Source: Bhargavaea beijingensis
GTDB lineage: Bacteria > Bacillota > Bacilli > Bacillales_A > Planococcaceae
Direction of reading: 5' to 3'
Length of the DNA stretch: 64,000 nt
NCBI RefSeq assembly: GCF_900101985.1
Contig: NZ_FNAR01000001.1
Span: 1 to 64,000 of the forward strand
A program made the translations under genes and the position numbers. Of the stretch, positions 1 to 64,000 are shown in pieces. Position 1 is the first letter of the stretch. Each line of letters starts with the position of its first letter. The notes beneath the pieces are model-generated. The model did not search any database. It was given only the letters and a program-made list of their open reading frames with translations, and had not been told where the DNA came from.

Positions 1-1
1 A

Positions 2-109
2 CTCATGGTCACCCACAGCATGGACGAAGCCTGCCGCACCGCGGACCGCATCGTCCGGATCGAAAAAGGCCGCATGACCGAACTCCCGATACCTGAAGCT
101 TCCCTTTGA
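2..109 (+). CDS. ABC transporter ATP-binding protein, C-terminal fragment
   Basis: Only the last 35 residues are in the window; the gene enters from the left edge. The reading frame begins with LMVTHSMDEA followed by a segment reading ADRIVRIEKGRM. This matches the H-loop region of ABC ATPases (the switch histidine after a hydrophobic strand, then the typical 'ADRI..I..G' strand). The protein would power a transporter at the inner face of the membrane; the substrate cannot be told from this piece. The stop codon lies inside the loop of a strong terminator hairpin. Assignment to the ABC ATPase superfamily is fairly safe; any subfamily would be a guess. Confidence 0.7.
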   Translation, partial: LMVTHSMDEACRTADRIVRIEKGRMTELPIPEASL

Positions 110-127
110 AGAAGGGAGGCTTTTTTT
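97..127 (+). terminator. Rho-independent terminator of the ABC ATPase gene
   Basis: A 10-bp stem (one G-U pair) closes over a five-base loop that contains the stop codon, followed by seven T residues. It ends the incoming transcript before the repeat array and the nar promoter. Confidence 0.85.
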
Positions 128-171
128 ATTGCCAGTTGCGCAGAATGGGCGGGAGGGTGCAACTTGGGGAG

Positions 172-370
172 GCGATTTGCAATAAGGGTTCTGACTTTGC
201 CACATAGACTTGCGACTTGCCACATGGACTCCGAAGTTGCCACATGAACTGCAAACTTGCCACATGGACTCCGAAGTTGCCACATGAACTGCAGACTTGC
301 CACATGGACTCCGAAGTTGCCACGTGAACTGCAGACTTGTCACATGGCCCCGCGACTTGCCACAAGACCG
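172..370. repeat. Intergenic tandem array, 20-bp period, core TTGCCACATG
   Basis: About ten units of 20 bp, each with the core TTGCCACATG (first unit TTGCAATA) followed by about ten more variable bases. Central units alternate between two versions (core + GACTCCGA-type and core + AACTGCAG-type), giving a 40-bp higher-order repeat. The 20-bp period is not a multiple of three, so the open frame on the minus strand across it is unlikely to be a gene. It lies between a terminator and the nar promoter. A second array of the same family lies at 41118-41292. Function unknown. Confidence 0.85.
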
Positions 371-456
371 GCCCCCCGGTTATCTTCCTGACAATTCTGC
401 CCCGCCTGCAAAATTCCGCTTTTCACCGCTCGATAAAGGGAAATCCCGCCCTCCGA

Positions 457-500
457 TAGGTCTTTCCCTAATGGAATGGGGGCTGGCGGAGACGGATAAT
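457..500 (+). promoter_or_regulatory. Candidate nar promoter with NreC-like operator
   Basis: TAGG-N6-CCTAAT is followed after 22 bp by GATAAT (495-500), a plausible -10. The narK upstream region (9999-10042) has the same arrangement, CAGG-N6-CCTAAT-N22-TAAAAT. No good -35 hexamer is visible, as expected for an activator-dependent promoter. NreC is encoded in this operon and in staphylococci is reported to bind a palindrome upstream of narG, so it is the likely binder; this is inference. A looser inverted repeat AGGGAAA / TTTCCCT (437-443, 463-469) overlaps it. Confidence 0.45.
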
Positions 501-567
501 GAAACTATCAGAATAGTATCACCAGTATTCTGCCCAATTGTCCTGTCCAAAAAGGAGTGTCGGATAA

Positions 568-3500
568 ATGAAAAAGAGAAGATATGGCCTGAACTTCTTC
601 AAGCCGGTGGAGAGCTACTCAGGGAACTGGTCGATCCTGGAGGCGAAAAGCCGGGATTGGGAGAACATGTACCGCCAGCGCTGGTCCCATGACAAAGTCG
701 TCAGGACGACGCACGGCGTCAACTGCACCGGTTCCTGCAGCTGGAAGGTGTTCGTCAAAAACGGCGTCATCACTTGGGAAAACCAGCAGATCGATTATCC
801 GTCCTGCGGGCCGGACATGCCGGAGTTCGAGCCGCGCGGCTGTCCCCGGGGGGCCACATTCTCGTGGTATGAGTACAGTCCGCACCGGGTGAAGTACCCG
901 TACATGCGCGGCCGCCTCTGGAAGCTGTGGCGCGAGGCGCTTGCGGAACACAACGGCCATCCGATCGATGCGTGGGCAAGCATCGTCGAGAATCCGGAAA
1001 AGGCGATGAGTTATAAGCGTGTCCGGGGCAAGGGCGGCCTCATCCGCGTCGCCTGGGACGATGCGTTGCAGCTGATTTCGGCGCAGCTGATCTACACAAT
1101 CCGGAAATTCGGCCCGGACCGGATTGCCGGCTTCACCCCGATTCCGGCCATGTCGATGATTTCCTACGCGTCCGGCGCAAGGTTCATCTCACTTCTCGGC
1201 GGGGAGATGCTGTCGTTCTACGATTGGTATGCGGACCTTCCGCCGTCCTCGCCGCAGATCTGGGGCGAGCAGACGGACGTGCCGGAGTCGTCTGATTGGT
1301 ACAACGCGGGCTACCTCATGATGTGGGGCTCGAACGTGCCGCTCACGCGGACACCGGATGCGCATTTCATGACCGAGGTGCGCTACAAGGGGACGAAGGT
1401 CGTTTCGGTCGCGCCGGACCTTGCCGCGAACGTGAAGTTCGCGGACAACTGGCTCGCGCCACACCCGGGCACAGACGCCGCGCTCGCTCAGGCGATGACC
1501 CATGTCATTCTGAGCGAGTTCTACCAGGAACGGAAAGAGAAGATGTTCATCGACTACGCGAAGCAGTACACGGACATGCCATTCATGATCCTGCTCGATC
1601 CGCATGAGGACGCCCTGAAGGCCGGGCGCTTCCTCCGGGCGAGCGATTTCGGCAGCGATACGAAAAACGCCGAGTGGAAACCGGTCATTTTCGACGAGGC
1701 GGGGGGCGAGTTTGTCGTTCCGAACGGGACGATGGGCCAGCGCTGGGAAAAGGACGGCAAGTGGAACCTCATCCTCGACAAGGAGGACGGCACGCGCATC
1801 GAGCCGGCACTGTCCGTCGAGGGCCACGGCGAAGAATGGAAGGAAATCGACTTCCCGTTCTTTGATGACTCCGGCGACGGCACGTTCCGCCGTGTCATCC
1901 CGGCGAGGAAAGTGCGGCTTGCGGACGGCACGGAGCAATACGCGGCGACCGTCTATGACCTGATGATGAGCCAGTACGGCGTGCGCCGGACGGACAGCCC
2001 GTACGACGCAAAAGGTTATGACGACGCAGAATCGCATTACACGCCGGCCTGGCAGGAGCGCATCACCAGTGTCAAGGCCTCGGTCGTGACGCAAATCGCC
2101 CGCGAGTTCGCGCAAAACGCTCTGGACACGGGCGGCCGCTCGATGATCATCATGGGCGCCGGAATCAACCACTGGTTCAACTCCGACACAATCTACCGAT
2201 CGATCCTGAACCTCGTGATCCTCACTGCTTCCCAGGGCGTGAACGGCGGAGGCTGGGCGCACTACGTCGGACAGGAAAAATGCCGGCCGATCGAGGGCTG
2301 GTCGACGCTTGCCTTCGCAAAAGACTGGCAGGGGCCGGCCCGGCTCCAGAACGGGACTTCGTTCTTCTACTTCGGCACCGAACAGTGGCGCTACGAGGAA
2401 GGGGACACCGAATCGCTAAAGTCTCCGCTCGCAGACAAACTGGACTACCGCCACCCGGCCGACTACAACGTCATGGCCGCGCGGCTCGGATGGCTGCCGA
2501 GCTATCCTCAGTTCAACAAAAACAGCCTGCTGTTCGCCGAAGAGGCGGCCCGCGAAGGCAAGACGACAAATGAGGAAATCATCGAACGGGCGGCGGATCA
2601 GATCAAGAGCCGCGAAGTCAAGTTCGCAATCGAGGACCCGGCAGCGCCGGAAAACTTCCCGCGCACGATGTTTGTCTGGCGCTCGAACCTGATCTCAAGC
2701 TCCGCCAAGGGCCAGGAATACTTCATGAAGCACCTGCTCGGCACGGCTGATGCGCTAATGGCGCGGCCGAACGAGGACGTGAAGCCGGAAGAAATCATCT
2801 GGCGCGACGAAGTGGAAGGCAAGCTCGACCTGCTTGTCTCGCTCGACTTCCGGATGACGACGACACCGCTCCACTCGGACATCGTGCTGCCGGCGGCGAC
2901 CTGGTACGAAAAGACCGACCTGTCTTCGACCGACATGCATCCGTTCGTCCACCCGTTCAACCCGGCGGTTAATCCGCTCTGGGAATCCCGTACCGACTGG
3001 GACATTTTCCGCGGGCTGGCAAAGGTGTTCTCAGGGATGGCGGAGACCCATCTGCCGGGCGTCTACAAGGACCTTGTCAGCACGCCGCTGAACCATGACT
3101 CGGAAAGCGAGATTTCCCAGCCGCTTGGCCTTGTCCGCGACTGGGCAAAGGGAGAAGTGGAGGCGGTCGTCGGCAAGACGATGCCGAACCTGAGCATCAT
3201 CGAGCGTGACTACACGAAGATTTACGACAAGTACATCACGCTGGGTCCGAACCTGCAGGTCGGCAAGACCGGCGCGCACGGCGTCAGCTTCTCTGCAGCC
3301 GAAGAATACGAAGAGCTGAAGCGCATCAGCGGTGTCTACCACGACGAGTCGATCAAGAGCGGCCTGCCGAAGCTCGAGACAGCGCGCCAGGCTGCCGACG
3401 CGGTGCTTCATCTGTCGTCCGCGACAAACGGGCGCCTGTCGCAGAAAGCCTACAAGGAAGCGGAAAAGCTTTCCGGCGTGGAGCTGGCCGACATCTCGGC

Positions 3501-4248
3501 GGAACGCGCGGCGGAGCGGATCACATTCCAGAGCATTACCGCACAGCCGCGGGAAGTCATCCCGACTCCGGTATTCAGCGGATCCAACAAGTCCGGGCGC
3601 AGATACTCGCCGTTCACGACGAATATCGAGCGGCTCGTGCCATTCCGGACGCTTACCGGCCGCCAGCACTTCTATATCGACCATGAGATCTTCCTCCAGT
3701 ACGGTGAGGCGCTCCCGGTCTACAAGCCGACGCTTCCGCCGATGGTGTTCGGACCGAGGGACAAGGAAGTGCGGGGCGGCAAGGATTCTCTCGTCCTCAG
3801 GTATCTAACCCCACACGGCAAGTGGAACTTCCACTCCATGTACCAGGATAACCTGCACATGCTGACGCTGTTCCGCGGGGGGCCGGTCGCCTGGATGAAC
3901 AACGAGGAAGCGGCGGAGCACGGCATCTCGGACAATGACTGGATAGAAGTGTATAACCGGAACGGCGCGCTCACTTGCCGGGCGGTCACGAGCCACCGGA
4001 TCCCGCGCGGCACATTGCTCGCCTACCACGCACAGGACCGGCATATCCAGACGCCGGGGTCGGAAATTACGGACACGCGGGGCGGCAGCCATAATGCGCC
4101 GACGCGCATTCACATGAAGCCGACGCAGATGGTCGGCGGCTATGCCCAGCTCAGCTACGGATTCAACTACTACGGGCCGATCGGAAACCAGCGTGACGAA
4201 TACGCCATGATCAGGAAGAAAAGGGAGGTCAACTGGCTTGAAGATTAA
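568..4248 (+). CDS. narG: Respiratory nitrate reductase alpha subunit
   Basis: Catalytic subunit of the membrane-bound nitrate reductase on the cytoplasmic face: it reduces nitrate to nitrite with electrons from quinol via NarI and NarH. The 1226 residues are full length for NarG. The N-terminal iron-sulfur motif is visible (HGVNCTGSCSW, then YPSCGP and RGCPRGA). The segment QTDVPESSDW around residue 230 carries the aspartate that coordinates molybdenum in NarG. The Mo-bis-MGD domains run through the body and the dinucleotide-binding fold fills the last 200 residues. The start ATG has a clear AAAAGGAGTG ribosome site eight bases upstream. It overlaps narH by 11 bases. Confidence 0.97.
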   Translation: MKKRRYGLNFFKPVESYSGNWSILEAKSRDWENMYRQRWSHDKVVRTTHGVNCTGSCSWKVFVKNGVITWENQQIDYPSCGPDMPEFEPRGCPRGATFSWYEYSPHRVKYPYMRGRLWKLWREALAEHNGHPIDAWASIVENPEKAMSYKRVRGKGGLIRVAWDDALQLISAQLIYTIRKFGPDRIAGFTPIPAMSMISYASGARFISLLGGEMLSFYDWYADLPPSSPQIWGEQTDVPESSDWYNAGYLMMWGSNVPLTRTPDAHFMTEVRYKGTKVVSVAPDLAANVKFADNWLAPHPGTDAALAQAMTHVILSEFYQERKEKMFIDYAKQYTDMPFMILLDPHEDALKAGRFLRASDFGSDTKNAEWKPVIFDEAGGEFVVPNGTMGQRWEKDGKWNLILDKEDGTRIEPALSVEGHGEEWKEIDFPFFDDSGDGTFRRVIPARKVRLADGTEQYAATVYDLMMSQYGVRRTDSPYDAKGYDDAESHYTPAWQERITSVKASVVTQIAREFAQNALDTGGRSMIIMGAGINHWFNSDTIYRSILNLVILTASQGVNGGGWAHYVGQEKCRPIEGWSTLAFAKDWQGPARLQNGTSFFYFGTEQWRYEEGDTESLKSPLADKLDYRHPADYNVMAARLGWLPSYPQFNKNSLLFAEEAAREGKTTNEEIIERAADQIKSREVKFAIEDPAAPENFPRTMFVWRSNLISSSAKGQEYFMKHLLGTADALMARPNEDVKPEEIIWRDEVEGKLDLLVSLDFRMTTTPLHSDIVLPAATWYEKTDLSSTDMHPFVHPFNPAVNPLWESRTDWDIFRGLAKVFSGMAETHLPGVYKDLVSTPLNHDSESEISQPLGLVRDWAKGEVEAVVGKTMPNLSIIERDYTKIYDKYITLGPNLQVGKTGAHGVSFSAAEEYEELKRISGVYHDESIKSGLPKLETARQAADAVLHLSSATNGRLSQKAYKEAEKLSGVELADISAERAAERITFQSITAQPREVIPTPVFSGSNKSGRRYSPFTTNIERLVPFRTLTGRQHFYIDHEIFLQYGEALPVYKPTLPPMVFGPRDKEVRGGKDSLVLRYLTPHGKWNFHSMYQDNLHMLTLFRGGPVAWMNNEEAAEHGISDNDWIEVYNRNGALTCRAVTSHRIPRGTLLAYHAQDRHIQTPGSEITDTRGGSHNAPTRIHMKPTQMVGGYAQLSYGFNYYGPIGNQRDEYAMIRKKREVNWLED

Positions 4249-5824
4249 AGCTCAGATTGCAATGGTGATGAACCTGGACAAGTGCATCGGCTGCCATACG
4301 TGCAGCGTCACTTGCAAGACGACGTGGACGAACCGGAAAGGCGCGGAGTACATGTGGTTCAACAACGTGGAGACCAAGCCGGGAATAGGCTATCCGAAGC
4401 GTTGGGAGGACCAGGAAGTGTACAAGGGGGGCTGGCAGCTCCGCAACGGCACACTGGAGCTGAAGTCGGGGAACCGCCTGTCGAAGGTGGCGCTCGGGAA
4501 GATCTTCTACAACCCGGATATGCCGGAGATGCGCGACTTTTACGAGCCGTGGACCTACAACTACGACCATCTCGTCACCGCGGGCGAAGGCGAGCACCCG
4601 CCGGTCGCGCGCGCCTACTCGGCAGTCACGGGCGAGAAGATGGACCTTGAGTGGGGCTCCAACTGGGAGGATGACCTCGCAGGAGCCGATGTGACCGGGC
4701 CGCTGGACCCGAACATTCAGAAAATCGAGGAAGAGATCAAGTTCAACTTCGAGAAGTCGTTCATGATCTATCTGCCAAGGCTTTGCGAGCACTGCCTGAA
4801 CCCGAGCTGCGTGGCCTCCTGTCCGGCAGGCGCAATCTACAAGCGTGACGAGGACGGCATCGTGCTCGTCGACCAGGAAGCATGCCGAAGCTGGCGCTAT
4901 TGCACGACCGGCTGCCCGTACAAGAAGGTCTACTTTAACTGGCAGACGAACAAGGCCGAGAAGTGCACATTCTGCTTCCCGAGAATCGAGGAAGGCCTTC
5001 CGACGGTCTGCTCGGAAACGTGCACCGGCCGGATCCGCTACCTGGGCGTCCTGCTGTATGATGCGGACCGGGTGCTGGAGGCGGCATCTACACCGGACGA
5101 GAAGGACCTGTATCGCGCGCAGTGCGACCTGTTCATGGACCCGCACGACCCGGAAGTGATTGAGCAGGCGCGCCGCGACGGCATCACGGAGGACTGGATC
5201 GAGGCCGCTCAGAACTCGCCGGTCTATAAGCTTGCAATCGAGCACCAGCTTGCATTCCCGCTCCACCCGGAATACCGCACGCTCCCGATGGTCTGGTATG
5301 TTCCGCCGCTTTCGCCGATCATGAACTACTTCGAGGGCAAGGATTCAATCAAGAACCCGGACATGATCTTCCCTGCGATCGATGAAATGCGCACGCCGAT
5401 CCAGTATCTCGCGAACATGCTGACGGCGGGTGACACGGAGACGGTCAAGGGCTCGCTCCAGCGCATGGCGATGATGCGCCAGTACATGCGGGCACTGTCG
5501 TCGGGCAAAGAATTCGACGAGTCGCGGCTTGAGCGGGTCGGGCTCACCGCGCTCCAAACGGAAGAAATGTACCGCCTGCTCGCAATCGCGAAGTACGACG
5601 ACCGATTCGTCATCCCGACTTCCCACAAGGAAAACCGGATGAACACGTACGACATGCAGGGTTCTGCGGGCTTTGGCGGCGACACGATGGGCCTCGGCGC
5701 GATGGGCACCGGCGGCGACGGCTGCGACGGCTGCGGCCCGGCAAGCCCGGGCGCCGGCGTGGCTGCAAAGACCGGAAAGGAGATTTACGAAGAGAACTTC
5801 TACGGGGGAATCTGGCGTGATTGA
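4238..5824 (+). CDS. narH: Respiratory nitrate reductase beta subunit
   Basis: Iron-sulfur electron-transfer subunit (528 residues) linking the NarI hemes to NarG. Cysteine clusters typical of NarH are visible: CIGCHTCSVTC near residue 16, CEHCLNPSCVASCPAG near 183, CRSWRYCTTGCP near 215 (the tryptophan in place of a cysteine marks the 3Fe-4S cluster) and CTFCFPRIEEG..CSETC near 245. The start is TTG at 4238, chosen because AAGGGAGG lies ten bases upstream and the product then begins KIKAQIAMVMNLDKC. A glycine-rich stretch (GFGGDTMGLGAMGTGGDGCDG) near the C-terminus is longer than usual. Confidence 0.96.
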   Translation: MKIKAQIAMVMNLDKCIGCHTCSVTCKTTWTNRKGAEYMWFNNVETKPGIGYPKRWEDQEVYKGGWQLRNGTLELKSGNRLSKVALGKIFYNPDMPEMRDFYEPWTYNYDHLVTAGEGEHPPVARAYSAVTGEKMDLEWGSNWEDDLAGADVTGPLDPNIQKIEEEIKFNFEKSFMIYLPRLCEHCLNPSCVASCPAGAIYKRDEDGIVLVDQEACRSWRYCTTGCPYKKVYFNWQTNKAEKCTFCFPRIEEGLPTVCSETCTGRIRYLGVLLYDADRVLEAASTPDEKDLYRAQCDLFMDPHDPEVIEQARRDGITEDWIEAAQNSPVYKLAIEHQLAFPLHPEYRTLPMVWYVPPLSPIMNYFEGKDSIKNPDMIFPAIDEMRTPIQYLANMLTAGDTETVKGSLQRMAMMRQYMRALSSGKEFDESRLERVGLTALQTEEMYRLLAIAKYDDRFVIPTSHKENRMNTYDMQGSAGFGGDTMGLGAMGTGGDGCDGCGPASPGAGVAAKTGKEIYEENFYGGIWRD

Positions 5825-6383
5825 TAACCGGAAGCTGTATACGTTCAAAGATTCATTCGGATTCTTCGCCAATCAGCTGACGTGGCCGGACAAGCGGAAC
5901 TTCCATCCGGACCACGCCGGGGAGGAGATCGGCCCGGACCATCCGGCGAGGGCCCACGTCCTCCGGTACTGGGAAGAGATCCAAAAATTCAGCCTCGACG
6001 AACTGAGGGAACTATACACCGCGACCTTCGACTTCGAAGAGGACTGTGCGCTGTACATGACCTGGTTCAAGTTCGAGGATGCCCGTGAGCGCGGCCAGAT
6101 GCTCGCGAAGCTGAAGGTGCTCTACGAAATGTACGGCCTCGAGATGCCGGACGAGGAGCTGTCCGACTATCTGCCGATCATGTGCGAGTTCCTGTATGCC
6201 GCCGAGTGGCTGGATGACCCGCGCACGCCCGACAGTTTCCGGATCCTGATGGGGGTCCTTGAAGACGGCACCTACCACCTGATGAAAGCACTCGAGAAGG
6301 AGGAAAGTCCGTATTTCCACCTCATCAAGGGGCTGCGGGAAACATTCAAAGCGTGTTTAGAGGAGGCGCCGGCTCATGGTTGA
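5817..6383 (+). CDS. narJ: Nitrate reductase assembly chaperone NarJ (delta)
   Basis: Cytoplasmic chaperone needed to insert the molybdenum cofactor into NarG; it is not part of the final enzyme. The likely start is GTG at 5817, overlapping the narH stop by eight bases, with GGGGGAA upstream. This gives a 188-residue, acidic, helical protein normal for the NarJ/TorD-like family (FDFEEDCALYMTWFKFEDARERG, then LPIMCEFLYAAEW). The frame is open further upstream, but that part overlaps narH and has no good ribosome site. Confidence 0.93.
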   Translation: MIDNRKLYTFKDSFGFFANQLTWPDKRNFHPDHAGEEIGPDHPARAHVLRYWEEIQKFSLDELRELYTATFDFEEDCALYMTWFKFEDARERGQMLAKLKVLYEMYGLEMPDEELSDYLPIMCEFLYAAEWLDDPRTPDSFRILMGVLEDGTYHLMKALEKEESPYFHLIKGLRETFKACLEEAPAHG

Positions 6384-7056
6384 CCAGTTTTTGTGGGTGA
6401 TATTTCCGTATATCTGCATCGCGATCTTTGTCGTCGGGCATATCTACCGCTATAAAGTGGACAAATTCCACTGGACCGCGAAATCCAGTGAATTCATCGA
6501 GAAAAAGCAGCTGATGGTCGGGAGCCTCCTGTTTCACCTTGGGATCATCCCGGTCATCCTGGGCCATATCTCGGGGCTCGGTATCCCGAAGGAATGGATG
6601 CGGGCTCTCGGCGTCAACGACCATATGTATCACCTCGGCGCCATCTGGATCGGCGGTTTCTTCGGATTCGTCACGCTTCTCGGGATGTTCATTCTGACGT
6701 TCCGCCGGTTTTCGATCAAGGCCGTCCGGAAGCTTAGCTCGGCAAGCGACATGGTCGTCAACACGCTCTTGCTGATCATCGTGTTCATGGGGATGTACGC
6801 GACGATTGTGACGAACGCCGTGAATCCCGCATTCGACTACCGGGATACAATTTCCGTCTGGTTCCGTGACCTGTTCCTTCTGCGGCCAGACCCGTCGTAC
6901 ATGATGGGTGTTCCGGTGTCGTTCCAGATTCATATCCTGGCCGCATTCCTCATTTTCGCGCTTTGGCCGTTCACGCGCCTCGTGCATGTCTGGAGCGTCC
7001 CGCTGTCGTATGTCGGCAGAAGTTACATCCTGTACAGGAGGCACAAGGTGAATTAA
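6376..7056 (+). CDS. narI: Respiratory nitrate reductase gamma subunit (cytochrome b)
   Basis: Membrane diheme subunit of 226 residues that oxidises quinol and passes electrons to NarH. Five hydrophobic helices are visible. Histidines suited to heme ligation sit in helices two and five (LLFHLGIIPVILGHISG near residue 57, and SFQIHILAAF and RLVHVWSVP near the end). ATG at 6376 overlaps narJ by eight bases and has GGAGGCGCC upstream. It is the last gene of the narGHJI block; nreA follows after 51 bases with no terminator, so the sensor genes are probably co-transcribed. Confidence 0.96.
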   Translation: MVDQFLWVIFPYICIAIFVVGHIYRYKVDKFHWTAKSSEFIEKKQLMVGSLLFHLGIIPVILGHISGLGIPKEWMRALGVNDHMYHLGAIWIGGFFGFVTLLGMFILTFRRFSIKAVRKLSSASDMVVNTLLLIIVFMGMYATIVTNAVNPAFDYRDTISVWFRDLFLLRPDPSYMMGVPVSFQIHILAAFLIFALWPFTRLVHVWSVPLSYVGRSYILYRRHKVN

Positions 7057-7107
7057 GCTGAAAGGAAGAATGAACGCCGATCCGGCGGGAAACGGGAGAG
7101 GTCCGCG

Positions 7108-7563
7108 ATGAATGAACCGACAATCTACCAGAATGTGATCGACAGGCTCCGGGAACAGCTCGGTTTCGATTTTATGGCACTGGCGATGGAAGACGCTCCG
7201 AGCGGCTTTTCGGTCCGCTGGCGGGTGGCTTCAGGGAACCTGAACAACCGATACCGCCGGATCGTCCTCCGGTCCGGCAGGGGCATTGCCGGCACCGTTT
7301 TCAAGACGGGAAAGCCGCTGCTCGTGCCGCATGTCGATCCCGGCAGGCATGTGCCCATCGTGCTTGACTATCCGATCGTGAATACCGAAGGGCTGACGAG
7401 CATCGCCGCGGTGCCGCTTTACGACAGCGGCCGCGTAAAAGGCGTCCTGCTGGGCGGCTACCGGGGCGGCCGCGCGGAAATGACGGAAGCGCTTTGCCTG
7501 GAGATGGCAGCAGCATCGGCTTCCGTTCCCGGGTTTGACGGGAAGGAGCTGGTGAGCCGGTGA
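7108..7563 (+). CDS. nreA: Nitrate-binding GAF protein NreA
   Basis: A 151-residue single GAF-domain protein. In staphylococci NreA binds nitrate and controls the kinase NreB, so that the nar genes are induced only when nitrate is present and oxygen is absent. The GAF signature is visible (RSGRGIAGTVFKTGKPLLVPHVDPG near residue 50 and SIAAVPLYDSGRVKGVLLGG near 95). It overlaps nreB by four bases. The placement narGHJI-nreABC-narK matches the staphylococcal nar region, which supports the assignment. Confidence 0.88.
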   Translation: MNEPTIYQNVIDRLREQLGFDFMALAMEDAPSGFSVRWRVASGNLNNRYRRIVLRSGRGIAGTVFKTGKPLLVPHVDPGRHVPIVLDYPIVNTEGLTSIAAVPLYDSGRVKGVLLGGYRGGRAEMTEALCLEMAAASASVPGFDGKELVSR

Positions 7564-8624
7564 GCGTAAAGCAGGACCTGCTGAATGAGCTGATGCTGAA
7601 GATGTTCGACAAAAGCAGCGAAGCCATCCTGTTTTTTGACGGAGAGGGCAGGGCACTTGCCGCGAACCCTGCGGCGGAAAAGATTCTCGACCGCGACGTG
7701 CTGAGGGCGCTTCTCGACGGCAAGGAAGGCGCGCTCTGCCGCGCCTGTGCCGGGTATGTGGATGAGAGCGGCCAGGTGACTTGTGAGAACTGCTATTTCC
7801 ATCACCCGGAGCGCAGCGATTTCACGTCGTTCCAGCTGTACCTGAACACGAAGGGACAGGGCCTTGTGCCATACGCCTCATCCTTCCATACCGTCGATGC
7901 GGAAAATGACATCCGGGTATTCATGCTGCGCGACATGACACGGCAGCAGCGAATGCAGGAAAAGGCTTATCAGAACAAAATGATGAAGCATATCATCGAC
8001 GCACAGGAAAACGAGCGCAGAAGGATTTCCCGGGAACTTCACGACGGGGTCGCACAGGAGCTCATGAGCGCGGTCGTCGACCTCCGTGTTCTCAAGTACA
8101 TGACGGGTGACGCGGATGTGCTCGCCAAGGTGAAAGAAACCGAGGCATCGTTGTCGAGGCTCCTGGAAGATATCCGGAATCTGTCAGTTGAGCTGCGCCC
8201 GGCCGCCCTTGACGATCTTGGCCTCGATGCGGCGTTCCGCTCGCATTTCAAGCGTCTTGAAGAAATGTTCGGCCTCCTTGTTGACTACACATCCGACCTG
8301 CCGGTGAAGCGGTATGAAAACGAAATTGAGACGGTCGTCTACCGGGTATGCCAGGAGGCCATCCTGAACGCAATCAAGTACGCGGATGTGGACACGGTGT
8401 CGGTCACGCTTAAAGGTGAAGGGAGCCGGCTGCTTCTGACGGTCCGCGATTCAGGCACAGGGTTCACTCCGGGGGATCAGCCTCAGGGAACGGGACTCGG
8501 ACTGTACGGCATGAAAGAGCGCGCGGAACTGGTCGGCGGCACGCTTGAGGTGGAGGCTGCTCCGGGCGCCGGCACGACAATCCGGCTGAGCGTTCCGGCG
8601 TTGCCGAGAAGGGAGGCCCGCTGA
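7560..8624 (+). CDS. nreB: Oxygen-sensing histidine kinase NreB
   Basis: Cytoplasmic histidine kinase of 354 residues that phosphorylates NreC under anaerobic conditions. Residues 60-80 contain C-X2-C-X11-C-X2-C (CRAC ... CENC), exactly the four-cysteine spacing that holds the oxygen-labile 4Fe-4S cluster of staphylococcal NreB, set within a PAS-like domain. The HisKA_3 dimerisation helix has [14 protein letters not shown], with the phospho-accepting histidine near residue 161. The ATPase domain follows ([11 protein letters not shown] and [13 protein letters not shown]). No membrane segment is present. The start is GTG overlapping nreA; nreC begins at its stop codon. Confidence 0.94.
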
Positions 8625-9280
8625 TGGATAAGGTGTCAATTGTCATTGCGGACGACCACGCCGTCGTCCGGAGCGGCTTCTCGATGATCCTTAACTTCCA
8701 GAAAGACATGGAGGTTGTTGCGACGGCGGCAGACGGCCTTGAAGCCTATAAGATGGTCGCGAGGCACCAGCCCGATCTTCTGATCATGGACCTCAGTATG
8801 CCGCCGGGGGAAAACGGGCTGATTGCGACCGGCAAGATCAAAGAGGACTTCCCGGACACGAAAATCCTGATTTTGACGATGCACGACGACGAGGAGTATC
8901 TGTTCAACGTCCTGAAAAGCGGCGCGTCCGGATACATGCTGAAAAATGCGCCGGATGAGGAGCTGCTGCACGCCATCCGGACGATCCGGCGCGGCGGCAC
9001 ATACATCCACCCGAAGATGGCGACCTCACTCGTGCGCGAATTTGTCAAAGCCGACCCTGCCACGGCGCCGGACGACCCATACGAACTCCTGTCCAAGCGT
9101 GAGCTGGAGATTCTCCCGCTTGTCGCCAAAGGATACCGCAACAAGGAAATTGCCGAAATGCTCTACATCTCCGTCAAGACCGTGGAGGCGCACAAAGCGA
9201 AGATCATGGAGAAGCTGGGCCTGAAAAGCCGCCCGGAACTCGTGGAATTCGCCCTCAGGAAAAAGTTGCTGAACTTCTGA
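8624..9280 (+). CDS. nreC: Response regulator NreC (NarL/LuxR type)
   Basis: DNA-binding response regulator of 218 residues that activates nitrate respiration genes when phosphorylated by NreB. The receiver domain has the acidic pair ([11 protein letters not shown]) and the phospho-acceptor aspartate in [15 protein letters not shown] near residue 54, followed by the conserved lysine ([13 protein letters not shown]). The C-terminal LuxR-type helix-turn-helix reads [23 protein letters not shown] near residue 150. Likely targets in this window are the narG and narK promoters, which share a TAGG/CAGG-N6-CCTAAT element. Confidence 0.94.
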
Positions 9281-9402
9281 CGGTTAAGGCGGTTTGCCGG
9301 TTTAGCCGATCAGTTTTCTGCAGGGAAGGCGCCGGGCAAAAAGAGTGTTCCGGACCGGAGCGCAGCCATAGTTTCTAGACAAACAGGCAGGAGGCATCCC
9401 AG

Positions 9403-9930
9403 ATGGCAAACGGACAGCTGCAGTTTACGGAGCCGGCGGTGAGGCTCCTGGAAAACGAACACCGCTACCTCATGCACCTCGCGGAGGAATGGCACGCCAT
9501 CGTCCTCCGGTTCGAACGGGAAGAAGACATGGACCGGGCAACGGCGCTTGCCCTTCTTAACGAACTGAAAGCGAAACTCGTCGAATTCCTCGACCCGCTG
9601 AAAAACCATACCGACAAGGAAGAAGAACATTTCTTCCCTGTCCTCGGAAGCTATATCGGCTTTGAGCAAGGGCCGATTGTCGGCATCCAGGAAGAGCACG
9701 GGGAGATCGACGCCTATATCGGACACTTTTTCCACCACACGCGCGGTGATCTCTCGGAACTGACCCTGGACCAGATCAGAAAAATTGTCGGCGATGCCGG
9801 TGAGGCGTTTGAGGTGATCACGGTCCATTTCGTGAAGGAGGAGACGGTCCTATTCCCGATGGCCGAGCGGCTGCTCCGGGCGGACGATCTTGACGCGCTC
9901 GCCGAAAAACTGAACACGCTTATCGTCTGA
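9403..9930 (+). CDS. Hemerythrin HHE-domain protein
   Basis: A 175-residue cytoplasmic four-helix protein with histidines and glutamates spaced as in hemerythrin-like di-iron proteins: ENEHRYL (residue 18), HTDKEEEHFFPVL (66), EEHGEID (91) and VHFVKEETVLFP (143). Such proteins bind O2 or NO or help repair iron centres (ScdA/YtfE group). Its place between nreC and narK suggests protection against the nitric oxide or oxygen met during nitrate respiration; that role is inferred. The ribosome site CAGGAGG is clear, and a terminator follows directly. Confidence 0.85.
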   Translation: MANGQLQFTEPAVRLLENEHRYLMHLAEEWHAIVLRFEREEDMDRATALALLNELKAKLVEFLDPLKNHTDKEEEHFFPVLGSYIGFEQGPIVGIQEEHGEIDAYIGHFFHHTRGDLSELTLDQIRKIVGDAGEAFEVITVHFVKEETVLFPMAERLLRADDLDALAEKLNTLIV

Positions 9931-9935
9931 TGGGC

Positions 9936-9971
9936 AAAAGCCGCTGTCACAATTTCGTGGGCGGCTTTTTT
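9936..9971 (+). terminator. Terminator after the hemerythrin gene
   Basis: AAAAGCCGC pairs with GCGGCTTTTTT across a 16-base loop. It separates the nar/nre transcript from narK, which has its own promoter. Confidence 0.85.
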
Positions 9972-9998
9972 CTCATACAGGGATTCCCCCGAGAGGGA

Positions 9999-10042
9999 CA
10001 GGGAAGCCCCTAATTAACCGCGCAAGAGCAGGCATTTAAAAT
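9999..10042 (+). promoter_or_regulatory. Candidate narK promoter with NreC-like operator
   Basis: CAGG-N6-CCTAAT followed after exactly 22 bp by TAAAAT (10037-10042). The element and its spacing match the region upstream of narG, so both promoters are probably under the same activator, most likely NreC. There is no recognisable -35 hexamer; the element occupies that position. Confidence 0.45.
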
Positions 10043-10113
10043 AGAATTATAGAAAATGATGTCGATAAACTTGCAGCACCTGCAGTCAAAACTCTATCGA
10101 GTAGGTGAAACAG

Positions 10114-11631
10114 ATGATCAAGAAGATTCAGTTGCCGCTCCAGACGGCAAACCTCGTGGTCGGTTTCATGGTATGGGTGATTTTGTCTTCGCTTATTTCA
10201 TTTATCACGCAGGACATCAGTGTGCCGCCGGAGCGCCTGGCGATTGTCACCGCAGTGCCGGTCGTGCTCGGCTCGATCTTGCGCATGCCGTTCGGCTACT
10301 ACGCCAACTTTGTCGGCGCGCGCACCCTGTTCATGTGGAGCTTCATTCTCCTGCTGTTCCCGGTCTGGTACATCAGTGAGGCGGACACTTTCACGGATTT
10401 GATCGTCGGCGGCCTGATCCTCGGCGTCGGCGGTGCAGTGTTCTCTGTCGGGGTCACTTCGCTGCCGAAGTACTATCCGAAGGAAAAGCACGGACTCGTC
10501 AACGGGATCTACGGGGCGGGGAACATCGGGACGGCGATCACGACCTTCGCCGCGCCGATTATCGCCGGCCAGATCGGCTGGCAGCCGACGGTCAAGCTGT
10601 TCCTCATCCTGCTGGCCGCATTCGCCCTTCTGAACTTCTTTTTCGGTGACCGCAATGAACCGAAGCCGGACGTCCGGCTGTCGATGTTCGAGCAGATCAA
10701 AGGGATATCGGGCAATCCGAAGCTCTGGCTGTTCTCACTGTTTTACTTCATCACGTTCGGCTCGTTTGTCGCCTTCACCGTGTACTTGCCGAACTTCCTC
10801 GTCGGGAATTTCGGGCTTGACAGCGTGGATGCCGGCATCCGGACGGCGATCTTCATCGCGGTCGCGACATTCCTGCGTCCGGTCGGCGGCTTATTGGCCG
10901 ACAAGTTCCAGCCGATGTTCCTGCTGATCGCGACGTTCTCCGTCTACACGGTCGCGGCAATCATCCTGGCGTTCTCGCCGTCGATCGGACTGTACACGGT
11001 CGGCAGCATCGCCATTGCCATCAGTGCAGGGATCGGCAACGGGGTCATCTTCAAGCTTGTGCCGTTCTACTTCGCCAAACAGGCGGGGATCGCCAACGGT
11101 TTCGTTTCGATGATGGGCGGCCTGGGCGGATTTTTCCCTCCGATCCTCCTCTCGATCATCTATTCGATGACCGGTGCCTATTCGATCGGATTCATGCTGT
11201 TGTCCCAGGTGGCGCTCGCCAGCCTCATCCTGGTCGTCTGGCTGTACTACTCTGACCGGCTGTCGCTGCAGGCGGAAGTATTCCGCTCGACCGGCCAGGG
11301 CGTGCTCGTGACGGATGCCGGCGGCAAAATCCGTGCGGTCAACCCGATGTTCACGAAGCTGACGGGGTATACGGAAGAAGAGGCGCTCGGCAACAATCCG
11401 AACATGCTGTCTTCCGGCCGTCAGCCGCAGGAATTTTACAGGAACATGTGGAAGCAGATAAAAGAAGAAGGCATGTGGCAGGGTGAAATCTGGAACAGGA
11501 AAAAGAACGGGGAAGAGTACCTGCAATGGCTGAACATCGCGGCCGTCAGAGACGAGACCGGCGAACATGTGCGCTATGTGGGAACCTTCAGCGACATCAC
11601 GAAAGAACACGGACAGAATTTCCGGCGATGA
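10114..11631 (+). CDS. narK: NarK-type nitrate/nitrite transporter fused to a C-terminal PAS domain
   Basis: Residues 1-385 form a 12-helix major facilitator of the NarK family that moves nitrate in and nitrite out. The family signature regions are visible (GGAVFSVGVTSLPKYYPKEKHG near residue 110, GNIGTAITTFAAP near 135, GIGNGVIFKLVPFYF near 310). The last 115 residues are an added PAS/PAC domain (STGQGVLVTDAGGKIRAVN, LTGYTEEEALGNNPN, RDETGEHVRYVGTFSDITKE). NarK proteins normally end near 400 residues, so this 505-residue fusion is unusual. The domain would face the cytoplasm. The start ATG 10114 follows GTAGGTG; GTG 10105 is the alternative. Confidence 0.9.
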   Translation: MIKKIQLPLQTANLVVGFMVWVILSSLISFITQDISVPPERLAIVTAVPVVLGSILRMPFGYYANFVGARTLFMWSFILLLFPVWYISEADTFTDLIVGGLILGVGGAVFSVGVTSLPKYYPKEKHGLVNGIYGAGNIGTAITTFAAPIIAGQIGWQPTVKLFLILLAAFALLNFFFGDRNEPKPDVRLSMFEQIKGISGNPKLWLFSLFYFITFGSFVAFTVYLPNFLVGNFGLDSVDAGIRTAIFIAVATFLRPVGGLLADKFQPMFLLIATFSVYTVAAIILAFSPSIGLYTVGSIAIAISAGIGNGVIFKLVPFYFAKQAGIANGFVSMMGGLGGFFPPILLSIIYSMTGAYSIGFMLLSQVALASLILVVWLYYSDRLSLQAEVFRSTGQGVLVTDAGGKIRAVNPMFTKLTGYTEEEALGNNPNMLSSGRQPQEFYRNMWKQIKEEGMWQGEIWNRKKNGEEYLQWLNIAAVRDETGEHVRYVGTFSDITKEHGQNFRR

Positions 11632-11664
11632 CCGGACCCTGTCCGGAAACAGGGGGCAGCTGAC

Positions 11665-12684
11665 GTGGACGGACGGTATTCGAGGCAGACATTATTCGGG
11701 CCGATAGGGGAAAGCGGACAGGAGCGCATGGCGTCGGCCAAAGTGACGGTCATCGGCTGCGGCGCGCTCGGCACCGCCATCGCCGAAACGCTCGTGCGGG
11801 CCGGCATCGGGGAACTCATCCTGGTCGACCGCGACTATGTTGAGCTTTCCAACCTTCAGCGCCAGACGCTGTTCACCGAGGCGGACGCCGCGGATATGCT
11901 CCCGAAAGTAATCGCCGCAAAAAAGCATCTGACGGAGATCCGGAGCGGTGCCGCCATCCGGACGTATCTCGTCAACGCCGACGGGTCGCTGATGGAGACC
12001 CTCGCGTCGGAAAGCGATCTGATCATGGACGCGACGGACAACTTCGAGACCCGCCTCCTCATCAATGACGCTGCACACAAACACGGCATCCCGTGGATCC
12101 ACGGGGCGTGCGTCCGTGGCTCGGGGACGGTCTATCCGTTTATCCCGGGCCGCGGCGCGTGCTACCGCTGCCTGCTGCCGATGATGCCCGCCACGGGTGC
12201 GACATGCGACACGGCGGGCATCATCCCGCCGGCCGTATCCGCAACAGCCGCGATCCAATGCGCGGAAGCGATGAAATGGCTGACCGGAAACGCAGCGGCC
12301 CTGCGTACAAAAGTGCATCATTTCGACTTGTGGGAAGGCACGCATCTGGATATCGGCGTTTCCCGGATCCGCGACCCGGAGTGCGCCACCTGCGGCAAGT
12401 CGCCGGCGTTCCCGGAGCTGGGTCCCCGGCGGGCAGGGGACGCCGCGGTTCTGTGCGGACGTGATGCTGTTCAGATTCTCCCCGGTCCGGAACGCGCCGT
12501 GTCTCCGGATATCGGTGAGGAAATCGGGCGCCGGCTTGATCCGGACGCCCGCCGGACGCCATATTTTACAGAATTTCGGGCTTTCGGCCGCCGGTTTGTC
12601 CTGTTCAGGGACGGCCGGCTGCTGATCCATGGTGCCCGGACGGCGGATGAGGGGAGAACCCTGTATCACCGCCTGTTCGGCTGA
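11665..12684 (+). CDS. moeB: MoeB/ThiF-family adenylyltransferase
   Basis: E1-like enzyme of 339 residues that adenylates the C-terminal glycine of the sulfur-carrier MoaD so it can receive sulfur for molybdopterin synthesis. Visible features are the nucleotide-binding loop GCGALGTAIAETLVRAG (residue 33), DRDYVELSNLQRQ, the zinc cysteine pairs (CYRCLLP near 173 and CATCGKS near 248) and the catalytic-cysteine segment GATCDTAGIIPP near 183. About 80 extra residues follow the second zinc pair. The start is GTG. ThiF (thiamine) is an alternative role, but the Moco neighbours favour MoeB. Confidence 0.87.
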   Translation: MDGRYSRQTLFGPIGESGQERMASAKVTVIGCGALGTAIAETLVRAGIGELILVDRDYVELSNLQRQTLFTEADAADMLPKVIAAKKHLTEIRSGAAIRTYLVNADGSLMETLASESDLIMDATDNFETRLLINDAAHKHGIPWIHGACVRGSGTVYPFIPGRGACYRCLLPMMPATGATCDTAGIIPPAVSATAAIQCAEAMKWLTGNAAALRTKVHHFDLWEGTHLDIGVSRIRDPECATCGKSPAFPELGPRRAGDAAVLCGRDAVQILPGPERAVSPDIGEEIGRRLDPDARRTPYFTEFRAFGRRFVLFRDGRLLIHGARTADEGRTLYHRLFG

Positions 12685-12702
12685 AGGAAAGGGGGAAGCC
12701 TG

Positions 12703-13197
12703 TTGGCACACGGACAAGAACCGAATGAGATCAGGATTGCGATTCTTACGGTGAGCGATACGAGGACAGAAGACAACGATACCGGAGGTGCGCTTATTGA
12801 GCACTTCGCGGAACTTGCCGGCCTGGCTGTTGCCGGCCGCGGGTGGGTGGCGGATGACACCGGAAAAATCCGCAACGTAGTGACCGCGGTGCTCGCCGAC
12901 CCGGACATCGACGCCATCATCACGACGGGCGGCACCGGCATCGCCGAGCGCGACGTCACGATCGAGGCGATCCGCCCGCTTTTGTCCAAGGAACTCGACG
13001 GCTTCGGCGAACTGTTCCGCTACTTGAGCTTCGCCGAAGATGTCGGCACGAAAGCGATGCTGAGCCGGGCCGCCGCCGGCACCGCCCAGGGAAAGGCGGT
13101 CTTTATCCTTCCGGGCTCGCGCGGCGCAGTCCGCCTCGCCATGGAGCGCCTCATCATTCCGGAAATCCGCCATGTTGTAGCGGAGCTGAGGAAATAG
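12703..13197 (+). CDS. moaB: Molybdopterin adenylyltransferase-like protein MoaB
   Basis: A 164-residue MogA/MoaB-family protein, which activates molybdopterin by adenylation before molybdenum insertion by MoeA. The family signature is plain: ILTVSDTR near residue 15, TGGTGIAERDVTIEAIRPL near 73 and SRAAAGTAQGKAVFILPGSRGAVRLAME near the end. The start is TTG at 12703, with AAAGGGGGAAG upstream. It lies 18 bases after moeB in the same orientation, so the two are probably co-transcribed with narK. Confidence 0.9.
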   Translation: MAHGQEPNEIRIAILTVSDTRTEDNDTGGALIEHFAELAGLAVAGRGWVADDTGKIRNVVTAVLADPDIDAIITTGGTGIAERDVTIEAIRPLLSKELDGFGELFRYLSFAEDVGTKAMLSRAAAGTAQGKAVFILPGSRGAVRLAMERLIIPEIRHVVAELRK

Positions 13198-13273
13198 GGA
13201 CGAAGGTGAAGCGGCCTGATTACTTAACGTCCGGGAATCGGACTTATACAGCCGGGCGTGATGTTCCGGCACT

Positions 13274-13297
13274 AAAAAACCGCCCTATCAGGCGGTT
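13274..13297 (-). terminator. Terminator of moaC (minus strand)
   Basis: AACCGCC pairs with GGCGGTT; read on the minus strand the stem is followed by six T residues. On the plus strand no T-run follows, so it serves moaC. Confidence 0.8.
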
Positions 13298-13312
13298 CCG
13301 TTCAAACACCAC

Positions 13313-13801
13313 TTAATCTCTTTTGTAATCCCCCGACTTGCCGCCGGTTTTCTCCAGCAGCATCGTCGGGCCGATGATCATTTCCTTGCCGGCGGCCTTG
13401 CACATGTCATAGATGGTGAGGGCGGCGGCGGAGGCGGCCGTGAGGGCTTCCATTTCAACGCCGGTCTGGCCTTTCGTCCTGACGCTCGCTTCGAGGAGCA
13501 CTTCATAATGCCCGGCTTCCTCGTCAATGTTCCATTCAAATGAGATGTCGATGCCCTTCAGCGGGAGCGGGTGGCACATCGGGATGATCTGCGGTGTGTT
13601 TTTTGCCGCCATGATGCCGGCAACCTGGGCGACGGCGAACACATCGCCTTTCTTGTTCGTTCCTTCGCTGATCTGGCGGTGGATGGTTTCATTCACCAGA
13701 ATGGAAGATTTGGCGGTGGCGGTTCGGACAGTCTCGGCTTTATCAGAAACATCGACCATGCGGGCGCGGCCCTGGTCATTGAAGTGAGTGAGTTCAGACA
13801 T
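13313..13801 (-). CDS. moaC: Cyclic pyranopterin monophosphate synthase MoaC
   Basis: Cytoplasmic enzyme (162 residues, usual length) that works with MoaA to turn GTP into cyclic pyranopterin monophosphate, the first step of molybdenum cofactor synthesis. Typical segments are [15 protein letters not shown] at the N-terminus, [13 protein letters not shown] near residue 75 and [24 protein letters not shown] near 120, holding the active-site residues. The ribosome site AAGGAG sits eight bases before the ATG. It is the only Moco gene here on the minus strand and diverges from moeA across a 69-base gap. Confidence 0.95.
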
Positions 13802-13870
13802 GTGAATTCTCCTTCCGGCGGATTGTAATCAGTGTAAATCGAGTATAGCAGATGCAAACAGGAGGCGGTC

Positions 13871-15118
13871 ATGATGGTGGAAATTCGGAAACCGATACAG
13901 GTCGCAGAGGCGGTGGAGCGGGTGCTCGCGCACGCGGTTCCGGCTGGTACGGAAACAGTCCCGCTTGAGGAAAGCGCCGGCCGGATTCTGGCCAGTCCGG
14001 TGACCGCTTCCCATCCGGTGCCGCCGTTTGACCGGTCGCCGTATGACGGGTTCGCGATTCGTTCGGAAGATACCGCAGGCGCATCCGGCAGTAGCCGGAT
14101 TCCATTCACTGTCATCGATGAAATCCCCGCAGGGAGCGTTTCGAATAAGATACTCGGCGAAAAACAGGCCGTCCGCATCATGACCGGCGCGCCGCTTCCG
14201 GAAGGGGCGGACGCGGTCGTCATGTTCGAGCAGACGGTGGAGGACGGGGACACATTCTCGATCCGAAAGCCGTTCAAGCCGCTCGAGAACGTCTCGCTGA
14301 AAGGCGAGGATCTGGCGGAAGGCGAGGAAGTCGTCCCTGCCGGAAGCTTCATCCACGCGGGAACGGTCGCTGTGCTCGCGACGTTCGGCTATACGCAGGT
14401 CAAGGTCGCCAGGCGCCCGGTCGTCGGGATTCTCGCCACCGGCACCGAACTGGTCGGCGTCGGCGATCCGCTTGTACCCGGCAAGATCCGAAACAGCAAC
14501 GGCCCGATGATCGCGGCCCAGCTGCGCCGGATGGGCATTGATTGCCGGACATACGGCGCACAGGCAGATGACCCGGATGCCGTTGTCGCAACGGTGGAGC
14601 GGGCGCTTTCCGAGACGGACGCCCTCATCACGACCGGCGGGGTATCGGTCGGCGACTTCGACTATCTGCCGGCTGTCTACGGGCGGATCGGCGCGGAAGT
14701 GCTGTTCAACAAAGTCGCGATGCGGCCGGGCAGCGTGACCACGGTCGCCGCGGGCGGCGGCAAGCTGCTGTTCGGGCTGTCGGGCAATCCATCGTCCTGC
14801 TTTACCGGCTTCGAACTGTTTGTACGTCCGGCGCTTCTCAAGATGATGGGTGCAAACAAGCTGTTTTTGCCGCATACGAAAGCGGTGCTCGGCGAAGATT
14901 TTACGAAAGCAAACCCGTTTACCCGCTTTGTCCGCGCTGTGTATGACGGTAAAACTGCATCGCCCGCCGGCTTCAACAAGTCCAACGCGGTGTCTTCGAT
15001 CGCCCGCGGCAACGCGATGATCGTGCTGCCCGGCGGCACGCGCGGGTTCAGGAAAGGCGACGAAGTCGATGTCCTGCTGCTCGGCGTCGAGGAAGGCAGC
15101 GCCCAGTGGATACTGTAA
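13871..15118 (+). CDS. moeA: Molybdopterin molybdenumtransferase MoeA
   Basis: Inserts molybdate into adenylated molybdopterin to form the cofactor. The 415 residues carry the family marks PPFDRSPYDGFAIRSEDT near residue 57, RIMTGAPLPEGADAVVMFEQ near 105, LATGTELV near 193, TTGGVSVGDFDYLP near 256 and FGLSGNPSSCFTGFELFVRP near 302. It begins the block moeA-mobB-moaE-moaD-mobA-moaA, whose members overlap or nearly touch, consistent with one operon. The ribosome site AGGAGGCGG precedes the ATG. Confidence 0.95.
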   Translation: MMVEIRKPIQVAEAVERVLAHAVPAGTETVPLEESAGRILASPVTASHPVPPFDRSPYDGFAIRSEDTAGASGSSRIPFTVIDEIPAGSVSNKILGEKQAVRIMTGAPLPEGADAVVMFEQTVEDGDTFSIRKPFKPLENVSLKGEDLAEGEEVVPAGSFIHAGTVAVLATFGYTQVKVARRPVVGILATGTELVGVGDPLVPGKIRNSNGPMIAAQLRRMGIDCRTYGAQADDPDAVVATVERALSETDALITTGGVSVGDFDYLPAVYGRIGAEVLFNKVAMRPGSVTTVAAGGGKLLFGLSGNPSSCFTGFELFVRPALLKMMGANKLFLPHTKAVLGEDFTKANPFTRFVRAVYDGKTASPAGFNKSNAVSSIARGNAMIVLPGGTRGFRKGDEVDVLLLGVEEGSAQWIL

Positions 15119-15630
15119 GGGTGCTTCAGGTCGCCGGGTTCAAAAACAGCGGCAAGACGACAATGATCCGGGCGCTGATCGCGGAAGCCGCGTGCCGCGG
15201 ATTCCGTACGGCCACGGTCAAGCATCACGGCCACGGCGGAACGCCGGCTCTGCCGGATCAGGAAACAGACAGCATGCAGTTTTTCGGGGACGGGGCGGCA
15301 GCTTCCGCCGTGTCTGGCGGCGGGGTCATCCAGCTTCATTTGAGAGAAGCGGAGACCGGTCCTCTTCCGTTGATCCGTCTGGCGGCCGCAGCCCGGCCGG
15401 ACCTTGTCCTCGTCGAGGGGTTCAAACAGGAGCCGTTCGAGAAAATCGTTCTTCTGCGGAGCGGGGAGGACTGGCAACAGCTGAAAGGCCTGCCGGGCAT
15501 CCGGCTCGCCGTCACGGCTGGAACGGACGCGCCCGGCGCACCGGAAATCATTGCAAGGGAAGACAAAGAAGCCATCCGCGGCTGGTTCGGCCGCTGGCTA
15601 AAAGGGGGGACGGGTGATGTCCATCTATGA
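15106..15630 (+). CDS. mobB: Molybdopterin-guanine dinucleotide biosynthesis adaptor MobB
   Basis: GTP-binding adaptor of 174 residues thought to assist MobA in forming the bis-MGD cofactor used by NarG. The P-loop VAGFKNSGKTTMIRAL starts near residue 7, followed by VKHHGHGG near 36 and LVLVEGFKQEPFEKIV near 101, typical of MobB. The start is GTG at 15106 inside the end of moeA (13-base overlap), with GAGGAAGG nine bases upstream. The downstream end overlaps moaE. Confidence 0.92.
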   Translation: MDTVRVLQVAGFKNSGKTTMIRALIAEAACRGFRTATVKHHGHGGTPALPDQETDSMQFFGDGAAASAVSGGGVIQLHLREAETGPLPLIRLAAAARPDLVLVEGFKQEPFEKIVLLRSGEDWQQLKGLPGIRLAVTAGTDAPGAPEIIAREDKEAIRGWFGRWLKGGTGDVHL

Positions 15631-16057
15631 AATTACCGATAAGCCGATCGACCCGCAGCGCTATGCGGACCATGTTCTCCGTCCCGAGGCAGGGGCGGTC
15701 GTCACATTCACCGGCCATGTCCGCGAGTGGACAAAGGGCATCCGGACGCTTTACCTGAGCTACGAAGCGTACGTGCCGATGGCGGAAAAGAAAATGGCAC
15801 AGATCGGCCGGGAGATCGGAGAGAAGTGGGAAGGGACGCGCATCGCGATTGCCCACCGGATCGGCGAGCTGGACGTGGGCGAAGTTGCCGTCGTCATCGC
15901 CGTTTCCTCGCCCCACCGGAAAGCCGCTTACGAGGCCAACGAATATGCCATCGAACGCATTAAGCAGGATGTGCCGATCTGGAAAAAGGAAATCTGGGAA
16001 ACAGGCGAGCAGTGGATCGGCGACCAAAACAAAAAACCGGAGGTGCGCAATCCATGA
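15617..16057 (+). CDS. moaE: Molybdopterin synthase catalytic subunit MoaE
   Basis: Large subunit of molybdopterin synthase: it transfers sulfur from MoaD thiocarboxylate to cyclic pyranopterin monophosphate. The 146 residues show the MoaE pattern GAVVTFTGHVREWTKG near residue 28, LSYEAYVPMAEKKM, IAHRIGELDVGEVAVVIAVSSPHR near 80 and VPIWKKEIWETGEQWI near the end. ATG 15617 is preferred over GTG 15614 because of the spacing to AAAGGGGGG. It ends in ATGA overlap with moaD, as expected for translationally coupled partners. Confidence 0.95.
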   Translation: MSIYEITDKPIDPQRYADHVLRPEAGAVVTFTGHVREWTKGIRTLYLSYEAYVPMAEKKMAQIGREIGEKWEGTRIAIAHRIGELDVGEVAVVIAVSSPHRKAAYEANEYAIERIKQDVPIWKKEIWETGEQWIGDQNKKPEVRNP

Positions 16058-16287
16058 TCAAACTTTTATATTTCGCGGGCATCCGTGATCTGACGGGTGT
16101 CCCGGAGGAACAGGCTCCACTTGCCGGCAGGACGGTCGGAGAACTGATGGAATGGGCCGAGGACAAGTACCCGGGCATCCGCGAAGGCGGCGCACGTGTT
16201 GCGGTCAATGAAGAATATGCTCTTGACGGGGACGTTCTCACAGAAGGGGACACAGCGGCGTTTATCCCGCCGGTCAGCGGCGGCTGA
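16054..16287 (+). CDS. moaD: Molybdopterin synthase sulfur carrier MoaD
   Basis: Ubiquitin-like small subunit (77 residues) of molybdopterin synthase. It ends in the required Gly-Gly (PPVSGG), whose terminal carboxylate is adenylated by MoeB and loaded with sulfur. It starts with IKLLYFAGIRDLTG, typical of MoaD. The ATG overlaps the moaE stop (ATGA), and its own stop overlaps the mobA start by one base. Confidence 0.95.
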   Translation: MIKLLYFAGIRDLTGVPEEQAPLAGRTVGELMEWAEDKYPGIREGGARVAVNEEYALDGDVLTEGDTAAFIPPVSGG

Positions 16288-16847
16288 TGACGACGGGAAT
16301 TGTCCTTGCGGGCGGCCTGTCCAGGCGGTTCGGCTCGCCGAAGGCCTTTGCGGAACGGGATGGCCGGCTGTTCTGGGAGCTGGCGCATGATGCGCTCCTG
16401 GACGGCGGCTGTGATCATGTCATCATCTCTGCCCGGCCGGAGCATTTGGGACGGTACGGCGGGGCAGACGCCATTACGGACCATCCGGAGGTTGCCGGAG
16501 CCGGCCCGCTTGCCGGCATCTTTACGGCGATGAAGCTGCGGCAGTCGGATGAATTCGCCGTCCTGCCGTGCGACATGCCCGGCATCGGACCGATGGAAGT
16601 GCGCAAGCTCATTGCGCTGGCCGATGAGGACGCAGACGTGACCGCCGTCCGTACGAAAGACCAGCCGATCCCGCTGTTCAGCGTCTGGAACGGGGCGCTT
16701 GCGGATCTGATCGGTGAAGCACTTGCGCGCGGCGAGCGCGGCGTCATGCCGTTTCTCGCCTCTGTGGAGACGGAGTGGATCGATGCGCGGGAACTGAATC
16801 CGGACCTTTCCGTATTCAGCAACATGAACAGACCGAACGAGCATTAA
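16287..16847 (+). CDS. mobA: Molybdenum cofactor guanylyltransferase MobA
   Basis: Attaches GMP to the molybdenum cofactor to give the guanine dinucleotide form required by NarG. The nucleotidyltransferase signature [18 protein letters not shown] is at residue 4, [18 protein letters not shown] near 63 and [11 protein letters not shown] near 91. The 186 residues are normal for the family. It lies within the Moco operon and is followed by moaA after 16 bases. Confidence 0.94.
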
Positions 16848-16863
16848 GAAGGAGGAAGCGAAC

Positions 16864-17880
16864 ATGACCCGACAACCTTTGACCGACCGGTTCGGGCGGC
16901 CGATCCGTGATCTGCGGATTTCCGTCACCGACCGCTGCAACTTCAGATGTTCCTATTGCATGCCGAAAGAGGTATTCGGGGATGACTACGTTTTCCTCCC
17001 GAAGTCTGAGCTGCTCACCTTCGAGGAGATCCACCGGCTGACACGCCTGTTTGCGGACGCCGGCGTGAAGAAGATCCGCCTGACCGGCGGCGAACCGCTG
17101 ATGCGGCGGGGGCTTCCCGACCTTGTGGAGCGGATCCTGTCCGTCGGCGGAATCGAAGACATCGGCCTCACGACAAACGGGCTGCTGCTCGGCGCGCATG
17201 CCCGGCCGCTTTACGACGCGGGCCTGCGCCGTCTGAACATCAGCCTTGATGCACTCGATCCGGTCATTTCCGGTAAGCTGAACGGCCGCGGCGTCGATCC
17301 TGCGCGCATACTGAAACAGATTGACTACGCCAAAGAAGTAGGATTTGACATCAAAGTGAACATGGTCGTGAAAAAAGGTGTCAACGACTCGGAAATCCTG
17401 CCGATGACCGCTTATTTCAAGGAACGCGGCATCACGCTCCGGTTTATCGAATTCATGGATGTCGGCAACGACAACGGCTGGAGCTTCAGGGACGTCGTCA
17501 CGAAACAGGAGATCTTCGAACGGCTCAGCGGGGTATACGACCTTGAGCCGGTCGGGCAGGACTACTACGGCGAAGTCGCCAAGCGCTACCGCCACCGGGA
17601 CAGCGGAGCGGAAATCGGCTTTATCACTTCGGTGTCGGAGTCGTTCTGTTCCACATGCACCCGCGCCCGCCTGTCATCAGACGGCAAGCTGATCACCTGC
17701 CTGTTCGCAGAAGGCGGATTCGACCTCCGCGGCCTGATCCGGGACGGAGCGACCGATGAAGAACTCATGGCCGCCATCGCGGGAGTCTGGGAAAACCGCG
17801 CCGACCGCTACTCCGACGAACGCACCGAACAGACCGCGCGCAACCGGAAGAAAATCGGCATGTCGTATATCGGCGGCTGA
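16864..17880 (+). CDS. moaA: GTP 3',8-cyclase MoaA (radical SAM)
   Basis: Radical SAM enzyme of 338 residues that, with MoaC, makes the pterin precursor from GTP. The N-terminal cluster motif is [12 protein letters not shown] (CX3CX2C, residue 20). The glycine-rich SAM contact [11 protein letters not shown] is near 76. The second cluster is formed by [20 protein letters not shown] near 260. The protein ends in SYIGG, carrying the C-terminal double glycine characteristic of MoaA. AAGAAGGAGGAAG gives a strong ribosome site. It is the last gene of the Moco operon, closed by a strong terminator. Confidence 0.96.
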
Positions 17881-17886
17881 AACAGG

Positions 17887-17941
17887 AAAACAGGGCTGAC
17901 ACACGGAGCGGAATGATCCGCCTTGGGTGTCAGCCCTGTTT
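17887..17941 (+). terminator. Terminator of the Moco operon
   Basis: CAGGGCTGACAC pairs perfectly with GTGTCAGCCCTG, with a further inner stem and a short T tract (TTT). The A-rich 5' side suggests it may also slow transcription from the other strand. Confidence 0.8.
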
Positions 17942-17952
17942 AGATAAGTGCT

Positions 17953-18057
17953 TATGTTAACGTCTCAGCCCAGTATGTCAACGTTTCAACCCAGTATGTT
18001 AACGTTTCAGTCGACTATGTTAACGTCTCACTCCAGTATGTCAACGTTTCCCGACAG
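17953..18057. repeat. Intergenic tandem array, 21-bp period, core TATGT(T/C)AACGT(T/C)TCA
   Basis: Five units of exactly 21 bp begin at 17953, 17974, 17995, 18016 and 18037. Each has a 15-bp core TATGTYAACGTYTCA (last unit degenerate at the end) and a 6-bp variable tail ending mostly in CAG. Because the period is seven codons, several frames stay open across it. There is no ribosome site or extended gene, so I treat it as non-coding. It sits directly after the Moco terminator. Confidence 0.85.
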
Positions 18058-18073
18058 CCAGCATCCGCCCCAT

Positions 18074-18096
18074 AAAAAAAGCCGCAACGATGCGGC
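18074..18096 (-). terminator. Terminator of the small hypothetical gene (minus strand)
   Basis: GCCGC/GCGGC stem followed on the minus strand by seven T residues, seven bases beyond the stop codon of the gene at 18103-18351. Confidence 0.8.
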
Positions 18097-18102
18097 CATT
18101 TG

Positions 18103-18351
18103 TCAGCTGTTGATCGAACCGGTCTGTTTGTCATCCTTTGCCGCCTCGTAATTGCCGGATCCCACACGGCGCTTGATTTCCTCTTCGGTTAGGGGTTCAA
18201 GCACGGTCTCATCAGTCGGAAGGTCGATTGCGCCGGCCTCCATCTCCATGTTCTCTACCCGCGCAAATCCAGCGTTGGTCTGCCGGCCCAGCTCTTCGCG
18301 GAGTTTCCGGTCTTCGTACGTTTTTTCCATGAACGGTTCCTTCTTTGCCAT
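18103..18351 (-). CDS. Small acidic hypothetical protein
   Basis: An 82-residue soluble, charged protein that I do not recognise. It begins AKKEPFMEKTYEDRKLREELG, is rich in Glu and Lys, and has no hydrophobic segment. The start ATG at 18351 is chosen because TGGGGG lies six bases upstream; two in-frame ATGs further up are too close to that site. It has its own terminator and lies between the 21-bp repeat array and an acetyltransferase gene on the same strand. No function can be given. Confidence 0.65.
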   Translation of the reverse strand: MAKKEPFMEKTYEDRKLREELGRQTNAGFARVENMEMEAGAIDLPTDETVLEPLTEEEIKRRVGSGNYEAAKDDKQTGSINS

Positions 18352-18413
18352 ATCCATCCCCCACTTCATTCGATTTCTCCTAAGTTTACCCTACTATTAG
18401 CCCGCTAAAACGA

Positions 18414-19259
18414 TCACTCGGCCTTCTCTGCCTGTGCTACTTTTTTCTTTTCCCGCCATTTCGTGATCCACGCCACCCCGAAGTCGACCAATGTGTCCAT
18501 GTCGATCACCCGGGTATCCGCCTGGCCAATCTTGCAGCGGGTCACGGCTTCCGGATGTTCACGCTCGAATGCCATTCCGAGCGGCGGGAAGTCGTCGGAT
18601 TCCAGATCCGCCATGTCGTATTCGACCCATTTCCTCTCGCCGCCCACCAGCATGGCCGCGCCGTCCCGGTATGTCTCGAGGCCCGGAGCCCGGTATTCCG
18701 ACAGATGCAGTGCCGTGCAGGAGTCGTAGCCGGTCCCGATGAGCAGGATCTTCATACCGGAGCCGTGCATCTTCCCGAGCGGGGAACCCTCCCCGAAGGA
18801 ATCCTCCAGCGGGTGATCCCGCATCCATTCTGCTGCGTCACGGCCCCAGGTGATGAACGAATGCGCCGGATGCGGGCTGCGGACCGTCTTCGGATGGCGG
18901 TGGAGACACTCGGGGACCTTGCCCATCCCGCGCAGATGCGTCAGATGAGGGTCATAGGCCGGTAGCGTGCGGCGGATCGGCTCGTGCCATTCTTCCGGGA
19001 CCGGCGGCATCATCCAGTGCCTCGGGTCAGAGTTGTCAGAGGACTGGGCAGGCATGACGACCGTCCCGTCCGCCGTCACGGTTTCAAGCAGCGCCTCGAC
19101 AAAGGCCTGCTCTCCGCCGGATATCCAGCCGACCTTTTTCAGCGACGTGTGGACGATGATTCTGTCGCCTTTCCCGATACCCGCATTGCCCAGATGCTCT
19201 TTGATCGTCTTTTTTGAAATGAATTCCCCTGTCCGAAGCACAACATCCAGTTCGTTCAT
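18414..19259 (-). CDS. Aminoglycoside N3-acetyltransferase family protein
   Basis: A 281-residue Antibiotic_NAT family protein, which uses acetyl-CoA to acetylate the 3-amino group of aminoglycosides in resistant strains; many chromosomal members (YokD-like) have unknown substrates. Visible family blocks are RIIVHTSLKKVGWISGG (residue 33), DGTVVMPAQSSDNSDP near 68, RSPHPAHSFITWG near 128 and LLIGTGYDSCTALHLSE near 175. The start has GGGGGAATGAACG upstream. Whether it confers resistance cannot be told from sequence. Confidence 0.87.
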   Translation of the reverse strand: MNELDVVLRTGEFISKKTIKEHLGNAGIGKGDRIIVHTSLKKVGWISGGEQAFVEALLETVTADGTVVMPAQSSDNSDPRHWMMPPVPEEWHEPIRRTLPAYDPHLTHLRGMGKVPECLHRHPKTVRSPHPAHSFITWGRDAAEWMRDHPLEDSFGEGSPLGKMHGSGMKILLIGTGYDSCTALHLSEYRAPGLETYRDGAAMLVGGERKWVEYDMADLESDDFPPLGMAFEREHPEAVTRCKIGQADTRVIDMDTLVDFGVAWITKWREKKKVAQAEKAE

Positions 19260-19349
19260 CGTTCATTCCCCCGTATTCGTTTTATTCAGAGTACCTTATT
19301 TGGATGCCCCGCGGAACGGGTATAGAATGGTTTTGGGAGGTGTTGGGAA

Positions 19350-20777
19350 ATGGAAACATGGAAACTGTGGATCAATGGGGAATGGAAGGAAGCGGCGCGT
19401 ACGTATGAATTGAAGTCGCCGTATTCCCAGGAAGCGATTGCAACGGTTGCAAAAGCGGATGAAGAAGATGTGAAACATGCAATTGAAGGTGCCCATGAGG
19501 CGTTTCTCGAGTTCAGGAAATGGCCGGCATACGAGCGGGCCGAACTGCTATACCGTACTGTCGATTTGATCGAAGCGCGGAAGGAAGAGCTGGCGCAGCT
19601 GCTGGTGAAGGAAGCGGGCAAGCCGATCAAGACGGCACGCGGCGAGATCGACCGGACGATCGCGACGTACCAGTTCTCGGCGGAAGCGGCCAAGTCGCTT
19701 TCCGGCGAGACGGTGCCGATGGACGCGGCACCAGGTGTGACGGACCGCATCGGCTGGACAAAGCGGGAGGCGCTCGGCGTCGTCGCGGCAATCACGCCGT
19801 TTAACTTCCCGTCGAACCTGGTCGCGCACAAGCTCGGACCGGCATTTGCCGTCGGCAACACGGTCGTCCTGAAGCCGGCCACCCAGACGCCGCTTTCTTC
19901 TCTGGCACTGGCCGAGATCTTCAAGGAAGCGGGCCTGCCGGATGGCGCCCTCCAAATCGTCACGGGGAGCGGCAGCGAACTGAGCGACCCGCTCATTACG
20001 AACGACCTCGTGAAGAAAGTGACATTCACCGGGAGCGTGCCGGTCGGACTCGAGATCAAGTCGAAGGTTGGCCTGAAAAAGCTGACGCTCGAGCTTGGGT
20101 CGAACTCCGCACTGATTGTCGAACCGGACGTACCGCTCGAGAAAATCATGCCGCGTGCCGTCACCGGCGCATTCGGCTTTGCAGGACAGGTGTGCATCTC
20201 GCTCCAGCGCGTGTATGTGCATGACGACATTTACGATGAATTCGTGGACCAATTCGTCGCTGAGACAGAGAAGCTCAAAGTCGGCGATCCGGCGGATGAA
20301 GCGACTGATGTCGGCTCCATGATCCACCCGGGCGAGGCGGACCGCGCTATGGAATGGATCGAAGAAGCGAAAAAAGCCGGCGCGACCGTCCGCACCGGCG
20401 GCGAGCGCGTCCAGAACGGCATAGCGCCCACCGTCATGACAGACGTCACACCGGACATGAACGTCGTCTGCAAGGAAGTGTTCGCCCCGATCGTCACGAT
20501 CATGAAATACTCGGACCTCGACGAGGCGATCGACCTCGTCAACGACTCCGAATACGGCCTGAACGCCGGCATCTACACGCGCGACATCGAATCTGCGATG
20601 AAAGCCGCGGATGAAATCGAAGCCGGCGCTGTCATCATCAACGACATCCCGACTTTCCGCGTCGACAACATGCCGTACGGCGGCGTCAAGATGAGCGGCT
20701 ACGGCCGCGAAGGCGTCAAATACGCCATCGACGGCATGACCGAGCTGAAGTTCATTACGGTGAAGACAGTAATATAA
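19350..20777 (+). CDS. NAD(P)-dependent aldehyde dehydrogenase
   Basis: A 475-residue soluble aldehyde dehydrogenase that oxidises an aldehyde to the acid. The catalytic base segment LTLELGSNSALIV is near residue 247 and the catalytic cysteine is in AFGFAGQVCISLQRVYV near 280. The cofactor region reads ITPFNFPSNLVAHKLGPA near 150 and FTGSVPVG near 228. The overall pattern is closest to the lactaldehyde/sulfolactaldehyde-like and GapN-like branches; the substrate is not certain. It stands alone, with GGGAGG upstream and a strong terminator downstream. Confidence 0.9.
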   Translation: METWKLWINGEWKEAARTYELKSPYSQEAIATVAKADEEDVKHAIEGAHEAFLEFRKWPAYERAELLYRTVDLIEARKEELAQLLVKEAGKPIKTARGEIDRTIATYQFSAEAAKSLSGETVPMDAAPGVTDRIGWTKREALGVVAAITPFNFPSNLVAHKLGPAFAVGNTVVLKPATQTPLSSLALAEIFKEAGLPDGALQIVTGSGSELSDPLITNDLVKKVTFTGSVPVGLEIKSKVGLKKLTLELGSNSALIVEPDVPLEKIMPRAVTGAFGFAGQVCISLQRVYVHDDIYDEFVDQFVAETEKLKVGDPADEATDVGSMIHPGEADRAMEWIEEAKKAGATVRTGGERVQNGIAPTVMTDVTPDMNVVCKEVFAPIVTIMKYSDLDEAIDLVNDSEYGLNAGIYTRDIESAMKAADEIEAGAVIINDIPTFRVDNMPYGGVKMSGYGREGVKYAIDGMTELKFITVKTVI

Positions 20778-20810
20778 AAAGTAATTTGACCGAATAAATA
20801 GCGAGTAGAA

Positions 20811-20849
20811 AAAAGAGCGGAAGCGGCCTAATACCGCCTCCGCTCTTTT
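20811..20849 (+). terminator. Terminator of the aldehyde dehydrogenase gene
   Basis: AAAAGAGCGGA.GCGG pairs with CCGC.TCCGCTCTTTT over a short loop. It is A-rich on the left and T-rich on the right and so may work in both directions. It marks the left border of the AT-rich cassette. Confidence 0.85.
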
Positions 20850-20998
20850 CGATTACATGATGGTTGAAAGGCAGGCCCTTAGAATAAGTTAAGATTTCTA
20901 TACAGGATGAATGTATTGCGCCACCACGACGGTGGACTAAGGTCCAGTTGTTACAGTAATTTTGTTGAGGGAATAAATATAAATTAAAAATGGGTGAG

Positions 20999-21184
20999 AT
21001 GTTCACAATAACCAAAAATAGGTTTAAAGCATCATGTGGTGGAAAAGGTTGGTGTGATAATCTTGTTTACATAAAGAATCAACAGAACCTGTCACTTTGC
21101 TGCTATAGGCTGTTTTATTTAGTAAAGTTCTGCCGTTTCGTTCTCGGAACATCTATGAGATTGATTTATTTATTAAATGAATGA
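20999..21184 (+). CDS. Possible exported peptide precursor (weakly supported)
   Basis: An open frame of 61 residues (64 if ATG 20990 is used) with the cysteine-containing segment KASCGGKGWCDN followed by SLCCYRLF. A hairpin terminator follows its stop, and then an export-type ABC operon in the same direction. Peptide, terminator, exporter is the usual order of bacteriocin loci. Against it: neither ATG has a properly spaced ribosome site (GAGGG is 18 bases from ATG 20990), and there is no double-glycine leader or clear signal peptide. I do not recognise the sequence. It may instead be a chance frame in an AT-rich leader. Confidence 0.3.
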   Translation: MFTITKNRFKASCGGKGWCDNLVYIKNQQNLSLCCYRLFYLVKFCRFVLGTSMRLIYLLNE

Positions 21185-21196
21185 TAGGAAATGATT

Positions 21197-21235
21197 TCGG
21201 GTCCGATAGGTATTTTCCTACAGGGCCCGATTTTT
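21197..21235 (+). terminator. Terminator/attenuator ahead of the exporter operon
   Basis: TCGGGTCC pairs with GGGCCCGA (one G-U pair), with an extra inner AGG/CCT pairing, followed by five T residues. It lies 12 bases after the stop of the possible peptide gene and 47 bases before the first exporter gene. Confidence 0.7.
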
Positions 21236-21282
21236 GAAATAGTGCCGCATTACTTATAGATGCCATCTTTAAGGAGTAGGGT

Positions 21283-21723
21283 ATGAAATATTCTTTGTTT
21301 AGACTTATCGACGTTCTTGAGGCGTGTGCGATCTATCTAATCTGCTTTGCTTCAAACTTAATCTTGATTTATGTACATACTTTGAAGTTAGAAGGTTCTT
21401 CTGTTTTAGAGTCTTTTTTAGACAGCATTACAGATTATCAACTTATGATAAGTGTTTTTCTTACATTCATTATAATTGTTTTTCACTATCAATTCTTAAA
21501 CCGTAGAAAAACAGAAATTTCCTGCCGAATTCTTGTAGGAGATACAATGGTAAATATTATTATCCGATATATCTTGAATAGCTTAGCCATTTTAGCGTTT
21601 AGCTTTCTGCTATCACTTTCATTGAACTTCTATTTAGGACTGAAACTATCCAGCAATCTCTACTTAGTTTTTATTTTTATAATATACATACTATTTAGTG
21701 CAGGTCAGGTGAAAAAAGTATGA
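21283..21723 (+). CDS. Small integral membrane protein of the exporter cassette
   Basis: A 146-residue, very hydrophobic protein with four likely membrane helices: residues about 13-31, 48-68, 90-112 and 121-140. The ribosome site AAGGAG is well placed before the ATG. It overlaps the permease gene by four bases (ATGA), so they are translated together. I do not recognise a family. It could be a transporter accessory or an immunity protein. Base composition is strongly AT-rich compared with the flanks, a sign of transfer. Confidence 0.75.
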   Translation: MKYSLFRLIDVLEACAIYLICFASNLILIYVHTLKLEGSSVLESFLDSITDYQLMISVFLTFIIIVFHYQFLNRRKTEISCRILVGDTMVNIIIRYILNSLAILAFSFLLSLSLNFYLGLKLSSNLYLVFIFIIYILFSAGQVKKV

Positions 21724-22940
21724 GGATTTTAAAATTTTTTATAACTAAAATCATTTTGAAGAGATGGATACTTGTTTTGGGCATGGTACTCTTACTTTTG
21801 TTAGCTAATTATCTTACTTTTACTGCTGCTCGTTCAATGATTTCAACTTTTCAAGGTTATCAAGAAATAGAAACTCTGAATCAGGAAGGAACTTTTATTG
21901 CTAATCTAGATCCAAATAGTGAAGCTGATTTTGATCGAATTGAAATAAATGATACACAAAAAGTATATGAGTATTTAAATAGCAATTATACTTATGCTCT
22001 GCAAGTCGATGGTTTTGTCACTTCGTTAGATAATAAACATGATATGGAAGTTTCTTTCAATTATATCAATGAAGAGGCATATAAGACAAAACAATTTGGA
22101 TTATCTCAAGGAAACCACTTAAACTTCAACTATCAATTTAATAAAGAAGAAATACCTGTTTTAGTAGGTGCAGGTTTGGCCACAACATACCCTGTAGGGT
22201 CAAATATTGAGATTACAGATCCTGTCACCCAACAATTAGTCAATTTAAAAGTTCAAGGGGTCTTGGAGAAGAATACTCATCGTTCTAATTTTTATGCTCC
22301 TAATTCCAAAAATTATTTTAATTTCTCAGTTTTTCTACCTATTAACGAAGAATTTATTCAAAGTGCAGGTCTTGATCTCCACGTTAATGGTTTGATGGAC
22401 ATTGTTCTTCTTGATTCGACAAAAGAGCAAGCATTGAATTTAAAAGAACTGATCCAAGAAAATACAGGTTTGGAATTTAACTTTTTTAATCAACAAGAAA
22501 ATCTTAATTACTTTGAAGATTATTATATTAATTCATTAAAAATCATCTGTATAATCACCCTTATTTTGCTGCTAATCCTAGTTTGTTTGGCTACCTGGAA
22601 TACTTTGGTGAGCATTCGTTTAATGATAAAAGATTTTACAATCCATTTATTAGTCGGATTAAATCATTCAAAACTAAGAGCGATTTTTTACAGTTATTTT
22701 GGATTGTTGTTTTCTATTAATCTGGCGATCCTATTTGTCATAACAGCTTTTAACAGATACGGCTTTTGGTTAAGCAAAAACTCAATATTGGCGACTTACG
22801 GAGTATTTGGGTTAATAAGTATGGATTGGTTTGCTTTACTTATTGTTCTTTTAATAGATCTTATTATTGGATTTGCGATTGTTGAACTTGCGATAAGGAA
22901 AATTAAAAGTATTCCGATCTCCGTGGGGGTGTTAGATTGA
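21720..22940 (+). CDS. FtsX/MacB-like ABC permease
   Basis: A 406-residue permease with one N-terminal helix (residues 14-32), an extracytoplasmic domain of about 235 residues and three C-terminal helices (about 272-295, 325-345 and 365-385). This layout is that of MacB/FtsX-type permeases that work on peptides or lipoproteins at the outer face of the membrane. Similar proteins occur beside lactococcin 972-type and other bacteriocin loci. It pairs with the downstream ATPase, overlapping it by four bases. Confidence 0.8.
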   Translation: MRILKFFITKIILKRWILVLGMVLLLLLANYLTFTAARSMISTFQGYQEIETLNQEGTFIANLDPNSEADFDRIEINDTQKVYEYLNSNYTYALQVDGFVTSLDNKHDMEVSFNYINEEAYKTKQFGLSQGNHLNFNYQFNKEEIPVLVGAGLATTYPVGSNIEITDPVTQQLVNLKVQGVLEKNTHRSNFYAPNSKNYFNFSVFLPINEEFIQSAGLDLHVNGLMDIVLLDSTKEQALNLKELIQENTGLEFNFFNQQENLNYFEDYYINSLKIICIITLILLLILVCLATWNTLVSIRLMIKDFTIHLLVGLNHSKLRAIFYSYFGLLFSINLAILFVITAFNRYGFWLSKNSILATYGVFGLISMDWFALLIVLLIDLIIGFAIVELAIRKIKSIPISVGVLD

Positions 22941-23602
22941 ATAGTATAATTAAATTAGAAATCCAGAAAAAAACATTCAAGAAGAAAGGATTTTCTATCT
23001 TAAATGATTTTGAGTTGGAAGTTGAACCTGGGGAAAGGCTTTCTATTATAGGGGAGTCTGGAGTTGGAAAAACTTCTTTGCTAAATATTATCGGTCTGCT
23101 TGATACACAATATCAAGGGAGCTATAAGCTTTTTGGTTCATCTGTTAAGGATTTATCACAAAATAAACTAGCTGAGTGGCGTAATCAAAAAATTGGTTTT
23201 GTTCTTCAGGAGTCCGCACTAATTAATTCTTTGACCATAGAGGATAATATTAAATTGCCCCTTATGTATGCAAATGTTGAAAAAGACCCAACTGTCCAAG
23301 ATCACTTTAAACAAATTACTAATAAAATTGGAATCGAGTCCATTTTAAAAAAGAAACCGCTTGAGTGTTCTGGTGGCCAACGATCTAGAGCTGTTTTTGC
23401 CAGGGCTGTAATGATGAATCCCCAAGTAATTTTATCGGATGAACCAACAGCGTCTTTGGATTCAAAAAATAAAGAGAAAATGATTGATTTGCTTTTTGAG
23501 ATGAATAAAGAATTTAATACGACTGTTATTACTGTGACTCATGATTTAGATTTAGCCAATCGTCATGAACGAATCATTACTCTTGAAAGCAGTGAGGGTT
23601 AA
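22937..23602 (+). CDS. ABC transporter ATP-binding protein (MacB/bacteriocin-export type)
   Basis: ATPase of 221 residues: Walker A GESGVGKTSLLN near residue 38, Q-loop VLQESALI near 87, signature CSGGQRSRAVFARA near 141, Walker B VILSDEPTASLD near 162 and switch histidine VTHD near 199. The signature has C instead of the usual L at its first position. It resembles the ATPases of putative lactococcin 972-group exporters. The start is TTG with GGGGGTG upstream. It powers the permease encoded just before. Confidence 0.87.
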   Translation: MNSIIKLEIQKKTFKKKGFSILNDFELEVEPGERLSIIGESGVGKTSLLNIIGLLDTQYQGSYKLFGSSVKDLSQNKLAEWRNQKIGFVLQESALINSLTIEDNIKLPLMYANVEKDPTVQDHFKQITNKIGIESILKKKPLECSGGQRSRAVFARAVMMNPQVILSDEPTASLDSKNKEKMIDLLFEMNKEFNTTVITVTHDLDLANRHERIITLESSEG

Positions 23603-23775
23603 TGAAATTTGGCAGATTTGACTGGTTTTTATTGCTTGTAGTGATCGTGATTTCAGCAGCTGTTTATAGTGCTTATAACGGAGAACTGCCAAACGGCTAC
23701 CTGGTTTTGATAATCCTGTTTGTCGGTTTGACCATAGGTGTTTTGAAGAGAGTGCTGTTCAGGTCTAAACAGTGA
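23602..23775 (+). CDS. 57-residue two-helix membrane protein
   Basis: An ATG overlaps the last base of the ATPase stop codon, and GTGAGGG lies upstream. The product has two hydrophobic helices (residues about 8-24 and 33-48) joined by a short polar loop (NGELPNG) and ends in a basic tail (LKRVLFRSKQ). Such peptides at the end of bacteriocin export operons are often immunity proteins; that role is only inferred from position. It is below the usual size cut-off and easily missed. Confidence 0.65.
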   Translation: MKFGRFDWFLLLVVIVISAAVYSAYNGELPNGYLVLIILFVGLTIGVLKRVLFRSKQ

Positions 23776-23864
23776 GCGTTTTATACAATTGGTAACCGTT
23801 CGTATAGACAGGGTAAAGACTCAGGCAAGCGAGGTAATTATTAGAATCCAGCAGGTAACAACCC

Positions 23865-24026
23865 GTCAGAAGCCGGAAGTGGACATCCCTCTTCCGGCTT
23901 TTTGGTGCTTTCAAACCAAAAAGCCCGGGTCTTTCCTCCTCTTTTCTTCCAACTTAGGAAACCCCGCCGCGCCCTCAGACGTATCCCGTAGAATAAAGGT
24001 ATGGCGCAATCGAAATGGGGATTGAT
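23865..24026. repeat. Toxin-module leader repeat, copy 1
   Basis: Contains a terminator hairpin (AGCCGGAAG/CTTCCGGCT, 23871-23903), then CCCGGGTCTTTCCTCCTCTT, then CGTATCCCGTAGAATAAAG, and ends in AATGGGGAT. The same blocks in the same order occur at 25305-25483 (in front of the intact LXG toxin) and 27549-27731. The final AATGGGGAT corresponds to the toxin start at 25471-25479, so this copy looks like a toxin leader whose toxin has been lost. Confidence 0.75.
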
Positions 24027-24029
24027 GTT

Positions 24030-24428
24030 ATGGAGACTACCTACCAGAAAATTGCTGATCAAATTCAAAGGATGATTCCCGAGAAGTGGAGTTCAGTATA
24101 TTTGTACGCGGAAAAATGGGCTGATTATGACACGGTATATTTTTATTACTTTCCTGAAAACGATAACAAAGCCCGTTTGCATTATGAGATTACTGAGCAA
24201 TTTCAAGTGAATTCCACCGAGTTTGATCAACTGGAAGACGATCTTAGTGATACGGTATTACAGTTATATGAAAAACAGATGAGTCAAGAAGAAGAACCGT
24301 GGACCAGCATGACGTTCATACTTAAGAGTACCGGTAAATTTCGAATCGAATATGGCTATCAGGATCTATCACTACTTGGACCAGTTGAAAAGAGGAGACT
24401 TTGGAAAGAAAAACACTCAATCAATTAA
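24030..24428 (+). CDS. YezG/DUF600-type immunity protein, copy 1
   Basis: A 132-residue cytoplasmic protein of the YezG (DUF600) family, whose B. subtilis member neutralises the LXG nuclease YeeF. Family blocks are MIPEKWSSVYLYAEKW near residue 14, VYFYYFPENDN near 33, a middle acidic helix, and PWTSMTFILKSTGKFRIEYGY near 91. ATG 24030 is chosen by alignment with its paralogs. ATG 24015, in frame, belongs to the left-over toxin start and may be used instead. The C-terminus (RRLWKEKHSIN) is diverged from the usual EAWKAKYGIE. Confidence 0.85.
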   Translation: METTYQKIADQIQRMIPEKWSSVYLYAEKWADYDTVYFYYFPENDNKARLHYEITEQFQVNSTEFDQLEDDLSDTVLQLYEKQMSQEEEPWTSMTFILKSTGKFRIEYGYQDLSLLGPVEKRRLWKEKHSIN

Positions 24429-24462
24429 GAATTTGGCAGAATGGCACAGTGAGGGGGATACC

Positions 24463-24903
24463 ATGGACAAGGAAAAAGAGGAAAACCTCTATACTTACAT
24501 TGCAAATACAGTGCTTGAGATGATTCCGGGAAAGTGGGATTGGATAAAGCTGTACGCCGAGTATTGGGATGGGTACTATAAGTGCTATTTCTACTACTCT
24601 CCTGCAGGCAGCGGCGAACACGTATACAGTCTGGATATCCCTAATCAATACGAGGTTAGTCAGGAAACATTTGATCGCTTGGATGAGCAATTATATGGAT
24701 ACATCAAAGCCCTCTGGAACGAATTCAAAAACCAGGGTGAGACCGCCTGGACGAACCTGACACTTTCTTTGCAAAACGATGGAAAAATGAAGATCGATTA
24801 TGATTATAGCGACCTGTCAGACCTTAACCCTCTTGAAAAACGAAAATGCTGGGAGTCTAACTATCTTCTTGGGGGAGTGACAAGTGACTGCAGAACAGAT
24901 TGA
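24463..24903 (+). CDS. YezG/DUF600-type immunity protein, copy 2
   Basis: A 146-residue paralog with MIPGKWDWIKLYAEYWDGYYKCYFYY near residue 20, AWTNLTLSLQNDGKMKIDY near 98 and DLNPLEKRKCWES. Closest by eye to copy 8 (29059-29469), which shares EYWDGYY and the VYSLDIP segment. Its C-terminus is extended (NYLLGGVTSDCRTD) and overlaps the next gene by 20 bases. The ribosome site GAGGGGG precedes ATG 24463. Confidence 0.85.
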   Translation: MDKEKEENLYTYIANTVLEMIPGKWDWIKLYAEYWDGYYKCYFYYSPAGSGEHVYSLDIPNQYEVSQETFDRLDEQLYGYIKALWNEFKNQGETAWTNLTLSLQNDGKMKIDYDYSDLSDLNPLEKRKCWESNYLLGGVTSDCRTD

Positions 24904-25297
24904 TAAGTGCTATAAAAAAATTGCGCACCAGATCAGCACGATGATTCCCGAGGAATGGACCACTGCGAAGCTTTACGCTGAAAGTTGGCCAGGGTACTTC
25001 ACTGTATACTTTTATTACGATCCGGTAAGTACCAACCGGCCGATTCTGAATTTAGATCTCCCGGACCTTTATTCAGTTGATCCGGATGAGTTTCTTCTGC
25101 AGAAGCGTCGGTTGAGAAGGACGGTTCTTGCTCTTCAACAGTTGTTCGGCGAAGAGAAAATGGAAACATGGACGAACTTCACGTTTATCTTAAATCATGA
25201 CGGCATGTTCCAGGCCGAATACGGCTATGAAGACTTAACAGAATTGGATCCGGGGGAAAAGCGGGAGGCTTGGAAAGCCAAATACGGGATTGAATAG
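24884..25297 (+). CDS. YezG/DUF600-type immunity protein, copy 3
   Basis: A 137-residue paralog directly upstream of the toxin. It is by far the closest relative of copy 4 (27128-27541), sharing EQIDKCY, LYAESWPGY, PILNLD.PDL and TNFTFILNHDG. The two therefore flank the toxin as near-duplicates. The start is GTG with GGGGGAGTG upstream. The C-terminus has the standard DPGEKREAWKAKYGIE. Confidence 0.87.
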   Translation: MTAEQIDKCYKKIAHQISTMIPEEWTTAKLYAESWPGYFTVYFYYDPVSTNRPILNLDLPDLYSVDPDEFLLQKRRLRRTVLALQQLFGEEKMETWTNFTFILNHDGMFQAEYGYEDLTELDPGEKREAWKAKYGIE

Positions 25298-25304
25298 AAT
25301 AATC

Positions 25305-25483
25305 ATCTAAAAAACCGGAAGGGGTATGATCCCTTCTGGTTTTTGGTGCTTTCCGCCTAATGCGCCCGGGTCTTTCCTCCTCTTTTCTTCCAATTCAAGA
25401 AACTTCGCCTCCCGCTCAGCCGTATCCCGATAGAATAGAAGATAATCACGGGATAAAAGGAAGGGATGGGAATGGGGATCCAA
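25305..25483. repeat. Toxin-module leader repeat, copy 2 (with terminator)
   Basis: Holds a terminator (CCGGAAGGG/CCCTTCTGG with T-run, 25315-25344) for immunity copy 3. The shared block CCCGGGTCTTTCCTCCTCTT and CGTATCCCGATAGAATAGAAG follow, the latter a likely promoter region, and then the ribosome site and start of the toxin. It is the only copy followed by a full toxin gene. Confidence 0.75.
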
Positions 25484-27115
25484 CTGCCTGTTTCGTTGGC
25501 TCATATAGGATTTTCCTTGGCCAATCGGCCGGATAAAGTGTTGGATGTTCGATTGCTGGAAGAGGGGCTGGACCGGAACAGGGAGATGCTCACCAGGCTG
25601 AAGGGGGAACTGGAGCCGCTTCTGGCACAGACAGAGAAGCTGATCTCAATGGGAGAGGCGTTCAAAGGGGAGGGCGGTTCGGCGATCCTGGGGTTTTATG
25701 AAGCCTGCCACATCCCTTTTCTGAAATATGCCATCATGTTCTGTGATGAGGCGACATCTGTCATGGCCCGTATCTCTTCGGCGCTGTCTGCACTTGAGCC
25801 ATCACCTGACGGCTACATCGATGAGCCGTTTCTTGAGGCGGAAGTGGAACAGGGCCTTATCGAAATCGGCCGTCTGACGGACAGACTGACCAACGAGACC
25901 AATGCCATCATGGACAGTGTATCGGACATCGTTGCCCTGCCGCATCTGGACGACAGTGTCGTACAGGAAGGTATCCGCGACAGCCGGAAAAAGAAAGACG
26001 ATACCGTCAATGACCTGAATCAATTCGATGCGGAGTCGGTCGGCTCATTAAGCGGACTATTCGACGGCGCCAATCAGATGACAGATTGGATCAACCGATT
26101 GGCGGGCCTCTTTCAGGAAGGTGCATTGCTAACAGAATTTGAGCAGTCTCAGTGGAAAGTCCTTACCTACAACAGTAAAGTCCGCTCCACTATCGAAGAT
26201 TCAGAAGCGGAGGCAATGAAGGCCTGTGCGCCTGGGGATGAACAGCTCCTGGTCGGCACAGAGGTCACACCGGCAACACTCAAGGTCCTTGAGGCCGGGA
26301 AAAAAGAAACCATCGAACGTTCGGCCTATGGTAACTACGCCAGCCTCCGGTTCCATGTGTATGACAATGGACTCGTCATCAAGGAGTATGCCAACCACTC
26401 AGGCGATGTGAAATTTGAAGTTGCGGCAGAAGTCGAAAAAGAATTCGTAGACGGCGGCGTGCGTGAATTGGACAACATGTTTGATGAGACACCACTGGCC
26501 TTTATCCACTACGTAGACCCAAGGAGCCTTCTCAGGAAAATCGGCAAAAAAGGAATTCTCGCTCTGACAACGAATCGTAAGCCTGTCAAAGTCAAGGACA
26601 CACCGTCCAAGAAGAATGCCGATTCATCAAAGGTAACCGTCGTACCTGTAGAATACGGAAAACAGTATACACGGCAAAACCGAAAGAAAGTGCTTAGGGC
26701 GAATGTTGAATATATAAGTTCTCATGGATATAAGTATCAAACGGACAGTTTAGGGAGAATTCAAAGTGCTAGTGGTAAGCTGACAAAGGGCCAGGCCAAG
26801 CGTAATCAGTATGCTCAAAGTAATGTTGGAGGAGTAGACCGAAAAGGAGATGACCATGGTGGTCATTTGATTGCCAGTATTTTCAATGGTTCTGGGGACA
26901 TTGATAACCTTGTTCCTATGAATGGCAAATTGAATCAAGGTGCATACAGATCAATTGAAAACCAATGGAAGAAGGCTCTTGATGCTTCTCCCCCAAAGAA
27001 AGTTGAGGTGAATATTCGGCCTGTTTATGAAGGTAATTCGAATAGGCCCGTTGAGTTTGAAATTGAATACAAAATTGACAACGAAAAATTTGATGCCGTA
27101 CTTCCTAACTATTAA
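25472..27115 (+). CDS. LXG polymorphic toxin with C-terminal nuclease domain
   Basis: A 547-residue secreted antibacterial toxin. Residues 1-220 form an LXG domain (helical, type VII secretion targeting; FKGEGGSAILGFYEACHIPFLKY near 60). Residues 230-400 are a linker. From about 403 to the end there is a DNA/RNA non-specific endonuclease tip (Endonuclea_NS_2, YeeF-like) with DDHGGHLIASIF near 460 and DIDNLVPMNGKLNQ near 475, which hold the catalytic histidine and metal-binding asparagine. The tip is visibly more AT-rich than the rest, as after domain exchange. ATG 25472 is preferred to 25466 by spacing from GGAAGGG. The immunity gene follows after 12 bases. Confidence 0.88.
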   Translation: MGIQLPVSLAHIGFSLANRPDKVLDVRLLEEGLDRNREMLTRLKGELEPLLAQTEKLISMGEAFKGEGGSAILGFYEACHIPFLKYAIMFCDEATSVMARISSALSALEPSPDGYIDEPFLEAEVEQGLIEIGRLTDRLTNETNAIMDSVSDIVALPHLDDSVVQEGIRDSRKKKDDTVNDLNQFDAESVGSLSGLFDGANQMTDWINRLAGLFQEGALLTEFEQSQWKVLTYNSKVRSTIEDSEAEAMKACAPGDEQLLVGTEVTPATLKVLEAGKKETIERSAYGNYASLRFHVYDNGLVIKEYANHSGDVKFEVAAEVEKEFVDGGVRELDNMFDETPLAFIHYVDPRSLLRKIGKKGILALTTNRKPVKVKDTPSKKNADSSKVTVVPVEYGKQYTRQNRKKVLRANVEYISSHGYKYQTDSLGRIQSASGKLTKGQAKRNQYAQSNVGGVDRKGDDHGGHLIASIFNGSGDIDNLVPMNGKLNQGAYRSIENQWKKALDASPPKKVEVNIRPVYEGNSNRPVEFEIEYKIDNEKFDAVLPNY

Positions 27116-27127
27116 GGAGTGACCATA

Positions 27128-27541
27128 ATGACTACAGAACAAATAGACAAGTGCTATGAAGAAATTGCGCAACAAATCATCGAAATGATTCCTGAGGAAT
27201 GGAGCACTGTGAAGCTCTATGCTGAAAGTTGGCCAGGCTACTCTACCGTTTACTTCTACTACGACCCGGTAAGTAACACTCATCCGATTCTAAACTTAGA
27301 TATCCCGGACCTTTTTTCAGTGGATCCAGATGATTTTATTCTGCAGAAACGTCAGCTGAGAAGGACGGTTCTGGATCTTCAACAGATGTTCAGCGAACAG
27401 GAAATGGAAACATGGACGAACTTCACGTTTATCTTAAATCATGACGGCACCTTCAAGGCCGAATACGGATATGAGGATTTAACAGAATTAGACCCGGGTG
27501 AAAAACGAGAGGCTTGGAAAGCCAAATACCGGATTGAATAA
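27128..27541 (+). CDS. YezG/DUF600-type immunity protein, copy 4 (cognate candidate)
   Basis: A 137-residue paralog immediately behind the toxin, with TAAGGAGTG overlapping the toxin stop as its ribosome site. Position makes it the likely cognate antitoxin, expected to bind the nuclease tip in the cytoplasm. Nearly the same protein as copy 3 upstream. It has MIPEEWSTVKLYAESWPGYSTVYFYYDP, TNFTFILNHDGTFKAEYGYEDL and the C-terminal AKYRIE. Confidence 0.9.
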   Translation: MTTEQIDKCYEEIAQQIIEMIPEEWSTVKLYAESWPGYSTVYFYYDPVSNTHPILNLDIPDLFSVDPDDFILQKRQLRRTVLDLQQMFSEQEMETWTNFTFILNHDGTFKAEYGYEDLTELDPGEKREAWKAKYRIE

Positions 27542-27548
27542 GAACGAT

Positions 27549-27731
27549 GACTAAAAAACCGGGAGAGGGTATGTTTTCTTTTAATTTTTTGCGCTATCCG
27601 CCCATTGGCCCGGGCTTTCCTCATCTTTTCTTCCAAATTAGGAATCCTCGCGCTTATCCGTAACTCGGTAGAAGAGAAGATAACGATAGGATAAATAGAA
27701 AGAGATTGGAATGAGGATCCAACTGGCTGCT
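27549..27731. repeat. Toxin-module leader repeat, copy 3, with a toxin-start remnant
   Basis: Degenerate copy of the leader at 25305-25483: weak terminator, CCCGGGCTTTCCTCATCTTTT and GTAACTCGGTAGAAGAGAAG. It is followed by GGAATGAGGATCCAACTGGC, which matches the toxin start GGAATGGGGATCCAACTGCC at 16 or more positions. The toxin frame here reads MRIQLAASL and then runs into the ribosome site of the next immunity gene and stops. This is the scar of a deleted toxin. Confidence 0.8.
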
Positions 27732-27752
27732 TCTCTAAGGAGGAGAAAATGA
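27711..27752 (+). pseudogene. 5' remnant of a second LXG toxin gene
   Basis: ATGAGGATCCAACTGGCTGC corresponds to the first codons of the intact toxin (MGIQLPVSL versus MRIQLAASL). After nine codons the similarity stops at CTAAGGAGG, and the frame ends after 13 codons at the TGA overlapping the next gene's ATG. It is too short to be functional. Confidence 0.6.
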
Positions 27753-28147
27753 AAGAAATCTACCAAGAAATCGCAGGTTTAATTGATGAGATGATTCCGG
27801 AAGAGTGGAAAAACGTAAAACTCTATGTAGAAGGATGGGAAGGATACTCTACAGCCTATTTTTACTATTACCCTGAAAGCAGTGAAAAACCCATATTGAG
27901 TTATACCATTCCAGAGCGCTTTGCTATTGATAAAATGGAATACCATCAGCAGGAACGCAAGATTAGACGTACCGCTTTGTCCATACAGAAAGCGTTCGAG
28001 TCGGATGGACAAGAGCCTTGGACGAATCTCACTTTCATTCTCAACCGTGATGGAACATTCCATGTCGACTATGGCTATGAAGATTTGACGGAAGCAGACC
28101 CCGGGGAGCAGCGCGAAGCATGGAAAGCCAAGTACGGAATCGAATAA
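27749..28147 (+). CDS. YezG/DUF600-type immunity protein, copy 5
   Basis: A 132-residue paralog beginning KEIYQEIAGLIDEMIPEEWKNVKLYVEGWEGYSTAYFYYYP, with TNLTFILNRDGTFHVDYGYEDL and a standard EQREAWKAKYGIE end. A strong AAGGAGGAG ribosome site precedes the ATG. It follows the toxin-start scar, so it once followed another toxin or was brought in with the leader. Confidence 0.87.
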   Translation: MKEIYQEIAGLIDEMIPEEWKNVKLYVEGWEGYSTAYFYYYPESSEKPILSYTIPERFAIDKMEYHQQERKIRRTALSIQKAFESDGQEPWTNLTFILNRDGTFHVDYGYEDLTEADPGEQREAWKAKYGIE

Positions 28148-28175
28148 ACGACAAACTGGAAGGAAGGCGGATCAA

Positions 28176-28586
28176 ATGACGGATGAAAAGTTGAAAGTCT
28201 CTGATCAGCAGATTACGGACACCGTCATTGAAATGATTCCGGTGAAGTGGACACTGGTAAAACTCTACGCCGAAATGTGGGATGATTTTTCAACCATCTA
28301 TTTCTACTACTTTCCGGACAACGGGGCAGAACCTGTACTCAGCCTCAGCATTTCCCGCCTGTTTGAGGTCGACAGGGATGAATATACACGACTTAAACGC
28401 AGGCTGCGAAAACAGATTGAACAATTGCAGGATGTGTTTATGGCCAACGGTCAGGAGTTGTGGACGAACTTTACCTTCATCCTGCATTCAGACGGCGAGT
28501 TCACGATTGACTACAGTTACGAAGACCTATCCGATTTGGATCCGGTCGAGAAGCGCGAGCGTTGGGAAGCCAGGCATATTCAGTGA
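28176..28586 (+). CDS. YezG/DUF600-type immunity protein, copy 6
   Basis: A 136-residue paralog: EMIPVKWTLVKLYAEMWDDFSTIYFYYFP near residue 18, LWTNFTFILHSDGEFTIDYSYEDLSDLDP near 92, and a divergent tail (EKRERWEARHIQ). It lies 28 bases after copy 5 with GGAAGGCGG as ribosome site. More diverged than copies 3-5, so it may protect against a different nuclease tip. Confidence 0.86.
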   Translation: MTDEKLKVSDQQITDTVIEMIPVKWTLVKLYAEMWDDFSTIYFYYFPDNGAEPVLSLSISRLFEVDRDEYTRLKRRLRKQIEQLQDVFMANGQELWTNFTFILHSDGEFTIDYSYEDLSDLDPVEKRERWEARHIQ

Positions 28587-28642
28587 CAAAGGTGGGGTTG
28601 CATATCTTCGATTAAACCCATTCATGAAAGGGATGATTCGCG

Positions 28643-29062
28643 ATAAATGACCGGATAGCAAACTTCTATCAGGAAATTGCTGAAACCTTGAATGATCTCA
28701 TTCCTGAGAAGTGGGTGAACGTCCATCTTTACGCTGAAGGCTGGGAGGGTTATTCCACGGAGTATTTTTATTACAAACCCGCGACCGGGGAAACGCCTGT
28801 CCTGAGTTACGACATTCCGGAACGATTCACTTTGGATGAAGAAGATTTTGAGGACAAGGAAGACAAGCTGAGAAAACTCGCACTTTCCCTTCAACAAATG
28901 TTTATAGAGCAGGGGCAAGAGCCATGGTCGAACATGACATTCATTCTTGAACGCAACGGGAAATTTCATATCGAATATGGCTATGAGGGTATGTCTGAAG
29001 TCGATCCCGGAGAGCAACGCGAAGCGTGGAAGGCCAAGTATGGGATTGAGGCGAGAACATGA
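28643..29062 (+). CDS. YezG/DUF600-type immunity protein, copy 7 (start codon lost or non-canonical)
   Basis: The frame encodes a full-length paralog (NDRIANFYQEIAETLNDLIP, then KWVNVHLYAEGWEGYSTEYFYY) ending in EAWKAKYGIEART. No ATG, GTG or TTG lies in frame at the expected position; alignment with copies 5 and 8-10 puts the start at an ATA codon (28643) about nine bases after AAAGGGA. The first canonical codon is TTG 28688, which would remove the first helix. Either ATA is used weakly or the gene is starting to decay. Confidence 0.6.
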   Translation: MNDRIANFYQEIAETLNDLIPEKWVNVHLYAEGWEGYSTEYFYYKPATGETPVLSYDIPERFTLDEEDFEDKEDKLRKLALSLQQMFIEQGQEPWSNMTFILERNGKFHIEYGYEGMSEVDPGEQREAWKAKYGIEART

Positions 29063-29469
29063 ACACATCAAAGATGGAAGAGTTGTATCAGCAAATTGCC
29101 GATACAATCATTGGCATGATCCCGGAGGAATGGAACTGGGTCAAGCTCTACACCGAATATTGGGATGGGTATTATGCCTCCTTCTTCTTTTATGCGCCCT
29201 CCCATGGCGGAGAATCGGTGTACAGCCTGGATATCCCTGATCGGTTCGAAGTGGACGAAGAGCTTTTTAATCAGTTGAAAGAAAGCCTCTACAATCACCA
29301 AAAATCGCTATGGATGCAGTTCGCGGGTCAGGAACCTTGGACGAACCTCACATTCTCATTGACAAGCGGCGGGGACATGATGATTGAGCACGGTTATGAG
29401 GACTTATCTGACCTTGATCCGATTGGAAAGCAGGATCGCTGGGAAGCAAAGCATGTTTTCGACGAGTAA
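29059..29469 (+). CDS. YezG/DUF600-type immunity protein, copy 8
   Basis: A 136-residue paralog whose ATG overlaps the stop of copy 7 (ATGA). MIPEEWNWVKLYTEYWDGYYASFFFY near residue 20 and WTNLTFSLTSGGDMMIEHGYEDL near 95. Its tail is GKQDRWEAKHVFDE. Together with copy 2 it forms a subgroup marked by EYWDGYY and VYSLDIP. Confidence 0.86.
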   Translation: MNTSKMEELYQQIADTIIGMIPEEWNWVKLYTEYWDGYYASFFFYAPSHGGESVYSLDIPDRFEVDEELFNQLKESLYNHQKSLWMQFAGQEPWTNLTFSLTSGGDMMIEHGYEDLSDLDPIGKQDRWEAKHVFDE

Positions 29470-29484
29470 CAGGGAGTGAAGCAT

Positions 29485-29895
29485 TTGACCCGGAAAGCGG
29501 AAGAGGTCTATCAAGCACTCGCCAATCAGTTGAATGACCTGATCCCTGAGCAATGGGAAAAGGTTCTTCTTTATGTGGAAGATTGGGATGATTCATCGAC
29601 CGCCTATTTCTTTTATTATCCTGCAGAGGGCACAGGTCCAGTGCTCAGCCATGACATCCCGGAGCGCTTTGAGATGGACTCGGATGACTTCGAAATGAAG
29701 GAGTATGAACTTGGCGAAACAGGGCTTTCCCTTCAGCGGGTTTTCAGAGATGACGGACAGACACCGTGGACAAGCTTCACGTTTATCCTGGAGCAAAACG
29801 GTCAGTTCAAGGTGGACTACGGCTATGAAGATTTAAGTGAAGTCGACCCCGGAGAGCAGCGTGAAGCGTGGAAGGCCAAGTATGCGATTAAATAA
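29485..29895 (+). CDS. YezG/DUF600-type immunity protein, copy 9
   Basis: A 136-residue paralog beginning TRKAEEVYQALANQLNDLIPEQW, with WTSFTFILEQNGQFKVDYGYEDL and the end EQREAWKAKYAIK. TTG 29485 is preferred as start because AGGGAGTG lies six bases upstream; GTG 29476 overlaps that site. It belongs with copies 7 and 10 by its NDLIPE segment. Confidence 0.85.
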   Translation: MTRKAEEVYQALANQLNDLIPEQWEKVLLYVEDWDDSSTAYFFYYPAEGTGPVLSHDIPERFEMDSDDFEMKEYELGETGLSLQRVFRDDGQTPWTSFTFILEQNGQFKVDYGYEDLSEVDPGEQREAWKAKYAIK

Positions 29896-29916
29896 GTTGG
29901 ACTGTGGGTGAAATTG

Positions 29917-30324
29917 ATGCCAGACCAAAAGGAAATCTTCCAAGAGGTCGCTCATGCTTTAAATGACCTCATTCCAGAAGCGTGGAACAAAGTATTCCTG
30001 TATGTCGAGGGATGGGAAGACTTTTCTACCGAATACTTCTATTACTATCCGACTGATGGAAGAGCGCCGGTTCTGAGCCATCACATCCCCAATCACTTTG
30101 ATCTGGACGAAGAAGAATTTGAGGACCTTGAAAGTGAACTGACAGATCAGGTTCTTTCACTGCAAGATGTTTTTAAAGCGCAGGGACTGGAGCCATGGAC
30201 AAGCCTCACGTTTATCCTTGAGAGCAACGGCAAATTTCATGTGGAGTACGGCTACGAAGATCTCAGAGATCTGGATATGGTGGAGCAACGCGAAGCCTGG
30301 AAGGCCAAGTACGGGATTGAATAA
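29917..30324 (+). CDS. YezG/DUF600-type immunity protein, copy 10
   Basis: A 135-residue paralog: PDQKEIFQEVAHALNDLIPEAWNKVFLYVEGWEDFSTEYFYYYP, WTSLTFILESNGKFHVEYGYEDL and the end EQREAWKAKYGIE. ATG 29917 follows GGGTGA at six bases; GTG 29908 upstream is an alternative. It is the last gene of the immunity array; no terminator is seen before the GNAT gene. Confidence 0.86.
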   Translation: MPDQKEIFQEVAHALNDLIPEAWNKVFLYVEGWEDFSTEYFYYYPTDGRAPVLSHHIPNHFDLDEEEFEDLESELTDQVLSLQDVFKAQGLEPWTSLTFILESNGKFHVEYGYEDLRDLDMVEQREAWKAKYGIE

Positions 30325-30375
30325 GTGAGGTATCAATGAATATACATACCAGAGAACGAGTGAAGGGGAATTTTG

Positions 30376-30879
30376 ATGGAGATCCGACTGTTAAACGGGT
30401 CCGACGCCCGCTCGTACCAGCAAGTCCGTTTAAGCGCCCTGAAAAACAAACCGGAAGCCTTTGGTTCAACGTTCGAGCGGGAAACTGCTTTTCCGCTTGA
30501 GTTTGTGGCAAGCCGATTAAAGCCCAGTGAAGATCAGTTTGTCCTGGGGGCATTTCAGGACGGCGGGGTCTTGGCCGGTATCGTGACGTTCAAGCGTGAA
30601 GAGTCCCCTAAGATGAGACATAGGGGAAACGTATTCGCTATGTATGTCGCACCGGAAGCAAGAGGCGGGGGCGTCGGAAAGGCCTTGCTGGAAGAATTGA
30701 TCAGGCGGGCCAGGGAAGCTGACGGGCTGGAGCAGATCCATCTGGCGGTCGTTTCTGACAACGGCCCGGCCAAGAAACTGTACACGTCCCTGGGATTCGA
30801 AATCTATGGTACCGAGCCCCATGCCCTGAAAGTGGGCGGGAAGTATTATGACGAAGACTTGATGGTTCTGAGATGGTGA
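30376..30879 (+). CDS. GNAT family N-acetyltransferase
   Basis: A 167-residue acetyltransferase with the acetyl-CoA binding motif GNVFAMYVAPEARGGGVGKALLEELI (R-G-G-G-V-G-K, residue 77) and a typical end, VSDNGPAKKLYTSLGFEIYGTE. The acceptor substrate is unknown. ATG 30376 follows GAAGGGGAA. It sits between the immunity array and the peptidase genes but has its own terminator, so no shared function is implied. Confidence 0.87.
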   Translation: MEIRLLNGSDARSYQQVRLSALKNKPEAFGSTFERETAFPLEFVASRLKPSEDQFVLGAFQDGGVLAGIVTFKREESPKMRHRGNVFAMYVAPEARGGGVGKALLEELIRRAREADGLEQIHLAVVSDNGPAKKLYTSLGFEIYGTEPHALKVGGKYYDEDLMVLRW

Positions 30880-30884
30880 GCAAG

Positions 30885-30917
30885 AAAAACGGAGGCCTAT
30901 GCGGCTTCCGTTTTTTT
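30885..30917 (+). terminator. Terminator of the GNAT gene
   Basis: ACGGAGGCC pairs with GGCTTCCGT (one G-U pair) over a 5-base loop, followed by seven T residues. Confidence 0.85.
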
Positions 30918-31018
30918 CGCTTCAGCGGGAAATCGCATTGTCCGTCACCCCTCATTCTGCTAAAGTGGACTTGTATTTCGAAAACGAAAATAGTTCTGAA
31001 AAGAAAGAAGGCGAACCG

Positions 31019-31843
31019 ATGAACATTTATCTTTCGGTTGACATGGAAGGGATTACGGGCATCCCGGATTACACGTTCGTCGATTCAACCCAGCATAACT
31101 ACGAAATCGGGCGAAGCCTCATGACGGGGGACGCCAATGCGGTCATCAAGGGGGCGCTGGCCGGCGGGGCGGAGCATGTCCTCGTCAACGACAGCCACTC
31201 GAAGATGAACAACCTGCTGCCCGAGAAGCTGCATCCGGAAGCGGAGCTGATCAACGGCGGTGTGAAGCTGTACTCGATGGTGGAAGGCCTCGACAGCACG
31301 TATGACGGTGTCATCTTCACGGGCTACCATTCCCGTGCGGGCCAGCCGGGGGTCATGAGCCACTCGATGATCCATGCAGTGCGGAACATGTGGATCAATG
31401 AGCAGGAAATCGGGGAAATCGGATTCAATGCGTACATCGCGGGCTACCACGGCGTGCCGGTCATCATGGTGGCAGGCGATGACGGGGCTTGCCGCGAGGC
31501 GGAAGAACTGATTCCGGGCGTGGTGACGGCAGCGGTGAAAACGTCACTGACGCGCTCCGCGGTCCGGTCCCTCTCGCCGCAGAAAGCGCAAGAATTACTG
31601 AAGGAAAAGGCGGCGGAAGCAATCGCGAACCGCGACAATGTCAAGCCGCTGACGCCTCCTGACAACCCGGTGCTCCGCATCGAGTTCACGAACTACGGCC
31701 AGGCTGAATGGGCCGCGTTCATGCCGGGCTGCGAAATCGAACCGGGGTCGACGGTCGTCCGGTTCGAGGCGAAAGACATCCTGGAAGCGTACAGCGCGAT
31801 GCTCGTCATGATCGAGCTTGCGCTGCAGACCACCTACCGATGA
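31019..31843 (+). CDS. dppA: D-aminopeptidase DppA (M55)
   Basis: Zinc D-aminopeptidase of 274 residues that removes N-terminal D-amino acids from short peptides, for example cell-wall-derived D-Ala peptides. The start MNIYLSVDMEGITGIPDY carries the metal-binding DxE. HVLVNDSHSKMNN is near residue 53, TGYHSRAGQPGVMSHSM near 101 and VAGDDGACREAEEL near 155. An upstream in-frame extension to 30899 overlaps the previous terminator, so ATG 31019 with AGAAGGCGA is preferred. It overlaps ldcA by four bases. In B. subtilis dppA also precedes dipeptide transporter genes. Confidence 0.93.
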   Translation: MNIYLSVDMEGITGIPDYTFVDSTQHNYEIGRSLMTGDANAVIKGALAGGAEHVLVNDSHSKMNNLLPEKLHPEAELINGGVKLYSMVEGLDSTYDGVIFTGYHSRAGQPGVMSHSMIHAVRNMWINEQEIGEIGFNAYIAGYHGVPVIMVAGDDGACREAEELIPGVVTAAVKTSLTRSAVRSLSPQKAQELLKEKAAEAIANRDNVKPLTPPDNPVLRIEFTNYGQAEWAAFMPGCEIEPGSTVVRFEAKDILEAYSAMLVMIELALQTTYR

Positions 31844-32763
31844 CGGAACTGATCCGTCCGGAGCGGCTCAAGCGGGGCGACACCGTCGGCATCATCGCCC
31901 CGTCCAGCCCTCCGAAAACCGAACAACTGACCCGCTCGCTCGCTTTCCTGGAGTCGCTCGGACTGAACTGGAAAATCGGAAAGGCTGTCGGAAAAAAGGA
32001 GCGTTATCTCGGGGGGACCGACCAGGAGCGCCTGGATGACCTGCACGCGATGTTCAGAGATCCTGAGGTCAAAGGCATCATCTGTGCCAGAGGGGGCTAC
32101 GGCTCCGCGCGCTACCTTGAGAAGATCGACTACCAGATGATCCGCGAAAACCCGAAGGTTTTCTGGGGATACAGTGACATCACTGCGCTCCACCAGGCCA
32201 TCCATATGTATTCGGACCTGGTGACGTTCCACGGGCCGATGCTTGAATCAGACGTCGCCAAGGATGACTTTGATCCGCTGTCGGCCAAACTGTTTGCCCA
32301 GCTGTTCCAGCCGCTCGAGCTGCACTATGACGAATCGGTCTCGCCGCTTACCACTTATTCAGGGGGAAGCGCTCGCGGACAGTTGATCGGCGGCAACCTC
32401 TCCCTGATCACCTCGAGCATCGGCACAAAGTTCGCGCCGTCGTTTGACGGAAAGCTGCTTCTTATCGAGGACACCGACGAAGAGCCGTACCGTGTCGACA
32501 GTATGCTGACGCAACTTAAGCAGTCGGGTGTGCTGGAGCGGGTGGCCGGCATCGTCATCGGAGACTTTAAATATCCTAAGAATCATAAGGACGACTTCTT
32601 TTATGAAGAGGTATTTGAGGACTTTTTCCGGGGGATCGGCAAGCCGGTCGTATCCGGCTTCCGGATCGGCCACTGCCAGCCGCATTTCGCGGTTCCGCTT
32701 GGCGCCGAGGCCTACCTGGACGCAGAAGCAAAGTCGCTCACCATCCTGCCGGGCGTGGAGTAA
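31840..32763 (+). CDS. ldcA: LD-carboxypeptidase (S66, LdcA/MccF-like)
   Basis: A 307-residue serine peptidase that removes the terminal D-Ala from muramyl tetrapeptides, or hydrolyses related amide bonds (MccF type). The nucleophile lies in FWGYSDITALHQAI near residue 112, after GIICARGGYGSARYLEKIDY. GGNLSLITSSIGT near 183 and the C-terminal FRIGHCQPHFAVPLGAEAYLD (histidine of the triad) complete the site. ATGA overlap with dppA indicates coupled translation and a shared pathway in recycling of peptidoglycan peptides. Confidence 0.9.
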   Translation: MTELIRPERLKRGDTVGIIAPSSPPKTEQLTRSLAFLESLGLNWKIGKAVGKKERYLGGTDQERLDDLHAMFRDPEVKGIICARGGYGSARYLEKIDYQMIRENPKVFWGYSDITALHQAIHMYSDLVTFHGPMLESDVAKDDFDPLSAKLFAQLFQPLELHYDESVSPLTTYSGGSARGQLIGGNLSLITSSIGTKFAPSFDGKLLLIEDTDEEPYRVDSMLTQLKQSGVLERVAGIVIGDFKYPKNHKDDFFYEEVFEDFFRGIGKPVVSGFRIGHCQPHFAVPLGAEAYLDAEAKSLTILPGVE

Positions 32764-32785
32764 GGCAACAAATGCTGCTCGGGCC

Positions 32786-32903
32786 TTGAAGCATCGGCAG
32801 GACCGTTTGAAAGCACTCAGCACCGGATTCGAAGCACTCGCTTGGCTGTTCGAAGCACTCGCGCAACCTTTCGAAGCACTCTTCCGACTGCTCAAGATGT
32901 ATC
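32786..32903. repeat. Intergenic tandem array, 21-bp period, core TTCGAAGCACTC
   Basis: Units at 32786 (degenerate), 32807, 32828, 32849 and 32870 with a partial sixth at 32891. Each has a 12-bp core TTCGAAGCACTC (palindromic TTCGAA inside) and a 9-bp variable tail. It lies in the 188-base gap between ldcA and the C26 gene and so would be within the operon transcript. No ribosome site or gene accompanies it. The layout is the same as the arrays at 17953 and 58897, although the sequence is different. Confidence 0.85.
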
Positions 32904-32951
32904 AGGCTAATATTAGAATCAATCAAGCTTAATATAAGGGGGAAATTCATC

Positions 32952-33680
32952 GTGAAACCGCTTATCGGCATTACAACCCATGTGGAGCTCGACTATAAGC
33001 ACGTCCTGAACCACGACTACATCACCGCTGTCCAGCGGGCAGGCGGCATTCCGATGCTTATTCCGATCGGCACGCAACACGATGCGGGCCGGATTTTGGA
33101 CGCGCTCGACGGGCTCGTCGTCTCCGGAGGCGGTGACATCGACCCGACGCTGTTCGGCGAGGAGCCACACCCGAAGCTTGGAGAGATTTCGCCTGGCCGG
33201 GACGCATCGGAGCTGGCGCTCATCAAGGGGGCCCTGGAGCGAGACATGCCGCTTCTCACCATCTGCCGCGGCCTGCAAATCATGGTTATCGCCGAGGGCG
33301 GAGATATGTATCAGGACATCTACTCTCAGATCGACCGGCAGCTGCTCCAGCACAGTCAGCGTGCCAACCGGGTTCATCTGTCCCACTTTGTTGAGACGGC
33401 GGAGGGAAGCATCCTGCGGGAGGCCGCGCAGGCAGAGAAGTTCCGCGTGAACTCCTACCACCACCAGGCGGTGCGCGATGTGAAGGCGCCGTTCGCAATC
33501 TCCGGTGTCGCATCAGACGGTGTGATCGAGGCAGTCGAAAGCACGGAGCACCGGTTCGCGGTCGGCGTCCAGTGGCATCCGGAAGCACTTGCCGCAGCGG
33601 GGGACAGCACATCACTCCGTCTGTTCGAGCGGTTCATCGAAACGGCAAAGGAAGGGGCGGGAATCATTGCAAATCATTGA
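32952..33680 (+). CDS. Class I glutamine amidotransferase-like hydrolase (C26, PuuD-like)
   Basis: A 242-residue gamma-glutamyl hydrolase of the PuuD/YvdE type, which cleaves gamma-glutamyl amide bonds. The nucleophile elbow is PLLTICRGLQIM near residue 99, and the histidine-glutamate pair is in FAVGVQWHPEAL near 205. Within this cluster it could split gamma-D-Glu bonds of wall peptides or gamma-glutamyl metabolites; the substrate is not certain. The start is GTG with AGGGGGAAA upstream. It overlaps the next gene by 14 bases. Confidence 0.87.
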   Translation: MKPLIGITTHVELDYKHVLNHDYITAVQRAGGIPMLIPIGTQHDAGRILDALDGLVVSGGGDIDPTLFGEEPHPKLGEISPGRDASELALIKGALERDMPLLTICRGLQIMVIAEGGDMYQDIYSQIDRQLLQHSQRANRVHLSHFVETAEGSILREAAQAEKFRVNSYHHQAVRDVKAPFAISGVASDGVIEAVESTEHRFAVGVQWHPEALAAAGDSTSLRLFERFIETAKEGAGIIANH

Positions 33681-34593
33681 CCTGCACTGCGACGCATTAC
33701 TGAAGCTGTATGAAGCGGACGGCAATATCCGTTTTGCGGATGCGCCGGAACTGGACACGAACCGGGAACGCCTCCGGAAGGGCGAGGTAAAGCTCCAGGC
33801 GTTCGCCATCTTTATCTGGCCGGGCATGAAGACGGAAGAAAAGTTCCAGGCCGCACTCGATCAGGTGCACTGGTTTTACACGGATGTCCTCTGCAACAAC
33901 CCGGACATGAAGCTGATCCGGGACTGGTCGGATATCGACTCATTAAAAGAAGGAGAGACGGGGGCACTTCTTACGCTTGAAGGCGTGGACGCAATCGGCA
34001 ACGACCTGAAGAAGCTGTCCATCCTCCACCAACTCGGTGTCCGCTCGGTCGGGCTTACCTGGAACAACGCGAACCTCGCAGCGGACGGCGCGGGCGAACC
34101 CCGAGGAGCCGGCCTCACGGCATTCGGCCGGGAAATCGTCCGGTTCAACAACGAGCACCAGATCCTGACCGACGTATCGCACCTTTGCGAGAAAGCGTTC
34201 TGGGACGTGATCGAAACGGCGGATTACCCGATCGCGAGCCATTCGAACGCCCGGGCTGTCCGTGACCATGTCCGGAATTTGTACGACGACCAGGCAAAGG
34301 CGCTGTTTGATAAGGGGAGCATGATCCATGTGGTCTACTGCCCGGCATTCATCAAGGAAGGCTCTTCGGTGACCATCGATGACCTGATCCGTCACATCGA
34401 TCATTTCTGCAGCCTCGGCGGCGAGAAGTTCGTCGGTCTCGGCTCTGACTTTGACGGAATCACCGACAAAGTGGAAAACCTGTCCGATGCCTCGATGCAG
34501 CAGAACCTTATCAACGAATTGCTGAAACGTTATTCGGAAGATCAGGTCAAAGGCTTCGCTTACCGGAACTTCCTCGAAAGCCGCCCAAGATGA
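33667..34593 (+). CDS. Membrane dipeptidase family protein (M19)
   Basis: A 308-residue zinc dipeptidase of the renal dipeptidase family, able to cleave L-D and D-D dipeptides. Metal ligands are seen in IDLHCDALLKLYE at the N-terminus, the bridging glutamate in LLTLEGVDAIGND near 107, and histidines in PIASHSNARAVRDH near 190. GLGSDFDGI near 260 is also typical. The start TTG 33667 lies within the end of the previous gene after AAAGGAAGGGG. It closes the dppA-ldcA-C26-M19 set, a coherent wall-peptide degradation group. Confidence 0.9.
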   Translation: MQIIDLHCDALLKLYEADGNIRFADAPELDTNRERLRKGEVKLQAFAIFIWPGMKTEEKFQAALDQVHWFYTDVLCNNPDMKLIRDWSDIDSLKEGETGALLTLEGVDAIGNDLKKLSILHQLGVRSVGLTWNNANLAADGAGEPRGAGLTAFGREIVRFNNEHQILTDVSHLCEKAFWDVIETADYPIASHSNARAVRDHVRNLYDDQAKALFDKGSMIHVVYCPAFIKEGSSVTIDDLIRHIDHFCSLGGEKFVGLGSDFDGITDKVENLSDASMQQNLINELLKRYSEDQVKGFAYRNFLESRPR

Positions 34594-34595
34594 TG

Positions 34596-34633
34596 AAAAG
34601 ACAAGGACCGCTGTTGCGGAACCTTGTCTTTTT
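34596..34633 (+). terminator. Terminator of the peptidase cluster
   Basis: AAAAGACAAGG pairs with CCTTGTCTTTTT, with a further GC pairing in the loop. It is A- and T-flanked, so it may act on both strands and also limit the minus-strand gene that ends at 34692. Confidence 0.85.
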
Positions 34634-34691
34634 ACTTTTCCCGACGCCAACCGACATATTTCCCGGGAAATAGCCACGGGCATCGGCACGC

Positions 34692-35054
34692 TTAATCAAT
34701 TGCCAGGATGGAAGCGATGATGCTGACGGTAAACAGATACAGTCCGAACAAAAGCACCGGACGGTAAGGGAGAGGGGCTTTCCTGAACTCAGGGTCTTTA
34801 TTCCTGCCTTCCGCTTCCCTGATGTAGCTCTCTTTCCTGTTCAGCGAGCGGAAGAACTTTCTCCAGTTTCTTGTAAAAGTCTCTGTGACATCATGCCTGG
34901 CGATGTAAAGAATGCCTCCCGCCAGCAGGATCAGAATGCTTGTCCAAAATAGAAGATCTGAGGCCCGGACGGGATCCGGGGTGCGTGTCATCCACGACCA
35001 ACCGACAAACATCGGGGGGATGACGAAAATAACCGGCATATAACGTCGATTCAT
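34692..35054 (-). CDS. Small membrane protein of unknown function
   Basis: A 120-residue protein with three hydrophobic stretches: residues 6-22, 34-52 and 98-116. Between the second and third is a basic segment (RNWRKFFRSLNRKESYIREAEGRNKDPE). It resembles DUF3899-like membrane proteins in layout, but I am not sure of the family. It diverges from the oligopeptide-binding protein gene and ends facing the peptidase terminator. The ribosome site GAAAGAAGGG is well placed. Confidence 0.7.
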   Translation of the reverse strand: MNRRYMPVIFVIPPMFVGWSWMTRTPDPVRASDLLFWTSILILLAGGILYIARHDVTETFTRNWRKFFRSLNRKESYIREAEGRNKDPEFRKAPLPYRPVLLFGLYLFTVSIIASILAID

Positions 35055-35119
35055 GTCCGCCCTTCTTTCATGCTTAAAATTAGCAACGATTTAAACTATC
35101 TAAATTGTGAAAAAAGATA

Positions 35120-35148
35120 TTGCTATATATCCGTAGTATACGTAAAAT
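35120..35148 (+). promoter_or_regulatory. Likely sigma-A promoter of the peptide importer operon
   Basis: TTGCTA (35120-35125), 17 bp, TAAAAT (35143-35148), 36 bases before the start of the binding-protein gene. Confidence 0.5.
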
Positions 35149-35184
35149 AGAATTACATTTCGATAGAGACGAGGGGGAAATGGC

Positions 35185-36837
35185 ATGAATAAAAAGTGGG
35201 TATATCGCTTCATGGCTCCGGCCGCAGCGGCTCTGATCCTTGCGGGCTGCAACTTCAGCGGCTCCGGTGATGAGGCGTCCGGCGATTCGGAAGGCGGAAG
35301 CGCCGAAGGGGACGGCAACTCCGCGCAGGTGATCACGCTGAGCGAACAGTCGGACATTCCTACAATGGACTCCACAAAGGCGCATGACTCAATCGCCTTC
35401 AACGTCCTGAACAACATCAACGAAGGGCTCTACCGCCAGAATGAGTCAAACGATGTAGAGCCGGCAATGGCCGAAAAGCACGATAAAAACGAAGATGAAA
35501 CCGTTCACACGTTCACGCTGCGCGAACAGAACTGGAGCAACGGCGAGCCCGTGACGGCCCAGGACTTCGAATATGCCTGGAAGCGCGTCATGCGTGAAGC
35601 CGGCCCGTACAATTACATGCTCGTCACGGCGGGCATCAAAAACGCCGAAGCGATCATGAATGAAGAAAAGGATGCCGATGAACTCGGCGTCAAGGCAATC
35701 GATGAAAAAACCCTTGAAGTGACACTTGAAGCGCCGAACCCGCTGTTCGAGACACTGCTCGCGTTCGCGACCTTCCTGCCTCAGAACCAGGCGTTCGTCG
35801 AAGAGCAGGGCGACCAGTATGCGCTTGAAGCTGAAAACGTTCTCTCCAACGGTCCGTTCAAGTTCACCGGATGGCAGCAGGAGCAGGGCTGGACTCTTGA
35901 AAAGAATGAAGACTACTGGGATGCCGAAAACGTCAAGCTCGACAAAGCCGAGTTTGTCGTCGTCAAGGATCCCCAGTCCGGCGCCAACCTGTATGAAACC
36001 GAGAAAGTCGACCGCGTGAAGCTCACGTCTTCCCTTGTAGACCAGTACAAGGACAACGATGGATTCACAAACGAGAAAGCGTCCGGCATCGTGTTCCTGC
36101 GCTTTAACCATAACCACGAAGTGCTGAGCAACGTGAACATCCGCCGCGCAGTCAACATGGCGATTGACCGTGACGGCCTGGCTGACGTCATCCTGAAAGA
36201 TGGTTCGACACCGCTTTACGGTGTTGTTCCTGAAGGCTTCTACACTTCTCCAGAAGGTACTGACTATCGCGAGCTGAACGGTGACATCAACAAAGGCACC
36301 GCTGAAGAAGCAAAGAAATTCTGGGAAAAAGGCCTTGAGGAAACCGGCATCGACAGCCTGACCGTTTCCCTGAACATCGCGGATACGGATGAAATGAAGA
36401 AAGTCGGCGAATATCTCCAGGCACAGCTGGAAGATAATCTGCCAGGATTCAAGCTGGAACTGAAGGCGGTTCCGTTCGCCCAGCGCCTCGAAATCGAGAA
36501 GGCGATCGAGTATGACCTCTCCCTCTCGACATGGGGCCCTGACTACGCGGACCCGATGACTTACCTCGACATGTGGGTGGACGGCAGCTCTGCGAACCGG
36601 ATGGACTACAGCAATCCGAAGCTGGATGAGCTTGTAGCCGAAGCACGCACGGACACGGACCTCAGCAACCGCTACAAGACCCTCCTCGAAATCGAGAAGG
36701 TCCTTCTTGAAGAAGATGCCGCGGTCGCACCGCTTTACCAGCGGGGCAATACGTACCTGACACGCCAGAGCATCGAGAACCTCGTCATCCACCCGGCCGG
36801 CGCGGACCTCTCGCTCAAGTGGGCATCGGTCAAGTAA
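35185..36837 (+). CDS. oppA: Oligopeptide ABC transporter substrate-binding lipoprotein
   Basis: A 550-residue SBP_bac_5 lipoprotein that captures peptides outside the cell. The signal peptide ends in the lipobox ILAGC near residue 22, so the protein is lipid-anchored. Family segments are LREQNWSNGEPVTAQDFEYAWKRVM near 110, NVNIRRAVNMAIDRDGLADVIL near 310 and WGPDYADPMTYLDMWVDGSS near 450. A terminator after the gene would make it more abundant than the permeases. OppA versus DppE specificity cannot be read. Such importers also bring in signal peptides such as PapR and Phr. Confidence 0.92.
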   Translation: MNKKWVYRFMAPAAAALILAGCNFSGSGDEASGDSEGGSAEGDGNSAQVITLSEQSDIPTMDSTKAHDSIAFNVLNNINEGLYRQNESNDVEPAMAEKHDKNEDETVHTFTLREQNWSNGEPVTAQDFEYAWKRVMREAGPYNYMLVTAGIKNAEAIMNEEKDADELGVKAIDEKTLEVTLEAPNPLFETLLAFATFLPQNQAFVEEQGDQYALEAENVLSNGPFKFTGWQQEQGWTLEKNEDYWDAENVKLDKAEFVVVKDPQSGANLYETEKVDRVKLTSSLVDQYKDNDGFTNEKASGIVFLRFNHNHEVLSNVNIRRAVNMAIDRDGLADVILKDGSTPLYGVVPEGFYTSPEGTDYRELNGDINKGTAEEAKKFWEKGLEETGIDSLTVSLNIADTDEMKKVGEYLQAQLEDNLPGFKLELKAVPFAQRLEIEKAIEYDLSLSTWGPDYADPMTYLDMWVDGSSANRMDYSNPKLDELVAEARTDTDLSNRYKTLLEIEKVLLEEDAAVAPLYQRGNTYLTRQSIENLVIHPAGADLSLKWASVK

Positions 36838-36856
36838 TCCTTTTATAGCAGCAGAC

Positions 36857-36888
36857 AAGCGGGGAGCCACTGGTGCGGCCCCGCTTTT
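36857..36888 (+). terminator. Attenuating terminator between oppA and the permease genes
   Basis: AAGCGGGG pairs with CCCCGCTT, followed by a short T-run. It lies inside the operon, 40 bases before the next gene, so partial read-through is expected to set a higher level of binding protein. Confidence 0.7.
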
Positions 36889-36931
36889 CTTGTATTCCGC
36901 AACACCCATCTGAAGCGAGGTGACCCACATC

Positions 36932-37864
36932 ATGAAACGCTATCTCATACAACGCTTTGCCTATGCCCTGATCACGCTGTTCATTATTGTGACCGCGACG
37001 TTCCTGCTCATGCAGCTTCTACCGGGCACGCCGTATTCCAATGCTGAAAAGCTGACCGAGTCGCAACGGGCCATCCTGGATGCGAAATACGGTCTCGACA
37101 AGCCGGTGGCGATCCAGTATATCACCTATATCGGCAATCTGGTCCAGGGCGATCTCGGCTATTCATTCCAGTACCAGGGCCGGACGGTAATGAGCATGAT
37201 CGGTGACCGCATTGGTCCTTCCGCGCTGATCGGCCTGCAGGGACTCGTGTTCGGCACGATCATCGGCCTTGTGCTCGGCATTATTTCCGCACTCCGCCAC
37301 AACACCGCGGTCGATTACGTATCGGTGACCATCGCCGTTCTCGGCATGTCGATTCCGTCATTCGTCTTTGCGGCGCTTCTCCAATACTATATCGGCGTCA
37401 AGCTCGGCTGGCTGCCGGTTGCGCTGTGGGAGAACTACCAAAGCACCATTTTGCCGTCGCTTGCCCTGTCCGTGACGGTCATCGCGACCGTCGCCCGGTT
37501 TATCCGGAGCGAGATGCTCGAGGTGCTCGGGCAGGACTATGTCACAACGGCCAGGGCCAAGGGGCTGAATGAGTCCGGCGTCATCTGGAAGCACGTCATC
37601 CGGAACGCTCTCATTCCGGTCGTCACGATGCTCGGACCGCTCGCTGTCTCGATCATGACGGGGACCCTCGTCATCGAGAAGATCTTCGGCGTACCGGGAC
37701 TCGGCGAGCAGTTCACACTGTCGATCCTCGTGCTCGACTACAGTGTCATCATGGGCATCACGCTGCTTTACAGTGCGCTCTTCATCTTCGTCGTCTTCTT
37801 CGTCGATGTGCTGTACGGCCTGCTTGACCCGCGGATCGACCTGAAAGGGGGAAGCAAGGCATGA
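36932..37864 (+). CDS. oppB: Peptide ABC transporter permease (OppB/DppB)
   Basis: A 310-residue inner membrane permease with six helices. It begins with the OppB-type MKRYLIQRFAYALITLFIIVTATFLLMQLLPGTP. The EAA loop that contacts the ATPases reads VTTARAKGLNESGVIWKHVIRNALIPVV near residue 205. ATG 36932 is preferred to GTG 36920 because GCGAGGTG is then correctly spaced. It overlaps oppC by four bases. Confidence 0.92.
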   Translation: MKRYLIQRFAYALITLFIIVTATFLLMQLLPGTPYSNAEKLTESQRAILDAKYGLDKPVAIQYITYIGNLVQGDLGYSFQYQGRTVMSMIGDRIGPSALIGLQGLVFGTIIGLVLGIISALRHNTAVDYVSVTIAVLGMSIPSFVFAALLQYYIGVKLGWLPVALWENYQSTILPSLALSVTVIATVARFIRSEMLEVLGQDYVTTARAKGLNESGVIWKHVIRNALIPVVTMLGPLAVSIMTGTLVIEKIFGVPGLGEQFTLSILVLDYSVIMGITLLYSALFIFVVFFVDVLYGLLDPRIDLKGGSKA

Positions 37865-38913
37865 CGACCATCCAGCCGAATGACGGAGACTTCAAGAATC
37901 TCCGCAGCCAAGACCGTCCGGCGGAACCGTCCGTGGACCTGTTTGTCCCGAAACCCCTTGATGCAACGGTTCGGGAGGAACTGGCGGCACCTGCGCCGAC
38001 TTTCTGGAAAGAGGCGAGAGAGCGGCTGTTCAAAAACAAGGGTGCGGTCGTCTCGCTCGTTCTTCTGATCATCCTCGGCGCCATGTCGCTGATCGGCCCG
38101 TCGATGAACGAGTTCACTTACCGTGAGCAGCATATCCCGCACTCGAACCTCCCGCCGAAAGTCGCGGGGCTTGAATGGCTCGGCTTTGACGGGAAGGATG
38201 TGAACGGCGTCGACCAGTACGCCCAGCGCGGCGTCGAGACCAACTACTGGTTCGGCACCGATGAATTCGGGCGGGATTTGTGGACGCGCGTCTGGAAGGG
38301 GACACAGATTTCCCTCTTCATCGCACTCGTCGCTGCATTTCTCGACCTTGTGATCGGGGTCATCTATGGCGGCATCTCCGCCTATTACGGGGGTCGCATC
38401 GACAACGTCATGCAGCGGATCATCGAGATCCTGACCGGGATTCCGAACCTGATCGTGATTATTCTCTTTATTCTGATACTCGAACCGGGCATCCGTTCGA
38501 TCATCCTCGCGATGATCATCACCGGCTGGGTCGGGATGGCGCGGGTCGTCCGGGGCCAAATGCTCCAGCTGAAGGGGCAGGAGTTCGTCCTCGCCTCACG
38601 GACGCTCGGCGCCTCGGATTCCCGGCTGATGAGGAAGCACCTGCTTCCGAACGTCATGGGGCCGATCATCGTCACCGTCATGTTCACGATTCCGACCGCA
38701 ATCTTCTTCGAAGCATTCCTGAGCTTTATCGGCCTCGGGCTGCAGGCGCCGCTCGCCTCGCTCGGGGTGCTGATCGAGGACGGCTATGATGCCATCCGCT
38801 CGTTCCCGTATAAGCTGCTTATTCCAGCGGTCGTCATCAGTCTGGTCATGATCTGCTTTAATCTGTTGGCAGACGGGCTGCGCGACGCGCTCGATCCGAA
38901 AATGAGAAAGTGA
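37861..38913 (+). CDS. oppC: Peptide ABC transporter permease (OppC/DppC)
   Basis: A 350-residue permease, partner of OppB. It has an N-terminal cytoplasmic extension, a first helix near residue 60, a periplasm-type loop and a C-terminal five-helix core. The EAA motif is LKGQEFVLASRTLGASDSRLMRKHLLPNVMG near residue 235. DEFGRDLWTRVWKG near 138 is typical of the family. The ATGA junction with oppB shows coupling. Confidence 0.92.
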   Translation: MTTIQPNDGDFKNLRSQDRPAEPSVDLFVPKPLDATVREELAAPAPTFWKEARERLFKNKGAVVSLVLLIILGAMSLIGPSMNEFTYREQHIPHSNLPPKVAGLEWLGFDGKDVNGVDQYAQRGVETNYWFGTDEFGRDLWTRVWKGTQISLFIALVAAFLDLVIGVIYGGISAYYGGRIDNVMQRIIEILTGIPNLIVIILFILILEPGIRSIILAMIITGWVGMARVVRGQMLQLKGQEFVLASRTLGASDSRLMRKHLLPNVMGPIIVTVMFTIPTAIFFEAFLSFIGLGLQAPLASLGVLIEDGYDAIRSFPYKLLIPAVVISLVMICFNLLADGLRDALDPKMRK

Positions 38914-38924
38914 GGGGTCAAAAA

Positions 38925-40004
38925 ATGGACAACCACATCCTTGAAGTCAGCAACCTGCATGTTTCATTCAAGACCCGCAACGGCGAGGTCCCGGCGGTCA
39001 GGGGCGTCAACTTTTCTCTGAAAAAAGGGGAGACACTCGCGATTGTAGGCGAATCCGGCTCCGGCAAGTCGGTGACGGCGAAGTCGATCATGCAGCTGCT
39101 GCCAAAGCAGAACACGATGGTTCCCGAGGGCGAGATCCGCTATGAGGGGAAAGACCTTCTGAAGTTTTCCAAGAAAGAGATCCAGAACGTCCGCGGGTCG
39201 GACATTTCGATGGTCTTCCAGGACCCGATGACGTCGCTGAACCCGACGATGAAAATCGGCAAGCAGATCATGGAGGGGCTTTCCCGCCATATGAAGCTGA
39301 CGAAAAAGCAGGCTCGCAAACGGGCCAAGGAAATGCTCGAGCTGGTCGGCATCCCGAACGCCGAAGCCCGGCTTGATGCCTATCCTCACCAATTTTCCGG
39401 AGGGATGCGGCAGCGCGTCGTCATCGCGATCGCGCTTGCCTGCAATCCGAAAGTTCTCATCGCCGATGAGCCGACGACGGCGCTTGACGTGACGATCCAG
39501 GCACAGATTCTCCGGCTTATGCGCGGGCTCCAGGAAAAGATGGACACGGCGATCATTCTGATCACGCATGACCTCGGCGTCGTCGCCAACATGGCCGACC
39601 GCGTCGCTGTCATGTATGCGGGGGAAGTGGTCGAGCAGGGCACATTGGATGAGATATTCTACAGTCCGCAGCACCCGTATACGCTCGGTCTGCTGCGGTC
39701 AATGCCGAACCTGGACGCACCCCGCACCGAGCCGCTTATCCCGATCCCGGGTTCCCCGCCGGATCCGGCAATGCTCGGGATGGGCTGCCCGTTTGCCGCG
39801 CGCTGCCCCTATACGATGAAGGTGTGCCACGACTACCATCCGGATTATACGGCAGTGAGCGGCACACAGGCCGTTCGCTGCTGGCTGCAGGATGAGCGCA
39901 CGCCGGAAGACCATGTGCCGGAAGTGATCCGGCAAGGCCGCCAGAAGTCGGAGATCGCCGCCGACCAGGCCGCCATCGACGCAGCGGGAGGAGTGCCGGT
40001 ATGA
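38925..40004 (+). CDS. oppD: Peptide ABC transporter ATPase (OppD/DppD)
   Basis: ATPase of 359 residues: Walker [13 protein letters not shown] near residue 40, signature [15 protein letters not shown] near 155, Walker [13 protein letters not shown] near 177, and the C-terminal oligopeptide-transporter domain with four cysteines around [20 protein letters not shown]...RCW, a likely iron-sulfur site known in this family. ATG 38925 follows GTGAGGGG; the frame is open 15 bases further up. It works with OppF on the same permeases. Confidence 0.92.
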
Positions 40005-41044
40005 CACATGAATTAAAAGAACAACACACCATGAATGCCGGGCAGGACGATCTGCTTGTTGTGAGCGACTTGAAAAAGCATTTTCGCCTGAATCGGAAAA
40101 CCGTCCTGAAGGCGGTTGACGGCATCAGTTTTTCCATCAAAAAGGGCGAGACGCTCGGCCTTGTCGGAGAGTCCGGATGCGGCAAGTCGACGGTCGGCCG
40201 GACACTCACCCGGATTTATGAGCCGACTGATGGAGAGGTCCATTTTGACGGCCTGAAACTGAAAGGACGCTTGGACGGGAAGACGAAAAAGCGCATCAAC
40301 CGCGATGTGCAGATGATTTTCCAGGACCCGTATTCGTCGCTGAACCCGCGGATGACCGTTTCGGAAATCATTTCGGAAGGCCTAGTCATCCACAATCCGG
40401 ACATGTCCCCGAAGGACCGCGAAAAGCGCGTCCATGAACTGCTTCAATTGGTCGGCCTGAACAAGAATCATGCCGGCCGCTATCCGCATGAGTTTTCCGG
40501 CGGCCAGCGTCAGCGGATCGGCATTGCGCGTGCGCTTGCCGTCGAGCCGAAATTCATCGTCGCCGACGAGCCGATCGCGGCTCTTGATGTCTCCATCCAA
40601 GCCCAGATCGTGAACCTGCTCAAGGCACTGCAGGAAGAGCGCGGACTCACTTACCTGTTCATCGCCCACGACCTGTCGATGGTCAAGTACATCAGCGACC
40701 GCATCGCCGTCATGTATCTCGGAAAAATCGTCGAGCTCGCGGAGAGCGAAGAGTTGTACGAAAAGCCGCTTCACCCGTACACCCAGGCCCTCTTGTCGGC
40801 GATTCCGCTGCCGGATCCTGAAAAGGAACGCACCCGTGAGCAGGTCATATTGTCGGGCGACGTCCCGAGCCCGACTGACATCCCGTCCGGCTGCCGGTTC
40901 CGCACCCGCTGTCCGTTCGCGATGGACAGCTGCGCGGCGATCGACCCGGAATTCCGAGAAGTCGAACCCGGCCACTCCGTCGCCTGCCACCTGTACGACC
41001 CGGAAATCATGGCGAAGGAAGGCAAAGAACTGAAAACAGTGTGA
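40001..41044 (+). CDS. oppF: Peptide ABC transporter ATPase (OppF/DppF)
   Basis: Second ATPase of the importer, 347 residues: Walker [15 protein letters not shown] near 55, signature [15 protein letters not shown] near 165, Walker [13 protein letters not shown] near 187, and the C-terminal domain with [20 protein letters not shown] and a late cysteine (ACHLYDP). The ATG overlaps the oppD stop (ATGA), with GGGAGGAG upstream. A perfect palindromic terminator follows. Confidence 0.93.
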
Positions 41045-41050
41045 TGATGG

Positions 41051-41076
41051 AACTCCCCGGCGCGCCGGGGAGTTTT
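41051..41076 (+). terminator. Terminator of the peptide importer operon
   Basis: AACTCCCCGG and CCGGGGAGTT form a perfect stem around CGCG, followed by T residues. Confidence 0.85.
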
Positions 41077-41117
41077 CTCTTGGAGATAAGGGAGTTGGCA
41101 AGGGGAGTCGGAAATGC

Positions 41118-41292
41118 ACTTCGCAATAAGCGGTCTGTCATTTGCAATATGTCCCGGCGAATTGCCGCAAGGGACGGTCATTTGCAATATAGGCCGGCGA
41201 ATTGCCCCAAGGCCTTCCGATTCGCAACATGGGCCACCGATTCGCAACATGGGCCACCGATTTGCCACATGGACCTGCGACTTGAAATAAAG
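41118..41292. repeat. Intergenic tandem array, 20-bp period, same family as 172-370
   Basis: Eight to nine 20-bp units with cores TTTGCAATA, ATTGCCGCAAGG, ATTCGCAACATGGG (two identical 20-bp copies) and TTTGCCACATGGAC. The last units match the array at 172-370 closely (TTGCCACATGGAC and the variant TTTGCAATA are common to both). The 351-base gap between oppF and the thioesterase gene holds only the terminator and this array. An open frame of 177 residues across it looks accidental, since the period is not a multiple of three. Confidence 0.8.
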
Positions 41293-41395
41293 AATTCAAA
41301 CACTTTCCTCATGCAATGCATCCCGGGCCCGATTCGGGTATACTGTTGCGTACCAGGCCGGATCCAGGTCCGGATAGAAGAAGAGGTGTTGCCAT

Positions 41396-41875
41396 ATGTC
41401 AGAAGCGATTCCGATGAGCCGGTCACGGACAAGGACAACGAAACTTGTCATGCCGCCGGATACGAACCATCACGGAACCATTTTCGGCGGCCAAGTGCTG
41501 GCTTATTTGGACGAAATGTCCGCCATCGCCGCGATGAAGCATGCCGGAGCGGCGGTCGTCACTGCATCGATTGACTCGGTGGACTTTGTTTCGCCTGCGA
41601 GAGTCGGGGATGTGCTCGAGATTGAAGCCGTCGTGTGCTCGACCGGACGGACATCGATGGAGGTGTTTGTCCAGGTGCACTCGGTCGATATCGTCACAGG
41701 CGCCCGCAAGCTGACGACTGAATCGTTCGTCACGATGGTCGCGATGGATGAAGAAAACAAGCCGACCCCGATCTCCCCGGTTTATCCGGAGACAAAAGCG
41801 GAAAAAGCCCTTTTCGACAAGGGGCCGGCACGCCGGGCAAACCGGCAGGAACGCCAGCAGATCAAGCATTCTTGA
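41396..41875 (+). CDS. Acyl-CoA thioesterase (hotdog fold, YkhA-like)
   Basis: A 159-residue single hotdog domain that hydrolyses acyl-CoA to free acid and CoA in the cytoplasm. The core reads PPDTNHHGTIFGGQVLAYLDEMSAIAAMKHAG, with the active-site aspartate/glutamate and the glycine pair, and ASIDSVDFVSPARVGDVLEIEA near 60. The length matches B. subtilis YkhA. Isolated gene with AGAAGAGGTG upstream and its own terminator. Confidence 0.9.
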   Translation: MSEAIPMSRSRTRTTKLVMPPDTNHHGTIFGGQVLAYLDEMSAIAAMKHAGAAVVTASIDSVDFVSPARVGDVLEIEAVVCSTGRTSMEVFVQVHSVDIVTGARKLTTESFVTMVAMDEENKPTPISPVYPETKAEKALFDKGPARRANRQERQQIKHS

Positions 41876-41882
41876 CAAACAG

Positions 41883-41919
41883 AGCCGTGCAGCGGGGAAT
41901 ACCTGCCGCACGGCTTTTA
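41883..41919 (+). terminator. Terminator of the thioesterase gene
   Basis: AGCCGTGC pairs with GCACGGCT around a 17-base loop, followed by TTTT. Confidence 0.8.
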
Positions 41920-42083
41920 TTAAACCTTAAACCCGGCCGCCGCGGCCCGGATGACATCCGGGCCATTTTCATCACCCTTTTGCAAAAGCATACCGCTGTC
42001 AAAGGAGTGTTGATTTCAGGAGAGAATTGGAAATATGAAACTTCACGGTGGTAAAATCGTAGGTAAATCAGGGGGTGCTTGGA

Positions 42084-43037
42084 ATGATGAGGGAAGCCAT
42101 CTACGACCGGCAGACCGAACTCCGGATGCGTATGACGGAGAGGGACCGGATGAAAAAACGATATGAAGCAAAAGAGGCCGAGCGCGCCGAAGCCAAACGC
42201 AATTATGACCGGTTAAAGGCGAGGCTCACCAAAGAGCAGCAGGACGTCCTGAAGCTCGGCCAGTTTTCGTTCGCCAACAAGTTCCGCCAACTGACCGGCA
42301 AGATGGATGAAATCATGGAAAAGGAACTGAACGAGGCCGCGGAAGCCGAGCTGAAGTTCAATGAAGCCGAAAAAGTGCTCATGGACCTGGAAGAAGAAAC
42401 GGCCGCGCTAAAGCAGGAGCTCGACCGGCCGGATTATGAGTTCCTTGATGACGACTGGGAAGCGTTCGTGCAGGAAAAGGAATTGTGGATGCGCAACAAT
42501 GACGAGACCGCAGTCAAAAAGCTCCAGCAGGTGGCCGATGAACGGGCGATGCTGCAGTCGCTGCGAAGGGAAATCGAGGAAGCGATCCATGCCGGCCAGG
42601 ATGCCGGGCGGGTGCTGCAGTCCGCGATGAGCCAGCTCGGCAATGCGGAAGGGATGTCGATGTGGGACACGTTTCTCGGTGGCGGCATGATTGTCACGGC
42701 GATGAAGTACTCCAGCATCAACAGCTCCGACGACAAGATCCATCGCGCACAGCGCGCGCTGCGCCGGTTCCAGTCAGAGCTCGCGGACGTCGAGGAATTT
42801 GACCGGCAACGCCTGACTGTCAACAAGGGCGATTTCCTGAACTTCACGGACTTCTTCTTCGACAACATGTTCACGGACTGGATGGTCCATTCGCGCATCA
42901 CCGATGCAAAAGGCGAACTGGACCGGGTCCTCGCCGATGTCGAGCGGGTGCTTCGTGAACTCCGCGATCGGCTTACCCGTACCGATGAAGAGATTGCCCG
43001 TCTCGCCGCTAGGGAGCAGGAGATCATTCTGTCCTGA
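42084..43037 (+). CDS. Coiled-coil protein of unknown function
   Basis: A 317-residue cytoplasmic protein. Residues 1-125 and 270-315 are long charged coiled coils (for example EAKEAERAEAKRNYDRLKAR and LRELRDRLTRTDEEIARLAAR). The middle (residues 190-215) contains GMSMWDTFLGGGMIVTAMKYSSIN, a pattern found in small uncharacterised Bacillales proteins of this shape. No enzyme motif or signal peptide is seen. ATG 42084 is preferred, with AGGGGGTG nine bases upstream. Possibly structural or stress-related; no function is claimed. Confidence 0.75.
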   Translation: MMREAIYDRQTELRMRMTERDRMKKRYEAKEAERAEAKRNYDRLKARLTKEQQDVLKLGQFSFANKFRQLTGKMDEIMEKELNEAAEAELKFNEAEKVLMDLEEETAALKQELDRPDYEFLDDDWEAFVQEKELWMRNNDETAVKKLQQVADERAMLQSLRREIEEAIHAGQDAGRVLQSAMSQLGNAEGMSMWDTFLGGGMIVTAMKYSSINSSDDKIHRAQRALRRFQSELADVEEFDRQRLTVNKGDFLNFTDFFFDNMFTDWMVHSRITDAKGELDRVLADVERVLRELRDRLTRTDEEIARLAAREQEIILS

Positions 43038-43039
43038 AC

Positions 43040-43070
43040 AAAGCAGGCCTGTGATTCAAAGGCCTGCTTT
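43040..43070 (+). terminator. Terminator of the coiled-coil gene
   Basis: AAAGCAGGCCT pairs perfectly with AGGCCTGCTTT across a 9-base loop. Confidence 0.8.
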
Positions 43071-43096
43071 CAAATGAATGAATGATAAAAAATTCT

Positions 43097-43151
43097 TATG
43101 TAAGTACATAAAAACAATCTAATTTCCTTATCGGACAGTTCGTCGTATACT
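43097..43151 (+). promoter_or_regulatory. Palindrome and -10 upstream of the TauE/SafE gene
   Basis: TATGTAAGTACATA (43097-43110) is a perfect inverted repeat (TATGTA/TACATA around AG). TATACT (43146-43151) is a good -10, but the -35 region is poor, which suggests an activator site. The palindrome is similar to, but two bases shorter in the centre than, the PlcR box at 54980. Confidence 0.35.
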
Positions 43152-43176
43152 AATATTACCAATTTAAGGGGGTGCG

Positions 43177-43914
43177 GTGATGGAATACATCGGACTGTTT
43201 TTTATCGGGCTCGTGGCGGTGACGATCGGGACGCTCGCCGGAGGCGGCGGGCTGATCACGCTGCCGGCGATGCTGCTGATCGGCATACCGGTCCACGCCG
43301 CAGTCGGGGCGAGCAAGATCTCCAATACGGTCAGTTCGCTCTCGACGTTTCTGACAATCCTCCTGAGGAAGAAAATTTCGTTTAGGGAACTGTACTGGAT
43401 CATGCCGGTGTCCGTTTCGGGCGGTCTTGCCGGCGGGTTTATCGCGAACGGACTGAGCGAGGGGACGATGCTGACGGTTGCATCGGTGCTGCTGGTCGCG
43501 GCTTTTATTTTCTCATTCTTCTCAAAAGGGGATTTCAGCGGTGATGCGAAGCTGACCCCGAGCAAGACCGCCGTTTCGAGTCTGTTTGGTGTCGGCGTGT
43601 ATGACGGGCTTTTCGGGCCCGGCCAGGCGACCATCCTCCTGCAGTTGTTCGGCCATTTGAACATTTCCTATATCCGGGCGATCGGGTTCGTCCGGGTCGC
43701 CACGTTCTCGAGCGCATTCGGAGCGGCGATCGGCTACATTACATCGGGCCACATCATCTGGCCGGTCGCAATCGCGCTGATGCTCGGATCGCTGACCGGC
43801 GCACGGGTCGGCGTCCATATCGCAGAAAAGATCAATCCGCGGTTCGTCAAGCCGATTCTTCGCTTGGTCACGCTTCTGCTGATTGTCGAGATTGTGGCGG
43901 AGAACTTTCTATAA
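43177..43914 (+). CDS. TauE/SafE family sulfite/anion exporter
   Basis: A 245-residue membrane protein with seven to eight helices and the family motifs GLVAVTIGTLAGGGGLITLPAML (residue 6) and, in the second half, GVYDGLFGPGQATILLQLF (residue 140), the internally repeated glycine-rich turns of TauE. Members export sulfite, sulfoacetate or related anions; the substrate here is not known. The start has AAGGGGGTG upstream. Single gene with its own terminator. Confidence 0.9.
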   Translation: MMEYIGLFFIGLVAVTIGTLAGGGGLITLPAMLLIGIPVHAAVGASKISNTVSSLSTFLTILLRKKISFRELYWIMPVSVSGGLAGGFIANGLSEGTMLTVASVLLVAAFIFSFFSKGDFSGDAKLTPSKTAVSSLFGVGVYDGLFGPGQATILLQLFGHLNISYIRAIGFVRVATFSSAFGAAIGYITSGHIIWPVAIALMLGSLTGARVGVHIAEKINPRFVKPILRLVTLLLIVEIVAENFL

Positions 43915-43929
43915 GGTGTAAACAAAGAT

Positions 43930-43957
43930 GCCAGACCCACCCGGGGCCTGGCGTTTT
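43930..43957 (+). terminator. Terminator of the TauE/SafE gene
   Basis: GCCAG.CCC pairs with GGG.CTGGC, followed by GTTTTT. Confidence 0.75.
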
Positions 43958-43999
43958 TAATTAGGAAACCAACTTTTTCAAAAAATCTCCATGAAAGCC

Positions 44000-44050
44000 T
44001 TGCGCCTTTCCTGAATACCAGTGTACTATATAACTAATGCACCGGTACAC
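44000..44050 (+). promoter_or_regulatory. Promoter with GntR-type inverted repeat for the ytr-like operon
   Basis: TTGCGC (44000) and TACTAT (44024), 18 bp apart, form a plausible promoter. GTGTAC (44021-44026) and GTACAC (44045-44050) make a perfect inverted repeat overlapping the -10 and the start region. It is a good place for repression by the GntR protein encoded at 44879. The 18-bp gap is longer than I recall for B. subtilis YtrA, so the match is tentative. Confidence 0.4.
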
Positions 44051-44077
44051 GGATGAAAACCAAAGGAGTGGAGTTTT

Positions 44078-44878
44078 ATGAGCCGATGGAAAGGGCTCTT
44101 GTGGAAAGAATGGGTGCTGGCACGTCCCGGGATGGCGCTTCTTGTCATCGCCACCGTGCTCAGCATCGGGGTGGCACCGTTTTTGCTGCAGCGTTATGTG
44201 GTGCCTGATTTCCCGGTGATGAATATCGCCGCGATCATCATGGGCTTATGGATGGTGGCACTCAGCTACATGCCGGCCGTAAGTCTAGTGATCAGCCTGA
44301 CGACTGACATGAAACGACCGGATATCTGGCTGCATTCTCCGGTGCCAACCAGTGTTCTGATTGGGGCAAAGGCGTTTTTCGCCGTGTTGATGACGGCCGT
44401 GTCCATGCTGCTTGTCTTTGGTGTGCTGGCATTGGCAAACCTCTTCATCCTCATCTTCAGCGGCAGTTCCGGGCTGCCGGAAAGTGTCCCGGCCGGCTGG
44501 TTCGTCGGGTTCCTGGCTGAGATCGGATCCGTATCGCTTTTTCTCGGCATGATCCAGATGGGACTCGTAATCCTGTTCTGGACGATCTATCAGTGGATGA
44601 AAAAAGCCAACAGGGTCATCGCCATCGTGATAACGGGCGCGATGCTCATCGGAACCTTATATATCTGGGACAAAATCACAACGTGGGGACCGTATCAGAA
44701 ACTTGCCGGGTACGGCGAGGTGCCGTTCAGGTATTCGGAAAAGCTGAACCGGATCAATGACTGGGCGCTGGACATCACAGGAGTAGTCACGGCAAGCGGC
44801 ATGCTTCTTGCCGTGATTGAGACTGTCTTCTGCGTGTTGCTCGCCATCTATATCTTTAACCGGAAGGTGGCGCGATGA
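44078..44878 (+). CDS. ABC-2 type membrane protein of the ytr-like operon
   Basis: A 266-residue protein with six helices (about 18-36, 50-70, 98-125, 145-170, 183-202 and 235-258). It begins SRWKGLLWKEWVLARPGMALLV, the amphipathic start typical of ABC-2 permeases (KEW..). It is the first gene of a tightly packed operon: GntR regulator, ATPase, second ATPase and permease. Probably the membrane partner of the 45235 ATPase. In B. subtilis the comparable ytr operon responds to cell-wall antibiotics. Confidence 0.8.
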   Translation: MSRWKGLLWKEWVLARPGMALLVIATVLSIGVAPFLLQRYVVPDFPVMNIAAIIMGLWMVALSYMPAVSLVISLTTDMKRPDIWLHSPVPTSVLIGAKAFFAVLMTAVSMLLVFGVLALANLFILIFSGSSGLPESVPAGWFVGFLAEIGSVSLFLGMIQMGLVILFWTIYQWMKKANRVIAIVITGAMLIGTLYIWDKITTWGPYQKLAGYGEVPFRYSEKLNRINDWALDITGVVTASGMLLAVIETVFCVLLAIYIFNRKVAR

Positions 44879-45238
44879 ATGAGTTTTGACTTTCTGCCGG
44901 ATAAACCGATCTACCAGCAGCTGATCGACCGGATCACGGGTGACCTGATCCGGGGCATCCTGCAGCCGGGAGAAAAGCTGCCTTCGGTCAGAGAATACGC
45001 GGTCGAGGCCGGCGTCAATGCCAATACGATGCAACGTGTGTACAAGGAGCTGGAGGGGATGGGCATTACCGAAACGAAGCGGGGCCAGGGGACGTTCGTC
45101 ACGGAGAACGCGGAACGGCTCGGACAGCTGAGAGAGGAGAAGAAGGCGCAGCTGATCGATGACTTTATCCGGGACATTGAGGCGCTTGGCTTCACGGAAG
45201 AAGAGATTGCGGAGTCCATGAGGAGGAGAGAGCGATGA
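44879..45238 (+). CDS. GntR-family regulator (YtrA subfamily)
   Basis: A 119-residue repressor. The winged helix is near residues 10-75 (PIYQQLIDRITGDLIRGILQPGEKLPSVREYAVEAGVNANTMQRVYKELE), followed by only a short helical tail. This is characteristic of the YtrA subfamily, which lacks the large effector domain. Its likely operator is the GTGTAC/GTACAC repeat in the operon promoter. The ATG directly follows the previous stop, and its own stop overlaps the next gene (ATGA). Confidence 0.9.
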   Translation: MSFDFLPDKPIYQQLIDRITGDLIRGILQPGEKLPSVREYAVEAGVNANTMQRVYKELEGMGITETKRGQGTFVTENAERLGQLREEKKAQLIDDFIRDIEALGFTEEEIAESMRRRER

Positions 45239-45957
45239 TCGAGATCAAGCGGGTGACCCGGTCATTCGGCCGGCGCCGGGCGCTGGACGGTGTAACCGCG
45301 ACTTTCGGGCGGGGGAAAATCATCGGCCTTGCGGGGAAAAACGGAAGCGGCAAATCGACACTCCTGAAAATCATGGCGGGCGTCATGGGAGCAGACTCGG
45401 GGGAGGTCTTGCTGAACGGGTTGCCGATTACCCGGACGCTGGCGGGAAGTCAGATCGCCTATATGGCGGATGCCGATCTGTATTATCCGTACTTTACAAC
45501 AGATGAGTTGCTCCGCTTCCAAGAGTCGCAGTACCCGGACTTCTCGATGGAAAAAGCGCTTGAAGCAGCGGAATTCCTGAACGTCGACCGGAAAACCAAG
45601 CTGAAAAACCTCTCAAAAGGAAACCGGGGCCGTGCCAAAATCGTAGCGACATTAGGGAGGGAAGCCGATGCCTATCTGCTTGATGAGCCGTTTTCGGGAC
45701 TTGATCCGATGGTCCGGGAAATGATCGTGAAGGGGCTGATCCGGTTTACCGACCCCGAGCGGCAGACCGTCATTATGTCTACGCATGAGCTGCATGATGT
45801 CGCTCCGCTCCTCGATGAAATCGCCGTACTCAAAAACGGGCGGATCGCCGCCCATGACCAGGTGGAAGACATCCGGATGGCGCAGCCGGGCGGCCTGGCC
45901 GCATACATGCGAACACTCTACGAAAAGGGAAGTGAGCCGTTTGGCAAACCAAGCTGA
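45235..45957 (+). CDS. ABC transporter ATP-binding protein (YtrB-like)
   Basis: A 240-residue ATPase: Walker A GKNGSGKSTLLKIM near 37, Q-loop region IAYMADADLYYPYFTTDE, signature LSKGNRGRAKIVATL near 126, Walker B AYLLDEPFSGLD near 147 and switch histidine MSTHE near 180. The signature LSKGN in place of LSGGQ, together with YFTTDE, is typical of the YtrB/YhcH-type ATPases found with short GntR regulators. Probably pairs with the membrane protein at 44078. Confidence 0.88.
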   Translation: MIEIKRVTRSFGRRRALDGVTATFGRGKIIGLAGKNGSGKSTLLKIMAGVMGADSGEVLLNGLPITRTLAGSQIAYMADADLYYPYFTTDELLRFQESQYPDFSMEKALEAAEFLNVDRKTKLKNLSKGNRGRAKIVATLGREADAYLLDEPFSGLDPMVREMIVKGLIRFTDPERQTVIMSTHELHDVAPLLDEIAVLKNGRIAAHDQVEDIRMAQPGGLAAYMRTLYEKGSEPFGKPS

Positions 45958-46870
45958 GCCGATAGTGGAACTAAAGCGCCTTTCGAAGACGATCCGCGGC
46001 AAGAAAATTATTGACGATCTGAACTTGCAGTTGTATCCGGGCCAGGTGACCGGATTTCTCGGGCCGAACGGCGCGGGAAAGACGACAACGATCCGCATGA
46101 TGGCGGGGCTCATGAAGCCGACTTCGGGTGAGGTGTTTGTCGCGGGCAAGTCCGTACAGAACGATTTGGAGGCGGCGATGTCCAACGTTGGCGTCATCGT
46201 AGAAAATCCGGAAATGTACAAATACATGACCGGGTACAAGAACCTCGTCCATTTTGCCCGCATGCACAGGGGCGTGACAAAGAAACGCATCATGGAAGTG
46301 GTCCGGCAAGTGGGTCTTGAGAACCGCATCCATGAGAAGGTCGGTACGTATTCGCTCGGCATGCGCCAGCGCCTCGGCCTTGCACAGGCGCTGCTGCACG
46401 ATCCGAAGTTTCTGATCCTCGATGAGCCCACCAACGGCCTTGATCCGGCGGGCATACGGGAATTCCGGACGTATCTCAGGAGCCTCGCGGAAAAAGCGGG
46501 TGTCTCGATCTTCGTCTCGAGTCACCTGCTGTCCGAGATCGAGCTGATGTGTGACCGGATCGCCGTCATCCAGAATGGCAAGCTGATTGATATCCGGGAG
46601 ATGAAAGGAGACACGCGGCCGCACCATTACATAGAGGCACAGCCGGCGGACCAGCTCAAGGCAGTCCTCGAATCAAAGGGCTACGAACCAGTTGAATCCG
46701 GCGCCGGATTCATCATCGAAGAAGGTACGGAGCGGATACCGGAACTCGCAAAAAGCGTGATTGCCGGCGGCCTCAATCTGTATGCGGTCCGTCCTCACCG
46801 GAAGACGCTCGAAGACGAATTCATCGAAATGACGGGAGGCGGACAGATTGCTGAAACTGCTGCAAAATGA
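45941..46870 (+). CDS. ABC transporter ATP-binding protein (BcrA-like)
   Basis: A 309-residue ATPase with Walker A GPNGAGKTTTIRMMAG near 38, signature YSLGMRQRLGLAQALLHD near 132, Walker B FLILDEPTNGLDP near 154 and switch VSSHLLSE near 187, plus a C-terminal domain of about 90 residues. The class resembles BcrA/YhaQ-type exporters for peptide antibiotics. The start TTG 45941 lies 17 bases inside the previous gene, with AAGGGAAGTGAG upstream; longer starts overlap the previous gene too far. It overlaps its permease gene by 23 bases. Confidence 0.88.
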   Translation: MANQAEPIVELKRLSKTIRGKKIIDDLNLQLYPGQVTGFLGPNGAGKTTTIRMMAGLMKPTSGEVFVAGKSVQNDLEAAMSNVGVIVENPEMYKYMTGYKNLVHFARMHRGVTKKRIMEVVRQVGLENRIHEKVGTYSLGMRQRLGLAQALLHDPKFLILDEPTNGLDPAGIREFRTYLRSLAEKAGVSIFVSSHLLSEIELMCDRIAVIQNGKLIDIREMKGDTRPHHYIEAQPADQLKAVLESKGYEPVESGAGFIIEEGTERIPELAKSVIAGGLNLYAVRPHRKTLEDEFIEMTGGGQIAETAAK

Positions 46871-47825
46871 ATGGATGAAGCTTTGGAACAAAAAAGCGAC
46901 ATGGACCATGGCCATTCTTCTCGTCGTCGGTATTGCCGGAATGATGGGCCTGACCAAGTGGATCTCCACAATGGAAGGAAACCGTGCAGAAAGCGGAGAC
47001 GTCGCGGCTGAGGGCCAGGCGGACGCGCCGGACTGGCGTGTGATGGCGGAAGCCGAGCACGCGGATATCTCCGCGCAGCTCGCTGCCCCTGGCCTTTCCG
47101 ACTCCCGCGAGACAGACCTGAAAGAAGAGCTCCAGATCGTGGAATACCGGCTTGCGGAAGGTGTGGAGCCGCACGGCAGCTTCAGCCGGCAGCAGATGAT
47201 CAAAGACTCATCGGGTATCGCTACGCTTGCCATGCTGTTCGCCATCATTGTCGCGGCCGGCATCGTCGCGACAGAGTTTTCTGACGGGACGATCAAGATG
47301 CTCCTTGCCCGCCCGGTCAAGCGGTGGAAAGTGCTCACTTCGAAGTTCGCGGCCACGGCTTTGTTCGGCGCGCTGCTCACGCTGGTCGGCTTTGTGGTCT
47401 CGGTCGTGATGTCGTATCTTCTGTTTGCTGCGGACGGAGGGACGGAGCTGGCGGTGCAGGGCGGGGAAGTGACTGAAGTCTCGGTATGGACGCTGACGCT
47501 TTACCACCTGTTCCTCGCTTTTTTGAACATCATCGTCTACACGACGTTCGCCTTCATGATCGGCAGCGTATTCCGTTCGGGCGCGCTCGCCATCGGGCTG
47601 TCGCTGTTCATCTTCTTTACCGGCAACACGGTTTCGGCGTTGCTGAGCCGCTATGAAATCGCCAAGTACCTATTTTTCTCCCACGATCTCGTGGCACTCG
47701 CACAGGGCATGACGTTCATTGAAGACGTGACTCTGCCATTTGCCGCTGCGGTGCTCGGCGCGTACGCCGCCGTGTTCCTGATTGTCAGCTATCTCGTCTT
47801 TTCAAAGCGGGACATCACCGCGTGA
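46848..47825 (+). CDS. ABC-2 family permease partner of the BcrA-like ATPase
   Basis: A 325-residue protein with an N-terminal amphipathic start (LKLLQNEWMKLWNKKATWTM), a first helix at 17-36, an extracytoplasmic domain of about 90 residues and five further helices. ATEFSDGTIKMLLARPVKRWKVLTSKF near residue 145 is the classic ABC-2 coupling region. The start is TTG with GGGAGGCGG upstream. It ends the operon ahead of a strong terminator. Confidence 0.88.
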   Translation: MLKLLQNEWMKLWNKKATWTMAILLVVGIAGMMGLTKWISTMEGNRAESGDVAAEGQADAPDWRVMAEAEHADISAQLAAPGLSDSRETDLKEELQIVEYRLAEGVEPHGSFSRQQMIKDSSGIATLAMLFAIIVAAGIVATEFSDGTIKMLLARPVKRWKVLTSKFAATALFGALLTLVGFVVSVVMSYLLFAADGGTELAVQGGEVTEVSVWTLTLYHLFLAFLNIIVYTTFAFMIGSVFRSGALAIGLSLFIFFTGNTVSALLSRYEIAKYLFFSHDLVALAQGMTFIEDVTLPFAAAVLGAYAAVFLIVSYLVFSKRDITA

Positions 47826-47828
47826 AAC

Positions 47829-47861
47829 CAGGCCCCTCCGTCATGGACGGGGCCTGTTTTT
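47829..47861 (+). terminator. Terminator of the ytr-like operon
   Basis: CAGGCCCC.CCGTC pairs with GACGG.GGCCTG region around a short loop, followed by five T residues. Confidence 0.85.
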
Positions 47862-47964
47862 GTGCTTCAGGGAACCCAAACAGCACCGAATACGTTACAA
47901 TGGAAGGATCATTCTATTTTGCTTTTTTGTGAGGAGCAAAAAGATAAGTAAGAGGGTTAAAACG

Positions 47965-48759
47965 ATGAAAAGAATAGCAATTATCGACTCCGGAAGCGGG
48001 GGGCTGACTGTTGCCAATGAGCTGTTCGGCCGGCTGCCCGATGAACGGATCATATATGTGGGCGACCACGGAAACTGCCCGTACGGCAACAAGAGTGCGG
48101 ATGAGATCAAAAAACTCGTCTTCGGAGTCATCCGATTTTTGGAGCAGTTTGAGCTCAAGATGCTCATTGTTGCCTGCAATACGGCATCGGCTCTGATGCT
48201 GGACGAGCTCAAAGAAAGGATGGATGTCCCTGTCATCGGGGTCATCGAGCCGGGTGCAGAAATGGCCGCCCGGGCGACGCTGAACCGGCGGATCGGCGTC
48301 ATTGCCACCCAGAGGACGGTGGAGTCCCATATGTACCGGAAGAACATCCTGGAAAACCGGGATGGCCTGGGTGTTTATGAACAGGCTTGTCCGAAACTCG
48401 TCTCTTATCTGGAGAACGAAGGAACGCTTGAAGAAGCCATCACGGAAGCCCTGGAAGAGTATCTGGATCCGCTCCGCGAAAAACAGGTGGACACGCTCGT
48501 GATGGGCTGCACCCACTATCCGCTTGCCGAGCAGCAGATCCGCCGTGTATGGGGGCGCGACGTCAATCTGGTCGACCCGGCCCGTGCGACGGTCGCACAT
48601 GCGGCAAAAGTGCTGAGGGAAAACGGAGATCTGGCAGTTGCACCTGAAGGGGAGCACCTTTTCTGCACCACAGGGGACGTCACGGATTTTGACGAAAAAG
48701 TTAAGAGGTGGACCCCTATCAGCCGGCCGGTTGTCCGGCATGCGGAAACCGGATTTTAA
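47965..48759 (+). CDS. murI: Glutamate racemase
   Basis: Converts L-glutamate to D-glutamate for peptidoglycan (264 residues). The two catalytic cysteines lie in VACNTASALML near residue 72 and MGCTHYPLAEQQ near 184. The N-terminal IDSGSGGLTVANEL and YVGDHGNCPYGNKS are also diagnostic. ATG 47965 is preferred; the longer frame to 47782 covers the previous gene and terminator. The RacE name could be used as well. Confidence 0.95.
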   Translation: MKRIAIIDSGSGGLTVANELFGRLPDERIIYVGDHGNCPYGNKSADEIKKLVFGVIRFLEQFELKMLIVACNTASALMLDELKERMDVPVIGVIEPGAEMAARATLNRRIGVIATQRTVESHMYRKNILENRDGLGVYEQACPKLVSYLENEGTLEEAITEALEEYLDPLREKQVDTLVMGCTHYPLAEQQIRRVWGRDVNLVDPARATVAHAAKVLRENGDLAVAPEGEHLFCTTGDVTDFDEKVKRWTPISRPVVRHAETGF

Positions 48760-48785
48760 GACGATAGAGAAGGGAGGCTTCCGGA

Positions 48786-49397
48786 ATCGGAAAAAAGAAC
48801 GGGAAAAAGCATCCTGCCGCCCTCGCAGGCAATGTCGCGGGCATGGTGATCGCTGCGGTGGTGGCGGCCGGGATCTGGATGTTTGTTCAGCGTGAACTTG
48901 ATTTTCGTGAAGAATTGGAGACGCGCCCGCTTCCGGAAGGCCTTCATCCGATTGTCGGGCAAAAGACGGAAGAGCTTGCCGGTATGGCCGCAAAGCGGGG
49001 GATCCGGATTGAAATCACCGACGGATTTCGCTCCCATGATGAGCAAAACCAGCTTTTTGCACAAGGGCGAACCGCTTACGGACCCGTCGTCACCCATGCA
49101 AGGGGCGGCCAGTCGTATCATAACTATGGACTTGCAGTCGATTATGCGATCCGGACGACGGACGGCCGCCTGGTCTGGGATACCGGCTACGACGGCAACG
49201 GCAACGGCAAAAGCGACTGGTTCGAAGTCGCGGACATTGCCAAGGAAATCGGCTTTGAATGGGGCGGCGACTGGAGCGGCTTCAAGGACTATCCGCATCT
49301 GCAGATGACATTCGGCCTGTCCACATCCGAATTGGACGCCGGCTGGCGGCCGGAGGACACAGACAAGTATGAAGTCATGGCCGGAAAATCCGAATAG
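48786..49397 (+). CDS. Membrane-anchored M15 peptidase (VanY/CwlK-like), probable ATC start
   Basis: Cell-wall peptidase of the M15 family, a D,D-carboxypeptidase or L-Ala-D-Glu endopeptidase acting outside the membrane. Visible zinc-site parts are ITDGFRSHDEQNQLFAQGRT, GGQSYHNYGLAVDYAI and the final PHLQMTFG. No ATG, GTG or TTG gives a complete N-terminus with a ribosome site. An ATC at 48786, eight bases after GAAGGGAGG, would give a basic start (GKKNGKKHPAAL) followed by a membrane helix, a proper signal anchor. The internal ATG 48843 lacks both a ribosome site and the basic segment. Total 203 residues from ATC. Confidence 0.82.
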   Translation: MGKKNGKKHPAALAGNVAGMVIAAVVAAGIWMFVQRELDFREELETRPLPEGLHPIVGQKTEELAGMAAKRGIRIEITDGFRSHDEQNQLFAQGRTAYGPVVTHARGGQSYHNYGLAVDYAIRTTDGRLVWDTGYDGNGNGKSDWFEVADIAKEIGFEWGGDWSGFKDYPHLQMTFGLSTSELDAGWRPEDTDKYEVMAGKSE

Positions 49398-49451
49398 AAA
49401 AGGGACTGTTCCGCAAACCGGCATAAGCCGATGCGCGGAACAGTCCCTTTT
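49398..49451. terminator. Bidirectional terminator
   Basis: AAAAGGGACTGTTCCGC and GCGGAACAGTCCCTTTT form a 17-bp perfect stem with A's on one side and T's on the other. It serves the M15 peptidase gene on the plus strand and the 31-residue membrane peptide gene on the minus strand. Confidence 0.9.
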
Positions 49452-49462
49452 AATGTCCAGAA

Positions 49463-49558
49463 TCAGTCGTTGCTGCCTGTGAAAGTCAGGACAAGGCCTG
49501 CAATCGTACCGATGCTGATGAACCCGAATAAAATGGCCAGGATAATAACGAACCACAT
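49463..49558 (-). CDS. 31-residue single-helix membrane peptide
   Basis: On the minus strand a GGAGTGGAG ribosome site lies six bases before an ATG. The product is one hydrophobic helix (MWFVIILAILFGFISIGTI...) ending in a short polar tail (TGSND). A terminator follows 11 bases after the stop. Position, ribosome site and terminator support a real small gene. The family is not known to me; such peptides often regulate or anchor membrane enzymes. Confidence 0.65.
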   Translation of the reverse strand: MWFVIILAILFGFISIGTIAGLVLTFTGSND

Positions 49559-49697
49559 GTCAGTCTCCACTCCTTTGCAGGCAATTCAGCTTCATTATAT
49601 CATCAGCCCGCGAGCCCGGCAACGAACGGCTGGCTTGATGAGTGCATGAACGGGTAAACTGTCGGCAGGATGTCATTATTAAAAGGAGTGAACTGCC

Positions 49698-50627
49698 ATG
49701 GATTGCCGTTCCGACGAGGAACTGTACCAACTGGTGCAGGAGTCGAAAGTACATACGATAGAAGGAAAAGTCGCAGACTATATTCCCGCGTTGGCCAAGG
49801 CGGACCTGAGCTCGCTGTCCGTCGCAATGGCGTTTCCTGACGGAAGTTGCTATTCCGCGGGGGACATCGAGACAAAATCGACGCTCCAGAGTATCTCGAA
49901 GGTGATCGCACTTGCGCTTGCGCTCCTCGACAACGGAGAGGAATACGTCTTCCAGCGAGTCGGCATGGAACCGACAGGAGACCCCTTCAACTCCATCATC
50001 AAGCTCGAGACGATCGCTCCCCACAAGCCGCTCAACCCGATGATCAATGCCGGTGCCATCGCCGTCTCGTCGATGATCAAAGGCGATAGCATCGAGGAGC
50101 GGCTCGGACGGCTGATCCAGCTGACCGAGCTCATCATCGGTGAAGAAGGCATCGGCTACAACGAGGAAGTGGCCCAGTCAGAGCTCGAGACTGCCGACTT
50201 GAACCGGTCGATGGCGTATTACCTGAAACAGCACAGCGTCATCGAAGAAGAAGTGGAGACGGTCATCGAACTTTACACGAAGCAGTGCGCAATTGAGCTG
50301 AACTGCATCGGGCTCGCCAAAGTCGGGCTGCTTCTGGCCATGGACGGCAAGCACCCGGACACCGGCGAAATGATCTTGCCGCCGCGGGTCGCCAGCATCT
50401 GCAAAACCTTCATGGTCACCTGCGGCATGTACAACGCCTCCGGAGAATTCGCCATCCGCGTCGGTGTTCCGGCCAAATCCGGTGTCTCAGGCGGCATCAT
50501 GGCATCCGTCCCGCAACGTTGCGGCATCGGCATCTTCGGACCCGCCCTCGACGACCGCGGCAACAGTGTCGCCGGCTGGGACCTGATGGAGAAAATGTCC
50601 AAAAAATACGACCTCAGCATGTTCTGA
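49698..50627 (+). CDS. glsA: Glutaminase
   Basis: Serine-type glutaminase (309 residues) that releases ammonia and glutamate from glutamine. The catalytic serine is in STLQSISKVIALALAL (S-x-x-K, residue 58). MINAGAIAVSSMI near 114 and CGMYNASGEFAIRVGVPAKSGVSGGIMA near 238 are typical GlsA segments. Length and motifs match B. subtilis YbgJ/YlaM. AAAAGGAGTG precedes the ATG. Confidence 0.95.
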   Translation: MDCRSDEELYQLVQESKVHTIEGKVADYIPALAKADLSSLSVAMAFPDGSCYSAGDIETKSTLQSISKVIALALALLDNGEEYVFQRVGMEPTGDPFNSIIKLETIAPHKPLNPMINAGAIAVSSMIKGDSIEERLGRLIQLTELIIGEEGIGYNEEVAQSELETADLNRSMAYYLKQHSVIEEEVETVIELYTKQCAIELNCIGLAKVGLLLAMDGKHPDTGEMILPPRVASICKTFMVTCGMYNASGEFAIRVGVPAKSGVSGGIMASVPQRCGIGIFGPALDDRGNSVAGWDLMEKMSKKYDLSMF

Positions 50628-50634
50628 CAAACCG

Positions 50635-50683
50635 AAAAACGGCTGCTCCCGCCCTGAAACAAAGGCGGAAAGCAGCCGTTTTT
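50635..50683 (+). terminator. Terminator of glsA
   Basis: AAAAACGGCTGCT pairs with AGCAGCCGTTTTT, with a second inner GC pairing; T-rich tail. Confidence 0.88.
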
Positions 50684-50719
50684 CCTCGTTTCCGAAAGAA
50701 AATCCAAAAAAAACGTCGA

Positions 50720-50762
50720 TATGCGTAAGTACATATTTCTGTTGCTAAAAACTGTGTAGAGT
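50720..50762 (+). promoter_or_regulatory. Near-consensus PlcR box with possible -10, facing the regulator gene
   Basis: TATGCGTAAGTACATA (50720-50735) matches the B. cereus PlcR box TATGNANNNNTNCATA at all fixed positions but one (G for A at position 6). TAGAGT lies at 50757-50762, the same distance from the box as TATACT is from the perfect box at 54980. Transcription from it would run antisense into the regulator gene. Read on the minus strand it also has one mismatch, but no -10 is visible there. Confidence 0.4.
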
Positions 50763-50778
50763 AGTAGGTAGGAAAGAT

Positions 50779-51660
50779 TCAGACACTCCCGGCCGCCAGA
50801 TACTGCATCTTGTGCTCCTGTAAAATTTTCTTGTAATAGTCGAGACCCAGGAGGTCGAAGAAAAATAGCGCCCTTTGGTAATTCTCCGAAATCTCGGAGT
50901 CTGGATGGCCGAGTTTTTCAAGAATCGCTCCTTTTTGGTAGTAGAGCTGACCAAATACTGACATCTCACGTTGGGCAATTGAAAGACGAATTCCTTCTTC
51001 GGTTACATCTAACGCTTTGTCATAATTTTTCTGTTCATACCGTAATTTTCCTACGTTATACAAAATCGTGATTTTCATAACTTCATACTCATCTGAAGCC
51101 ATTTGCTCTTGTAGTATTTCTTCAAATATCTTCATACTTTCATCGAATTTATGATTTTCAGCAAGAATGATTGCTATAGCATTCTTGATACGTGTTTTGA
51201 GAAGAACGTCCATTCCATCGATTTTTACATCTGTCAGTCTATAGAGTTCAGTGACGCAATATCGGTAGTCATGCTTTTTCAAGTAGTAAAGACAGACAAA
51301 ATAATAAGACTCGAGATATGTCTTGAGTTCAGGGTGTAGAAACTTTCCACTGTTTAACTGCAATTGAGTGTATTGGTATAGCCCTTCGTAGTCTTTTTTC
51401 GCTGAATAGTTTTTAACTTCATCCAGCATTTTTTCTTTTTCTTCAAAGTCGTCATGAATTAGGACTTCGAAGAAGTATGAAAGAGGTAATTTGAGCTTCA
51501 TTGATATGGCCTGCATCGTATCAATACTTGGATAAGAATCACCTTTTTCCAGGCGGCTAATCTCCGATTGGTTACAAATGCCGTCTGCCAGTTGCTTTTG
51601 GGTCATCTTGCGGATCTTACGCCATTTCCGGATCTCCATACCGAGGCGAACCTGATTCAT
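50779..51660 (-). CDS. PlcR-like quorum-sensing transcription factor (RRNPP family)
   Basis: A 293-residue cytoplasmic receptor-regulator. Residues 6-65 form an XRE-type helix-turn-helix (KMTQKQLADGICNQSEISRLEKG), very close to PlcR (LTQKQLSENICHQSEVSRIE), followed by SYPSIDTMQAISMKLKLPLSYFFEVLIHDD. The rest is a tetratricopeptide repeat domain that in PlcR binds the re-imported PapR heptapeptide; the end SENYQRALFFFDLLGLDYYKKIL again mirrors PlcR. The gene is clearly AT-rich and diverges from the LanB-like operon. The expected ligand is the product of 55055-55165; the expected sites are PlcR boxes at 54980 and 50720. Confidence 0.88.
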   Translation of the reverse strand: MNQVRLGMEIRKWRKIRKMTQKQLADGICNQSEISRLEKGDSYPSIDTMQAISMKLKLPLSYFFEVLIHDDFEEKEKMLDEVKNYSAKKDYEGLYQYTQLQLNSGKFLHPELKTYLESYYFVCLYYLKKHDYRYCVTELYRLTDVKIDGMDVLLKTRIKNAIAIILAENHKFDESMKIFEEILQEQMASDEYEVMKITILYNVGKLRYEQKNYDKALDVTEEGIRLSIAQREMSVFGQLYYQKGAILEKLGHPDSEISENYQRALFFFDLLGLDYYKKILQEHKMQYLAAGSV

Positions 51661-51721
51661 TGTCCATCACCCTTTTGGCAAATGGTACAGCCGGATGCCA
51701 GCTGTCCTCTCTCTATAGTAA

Positions 51722-51734
51722 CGGAAAATTTCCG
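51722..51734. promoter_or_regulatory. Palindrome in the divergent regulator/LanB-like intergenic region
   Basis: CGGAAA-A-TTTCCG is an inverted repeat in the 138-base gap between the two divergent genes. No PlcR box is present in this gap, so the LanB-like genes may be controlled by another factor binding here. Weak evidence only. Confidence 0.25.
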
Positions 51735-51798
51735 CAGTTTGTCAACTGTGTACGAAAATATGTTTGCTGTCCAAGCCACGAAGAAAGGATTGAGGAAG

Positions 51799-54099
51799 AT
51801 GAAACTGGAACTGAACCGAACAGAAACTTCCGTCCGTTTATCAGAAGTTGCCGTTGCGCAGGTGCATGATCTGCCGGCTTCAGTCATTGACTCCCTTGTC
51901 CTATCTGCTTCGATGAACCTGATCCAACGGCTGTCCCGACATCGGGCCGCTGTCTCAGAAGCTTGGAAATCCGTCGAGGTTGTACTGACCAGAACCGGGA
52001 TGCAAACAGTTGAAGAACTTGAGCGGAAATTGCCCGAACTGTGCGAAGGAGATTGGGAGATTGTACAGTTGTGGGTTAAAAGAAAAGCGGAAATGGATGA
52101 TGCCCTCGAACGGTTCAAGCTGATCTACCGGATGGGCAAAGAACAGGCTGATGCAAAACTTGCCCGCATGACAAAAATTCCTGCTCTCCACCGAAAACTT
52201 GTCTTGCAGCATCCGCAGTTGCTTGATGACGCCGTGGAATTGCAAGAAAGCACCATTGACACCATCCTTACGTATTTACTGAATTCAACTGTAGAAAGGA
52301 CCGAATCCGGTACAACAGAGGTCCGTTTCCGCTTGGGGGATAAATCGGCCAATGTAATGGAAGAAGTCTTGTCGCAGGTCCGCGTCAGGCAAATGCTGGT
52401 TGACTGTTGGATTCATGCTTTAGCGTGTGATGACAGCCTGAACGAAGGGTTTTCCTTCAGAGTGAACGATGGGCTCGTCCACCATAAAGGGAAGGCGGGA
52501 CTGCTTGTCGCAGATGGCATTGAAGTCGGTGGTTCCCCGATTATTAATGAATACGTTTATCGGGTTGACCATCAAGCTGCTGGCCATCTGAAGAAAGGAA
52601 CTGTACGAAAAAAGAAAGATTGGATTCGTTCACTACAAAAAGCCGGCGGAAAGATGGCCTTTACGGATTTGTTGTCGAAAGAAATTCTGTTGCCCGTGTT
52701 GCCTGAAAAACAGGCAGAGATATCCCCGCTCAAGGGCCTTGGGGTGATGGTTACAAAATTTAATTCACCAAAAGCGAGAAGGCTCCGCAGATGTTTTTTG
52801 CTCCTAGAAGTCCTGCTGAATAAAATGGAAACCTGTAGTCCGGCTGCTTTGAAGGAACTCCGGAAAAAGGCTGATCGCGCAGTTGAAAGAATTAACGGGA
52901 TTCTTCGGATACACCTGACAGGCCGGTTGGCAAAGGGGGATTGGTTCACGGAGCACCAATCCTGCAAAGAAAAGCCGATCGGTCTGCCTGAATCTGTTCT
53001 AGAAGACTTGGTGTCTTACGCAAAAGAGCCGGGGGTTTCCATTGTCCGTTCAAGAGTCACAGATACTATAACCAGCTGGTTTACAGAACAGTACGGCCGT
53101 GGTGGCGAATGCAGTGAAATTCTCGCATTCCTTACCCAGTGCGTATCAAGGCTGGATGCTGCAGAGGAAGCAGCAATTGCCGAGGAAGATGCCAAACGGG
53201 CTGCCGAAGGAACAGAAATCCGGAAACCGTTCGGTCCGTCTGAGCTGGTACCATATGGCACGCTTTCGTTCCGTGTGGCGGCCCGTTCCGAACAGGCATT
53301 GAAACGGGGGGACTACCAGATCCTTGCCGAGTGCTTGCAGGACGGAATCATAACTGAGGAAGAACAGTGGGTACGGGAGTTGCTGCCGAATGCTGAGCCG
53401 CTCTGGTTCTCATACGGATCCGGCTGGACGGGCGGGGAGAATCGTTATGGCGGACAACGGTTGCTCTGGCCGACAGACCGCCAGTATGCAGGCAGAAGCG
53501 GAACGTTCTTGACGTTGCACGATCTCAAAATCTCCCATGACCAAGAGTCTGATACGCTCACCATCCTAGGTCCCGAAGGAACCCCTGTCGCCCCTGTGTA
53601 TAACGGAAAAATCCCCGTTCATCAGCTTCCGGAATGCGTCCGGCTTTTCCTGAAGCTGAGTAATCCATGGGTATACATTAAAAACGGTCAGAGCGGCAAG
53701 ATGAGACCGGGATATGCCCAGCGGCAGACAGCTGGCCGGGTAGTAAAGGCTCCAGCAGAATGGCGGATACCCACTAAGGAAATTCCGTTAAGGAAAACAG
53801 GGGAAGCTGAATCGGACTATTACCTCCGCTTCCATGACTGGCGGGTGCGAAAAGGGATACCGAGAGAGGTGATGTTTTCGGTGGTCGACGCGAAATACCC
53901 GACAGCTGCCTGCAACGGCACCAAGGAGCGTTACATTCACTTCGGCAGTCCGCGCCTATTCGGGCGTTTCGCGGAATCTTTCTCGGAAGGTGATCTGCTG
54001 ATTTTGACCGAGGTGTTTCCGGAGCGTGGTGCACATGCCATCGGTCGATCCGGTCAGCCATGCGTCACAGAGTTTAAGGTAGCTGTAAAGTGGGTTTGA
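51799..54099 (+). CDS. Lantibiotic dehydratase-like protein (LanB glutamylation domain, divergent)
   Basis: A 766-residue cytoplasmic protein. The last 280 residues follow the LanB N-terminal-domain pattern: PLWFSYGSGWTGGENRYGGQR near 532, GTPVAPVYNGKIPVHQLPE near 594, APAEWRIPTKEIP near 652, LRFHDWRVRKGIPREVMF near 675 and ILTEVFPERGAH near 734. LanB uses glutamyl-tRNA to activate Ser/Thr of a precursor peptide; related PEARL enzymes add amino acids. The N-terminal 450 residues are diverged, and the usual TPFGLF-type motif is not found. ATG 51799 follows TTGAGGAAG. The elimination part is a separate gene downstream, as in thiopeptide systems. The family call is by pattern only. Confidence 0.7.
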   Translation: MKLELNRTETSVRLSEVAVAQVHDLPASVIDSLVLSASMNLIQRLSRHRAAVSEAWKSVEVVLTRTGMQTVEELERKLPELCEGDWEIVQLWVKRKAEMDDALERFKLIYRMGKEQADAKLARMTKIPALHRKLVLQHPQLLDDAVELQESTIDTILTYLLNSTVERTESGTTEVRFRLGDKSANVMEEVLSQVRVRQMLVDCWIHALACDDSLNEGFSFRVNDGLVHHKGKAGLLVADGIEVGGSPIINEYVYRVDHQAAGHLKKGTVRKKKDWIRSLQKAGGKMAFTDLLSKEILLPVLPEKQAEISPLKGLGVMVTKFNSPKARRLRRCFLLLEVLLNKMETCSPAALKELRKKADRAVERINGILRIHLTGRLAKGDWFTEHQSCKEKPIGLPESVLEDLVSYAKEPGVSIVRSRVTDTITSWFTEQYGRGGECSEILAFLTQCVSRLDAAEEAAIAEEDAKRAAEGTEIRKPFGPSELVPYGTLSFRVAARSEQALKRGDYQILAECLQDGIITEEEQWVRELLPNAEPLWFSYGSGWTGGENRYGGQRLLWPTDRQYAGRSGTFLTLHDLKISHDQESDTLTILGPEGTPVAPVYNGKIPVHQLPECVRLFLKLSNPWVYIKNGQSGKMRPGYAQRQTAGRVVKAPAEWRIPTKEIPLRKTGEAESDYYLRFHDWRVRKGIPREVMFSVVDAKYPTAACNGTKERYIHFGSPRLFGRFAESFSEGDLLILTEVFPERGAHAIGRSGQPCVTEFKVAVKWV

Positions 54100-54112
54100 A
54101 TGGAGGATGAAC

Positions 54113-54988
54113 ATGCAGCGAGAAAAAGAATGGCACATCTATCGGTTCTATCCAAAATATGAATACCATCTGGACGAAGTGATCCATCAGATTGTTATGC
54201 CGCTGGCGTCTGATCTGACTGGGGAGGTCCACTACTACTATTACCTCCGTCGTGAAGATCATCATGGGCATCACGTTATGGCCGGGTTCCTTCTTTGTGA
54301 TGAAGTGGCTGAGCGGTTGCGTTACCGCATTCGGCATGACTGCAATCTGCTGCTCCATGAGATCGGGGAGGAAAAACCAAAACGAAGAAGAGGGCGGCCG
54401 CTGGCTGGGGGTCCGGCTGAGCAGCAGCCGGCTGTCCGGCCATATAAACGGGAACCGGTTTTCGGAGAAAATTCCGCAGCGGGCATTGTATGGCCCGATT
54501 TGCTCCTTAAAAGGTCGACTGACCTTGCCTTCTTTATCATTGAAAATGAACTGCTGGGAGGCCCAGACCGTGCGGCGGCAGTCACACTTCTGATGCATCA
54601 GGCGATCCGGTCCGGGCTTTGCAGTACAGCTGCGGCTACCCGATTCTTGGAAAAGTATGCAGACCACTGCATCCAAACTTGTGCAGACCCGGCTCTTGAA
54701 GAAAGTTTGGATCAGGCGGTGGCAATAAATGAGCGGGAGTTCCGCAGTCAGTGGACTCGTTCGCTTAATAACGTCCACCTGCTCCGCACAATCCGGCCGT
54801 TCATCGAAGAGTTGACTTCTGTTCGCCATCAGGTGGAGGAACAGCTGATTCCGTCTCCGCCCTTCGAAGAATTCTTGTTCCACTACCTTCATGATACAAA
54901 TAACCGCCTGGGAATAAGCCATGAGGAAGAGGCGTACATCGCGAAACTGCTACATAAGTCACTTGAAGAAAGTTCTAAATATGCATAA
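54113..54988 (+). CDS. Stand-alone LanB elimination-like (SpaB_C / thiopeptide-type) protein
   Basis: A 291-residue protein. It begins WHIYRFYPKYEYHLDEVIHQIVMPLASDL and HYYYYLRRED, like the start of the SpaB_C domain (W...Y, then the W-F-x-R-Y strand). It ends FLFHYLHDTNNRLGISHEEE, matching the H-x-H-x-NRL-G segment near the NisB C-terminus. The arginine pair of NisB (HIRLR) is replaced by HHVMAG, so glutamate elimination may be lost or changed. ATG 54113 is six bases after GGAGG; ATG 54107 is too close. It lies 13 bases after the LanB-like gene, so they form a split dehydratase. Confidence 0.68.
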   Translation: MQREKEWHIYRFYPKYEYHLDEVIHQIVMPLASDLTGEVHYYYYLRREDHHGHHVMAGFLLCDEVAERLRYRIRHDCNLLLHEIGEEKPKRRRGRPLAGGPAEQQPAVRPYKREPVFGENSAAGIVWPDLLLKRSTDLAFFIIENELLGGPDRAAAVTLLMHQAIRSGLCSTAAATRFLEKYADHCIQTCADPALEESLDQAVAINEREFRSQWTRSLNNVHLLRTIRPFIEELTSVRHQVEEQLIPSPPFEEFLFHYLHDTNNRLGISHEEEAYIAKLLHKSLEESSKYA

Positions 54989-55022
54989 TTGCATATTTAC
55001 ATTGAATCTTTCATGCTATACT
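54980..55022 (+). promoter_or_regulatory. Perfect PlcR-box sequence and promoter of the PapR-like peptide gene
   Basis: TATGCATAATTGCATA (54980-54995) fits the PlcR box TATGNANNNNTNCATA at every fixed position and is itself fully palindromic outside the centre. TATACT (55017-55022) is a good -10; the -35 region overlaps the box end and is weak, as expected for an activated promoter. The box overlaps the stop codon of the elimination-like gene. Confidence 0.7.
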
Positions 55023-55054
55023 GGACTAAATCACACGGAAGGATGGATGGGAAA

Positions 55055-55165
55055 ATGAAGAAAAAAATCTTCATGACAATCATGATGGGCGCATGTGTAT
55101 TTGGCCTCGTCTTGGGCGGAGTAAACCCACTTACAGGAATTCCTTACGAGCTTGTTACAAGGTAA
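55055..55165 (+). CDS. PapR-like secreted signalling peptide precursor
   Basis: 36 residues: a basic start (MKKK), a hydrophobic Sec-type signal (residues 5-22) and a short tail ending NPLTGIPYELVTR. The segment IPYEL (residues 29-33) resembles the LPFEF core of PapR (C-terminal DLPFEF), the pheromone read by PlcR. The gene follows a perfect PlcR box, lies in the same locus as a PlcR-like receptor, and is closed by a strong terminator. The proposed cycle is secretion, trimming, uptake by an Opp importer and binding to the receptor. It could instead be the substrate of the LanB-like pair, with Thr27 and Thr35 available; there is no Ser and only Cys14 within the signal. Confidence 0.72.
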   Translation: MKKKIFMTIMMGACVFGLVLGGVNPLTGIPYELVTR

Positions 55166-55178
55166 TATAATAGCTATT

Positions 55179-55221
55179 AAAACCCGCTCCCCACGGAAAG
55201 ATCCGTATCGGGAGCGGGTTT
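55179..55221. terminator. Bidirectional terminator between the peptide gene and mscL
   Basis: AAAACCCGCTCCC pairs with GGGAGCGGGTTT around a further GGA/TCC pairing; T-rich on both exits. It closes the PapR-like gene on the plus strand and mscL on the minus strand. Confidence 0.88.
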
Positions 55222-55232
55222 CTTTTGTTTTC

Positions 55233-55622
55233 TCAGCTGTTTTTTTGTTCCTTCAGCAAATCGCGGATCTCGCGGAGCAGTTCTTCCTGAACAGTCAGCT
55301 CTTCTTCCGTCTCTTCCACCACTTCCTCTTCCTTCTCGCGCTTCAGCTTTGTGAGGAGGCGCAGGGCCATGAAGATGGCGAAGGCAATGATGATGAAGTC
55401 GAAGACGTTTTGCAGGAAGATGCCGTAGGTGACTTCCGCGTTTCCGACAGTTAACTTCAGTCCGGTGAAGTCGATGCCGCCGACAAGAATCCCGATGAGC
55501 GGAGTGATGATATTCTCAACAAGGGAAGAGACGATTTTCCCGAAGGCGGCACCGATGACGACGGCGACGGCCAAGTCGACGATGTTTCCCTTGAACGCAA
55601 ATTCCTTAAAGTCATTCCACAT
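55233..55622 (-). CDS. mscL: Large-conductance mechanosensitive channel
   Basis: Osmotic safety valve of the membrane, 129 residues. The N-terminal amphipathic helix and first membrane helix read [30 protein letters not shown]; the second helix is [19 protein letters not shown], followed by an acidic helical tail. ATG 55622 is preferred, six bases after AAGGGGTG; GTG 55631 overlaps that site. Confidence 0.96.
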
Positions 55623-55776
55623 GCTTTTCACCCCTTACGGTTTGGAGTATGGCGCCGCTTGGCGGCCCGCGCACCAGTTTAGCCTAATCGAATAAAGAAT
55701 GGAAGAGGCTAACAGAAAAGAATTCGCCAATCTTCAGCACGGCAGAAAATACCTGCGCCCTCCTGAGTGAAATGGG

Positions 55777-55805
55777 TTGTGAAGAAGAAGAAGTTCGCAT
55801 ATAAT
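55777..55805 (+). promoter_or_regulatory. Strong sigma-A promoter of the small WYL-like gene
   Basis: TTGTGA (55777-55782), 17 bp, TATAAT (55800-55805). Near-consensus spacing and -10. Confidence 0.75.
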
Positions 55806-55807
55806 GG

Positions 55808-55819
55808 GAACAAACGTTC
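55808..55819. promoter_or_regulatory. lexA box: LexA (SOS) box
   Basis: GAACAAACGTTC fits the Bacillales LexA pattern GAAC-N4-GTTC exactly (the outer C/G of the longer consensus are not kept). It lies directly after the -10 hexamer over the expected transcription start, an ideal repressor position. Confidence 0.6.
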
Positions 55820-55836
55820 TTGTTGGAGGGAACAGG

Positions 55837-56058
55837 ATGCACGGACTGTTGATGAATTGTATGAAGCGGCACCAGCTGGCCGACATGATCTATATCGGAT
55901 CGGACGGAAGCATTACAAAACGGCGTGTACGCCTGTTGCGCCTCCGGCAGGACACCGTGACGGCGTTTTGCTTCCTCAGGCAGGAGCGGCGCACCTTTAA
56001 AATTGACCGGATTTTGTCTGTCCGGCCGGTGTATGGCCATGAGAAACAACCGGGATAA
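55837..56058 (+). CDS. Small WYL-like protein, probably SOS-regulated
   Basis: A 73-residue protein: ADMIYIGSDGSITKRRVRLLRLRQDTVTAFCFLRQERRTFKIDRILSVRPV resembles the core of WYL domains, which sense ligands or nucleic acids, without any attached helix-turn-helix. ATG 55837 follows TGGAGGG. The LexA box at its promoter suggests induction by DNA damage. The detailed function is unknown. Confidence 0.72.
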   Translation: MHGLLMNCMKRHQLADMIYIGSDGSITKRRVRLLRLRQDTVTAFCFLRQERRTFKIDRILSVRPVYGHEKQPG

Positions 56059-56130
56059 TAAGTAACAGGACCTTTGTCGCCGACGGTTGCGGGTCTTTAG
56101 ACCTCTAGTGTCGAATCTTGAATGTGAGGT

Positions 56131-56144
56131 TGTAACCGTTTTCA
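56131..56144. promoter_or_regulatory. Candidate catabolite-repression (cre) site
   Basis: TGTAACCGTTTTCA matches the cre consensus TGWAANCGNTNWCA at all fixed positions. It lies 76 bases before the M28 peptidase start, so CcpA control of this extracellular peptidase is likely. Confidence 0.45.
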
Positions 56145-56219
56145 TTTCTCTGGCAGGAGGATAGAGTCTCAAAAACGAATCCCTCGGATGGAACAAGAAT
56201 CGAAGAGGGGGAATGGAAG

Positions 56220-57566
56220 ATGAAGAAAAGCAGATTTGCGGCACTGACGCTATCGGCGTCACTGTTGCTTTCCGGTGTCGTGATGATGCCGGCGGATTTT
56301 GGAGGGCAGGCCACAGCCGAGGCGGCGAAGCCGGGCAATCCGGCGGCATTTGATCAGAAGATCATTTCGAGGATTGATGCGGAGCGCATCTATTCGGATG
56401 TCCGGTACTTGAGCGAAACGATCGGGCCTCGTGTTGCCGGGACCGCGGAGGAGCGGGAAGCGGCTTCCCTGATCCGTGAGCGGCTGGAGTCCTACGGCTA
56501 TCAAATTGAAGTCCAGGAATTCAGCATCCCTGACAAGATGGTAGGGCACTTGGCTACATCGAACGGTGACGAAGTGAAAGCAACCTTCCCATCGGGTTCC
56601 GGGGAAACACCAGAGGAAGGGCTGACAGCCCAGCTCTACGATGCAGGCTTCGGCTATCCGGATGACTTTACGGAAGCGGCGGAAGGAAAGATTGCGCTGA
56701 TCAGCCGCGGCGAGCTTTCGTTCCGGGATAAGATCGACAATGCTGCCGCTGCAGGAGCAGCCGGTGTGATCATCTATGACAATAGCGAGGCCTCGGGGCC
56801 GCCGAATCTGAGCATCGGCGGGGATGCGCCGCTTCCGGTCGCGGGTATCAAGAAAGTGTCCGGCGAAGCGTTGCTTGAAGACGTCGTCGCCACTGGCGGG
56901 ACGGTCACACTGAAAGTGGATGCACTGACCGGACAGACGTCCCAGAATATCATCGCGACTCGCGCACCGAAGAATGTCAGCAATCCGGACATCGTCCATG
57001 TGTCGGCTCACTTCGATAGCGTGCCGCTGGCGCCGGGTGCTAGTGACAACGCTACAGGGACCTCAACCGCGCTTGAAATCGCCCGCGTGCTGAAGAGTTA
57101 TCCGATTGACAAGGAAGTGCGCTTCGCGTTTGTCGGGGCAGAGGAGATCGGCCTGGTCGGTTCCGCCCATTACGTTTCGACCCTGACCGAAGATGAGGTG
57201 TCCCGCAGTATCGCGAACTTCAATATGGACATGGTCGGCACCGCTTGGGAGAATGCGACCGCCATCTATATGAACACGCTTGACGGCCTGCCGAACATCG
57301 TCACCGAGGCCGCGCTTTCCGCGCAGGAACGGATCGGCACGCCTTCCGAGCTTGTCCTTTACAAGCGGGGCTCCTCGGATCATGTCAACTTCCACGAGGC
57401 GGGCATCCCGGCGGTGAACTTTATCCGCCGCGAACCGGGAACAGCGGCACTTGAGCCGTATTACCACACACCTCAAGATACCATCGAGTTTGTCAGCCAG
57501 GAACGCCTCAAGGAAGCGGGCGACCTTGTCGGGTCCGCGCTTTACTCGGTCATCCGCAAAAACTGA
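56220..57566 (+). CDS. Secreted M28 aminopeptidase with PA domain (YwaD-like)
   Basis: A 448-residue exported zinc aminopeptidase. A signal peptide covers about 1-40 (MKKSRFAALTLSASLLLSGV, cleavage near ATAEA-AKPG). A PA insert domain lies near 150-215 (GKIALISRGELSFRDKIDNAAAAGAAGVIIYDN). The M28 metal ligands are in VHVSAHFDSVPLAPGASDNATGTSTALE near 265 and FVGAEEIGLVGSAHYV near 307; the final histidine is in PYYHTPQDT near 418. AGAGGGGGA precedes the ATG. It supplies amino acids from peptides outside the cell, and could in principle trim secreted signal peptides. Confidence 0.93.
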   Translation: MKKSRFAALTLSASLLLSGVVMMPADFGGQATAEAAKPGNPAAFDQKIISRIDAERIYSDVRYLSETIGPRVAGTAEEREAASLIRERLESYGYQIEVQEFSIPDKMVGHLATSNGDEVKATFPSGSGETPEEGLTAQLYDAGFGYPDDFTEAAEGKIALISRGELSFRDKIDNAAAAGAAGVIIYDNSEASGPPNLSIGGDAPLPVAGIKKVSGEALLEDVVATGGTVTLKVDALTGQTSQNIIATRAPKNVSNPDIVHVSAHFDSVPLAPGASDNATGTSTALEIARVLKSYPIDKEVRFAFVGAEEIGLVGSAHYVSTLTEDEVSRSIANFNMDMVGTAWENATAIYMNTLDGLPNIVTEAALSAQERIGTPSELVLYKRGSSDHVNFHEAGIPAVNFIRREPGTAALEPYYHTPQDTIEFVSQERLKEAGDLVGSALYSVIRKN

Positions 57567-57578
57567 ACAGCTGAATCA

Positions 57579-57607
57579 GCCGTCCGGCAACAGCCGGGCG
57601 GCTTTCT
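57579..57607 (+). terminator. Terminator of the aminopeptidase gene
   Basis: GCCG.CCGGC pairs with GCCGG.CGGC over four bases, followed by TTTCT. Confidence 0.7.
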
Positions 57608-57716
57608 CTATGCCGGTAGTTTGTTTAGCAAGTTAGTTGACGAGGGCATTTCTGTCTGCTATCATGGTAAACAAGATAGAGGTAATTGGTTAAGCAAGGT
57701 ACTGGAGGCGGACGCT

Positions 57717-58046
57717 ATGTCAACAAGCCAGATGCTGAAGGGGGTGCTGGAAGGGTGCCTTCTGGCCATCATCGGCAGGGGAGAAACATACGGTTACGAG
57801 ATGGTCGAGAAGCTGGGGGGATACGGGCTGACCATGGTGAGTGAGGGAAGCATTTATCCGGTGCTCCTGCGCATGCAGAAGGAAGGCTTAGTCATGACGG
57901 TCATGCGGCCGTCGCCAAATGGGCCGAAGCGCAAGTATTACCGGCTGACGGATGCCGGGGAACTAGAGCTTGAGGCATTCAAAAAACGCTGGAATGTGAT
58001 GGCGGGAGCCGTCGGAAACCTGCTGGAGGGGGGGCGGAAACGATGA
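57717..58046 (+). CDS. PadR-family transcriptional regulator
   Basis: A 109-residue winged-helix repressor: QMLKGVLEGCLLAIIGRGETYGYEMVEKL, SEGSIYPVLLRMQKEGLVMTVMR and NGPKRKYYRLTDAGELELEAFKKRWN, the standard PadR fold. ATG 57717 follows CTGGAGGCGG; the longer open frame upstream is not needed. Its stop overlaps the start of a HAAS-domain membrane protein gene, a common pairing in which the regulator controls its partner. Confidence 0.92.
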   Translation: MSTSQMLKGVLEGCLLAIIGRGETYGYEMVEKLGGYGLTMVSEGSIYPVLLRMQKEGLVMTVMRPSPNGPKRKYYRLTDAGELELEAFKKRWNVMAGAVGNLLEGGRKR

Positions 58047-58801
58047 TGCTGTCGAAGAGAAGTGAGGAGTTTATCGCAAACGTCCGGATGTACCTGATGA
58101 CGTCCGGCAAGAACGAACGGGAAATCGATGAAGTCGCGGAAGAGCTGGAGGACCATCTTGCAGAGCTTGAGATTCGCGGGGAAAGTGTGGACAGAATCAC
58201 TGGCGGATCACCAAGGGAATACCTCGCGTCGCTTGAACAGGAGATGGACAACGACTATGCCGGCTGGCTCAAGTATGTGCCTGCGTTTCTGGTGTCATTT
58301 GCCGCTTTTGCCGCCATGGGCCCGGCCATCCGAGGAATGTTTTCTCTCAATCTGCTGCAGCTGATCGGCTATCCGGTTGTTGCTGGAGTGGTCATCATGC
58401 TTTACCGGACCATGTTCCGTAAGATGGCTGCCGGCCAGTGGAGCGATAAAAAACTGTTCCTTGTGGGGGGCGGCCTGTCGATGCTGTCCGTTCTCCTATT
58501 TGTCGGTGTGCTTCTGGCTGGTTCCTTTATCATGGATCCGTTCTACACGGCCGGCCGGACCGGAAACTTGGTGATCATCCTGCTGTCGGCAACGGCGTTT
58601 GCAGCGGCAGCGGCCATGATGGGCTCCTGGCTCCTCATCACGATTCCTGTAGCGCTTTTTCTGCCGGAGTGGCTGATCCTTTCCATGCCGCTCCAGGAGG
58701 AAGCCAAAATGCTTTTCTCTGCCGTCCTCCCATTTATTGCTGTCGTTCTCGTCCTTGCAGCTCACTTGCTTTACGAAAAACGCAAGGCTGATGATGTATA
58801 A
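58043..58801 (+). CDS. HAAS-domain membrane protein, PadR partner
   Basis: A 252-residue protein. The N-terminal 65 residues (SEEFIANVRMYLMTSGKNEREIDEVAEELEDHLAELEIRG) are a HAAS/DUF1129-type signalling domain. Six hydrophobic helices follow between residues 75 and 245. Genes of this type are found beside PadR regulators in Bacillales and are thought to sense membrane or envelope state. It overlaps padR by four bases. Confidence 0.8.
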   Translation: MMLSKRSEEFIANVRMYLMTSGKNEREIDEVAEELEDHLAELEIRGESVDRITGGSPREYLASLEQEMDNDYAGWLKYVPAFLVSFAAFAAMGPAIRGMFSLNLLQLIGYPVVAGVVIMLYRTMFRKMAAGQWSDKKLFLVGGGLSMLSVLLFVGVLLAGSFIMDPFYTAGRTGNLVIILLSATAFAAAAAMMGSWLLITIPVALFLPEWLILSMPLQEEAKMLFSAVLPFIAVVLVLAAHLLYEKRKADDV

Positions 58802-58849
58802 AAAGCCCCGGCTGTCGTCCGCTCATGCGGTCAGGTTGCCGGGTTTTTG
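58801..58849 (+). terminator. Terminator of the PadR/HAAS operon
   Basis: CCCGGC pairs with GCCGGG at the base with an inner GC/GC pairing; A's precede and T's follow. Confidence 0.7.
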
Positions 58850-58896
58850 TCTGGCACCCGCGTGATGACTTGCACATGTGCAGGCCAGCCCATCCG

Positions 58897-59013
58897 GTAT
58901 CGAGACATTCAGCGCAGGTATCGGGGCATTCACGGCAAGTATCGAAACATTCAGCATGGGTATCGGGACATTCATGGCCAGTATCGAGACATTCGGTCGC
59001 AGTATCGCTTTCC
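58897..59013. repeat. Intergenic tandem array, 21-bp period, core GTATCGRRRCATTC
   Basis: Units start at 58897, 58918, 58939, 58960 and 58981, with a partial unit at 59002. Each has a 14-bp core GTATCG-RRR-CATTC and a 7-bp variable tail. The 327-base gap between the convergent HAAS and acetamidase genes holds only two terminators and this array. Several frames are open on both strands because the period is seven codons; none has gene-like support. Confidence 0.85.
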
Positions 59014-59091
59014 GCATGAGCCACGGCAACAGCAATTGCTGGAACGGGCATTCAACCGGACGGAGAAACCCTCGTCCTTATTTAATAAGAT

Positions 59092-59120
59092 AAAGCCGGC
59101 TCCCCATCGGAAACCGGCTT
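59092..59120 (-). terminator. Terminator of the acetamidase gene (minus strand)
   Basis: AAGCCGG pairs with CCGGCTT; on the minus strand the stem is followed by TTTATCTTATT. Confidence 0.7.
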
Positions 59121-59128
59121 GTCCCATC

Positions 59129-60034
59129 TTATTCGAACAGCGTCACATTGTATGCATCCAGGACGTACTTCGGCACGAAGAATCTTGCCGTCATGAGCGG
59201 ATCGACAATCTGGCTGATCTGCGACTGTCCGGCGGCGCTCAACATCATGGCCAGGTCTGCGGCGCCGAGGCCGGTCCTTGTAAGCAGGAAGTCTGCCATC
59301 TCTTCGACGGCCGCTTTTGCCGCTTCATCGAGAGTCGGTTTCGAGACGAGGAATGCGATGCCGTCCCCGTTCTCGAGGAGCGGGTGGCGGAGGGCGCCTT
59401 CCTTCACGACTTCAAGCGTAACGGTCGCCTTGCCGGGCACCTCAATGCCCGAGACGCCGATTTCACCGTCGCCCATCGCCGCATGGAAATCGCCGAGTGC
59501 AAACAGTGCGCCTTCCGCGAACACCGGGAAGTAAAGCGTCGCGCCCTCGGCGATCAGGGTCGTGTCCATGTTGCCGCCGTGTGCGCCGGGCGTCCCGCAC
59601 GGCACGGGCTCGCCTTCAGGAGCGACGCCGATCACACCGATCATCTTGTTGAGCGGGATCTTCAGCTTGTCGTCAAAGACGGCGTGATCGCCCTCGACCG
59701 GGATGATCTTGGACGCCATTTCTTCCTGGCGGTGTCCGAGCACGCCGAGATCAGGGCCTGTTGCCATCACTCCCTGGTTTCCGATTTCAAGCTTCTCGAT
59801 CCGCACTTTCAGCACATCGCCCGGCTGTGCCCCTTCCACATAAATCGGCCCCGTCGCGGGGTTGATCCGCTCCCAGTCGATGCCCCCGATTTTCGTATCG
59901 GCCGACTGGACCTGGTTTTCAAAGCAGTCATAGGTTTCGATTTCGATTGTCGTTCCCGACTCCACGCGCTTGACCGGTTCGTGTGTTTTGTCGAACGCAT
60001 AGATCACATCTTTGCACGCCAGCGTTTCTGCCAT
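59129..60034 (-). CDS. Acetamidase/formamidase family protein
   Basis: A 301-residue FmdA/AmdA-type amidase that hydrolyses short aliphatic amides to acid and ammonia. Typical segments are GTTIEIETYDCFENQV near residue 27, NPATGPIYVEGAQPGDVLKVRIEKL near 57, CGTPGAHGGNMDTTLIAEGATLYFPVFAEGALFALGDFHAAMGDGEIG near 145-195 (metal-binding region) and the TRTGLG segment near 252. The ribosome site AAGGGGG is clear. Such enzymes supply nitrogen; the substrate is unproven. Confidence 0.92.
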   Translation of the reverse strand: MAETLACKDVIYAFDKTHEPVKRVESGTTIEIETYDCFENQVQSADTKIGGIDWERINPATGPIYVEGAQPGDVLKVRIEKLEIGNQGVMATGPDLGVLGHRQEEMASKIIPVEGDHAVFDDKLKIPLNKMIGVIGVAPEGEPVPCGTPGAHGGNMDTTLIAEGATLYFPVFAEGALFALGDFHAAMGDGEIGVSGIEVPGKATVTLEVVKEGALRHPLLENGDGIAFLVSKPTLDEAAKAAVEEMADFLLTRTGLGAADLAMMLSAAGQSQISQIVDPLMTARFFVPKYVLDAYNVTLFE

Positions 60035-60164
60035 TACCGATTGCCCCCTTGCAGACTTGTTGCCAATAGTCTATCAATTTAGCGGCGTTCTGACCAGTGA
60101 TGCCCTGGCCGAGGTTCAGATGCACTCATTTCACACTTCGGACCGCTCGCACAACCAAAGAGAA

Positions 60165-60488
60165 TCATTCCTCTTCGCCAAACCCCGGGTGCCATCTGTA
60201 TCGCTCCATGTCCACACGCTTTCCGCCGATTACAAGTACCCCTTCTTCACGCAGCCGCTCCTCCTGCTCAAAAGCGGCCTCCCCGTCACTGATGACGATT
60301 TCGCCCTTTGCGTTCACAATGCGGTGCCAAGGGATGCCGTGCTTCCGGCTCATCGAGTGAAGAATTCTGGAAACCTGGCGCGCCCCTCCCGGATTGCCGG
60401 CAAGACGCGCAATCTGCCCGTAGGAGGCGACCGTTCCGGCCGGCACTTCTTTCAAAAGCTTCACGACCCGCTCCGTAAAGTCTTCCAT
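60165..60488 (-). CDS. Alkyltransferase-like protein (MGMT family, no active cysteine)
   Basis: A 107-residue protein with the DNA-binding domain of O6-alkylguanine transferases: VPAGTVASYGQIARLAGNPGGARQVSRIL near residue 15, then PWHRIVNAKGEI. The active-site PCHR of the repair enzymes is replaced by PWHR, so it cannot accept alkyl groups. ATL proteins of this type bind O6-alkylguanine and hand lesions to nucleotide excision repair. It overlaps the PH-domain gene upstream by 28 bases. Confidence 0.92.
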   Translation of the reverse strand: MEDFTERVVKLLKEVPAGTVASYGQIARLAGNPGGARQVSRILHSMSRKHGIPWHRIVNAKGEIVISDGEAAFEQEERLREEGVLVIGGKRVDMERYRWHPGFGEEE

Positions 60489-62017
60489 GATTCCGCCTCC
60501 TCATCTGCCCGTACCAGTTCCGGATTCCGTTCCGTATACCATCGGTTAAACTGTTCCGCCGCCGATTTCGGCAAATCCTTCAGTTCCTCGACATGGACCG
60601 GCTTCGCCCGGTTGGTCGTGCCGACTGTGGCGACACCGAACCGCTTCTGCAGAAATGACTGGGATACCGCGGCCTCGATGACTTTCTCCCGTCTGGTCAC
60701 GAACGTTTCACGCGACAGGCCGCCTTTACTGAATTGGACAAGCGGGCCGCGGATGGCATAACGGGTATTGCGGTAGTCAAAGTACCTCAGGGCATAAGTG
60801 AAGACAAAAAGTGCCGCTGCAAGTACCGGCCAGTCCGGGACAAATGGGAAGTCGGGACGCCAGAAGGAAAGCACGAGGGTGCCGATCATGGCGGTCCACG
60901 GGAAACGGAGCATCCGTACAGTCAGCGCTGCCTTTGGAAGACGCTCCATCCCGTCCAGCACCCGGATGTCGGGAAGCAGCTCGCCGACCAGCTCAACCGC
61001 GCGCTGCTTCCCGAGAAATGGATAAAGTGAGCTGATGTCTTCGAGTCCTTCTTCAAAACTCCCCACGGTAACAAGCTTGGCCTCAGCGAGCCCAAGCAAC
61101 CGCTTAAACGGCGTTTCGGTGATTTGGATGGCCTGGACATGCTTTTTCCTGACGGAGAGCGAGTGCTCCGTCAGCACGCCCCTCCGGATGTAAATCCGCT
61201 CGTCATCCGATGAAATCTCGTACCGGCCATACTTCAAATAGGTCCTGATGATGCCGAACGCGATCGCCGCGACTGCGAACAGGGCGACAGTGATGACGAG
61301 CACGATTCCGGAACCAGCCAGGAACGACAGGAAACCCTCTGCCCGGCTGTCGAGATCAAAGAAGTCATCGATGTTCGAATAAAGGGTCGCGAGCACGGGG
61401 ATGAGTGCGATAAAACTGAACGACAGGAACGATGCCTTCAGAACGTCTTTAAGCTCCGGCGTGAAGTGGACGGTACGGATTTTCCCGGGGAGGGGCCCGG
61501 TACCGGCCATTTGCTGAGCTTCACCGCCTATGCTGCCTGATCCGGTAACCGGCCGGTCCGCTTCCATCCGCTCCTTCCGGTAACCGTCCAGCGCCTCTTC
61601 GATCCGGGCGGCTTCCGCCTTTGTGATCGCAGGGAATTTCACGCTGGCATCCTCGCCGTCCGCGCCGGTTTCGAGGGTGAGCGAGGTCAGGCCGAACAAC
61701 CGTAGAACGGCCGGCACTTGCCGATTGACGTTCTGCACGCGGCGGAACGGCACATTGCGATGCTTACGGGAAATGATGCCGCTGTTTATCTGTACCGAAT
61801 CGGCCTCAAGCCGGTAGGTCGTGCGCCACCAGGACAGGATGATGTTTAGGGTGGAAATCGCGATGGCCGCGATGAAAATCCAGCGGCCCGCCACCACCCA
61901 TCCCGCATCGGAGCCTCTCCTGAGGACGAACAGGAAGATGAACACAATAGCGCTGTTTTTGACGAGTTCATAAAGCGACAGGAGGATCCGCCCGGGATGC
62001 ATACGCCGGCTTTCCAT
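60461..62017 (-). CDS. YdbT-like membrane protein with PH-like (bPH2) domains
   Basis: A 518-residue protein with paired hydrophobic helices near 12-32, 40-60, 190-215, 235-260 and 365-400, alternating with bPH2 domains (RLEADSVQINSGIISRKHRNVPFRRVQNVN near 70, ISSDDERIYIRRGVLTEHSLSVRKKHVQAIQI near 275 and YAIRGPLVQFSKGGLSRETFVTRREKVIEA near 425). In Bacillus YdbS and YdbT occur together and help resistance to some membrane-active peptides, as I recall. ATG 62017 overlaps the previous stop by one base. Confidence 0.85.
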   Translation of the reverse strand: MESRRMHPGRILLSLYELVKNSAIVFIFLFVLRRGSDAGWVVAGRWIFIAAIAISTLNIILSWWRTTYRLEADSVQINSGIISRKHRNVPFRRVQNVNRQVPAVLRLFGLTSLTLETGADGEDASVKFPAITKAEAARIEEALDGYRKERMEADRPVTGSGSIGGEAQQMAGTGPLPGKIRTVHFTPELKDVLKASFLSFSFIALIPVLATLYSNIDDFFDLDSRAEGFLSFLAGSGIVLVITVALFAVAAIAFGIIRTYLKYGRYEISSDDERIYIRRGVLTEHSLSVRKKHVQAIQITETPFKRLLGLAEAKLVTVGSFEEGLEDISSLYPFLGKQRAVELVGELLPDIRVLDGMERLPKAALTVRMLRFPWTAMIGTLVLSFWRPDFPFVPDWPVLAAALFVFTYALRYFDYRNTRYAIRGPLVQFSKGGLSRETFVTRREKVIEAAVSQSFLQKRFGVATVGTTNRAKPVHVEELKDLPKSAAEQFNRWYTERNPELVRADEEAESWKTLRSGS

Positions 62018-62514
62018 CACTCTTCCTCCTCCCGGATCTTCGCGAGCCGGGCGATCCGATTGCGGAATTCTTTGGCTTCCTGCTCCGGCAGCGCAGGGAT
62101 GGAGTGGTTCGATCCCATCGTGCCGACCGTGAGCGTGTACAGGCCGTATTTCCGTAAAAGCGGGCCCTGTTCAAGCCCGACATACTGGACCTTTGTCATC
62201 GGAACCGTCTGGTGCTGGACGGTGAGGACACCGTGCCGCATCTGGACGAATTCCTCGTCCGCCCCGTAACGCCACGTCCGCTGAAGAATCACGGGCTCGA
62301 TCAAAATTGAATACACCGCCGACAGGGCTGTCAGGCCGCCGAATATCCACAGCACGGTCATGGCCCAGTCCCACCAGCCAAAACGGCTCCCGGCGATGAT
62401 GAGGCCCGCGAACACGAGCAGCGTGATGCCGTGGCCGATCGTATTTGACAGCCGCCATACCGTCACCGCTTTTTTTGAGATTCTTCCTTCCGGTTCCCTG
62501 ATGTCGAGTTCCAT
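62017..62514 (-). CDS. YdbS-like membrane protein with PH-like (bPH2) domain
   Basis: A 165-residue partner of the YdbT-like protein. It has two membrane helices (residues about 27-47 and 51-72), then a bPH2 domain with GADEEFVQMRHGVLTVQHQTVPMTKVQYVGLEQGPLLRKYGL and MGSNHSIPALPEQEAKEFRNRIA. ATG 62514 is preferred, seven bases after CGGAGGTG; an open extension of 20 residues upstream lacks a ribosome site. The one-base overlap couples it to the YdbT-like gene. Confidence 0.87.
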   Translation of the reverse strand: MELDIREPEGRISKKAVTVWRLSNTIGHGITLLVFAGLIIAGSRFGWWDWAMTVLWIFGGLTALSAVYSILIEPVILQRTWRYGADEEFVQMRHGVLTVQHQTVPMTKVQYVGLEQGPLLRKYGLYTLTVGTMGSNHSIPALPEQEAKEFRNRIARLAKIREEEE

Positions 62515-62637
62515 TGCCCTGCACCTCCGATAAATCTTATTTCCTATACGGAACGGTGTGTGTGAAGGTTTCACGGAACCAGGGCAGCCGTTCTTCCGTA
62601 TACGGTATCATGAAAGCATAAGACGGGAGGTGCCGGG

Positions 62638-64000
62638 ATGAAACAATGGGTGATGGCGGGTCTCTTGGTGCTGATCATGCTGGCCGGGGCTGTTCCTGCA
62701 TCCGCCGCGGATCTGAAAGTGAGCAAATCCCAGGTCCGGCTCTGGATCGGTCCTGACGGCGCGGTGAGAGTCAACGAAATCCATACGTATGAAATTCCTG
62801 ACGGGACCGATGGGGTGTTGCGGGACTTTACTTATGGCACCCATGAAAATGTAAGCGGGTTCCGCGCAGGCGAAGTGGACGGCTCGGCACGGGTCGGTGA
62901 AGTCGCGGACGAAGAGGTCCGTCCCGTCGCGGTGAAGGAAGGCGGAACCGGCTGGGAGCTGCTTATGGACGGCCGGGGAGGAAAGCGGACCTTCCTCTTG
63001 TCTTACTTACTGGAAGATGCGCTGAAGGTGTACGGCGGATACAGCGATCTTGAGGTCGGGCTATTCTCCAGCACCAGCTACGAGTTTGAGGGGCTCCGGA
63101 ATTTCGAAGTTTCCGTGGTCCTGCCCGGCAATGCCGGCGCCGCTTCGATCCGGCCGTACACGAGGAACATGAACGGTTCAGAGGTGGATGTGAAGGATAA
63201 TGGCGTCATTTTCCATGACCCGCTCGTCGAGGAACCGCTGGACGCGGCCTACCGCTTGTTTTTCCCGTCCGATGTGATGGCGGACGCTGTGAAAGGGAAC
63301 GCACCGCAGACTTTGGAGGAAGCCGCAAAGGCGGAGGAAAAGCGCTACACCTATCTTGCGGCGATCCGTCCGTACCGGGAAACGTTTGAGAACGCCGGGT
63401 TCCCGATCGCCCTGGCATTTATCCTGGCCGGATTGGCGGGCTTGGCCATGCCCCAGCGGCTGCCCATCGCAAAAAGGGATGAAGCGATGATCCTTTCCCT
63501 GGATCTCGTCTACCTGCATTTCGTCCGCTGGGCGGGTCGCTTCACACCCCGTGCGACAGATGCGGTGCTATATGGGCTTCTTGAAAAACGTGCGGTGTCC
63601 GTCATCGGAGGTCCGGGCGAACAGGTCTGGGAGGTGAAGGGCGGCACGGACCGTCTTGAGCCGCATGAGCAGCTGTTCATCAGGAAACTGTTTCGCAATA
63701 CTGGCGGCCGGCGCATCCTCGGTCCGGCAGAAATCAAGTCGGACCGGGCAAAGCGGGCGCTGAAGGAATGGCACAGGTCCGTTCTCCTCATGTTGGAGGA
63801 AGCGGGCACGATGAACCTGAAAATCCCGAAGCGCGTCCTGCTGATCTCCGCACTTATCCCAACAGCTGCCGCCATGATTGGAGTCGTGGTCGCCGCGATG
63901 CCGGCGGGATGGCTTGCGGCATTTCTGGCGGGCATACTCGTCTTTTTGTACCTCCATGCGAAGAACATGCATTGGCGCTGGCTCGGTATCGCCTACGGGC
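62638..64000 (+). CDS. DUF2207 membrane protein, 3' end outside the window
   Basis: The first 454 codons of a predicted membrane protein with a signal peptide (MKQWVMAGLLVLIMLAGAV, cleavage near ASA-ADL). An extracytoplasmic beta-rich DUF2207 domain follows (VRVNEIHTYEIPDGTDGVLRDFTYG, then LEVGLFSSTSYEFEGLRNFEVSVVLPG). A helix lies near residue 260 and a cytoplasmic part (RDEAMILSLDLVYLHFVRWAGRFTPRATDAVLYGLLEK) that extends to further helices at the edge. The frame is open to the end of the window. AAGACGGGAGG precedes the ATG. The function of the family is unknown. Divergent from the YdbS/YdbT pair. Confidence 0.82.
   Translation, partial: MKQWVMAGLLVLIMLAGAVPASAADLKVSKSQVRLWIGPDGAVRVNEIHTYEIPDGTDGVLRDFTYGTHENVSGFRAGEVDGSARVGEVADEEVRPVAVKEGGTGWELLMDGRGGKRTFLLSYLLEDALKVYGGYSDLEVGLFSSTSYEFEGLRNFEVSVVLPGNAGAASIRPYTRNMNGSEVDVKDNGVIFHDPLVEEPLDAAYRLFFPSDVMADAVKGNAPQTLEEAAKAEEKRYTYLAAIRPYRETFENAGFPIALAFILAGLAGLAMPQRLPIAKRDEAMILSLDLVYLHFVRWAGRFTPRATDAVLYGLLEKRAVSVIGGPGEQVWEVKGGTDRLEPHEQLFIRKLFRNTGGRRILGPAEIKSDRAKRALKEWHRSVLLMLEEAGTMNLKIPKRVLLISALIPTAAAMIGVVVAAMPAGWLAAFLAGILVFLYLHAKNMHWRWLGIAYG

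Follow-up and report, generated by a model that had tools for sequence, protein, structure and literature searches.

Organization of the Locus

The window, that is, the whole stretch of 64,000 nucleotides of Bhargavaea beijingensis DNA that was analysed, contains in this order narGHJI, nreA, nreB, nreC, a hemerythrin-like gene, narK-PAS and the molybdenum cofactor genes (Table 1). The narK-PAS frame is uninterrupted from its ATG to the stop codon, and a ribosome-binding site (AGGTG) lies 5' of the ATG at approximately 10103–10107. A start at the in-frame GTG at 10105 would give a product of 508 aa; the homologue alignments and the PAS tree were built on this GTG form, and the residue numbers quoted here are those of the 505-aa ATG form. 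The product matched the Pfam families MFS_1 (residues 14–316) and PAS_9 (residues 395–497), both over the cut-offs, and the view of an earlier sequence-only reading that NarK and a PAS domain are joined in one protein is thereby confirmed.

The nreABC genes lie in the neighbourhood of narK-PAS in the window and in most relatives, and the molybdenum cofactor genes keep the same order in many relatives. The nreB product carries the motif CxxC-x11-CxxC. The NreA-like GAF protein (7108–7563) scored 121.7 bits, below the NCBIfam cut-off of 175 for NreA. The hemerythrin-like gene, which sits between nreC and narK, occurred close to narK in 48 of the 120 related loci that were scanned, and its product shows weak similarity to the Fe-S repair proteins RIC/YtfE.

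A terminator-like hairpin (AAAAGCCGC...GCGGCTTTTTT, 9935–9970) is located past the hemerythrin gene; since it precedes narK-PAS, a separate promoter for this gene is possible. The hairpin was not listed by the automatic terminator scan, probably because the loop exceeds the permitted length. The palindrome upstream of narK differs by one mismatch from TAGGGN4CCCTA, which we take to be the NreC-site consensus of the S. carnosus literature. Alone, the match in the window was not significant. Among 80 related loci, matches with at most two mismatches were present in 45, versus 6.4 expected from shuffles; they were mostly placed 84–128 bp upstream, in many nre-containing relatives. To judge from these upstream sequences, the transcription of narK-PAS is probably under NreC.

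Table 1. Position of the genes, domains and sites described at the nar locus of the window.
Feature	Position	Strand	Basis
narGHJI respiratory nitrate reductase operon	568..7056	+	narG TIGR01580, 1816 bits; ORFs
nreA (GAF), nreB (Fe-S-type sensor kinase), nreC (response regulator)	7108..9280	+	Pfam/NCBIfam
Hemerythrin-like (HHE) protein	9403..9930	+	PF01814, E 7.7e-13
Palindrome CAGGGAAGCCCCTA, NreC-site-like	9999..10012	+	Upstream of narK; one mismatch to TAGGGN4CCCTA
narK-PAS fusion gene	10114..11631	+	505 aa; single open frame, ribosome-binding site, MFS_1 + PAS_9, 150 homologues
NarK-type MFS transporter domain, residues 1–375	10114..11238	+	MFS_1; structural matches NarK/NarU; invariant signatures
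Continuous helix, residues 357–392, TM12 into PAS N-cap	11182..11289	+	AlphaFold2 model
PAS domain, NifL-like, residues 396–497	11299..11604	+	PAS_9; PAS model; NifL FAD-PAS 2gj3 fold match
W446, F-alpha tryptophan, equivalent of Aer W70 / NifL W87	11449..11451	+	134/134 sequences
N461, equivalent of Aer N85 / NifL N102	11494..11496	+	134/134 sequences
Molybdenum cofactor genes (moeB ... moaA)	11665..17880	+	ORFs, ThiF domain

Distribution and History of the Fusion

The fusion and its conservation were clearly established. Full-length fused homologues numbered 150 across the class Bacilli, 134 of them distinct, and the fusion with the same junction was present in six of the eight genomes of the genus, 81 of 261 genomes of the family, about 65 of the 398 genomes sampled class-wide, and at least 80 named loci. 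Named carriers among the matches listed were Planococcus, Sporosarcina, Paenibacillus, Cytobacillus, Shouchella, Halobacillus, Virgibacillus, Metabacillus and Salimicrobium. Among 299 genomes sampled from the phylum (Bacillota alone), full-length fusions were found only in the class Bacilli. Throughout the family, the genomes with narG were the same as those with the fusion (81/81) and none of the remaining 180 had either, counts that refer to related genomes and not to independent events.

Such fusions had been considered rare on the sequence alone, which is wrong within this lineage, where the transporter is normally fused in most of the sampled Bacilli that bear narG. The suspicion that a sequencing error had joined the frames of two genes is ruled out by the identical junction in many homologues; because they carry the same junction, chance is excluded as well. 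The search for relatives, suggested together with that suspicion, retrieved the fusion at the levels of genus, family and class.

The phylogeny of the transporter part placed the fused proteins in a single clade together with the nearest unfused relatives. Nested inside this clade were members lacking the PAS (G584, G298, one of the three copies of G388, and G410/G478), and loss after one fusion is therefore the simplest reading; according to this topology, a single joining of transporter and PAS probably took place, and the PAS was later lost several times. A Staphylococcus-like group (f9, naming inferred) of PAS-less proteins of 388–398 aa, accompanied by nreABC, branches near the base of the clade, a position that fits gain or loss alike.

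The fused domains formed one group in the PAS tree (SH-aLRT 94); the kinase PAS domains grouped separately, with MmoS, and hence no recent PAS swap is indicated. A recent origin of the fused domain as a copy from the neighbouring PAS-PAS histidine kinase of Cytobacillus and relatives was rejected on the basis of these separate groups. Pairwise distances of the transporter and PAS parts correlated (Spearman 0.77, non-independent pairs), and the mean p-distance was 0.40 for the PAS versus 0.26 for the transporter. Among the genes of the Bhargavaea group, the dN/dS of the PAS was 0.03–0.16, similar to that of the transporter, and both parts are, as judged from these ratios, under purifying selection. 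The fusion is ancient and has been kept in many soil and marine Bacilli.

The fusion also persists in loci without NreB in reach, such as narGHJI-narK loci and loci with the order narK, response regulator, GAF, PAS-PAS histidine kinase. Downstream of narK-PAS, Cytobacillus, Halobacillus and their relatives encode a response regulator, an NreA-like GAF protein and a PAS-PAS-HisKA_3 kinase (L194:13431-15155, L192:13327-15051, L185:13312-15027, L190:13614-15338 and L092:9943-11421). From their residue pattern, these loci apparently encode an Nre-like system in which a flavin PAS, with the Aer/MmoS FAD set H/W/N/R, replaces the Fe-S PAS of NreB.

Transporter Part and Junction

The top Foldseek matches of the transporter were E. 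coli NarK (4u4w/4jre) and NarU (4iu8). R57, R255 and the motif GxGNxGTA were invariant among the 134 distinct fused sequences, and by their position we take the two arginines to be the equivalents of E. coli R89 and R305. The score against TIGR00886 was 193 bits, below the curated cut-off of 311.7, and for this reason the protein is placed in a divergent NarT/NarK-type branch and not assigned as a member of TIGR00886. It resembles the NarT/NarK transporters (MFS, NNP type) in fold, arginines, GxGNxGTA motif and occurrence in nar loci, but differs from them in the extra C-terminal PAS and in this low score; the unfused Staphylococcus-like NarT/NarK members are about 55% identical to it and belong to the same clade. 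Given the nar gene context, the product is expected to transport nitrate and nitrite.

The AlphaFold2 model, based on 70 sequences, had a mean pLDDT of 83.5 and showed residues 357–392 as one helix and the first PAS strand from residue 396. The boundary drawn earlier, with NarK ending at residue 385 and the last 115 residues forming the PAS, was thus close; in the model, the helix formed by TM12 and the N-cap extends to 392. A block of 22 residues at the junction contained no indels across the 134 distinct sequences, in which the protein ends shortly past the PAS (tail mostly of 4–17 aa) and has no output domain. NarK proteins, with twelve transmembrane helices, have a cytoplasmic C-terminus; the PAS should accordingly be on the cytoplasmic side, just past TM12. 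Being at the end of the protein, rigidly joined to TM12 and devoid of an output domain, the PAS would act most simply on the transporter itself. A regulatory role of the PAS on transport is likely, and the earlier proposal that it takes part in gating transport is supported.

PAS Domain and Its Putative Cofactor

The PAS_9 match had an E-value of 1.4e-16 and 61 bits (Pfam cut-off 27). The model of the PAS alone reached a pLDDT of 90.4, and its best fold match was the FAD-PAS of NifL (2gj3), with a TM-score of 0.89 by target length and an rmsd of 1.1; LOV structures were also among the fold matches. By sequence, the nearest solved relatives were MmoS (3ewk) and NifL. In profile searches, the NifL and DibA-type PAS profiles matched, the DibA-type being the best PAS profile with 143 bits.

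In FAD-binding PAS domains, the F-alpha Trp is the primary determinant of FAD binding and an Asn or His is the second (PMC10468136), and AxDGC2 and RmcA require the corresponding Asn both to bind FAD and to respond to redox state (PMC12540587). The fused PAS has W446 and, at the second place, N461; His is absent there. The equivalent of NifL Y110 was Tyr in 126 and Phe in eight of the 134 sequences. On the other hand, PAS2 of PA0285, with the same Trp and Asn, bound no FAD in vitro (PMC10874727), and the positions of NifL E70 and H133 hold P429 and F492, the position of S39 also being different in the sequence alignment. The domain is therefore termed NifL-like and not a NifL-type pocket, since the hydrogen-bond network of S39, E70 and H133 is not kept. 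The pocket His and Arg of Aer/MmoS are likewise absent, P429 and F492 being at those places.

When the four positions were read out with the same profile, NarK-PAS showed P/W/N/F, the YtvA-like LOV domain of the source genome C/R/N/Q and the Cytobacillus kinase PAS H/W/N/R. The LOV and Aer/MmoS-type domains thus showed the residue sets reported for each, which supports the alignment register. Other PAS domains of the source genome were compared as search matches, most of which aligned only partly. No conserved His or Cys was found in the fused PAS of the 134 sequences, and the position of the LOV cysteine was Pro in 133 of them. These comparisons with known domains speak, on balance, for a fused PAS that binds FAD.

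Proposed Redox Control and Alternative Explanations

A block of respiratory nitrate uptake by oxygen was recognised as early as the 1980s, and hypoxic nitrate transporters are reported to be subject in general to an oxygen or redox block; in Mycobacterium tuberculosis NarK2, the block acts at the transporter, tracks the redox state of the cell and not O2, and is one for which no mechanism is known (PMC3445494). We propose that a flavin redox switch in the fused PAS gates nitrate uptake, a proposal to which we give nearly an even chance. The C-terminal cytoplasmic PAS would bind FAD through W446 and N461, as in NifL, Aer, AxDGC2 and RmcA. With plentiful electron acceptors such as oxygen, the flavin would be oxidised and, through the PAS, the rigid TM12/N-cap helix would be fixed so that the transport cycle is slowed or stopped; in a reduced cell, the flavin would be reduced and the transporter released for nitrate import. 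The polarity, with the oxidised state as off, is a guess from physiology. NreABC would then set the amount of transporter, and the PAS would determine whether the transporter works, as a fast added layer. The fuller statement, that NarK-PAS is an FAD-PAS redox switch shutting nitrate uptake in many Bacilli when oxygen is available and constitutes a first molecular mechanism for the oxygen inhibition, is offered more tentatively. In any case, the PAS is not the general mechanism, because M. tuberculosis NarK2 is controlled by oxygen with no PAS reported and PAS-less members of the clade exist.

The PAS could instead be a cofactor-free module for docking or dimerisation that holds NarK by, for example, the nitrate reductase, or stabilises a NarK dimer, its Trp and Asn being structural. 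Many PAS domains serve as dimerisation modules, the above-mentioned PAS2 of PA0285 bound no FAD in vitro despite the same Trp and Asn (PMC10874727), and the FAD pocket is conserved only in part; however, W446 and N461 are invariant in all 134 sequences, within a PAS that is as a whole more variable than the transporter, and we regard this explanation as rather unlikely. Sensing of another small molecule, such as nitrate, nitrite or a metabolite, in a feedback control on transport is improbable: PAS pockets accept many ligands and the flavin-tuning pocket residues of NifL and Aer differ in narK-PAS, but the nearest structures bind flavin. Among the signals put forward by the sequence-only reading, redox is the best supported, with the NifL FAD-PAS as nearest fold and W446 and N461 invariant, whereas heme finds no support. 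Heme, Fe-S and LOV (blue-light) sensing are all known PAS cofactor types and LOV structures are among the fold matches, yet the absence of a conserved His or Cys, together with the Pro at the LOV cysteine position, makes these chemistries highly improbable, and they were rejected.

The same reading had also suggested that NarK becomes, by virtue of its PAS, a receptor signalling to NreA/NreB, an idea favoured by the neighbouring nreABC genes but now weakened to the point of being very doubtful. The fusion occurs without NreB in reach (e.g., L087, L089, L090, L094, L095, L121 and L175), Staphylococcus-like loci keep nreABC and yet have no PAS, and the protein has no output domain. The view that the fusion is an artefact of sequencing or assembly, or that the PAS is a neutral passenger, has nothing in its favour except the oddity of the fusion, and is refuted by the 150 homologues, the dN/dS well below 1 and the indel-free junction.

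Comparison with Known Systems

Fusions of MFS transporters with a C-terminal PAS, an arrangement shared by narK-PAS, are already known as a class, and NarK-PAS is a variant within it; PMC10710835, citing Willson et al. 2019, mentions the class without a tested function. Within the open-access literature covered, no description of NarK-PAS was found. M. tuberculosis NarK2 is a respiratory nitrate transporter under post-translational redox control, and no PAS is mentioned for it in that source (PMC3445494). NifL PAS1 (2gj3), a redox sensor with FAD, has the closest fold and the same Trp and Asn, and mostly the same Tyr, but it is attached to a regulator, whereas the PAS described here is attached to a transporter and lacks equivalents of S39, E70 and H133. 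The AxDGC2, RmcA and DibA-type PAS domains of c-di-GMP enzymes share with it the PAS profile (DibA) and the Asn; their output is an enzyme domain, of which narK-PAS has none. YajR (3wdo), a solved MFS transporter, was among the Foldseek matches. It has a soluble C-terminal domain after TM12, which is not a PAS.

A transporter with a flavin-type PAS of its own, together with natural PAS-less relatives as controls, renders the proposed mechanism directly testable in harmless Bacilli. If true, this would be, to our knowledge, a first case of a secondary transporter gated by redox through a PAS sensor; it would separate the transcriptional (NreABC) from the post-translational control of nitrate respiration, and would have a bearing on denitrification and nitrite release in soils.

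Additional copies were observed in some genomes. Bhargavaea cecembensis (G003; L152; L017:1495-2214) has a second, truncated narK-PAS of 240 aa, extending from the later transmembrane helices to the PAS and located approximately 6 kb from the intact copy; moeB, mog and moeA are also duplicated, which corresponds to a partial tandem duplication. The narK-PAS of G003, which has the genus code of the source genome of the window, was identical in the tree to that of B. cecembensis. Genome G388 (L092:6362-13744, L093:8456-9712) has three transporter paralogues, two with and one without the PAS, and thus offers a natural comparison within one cell.
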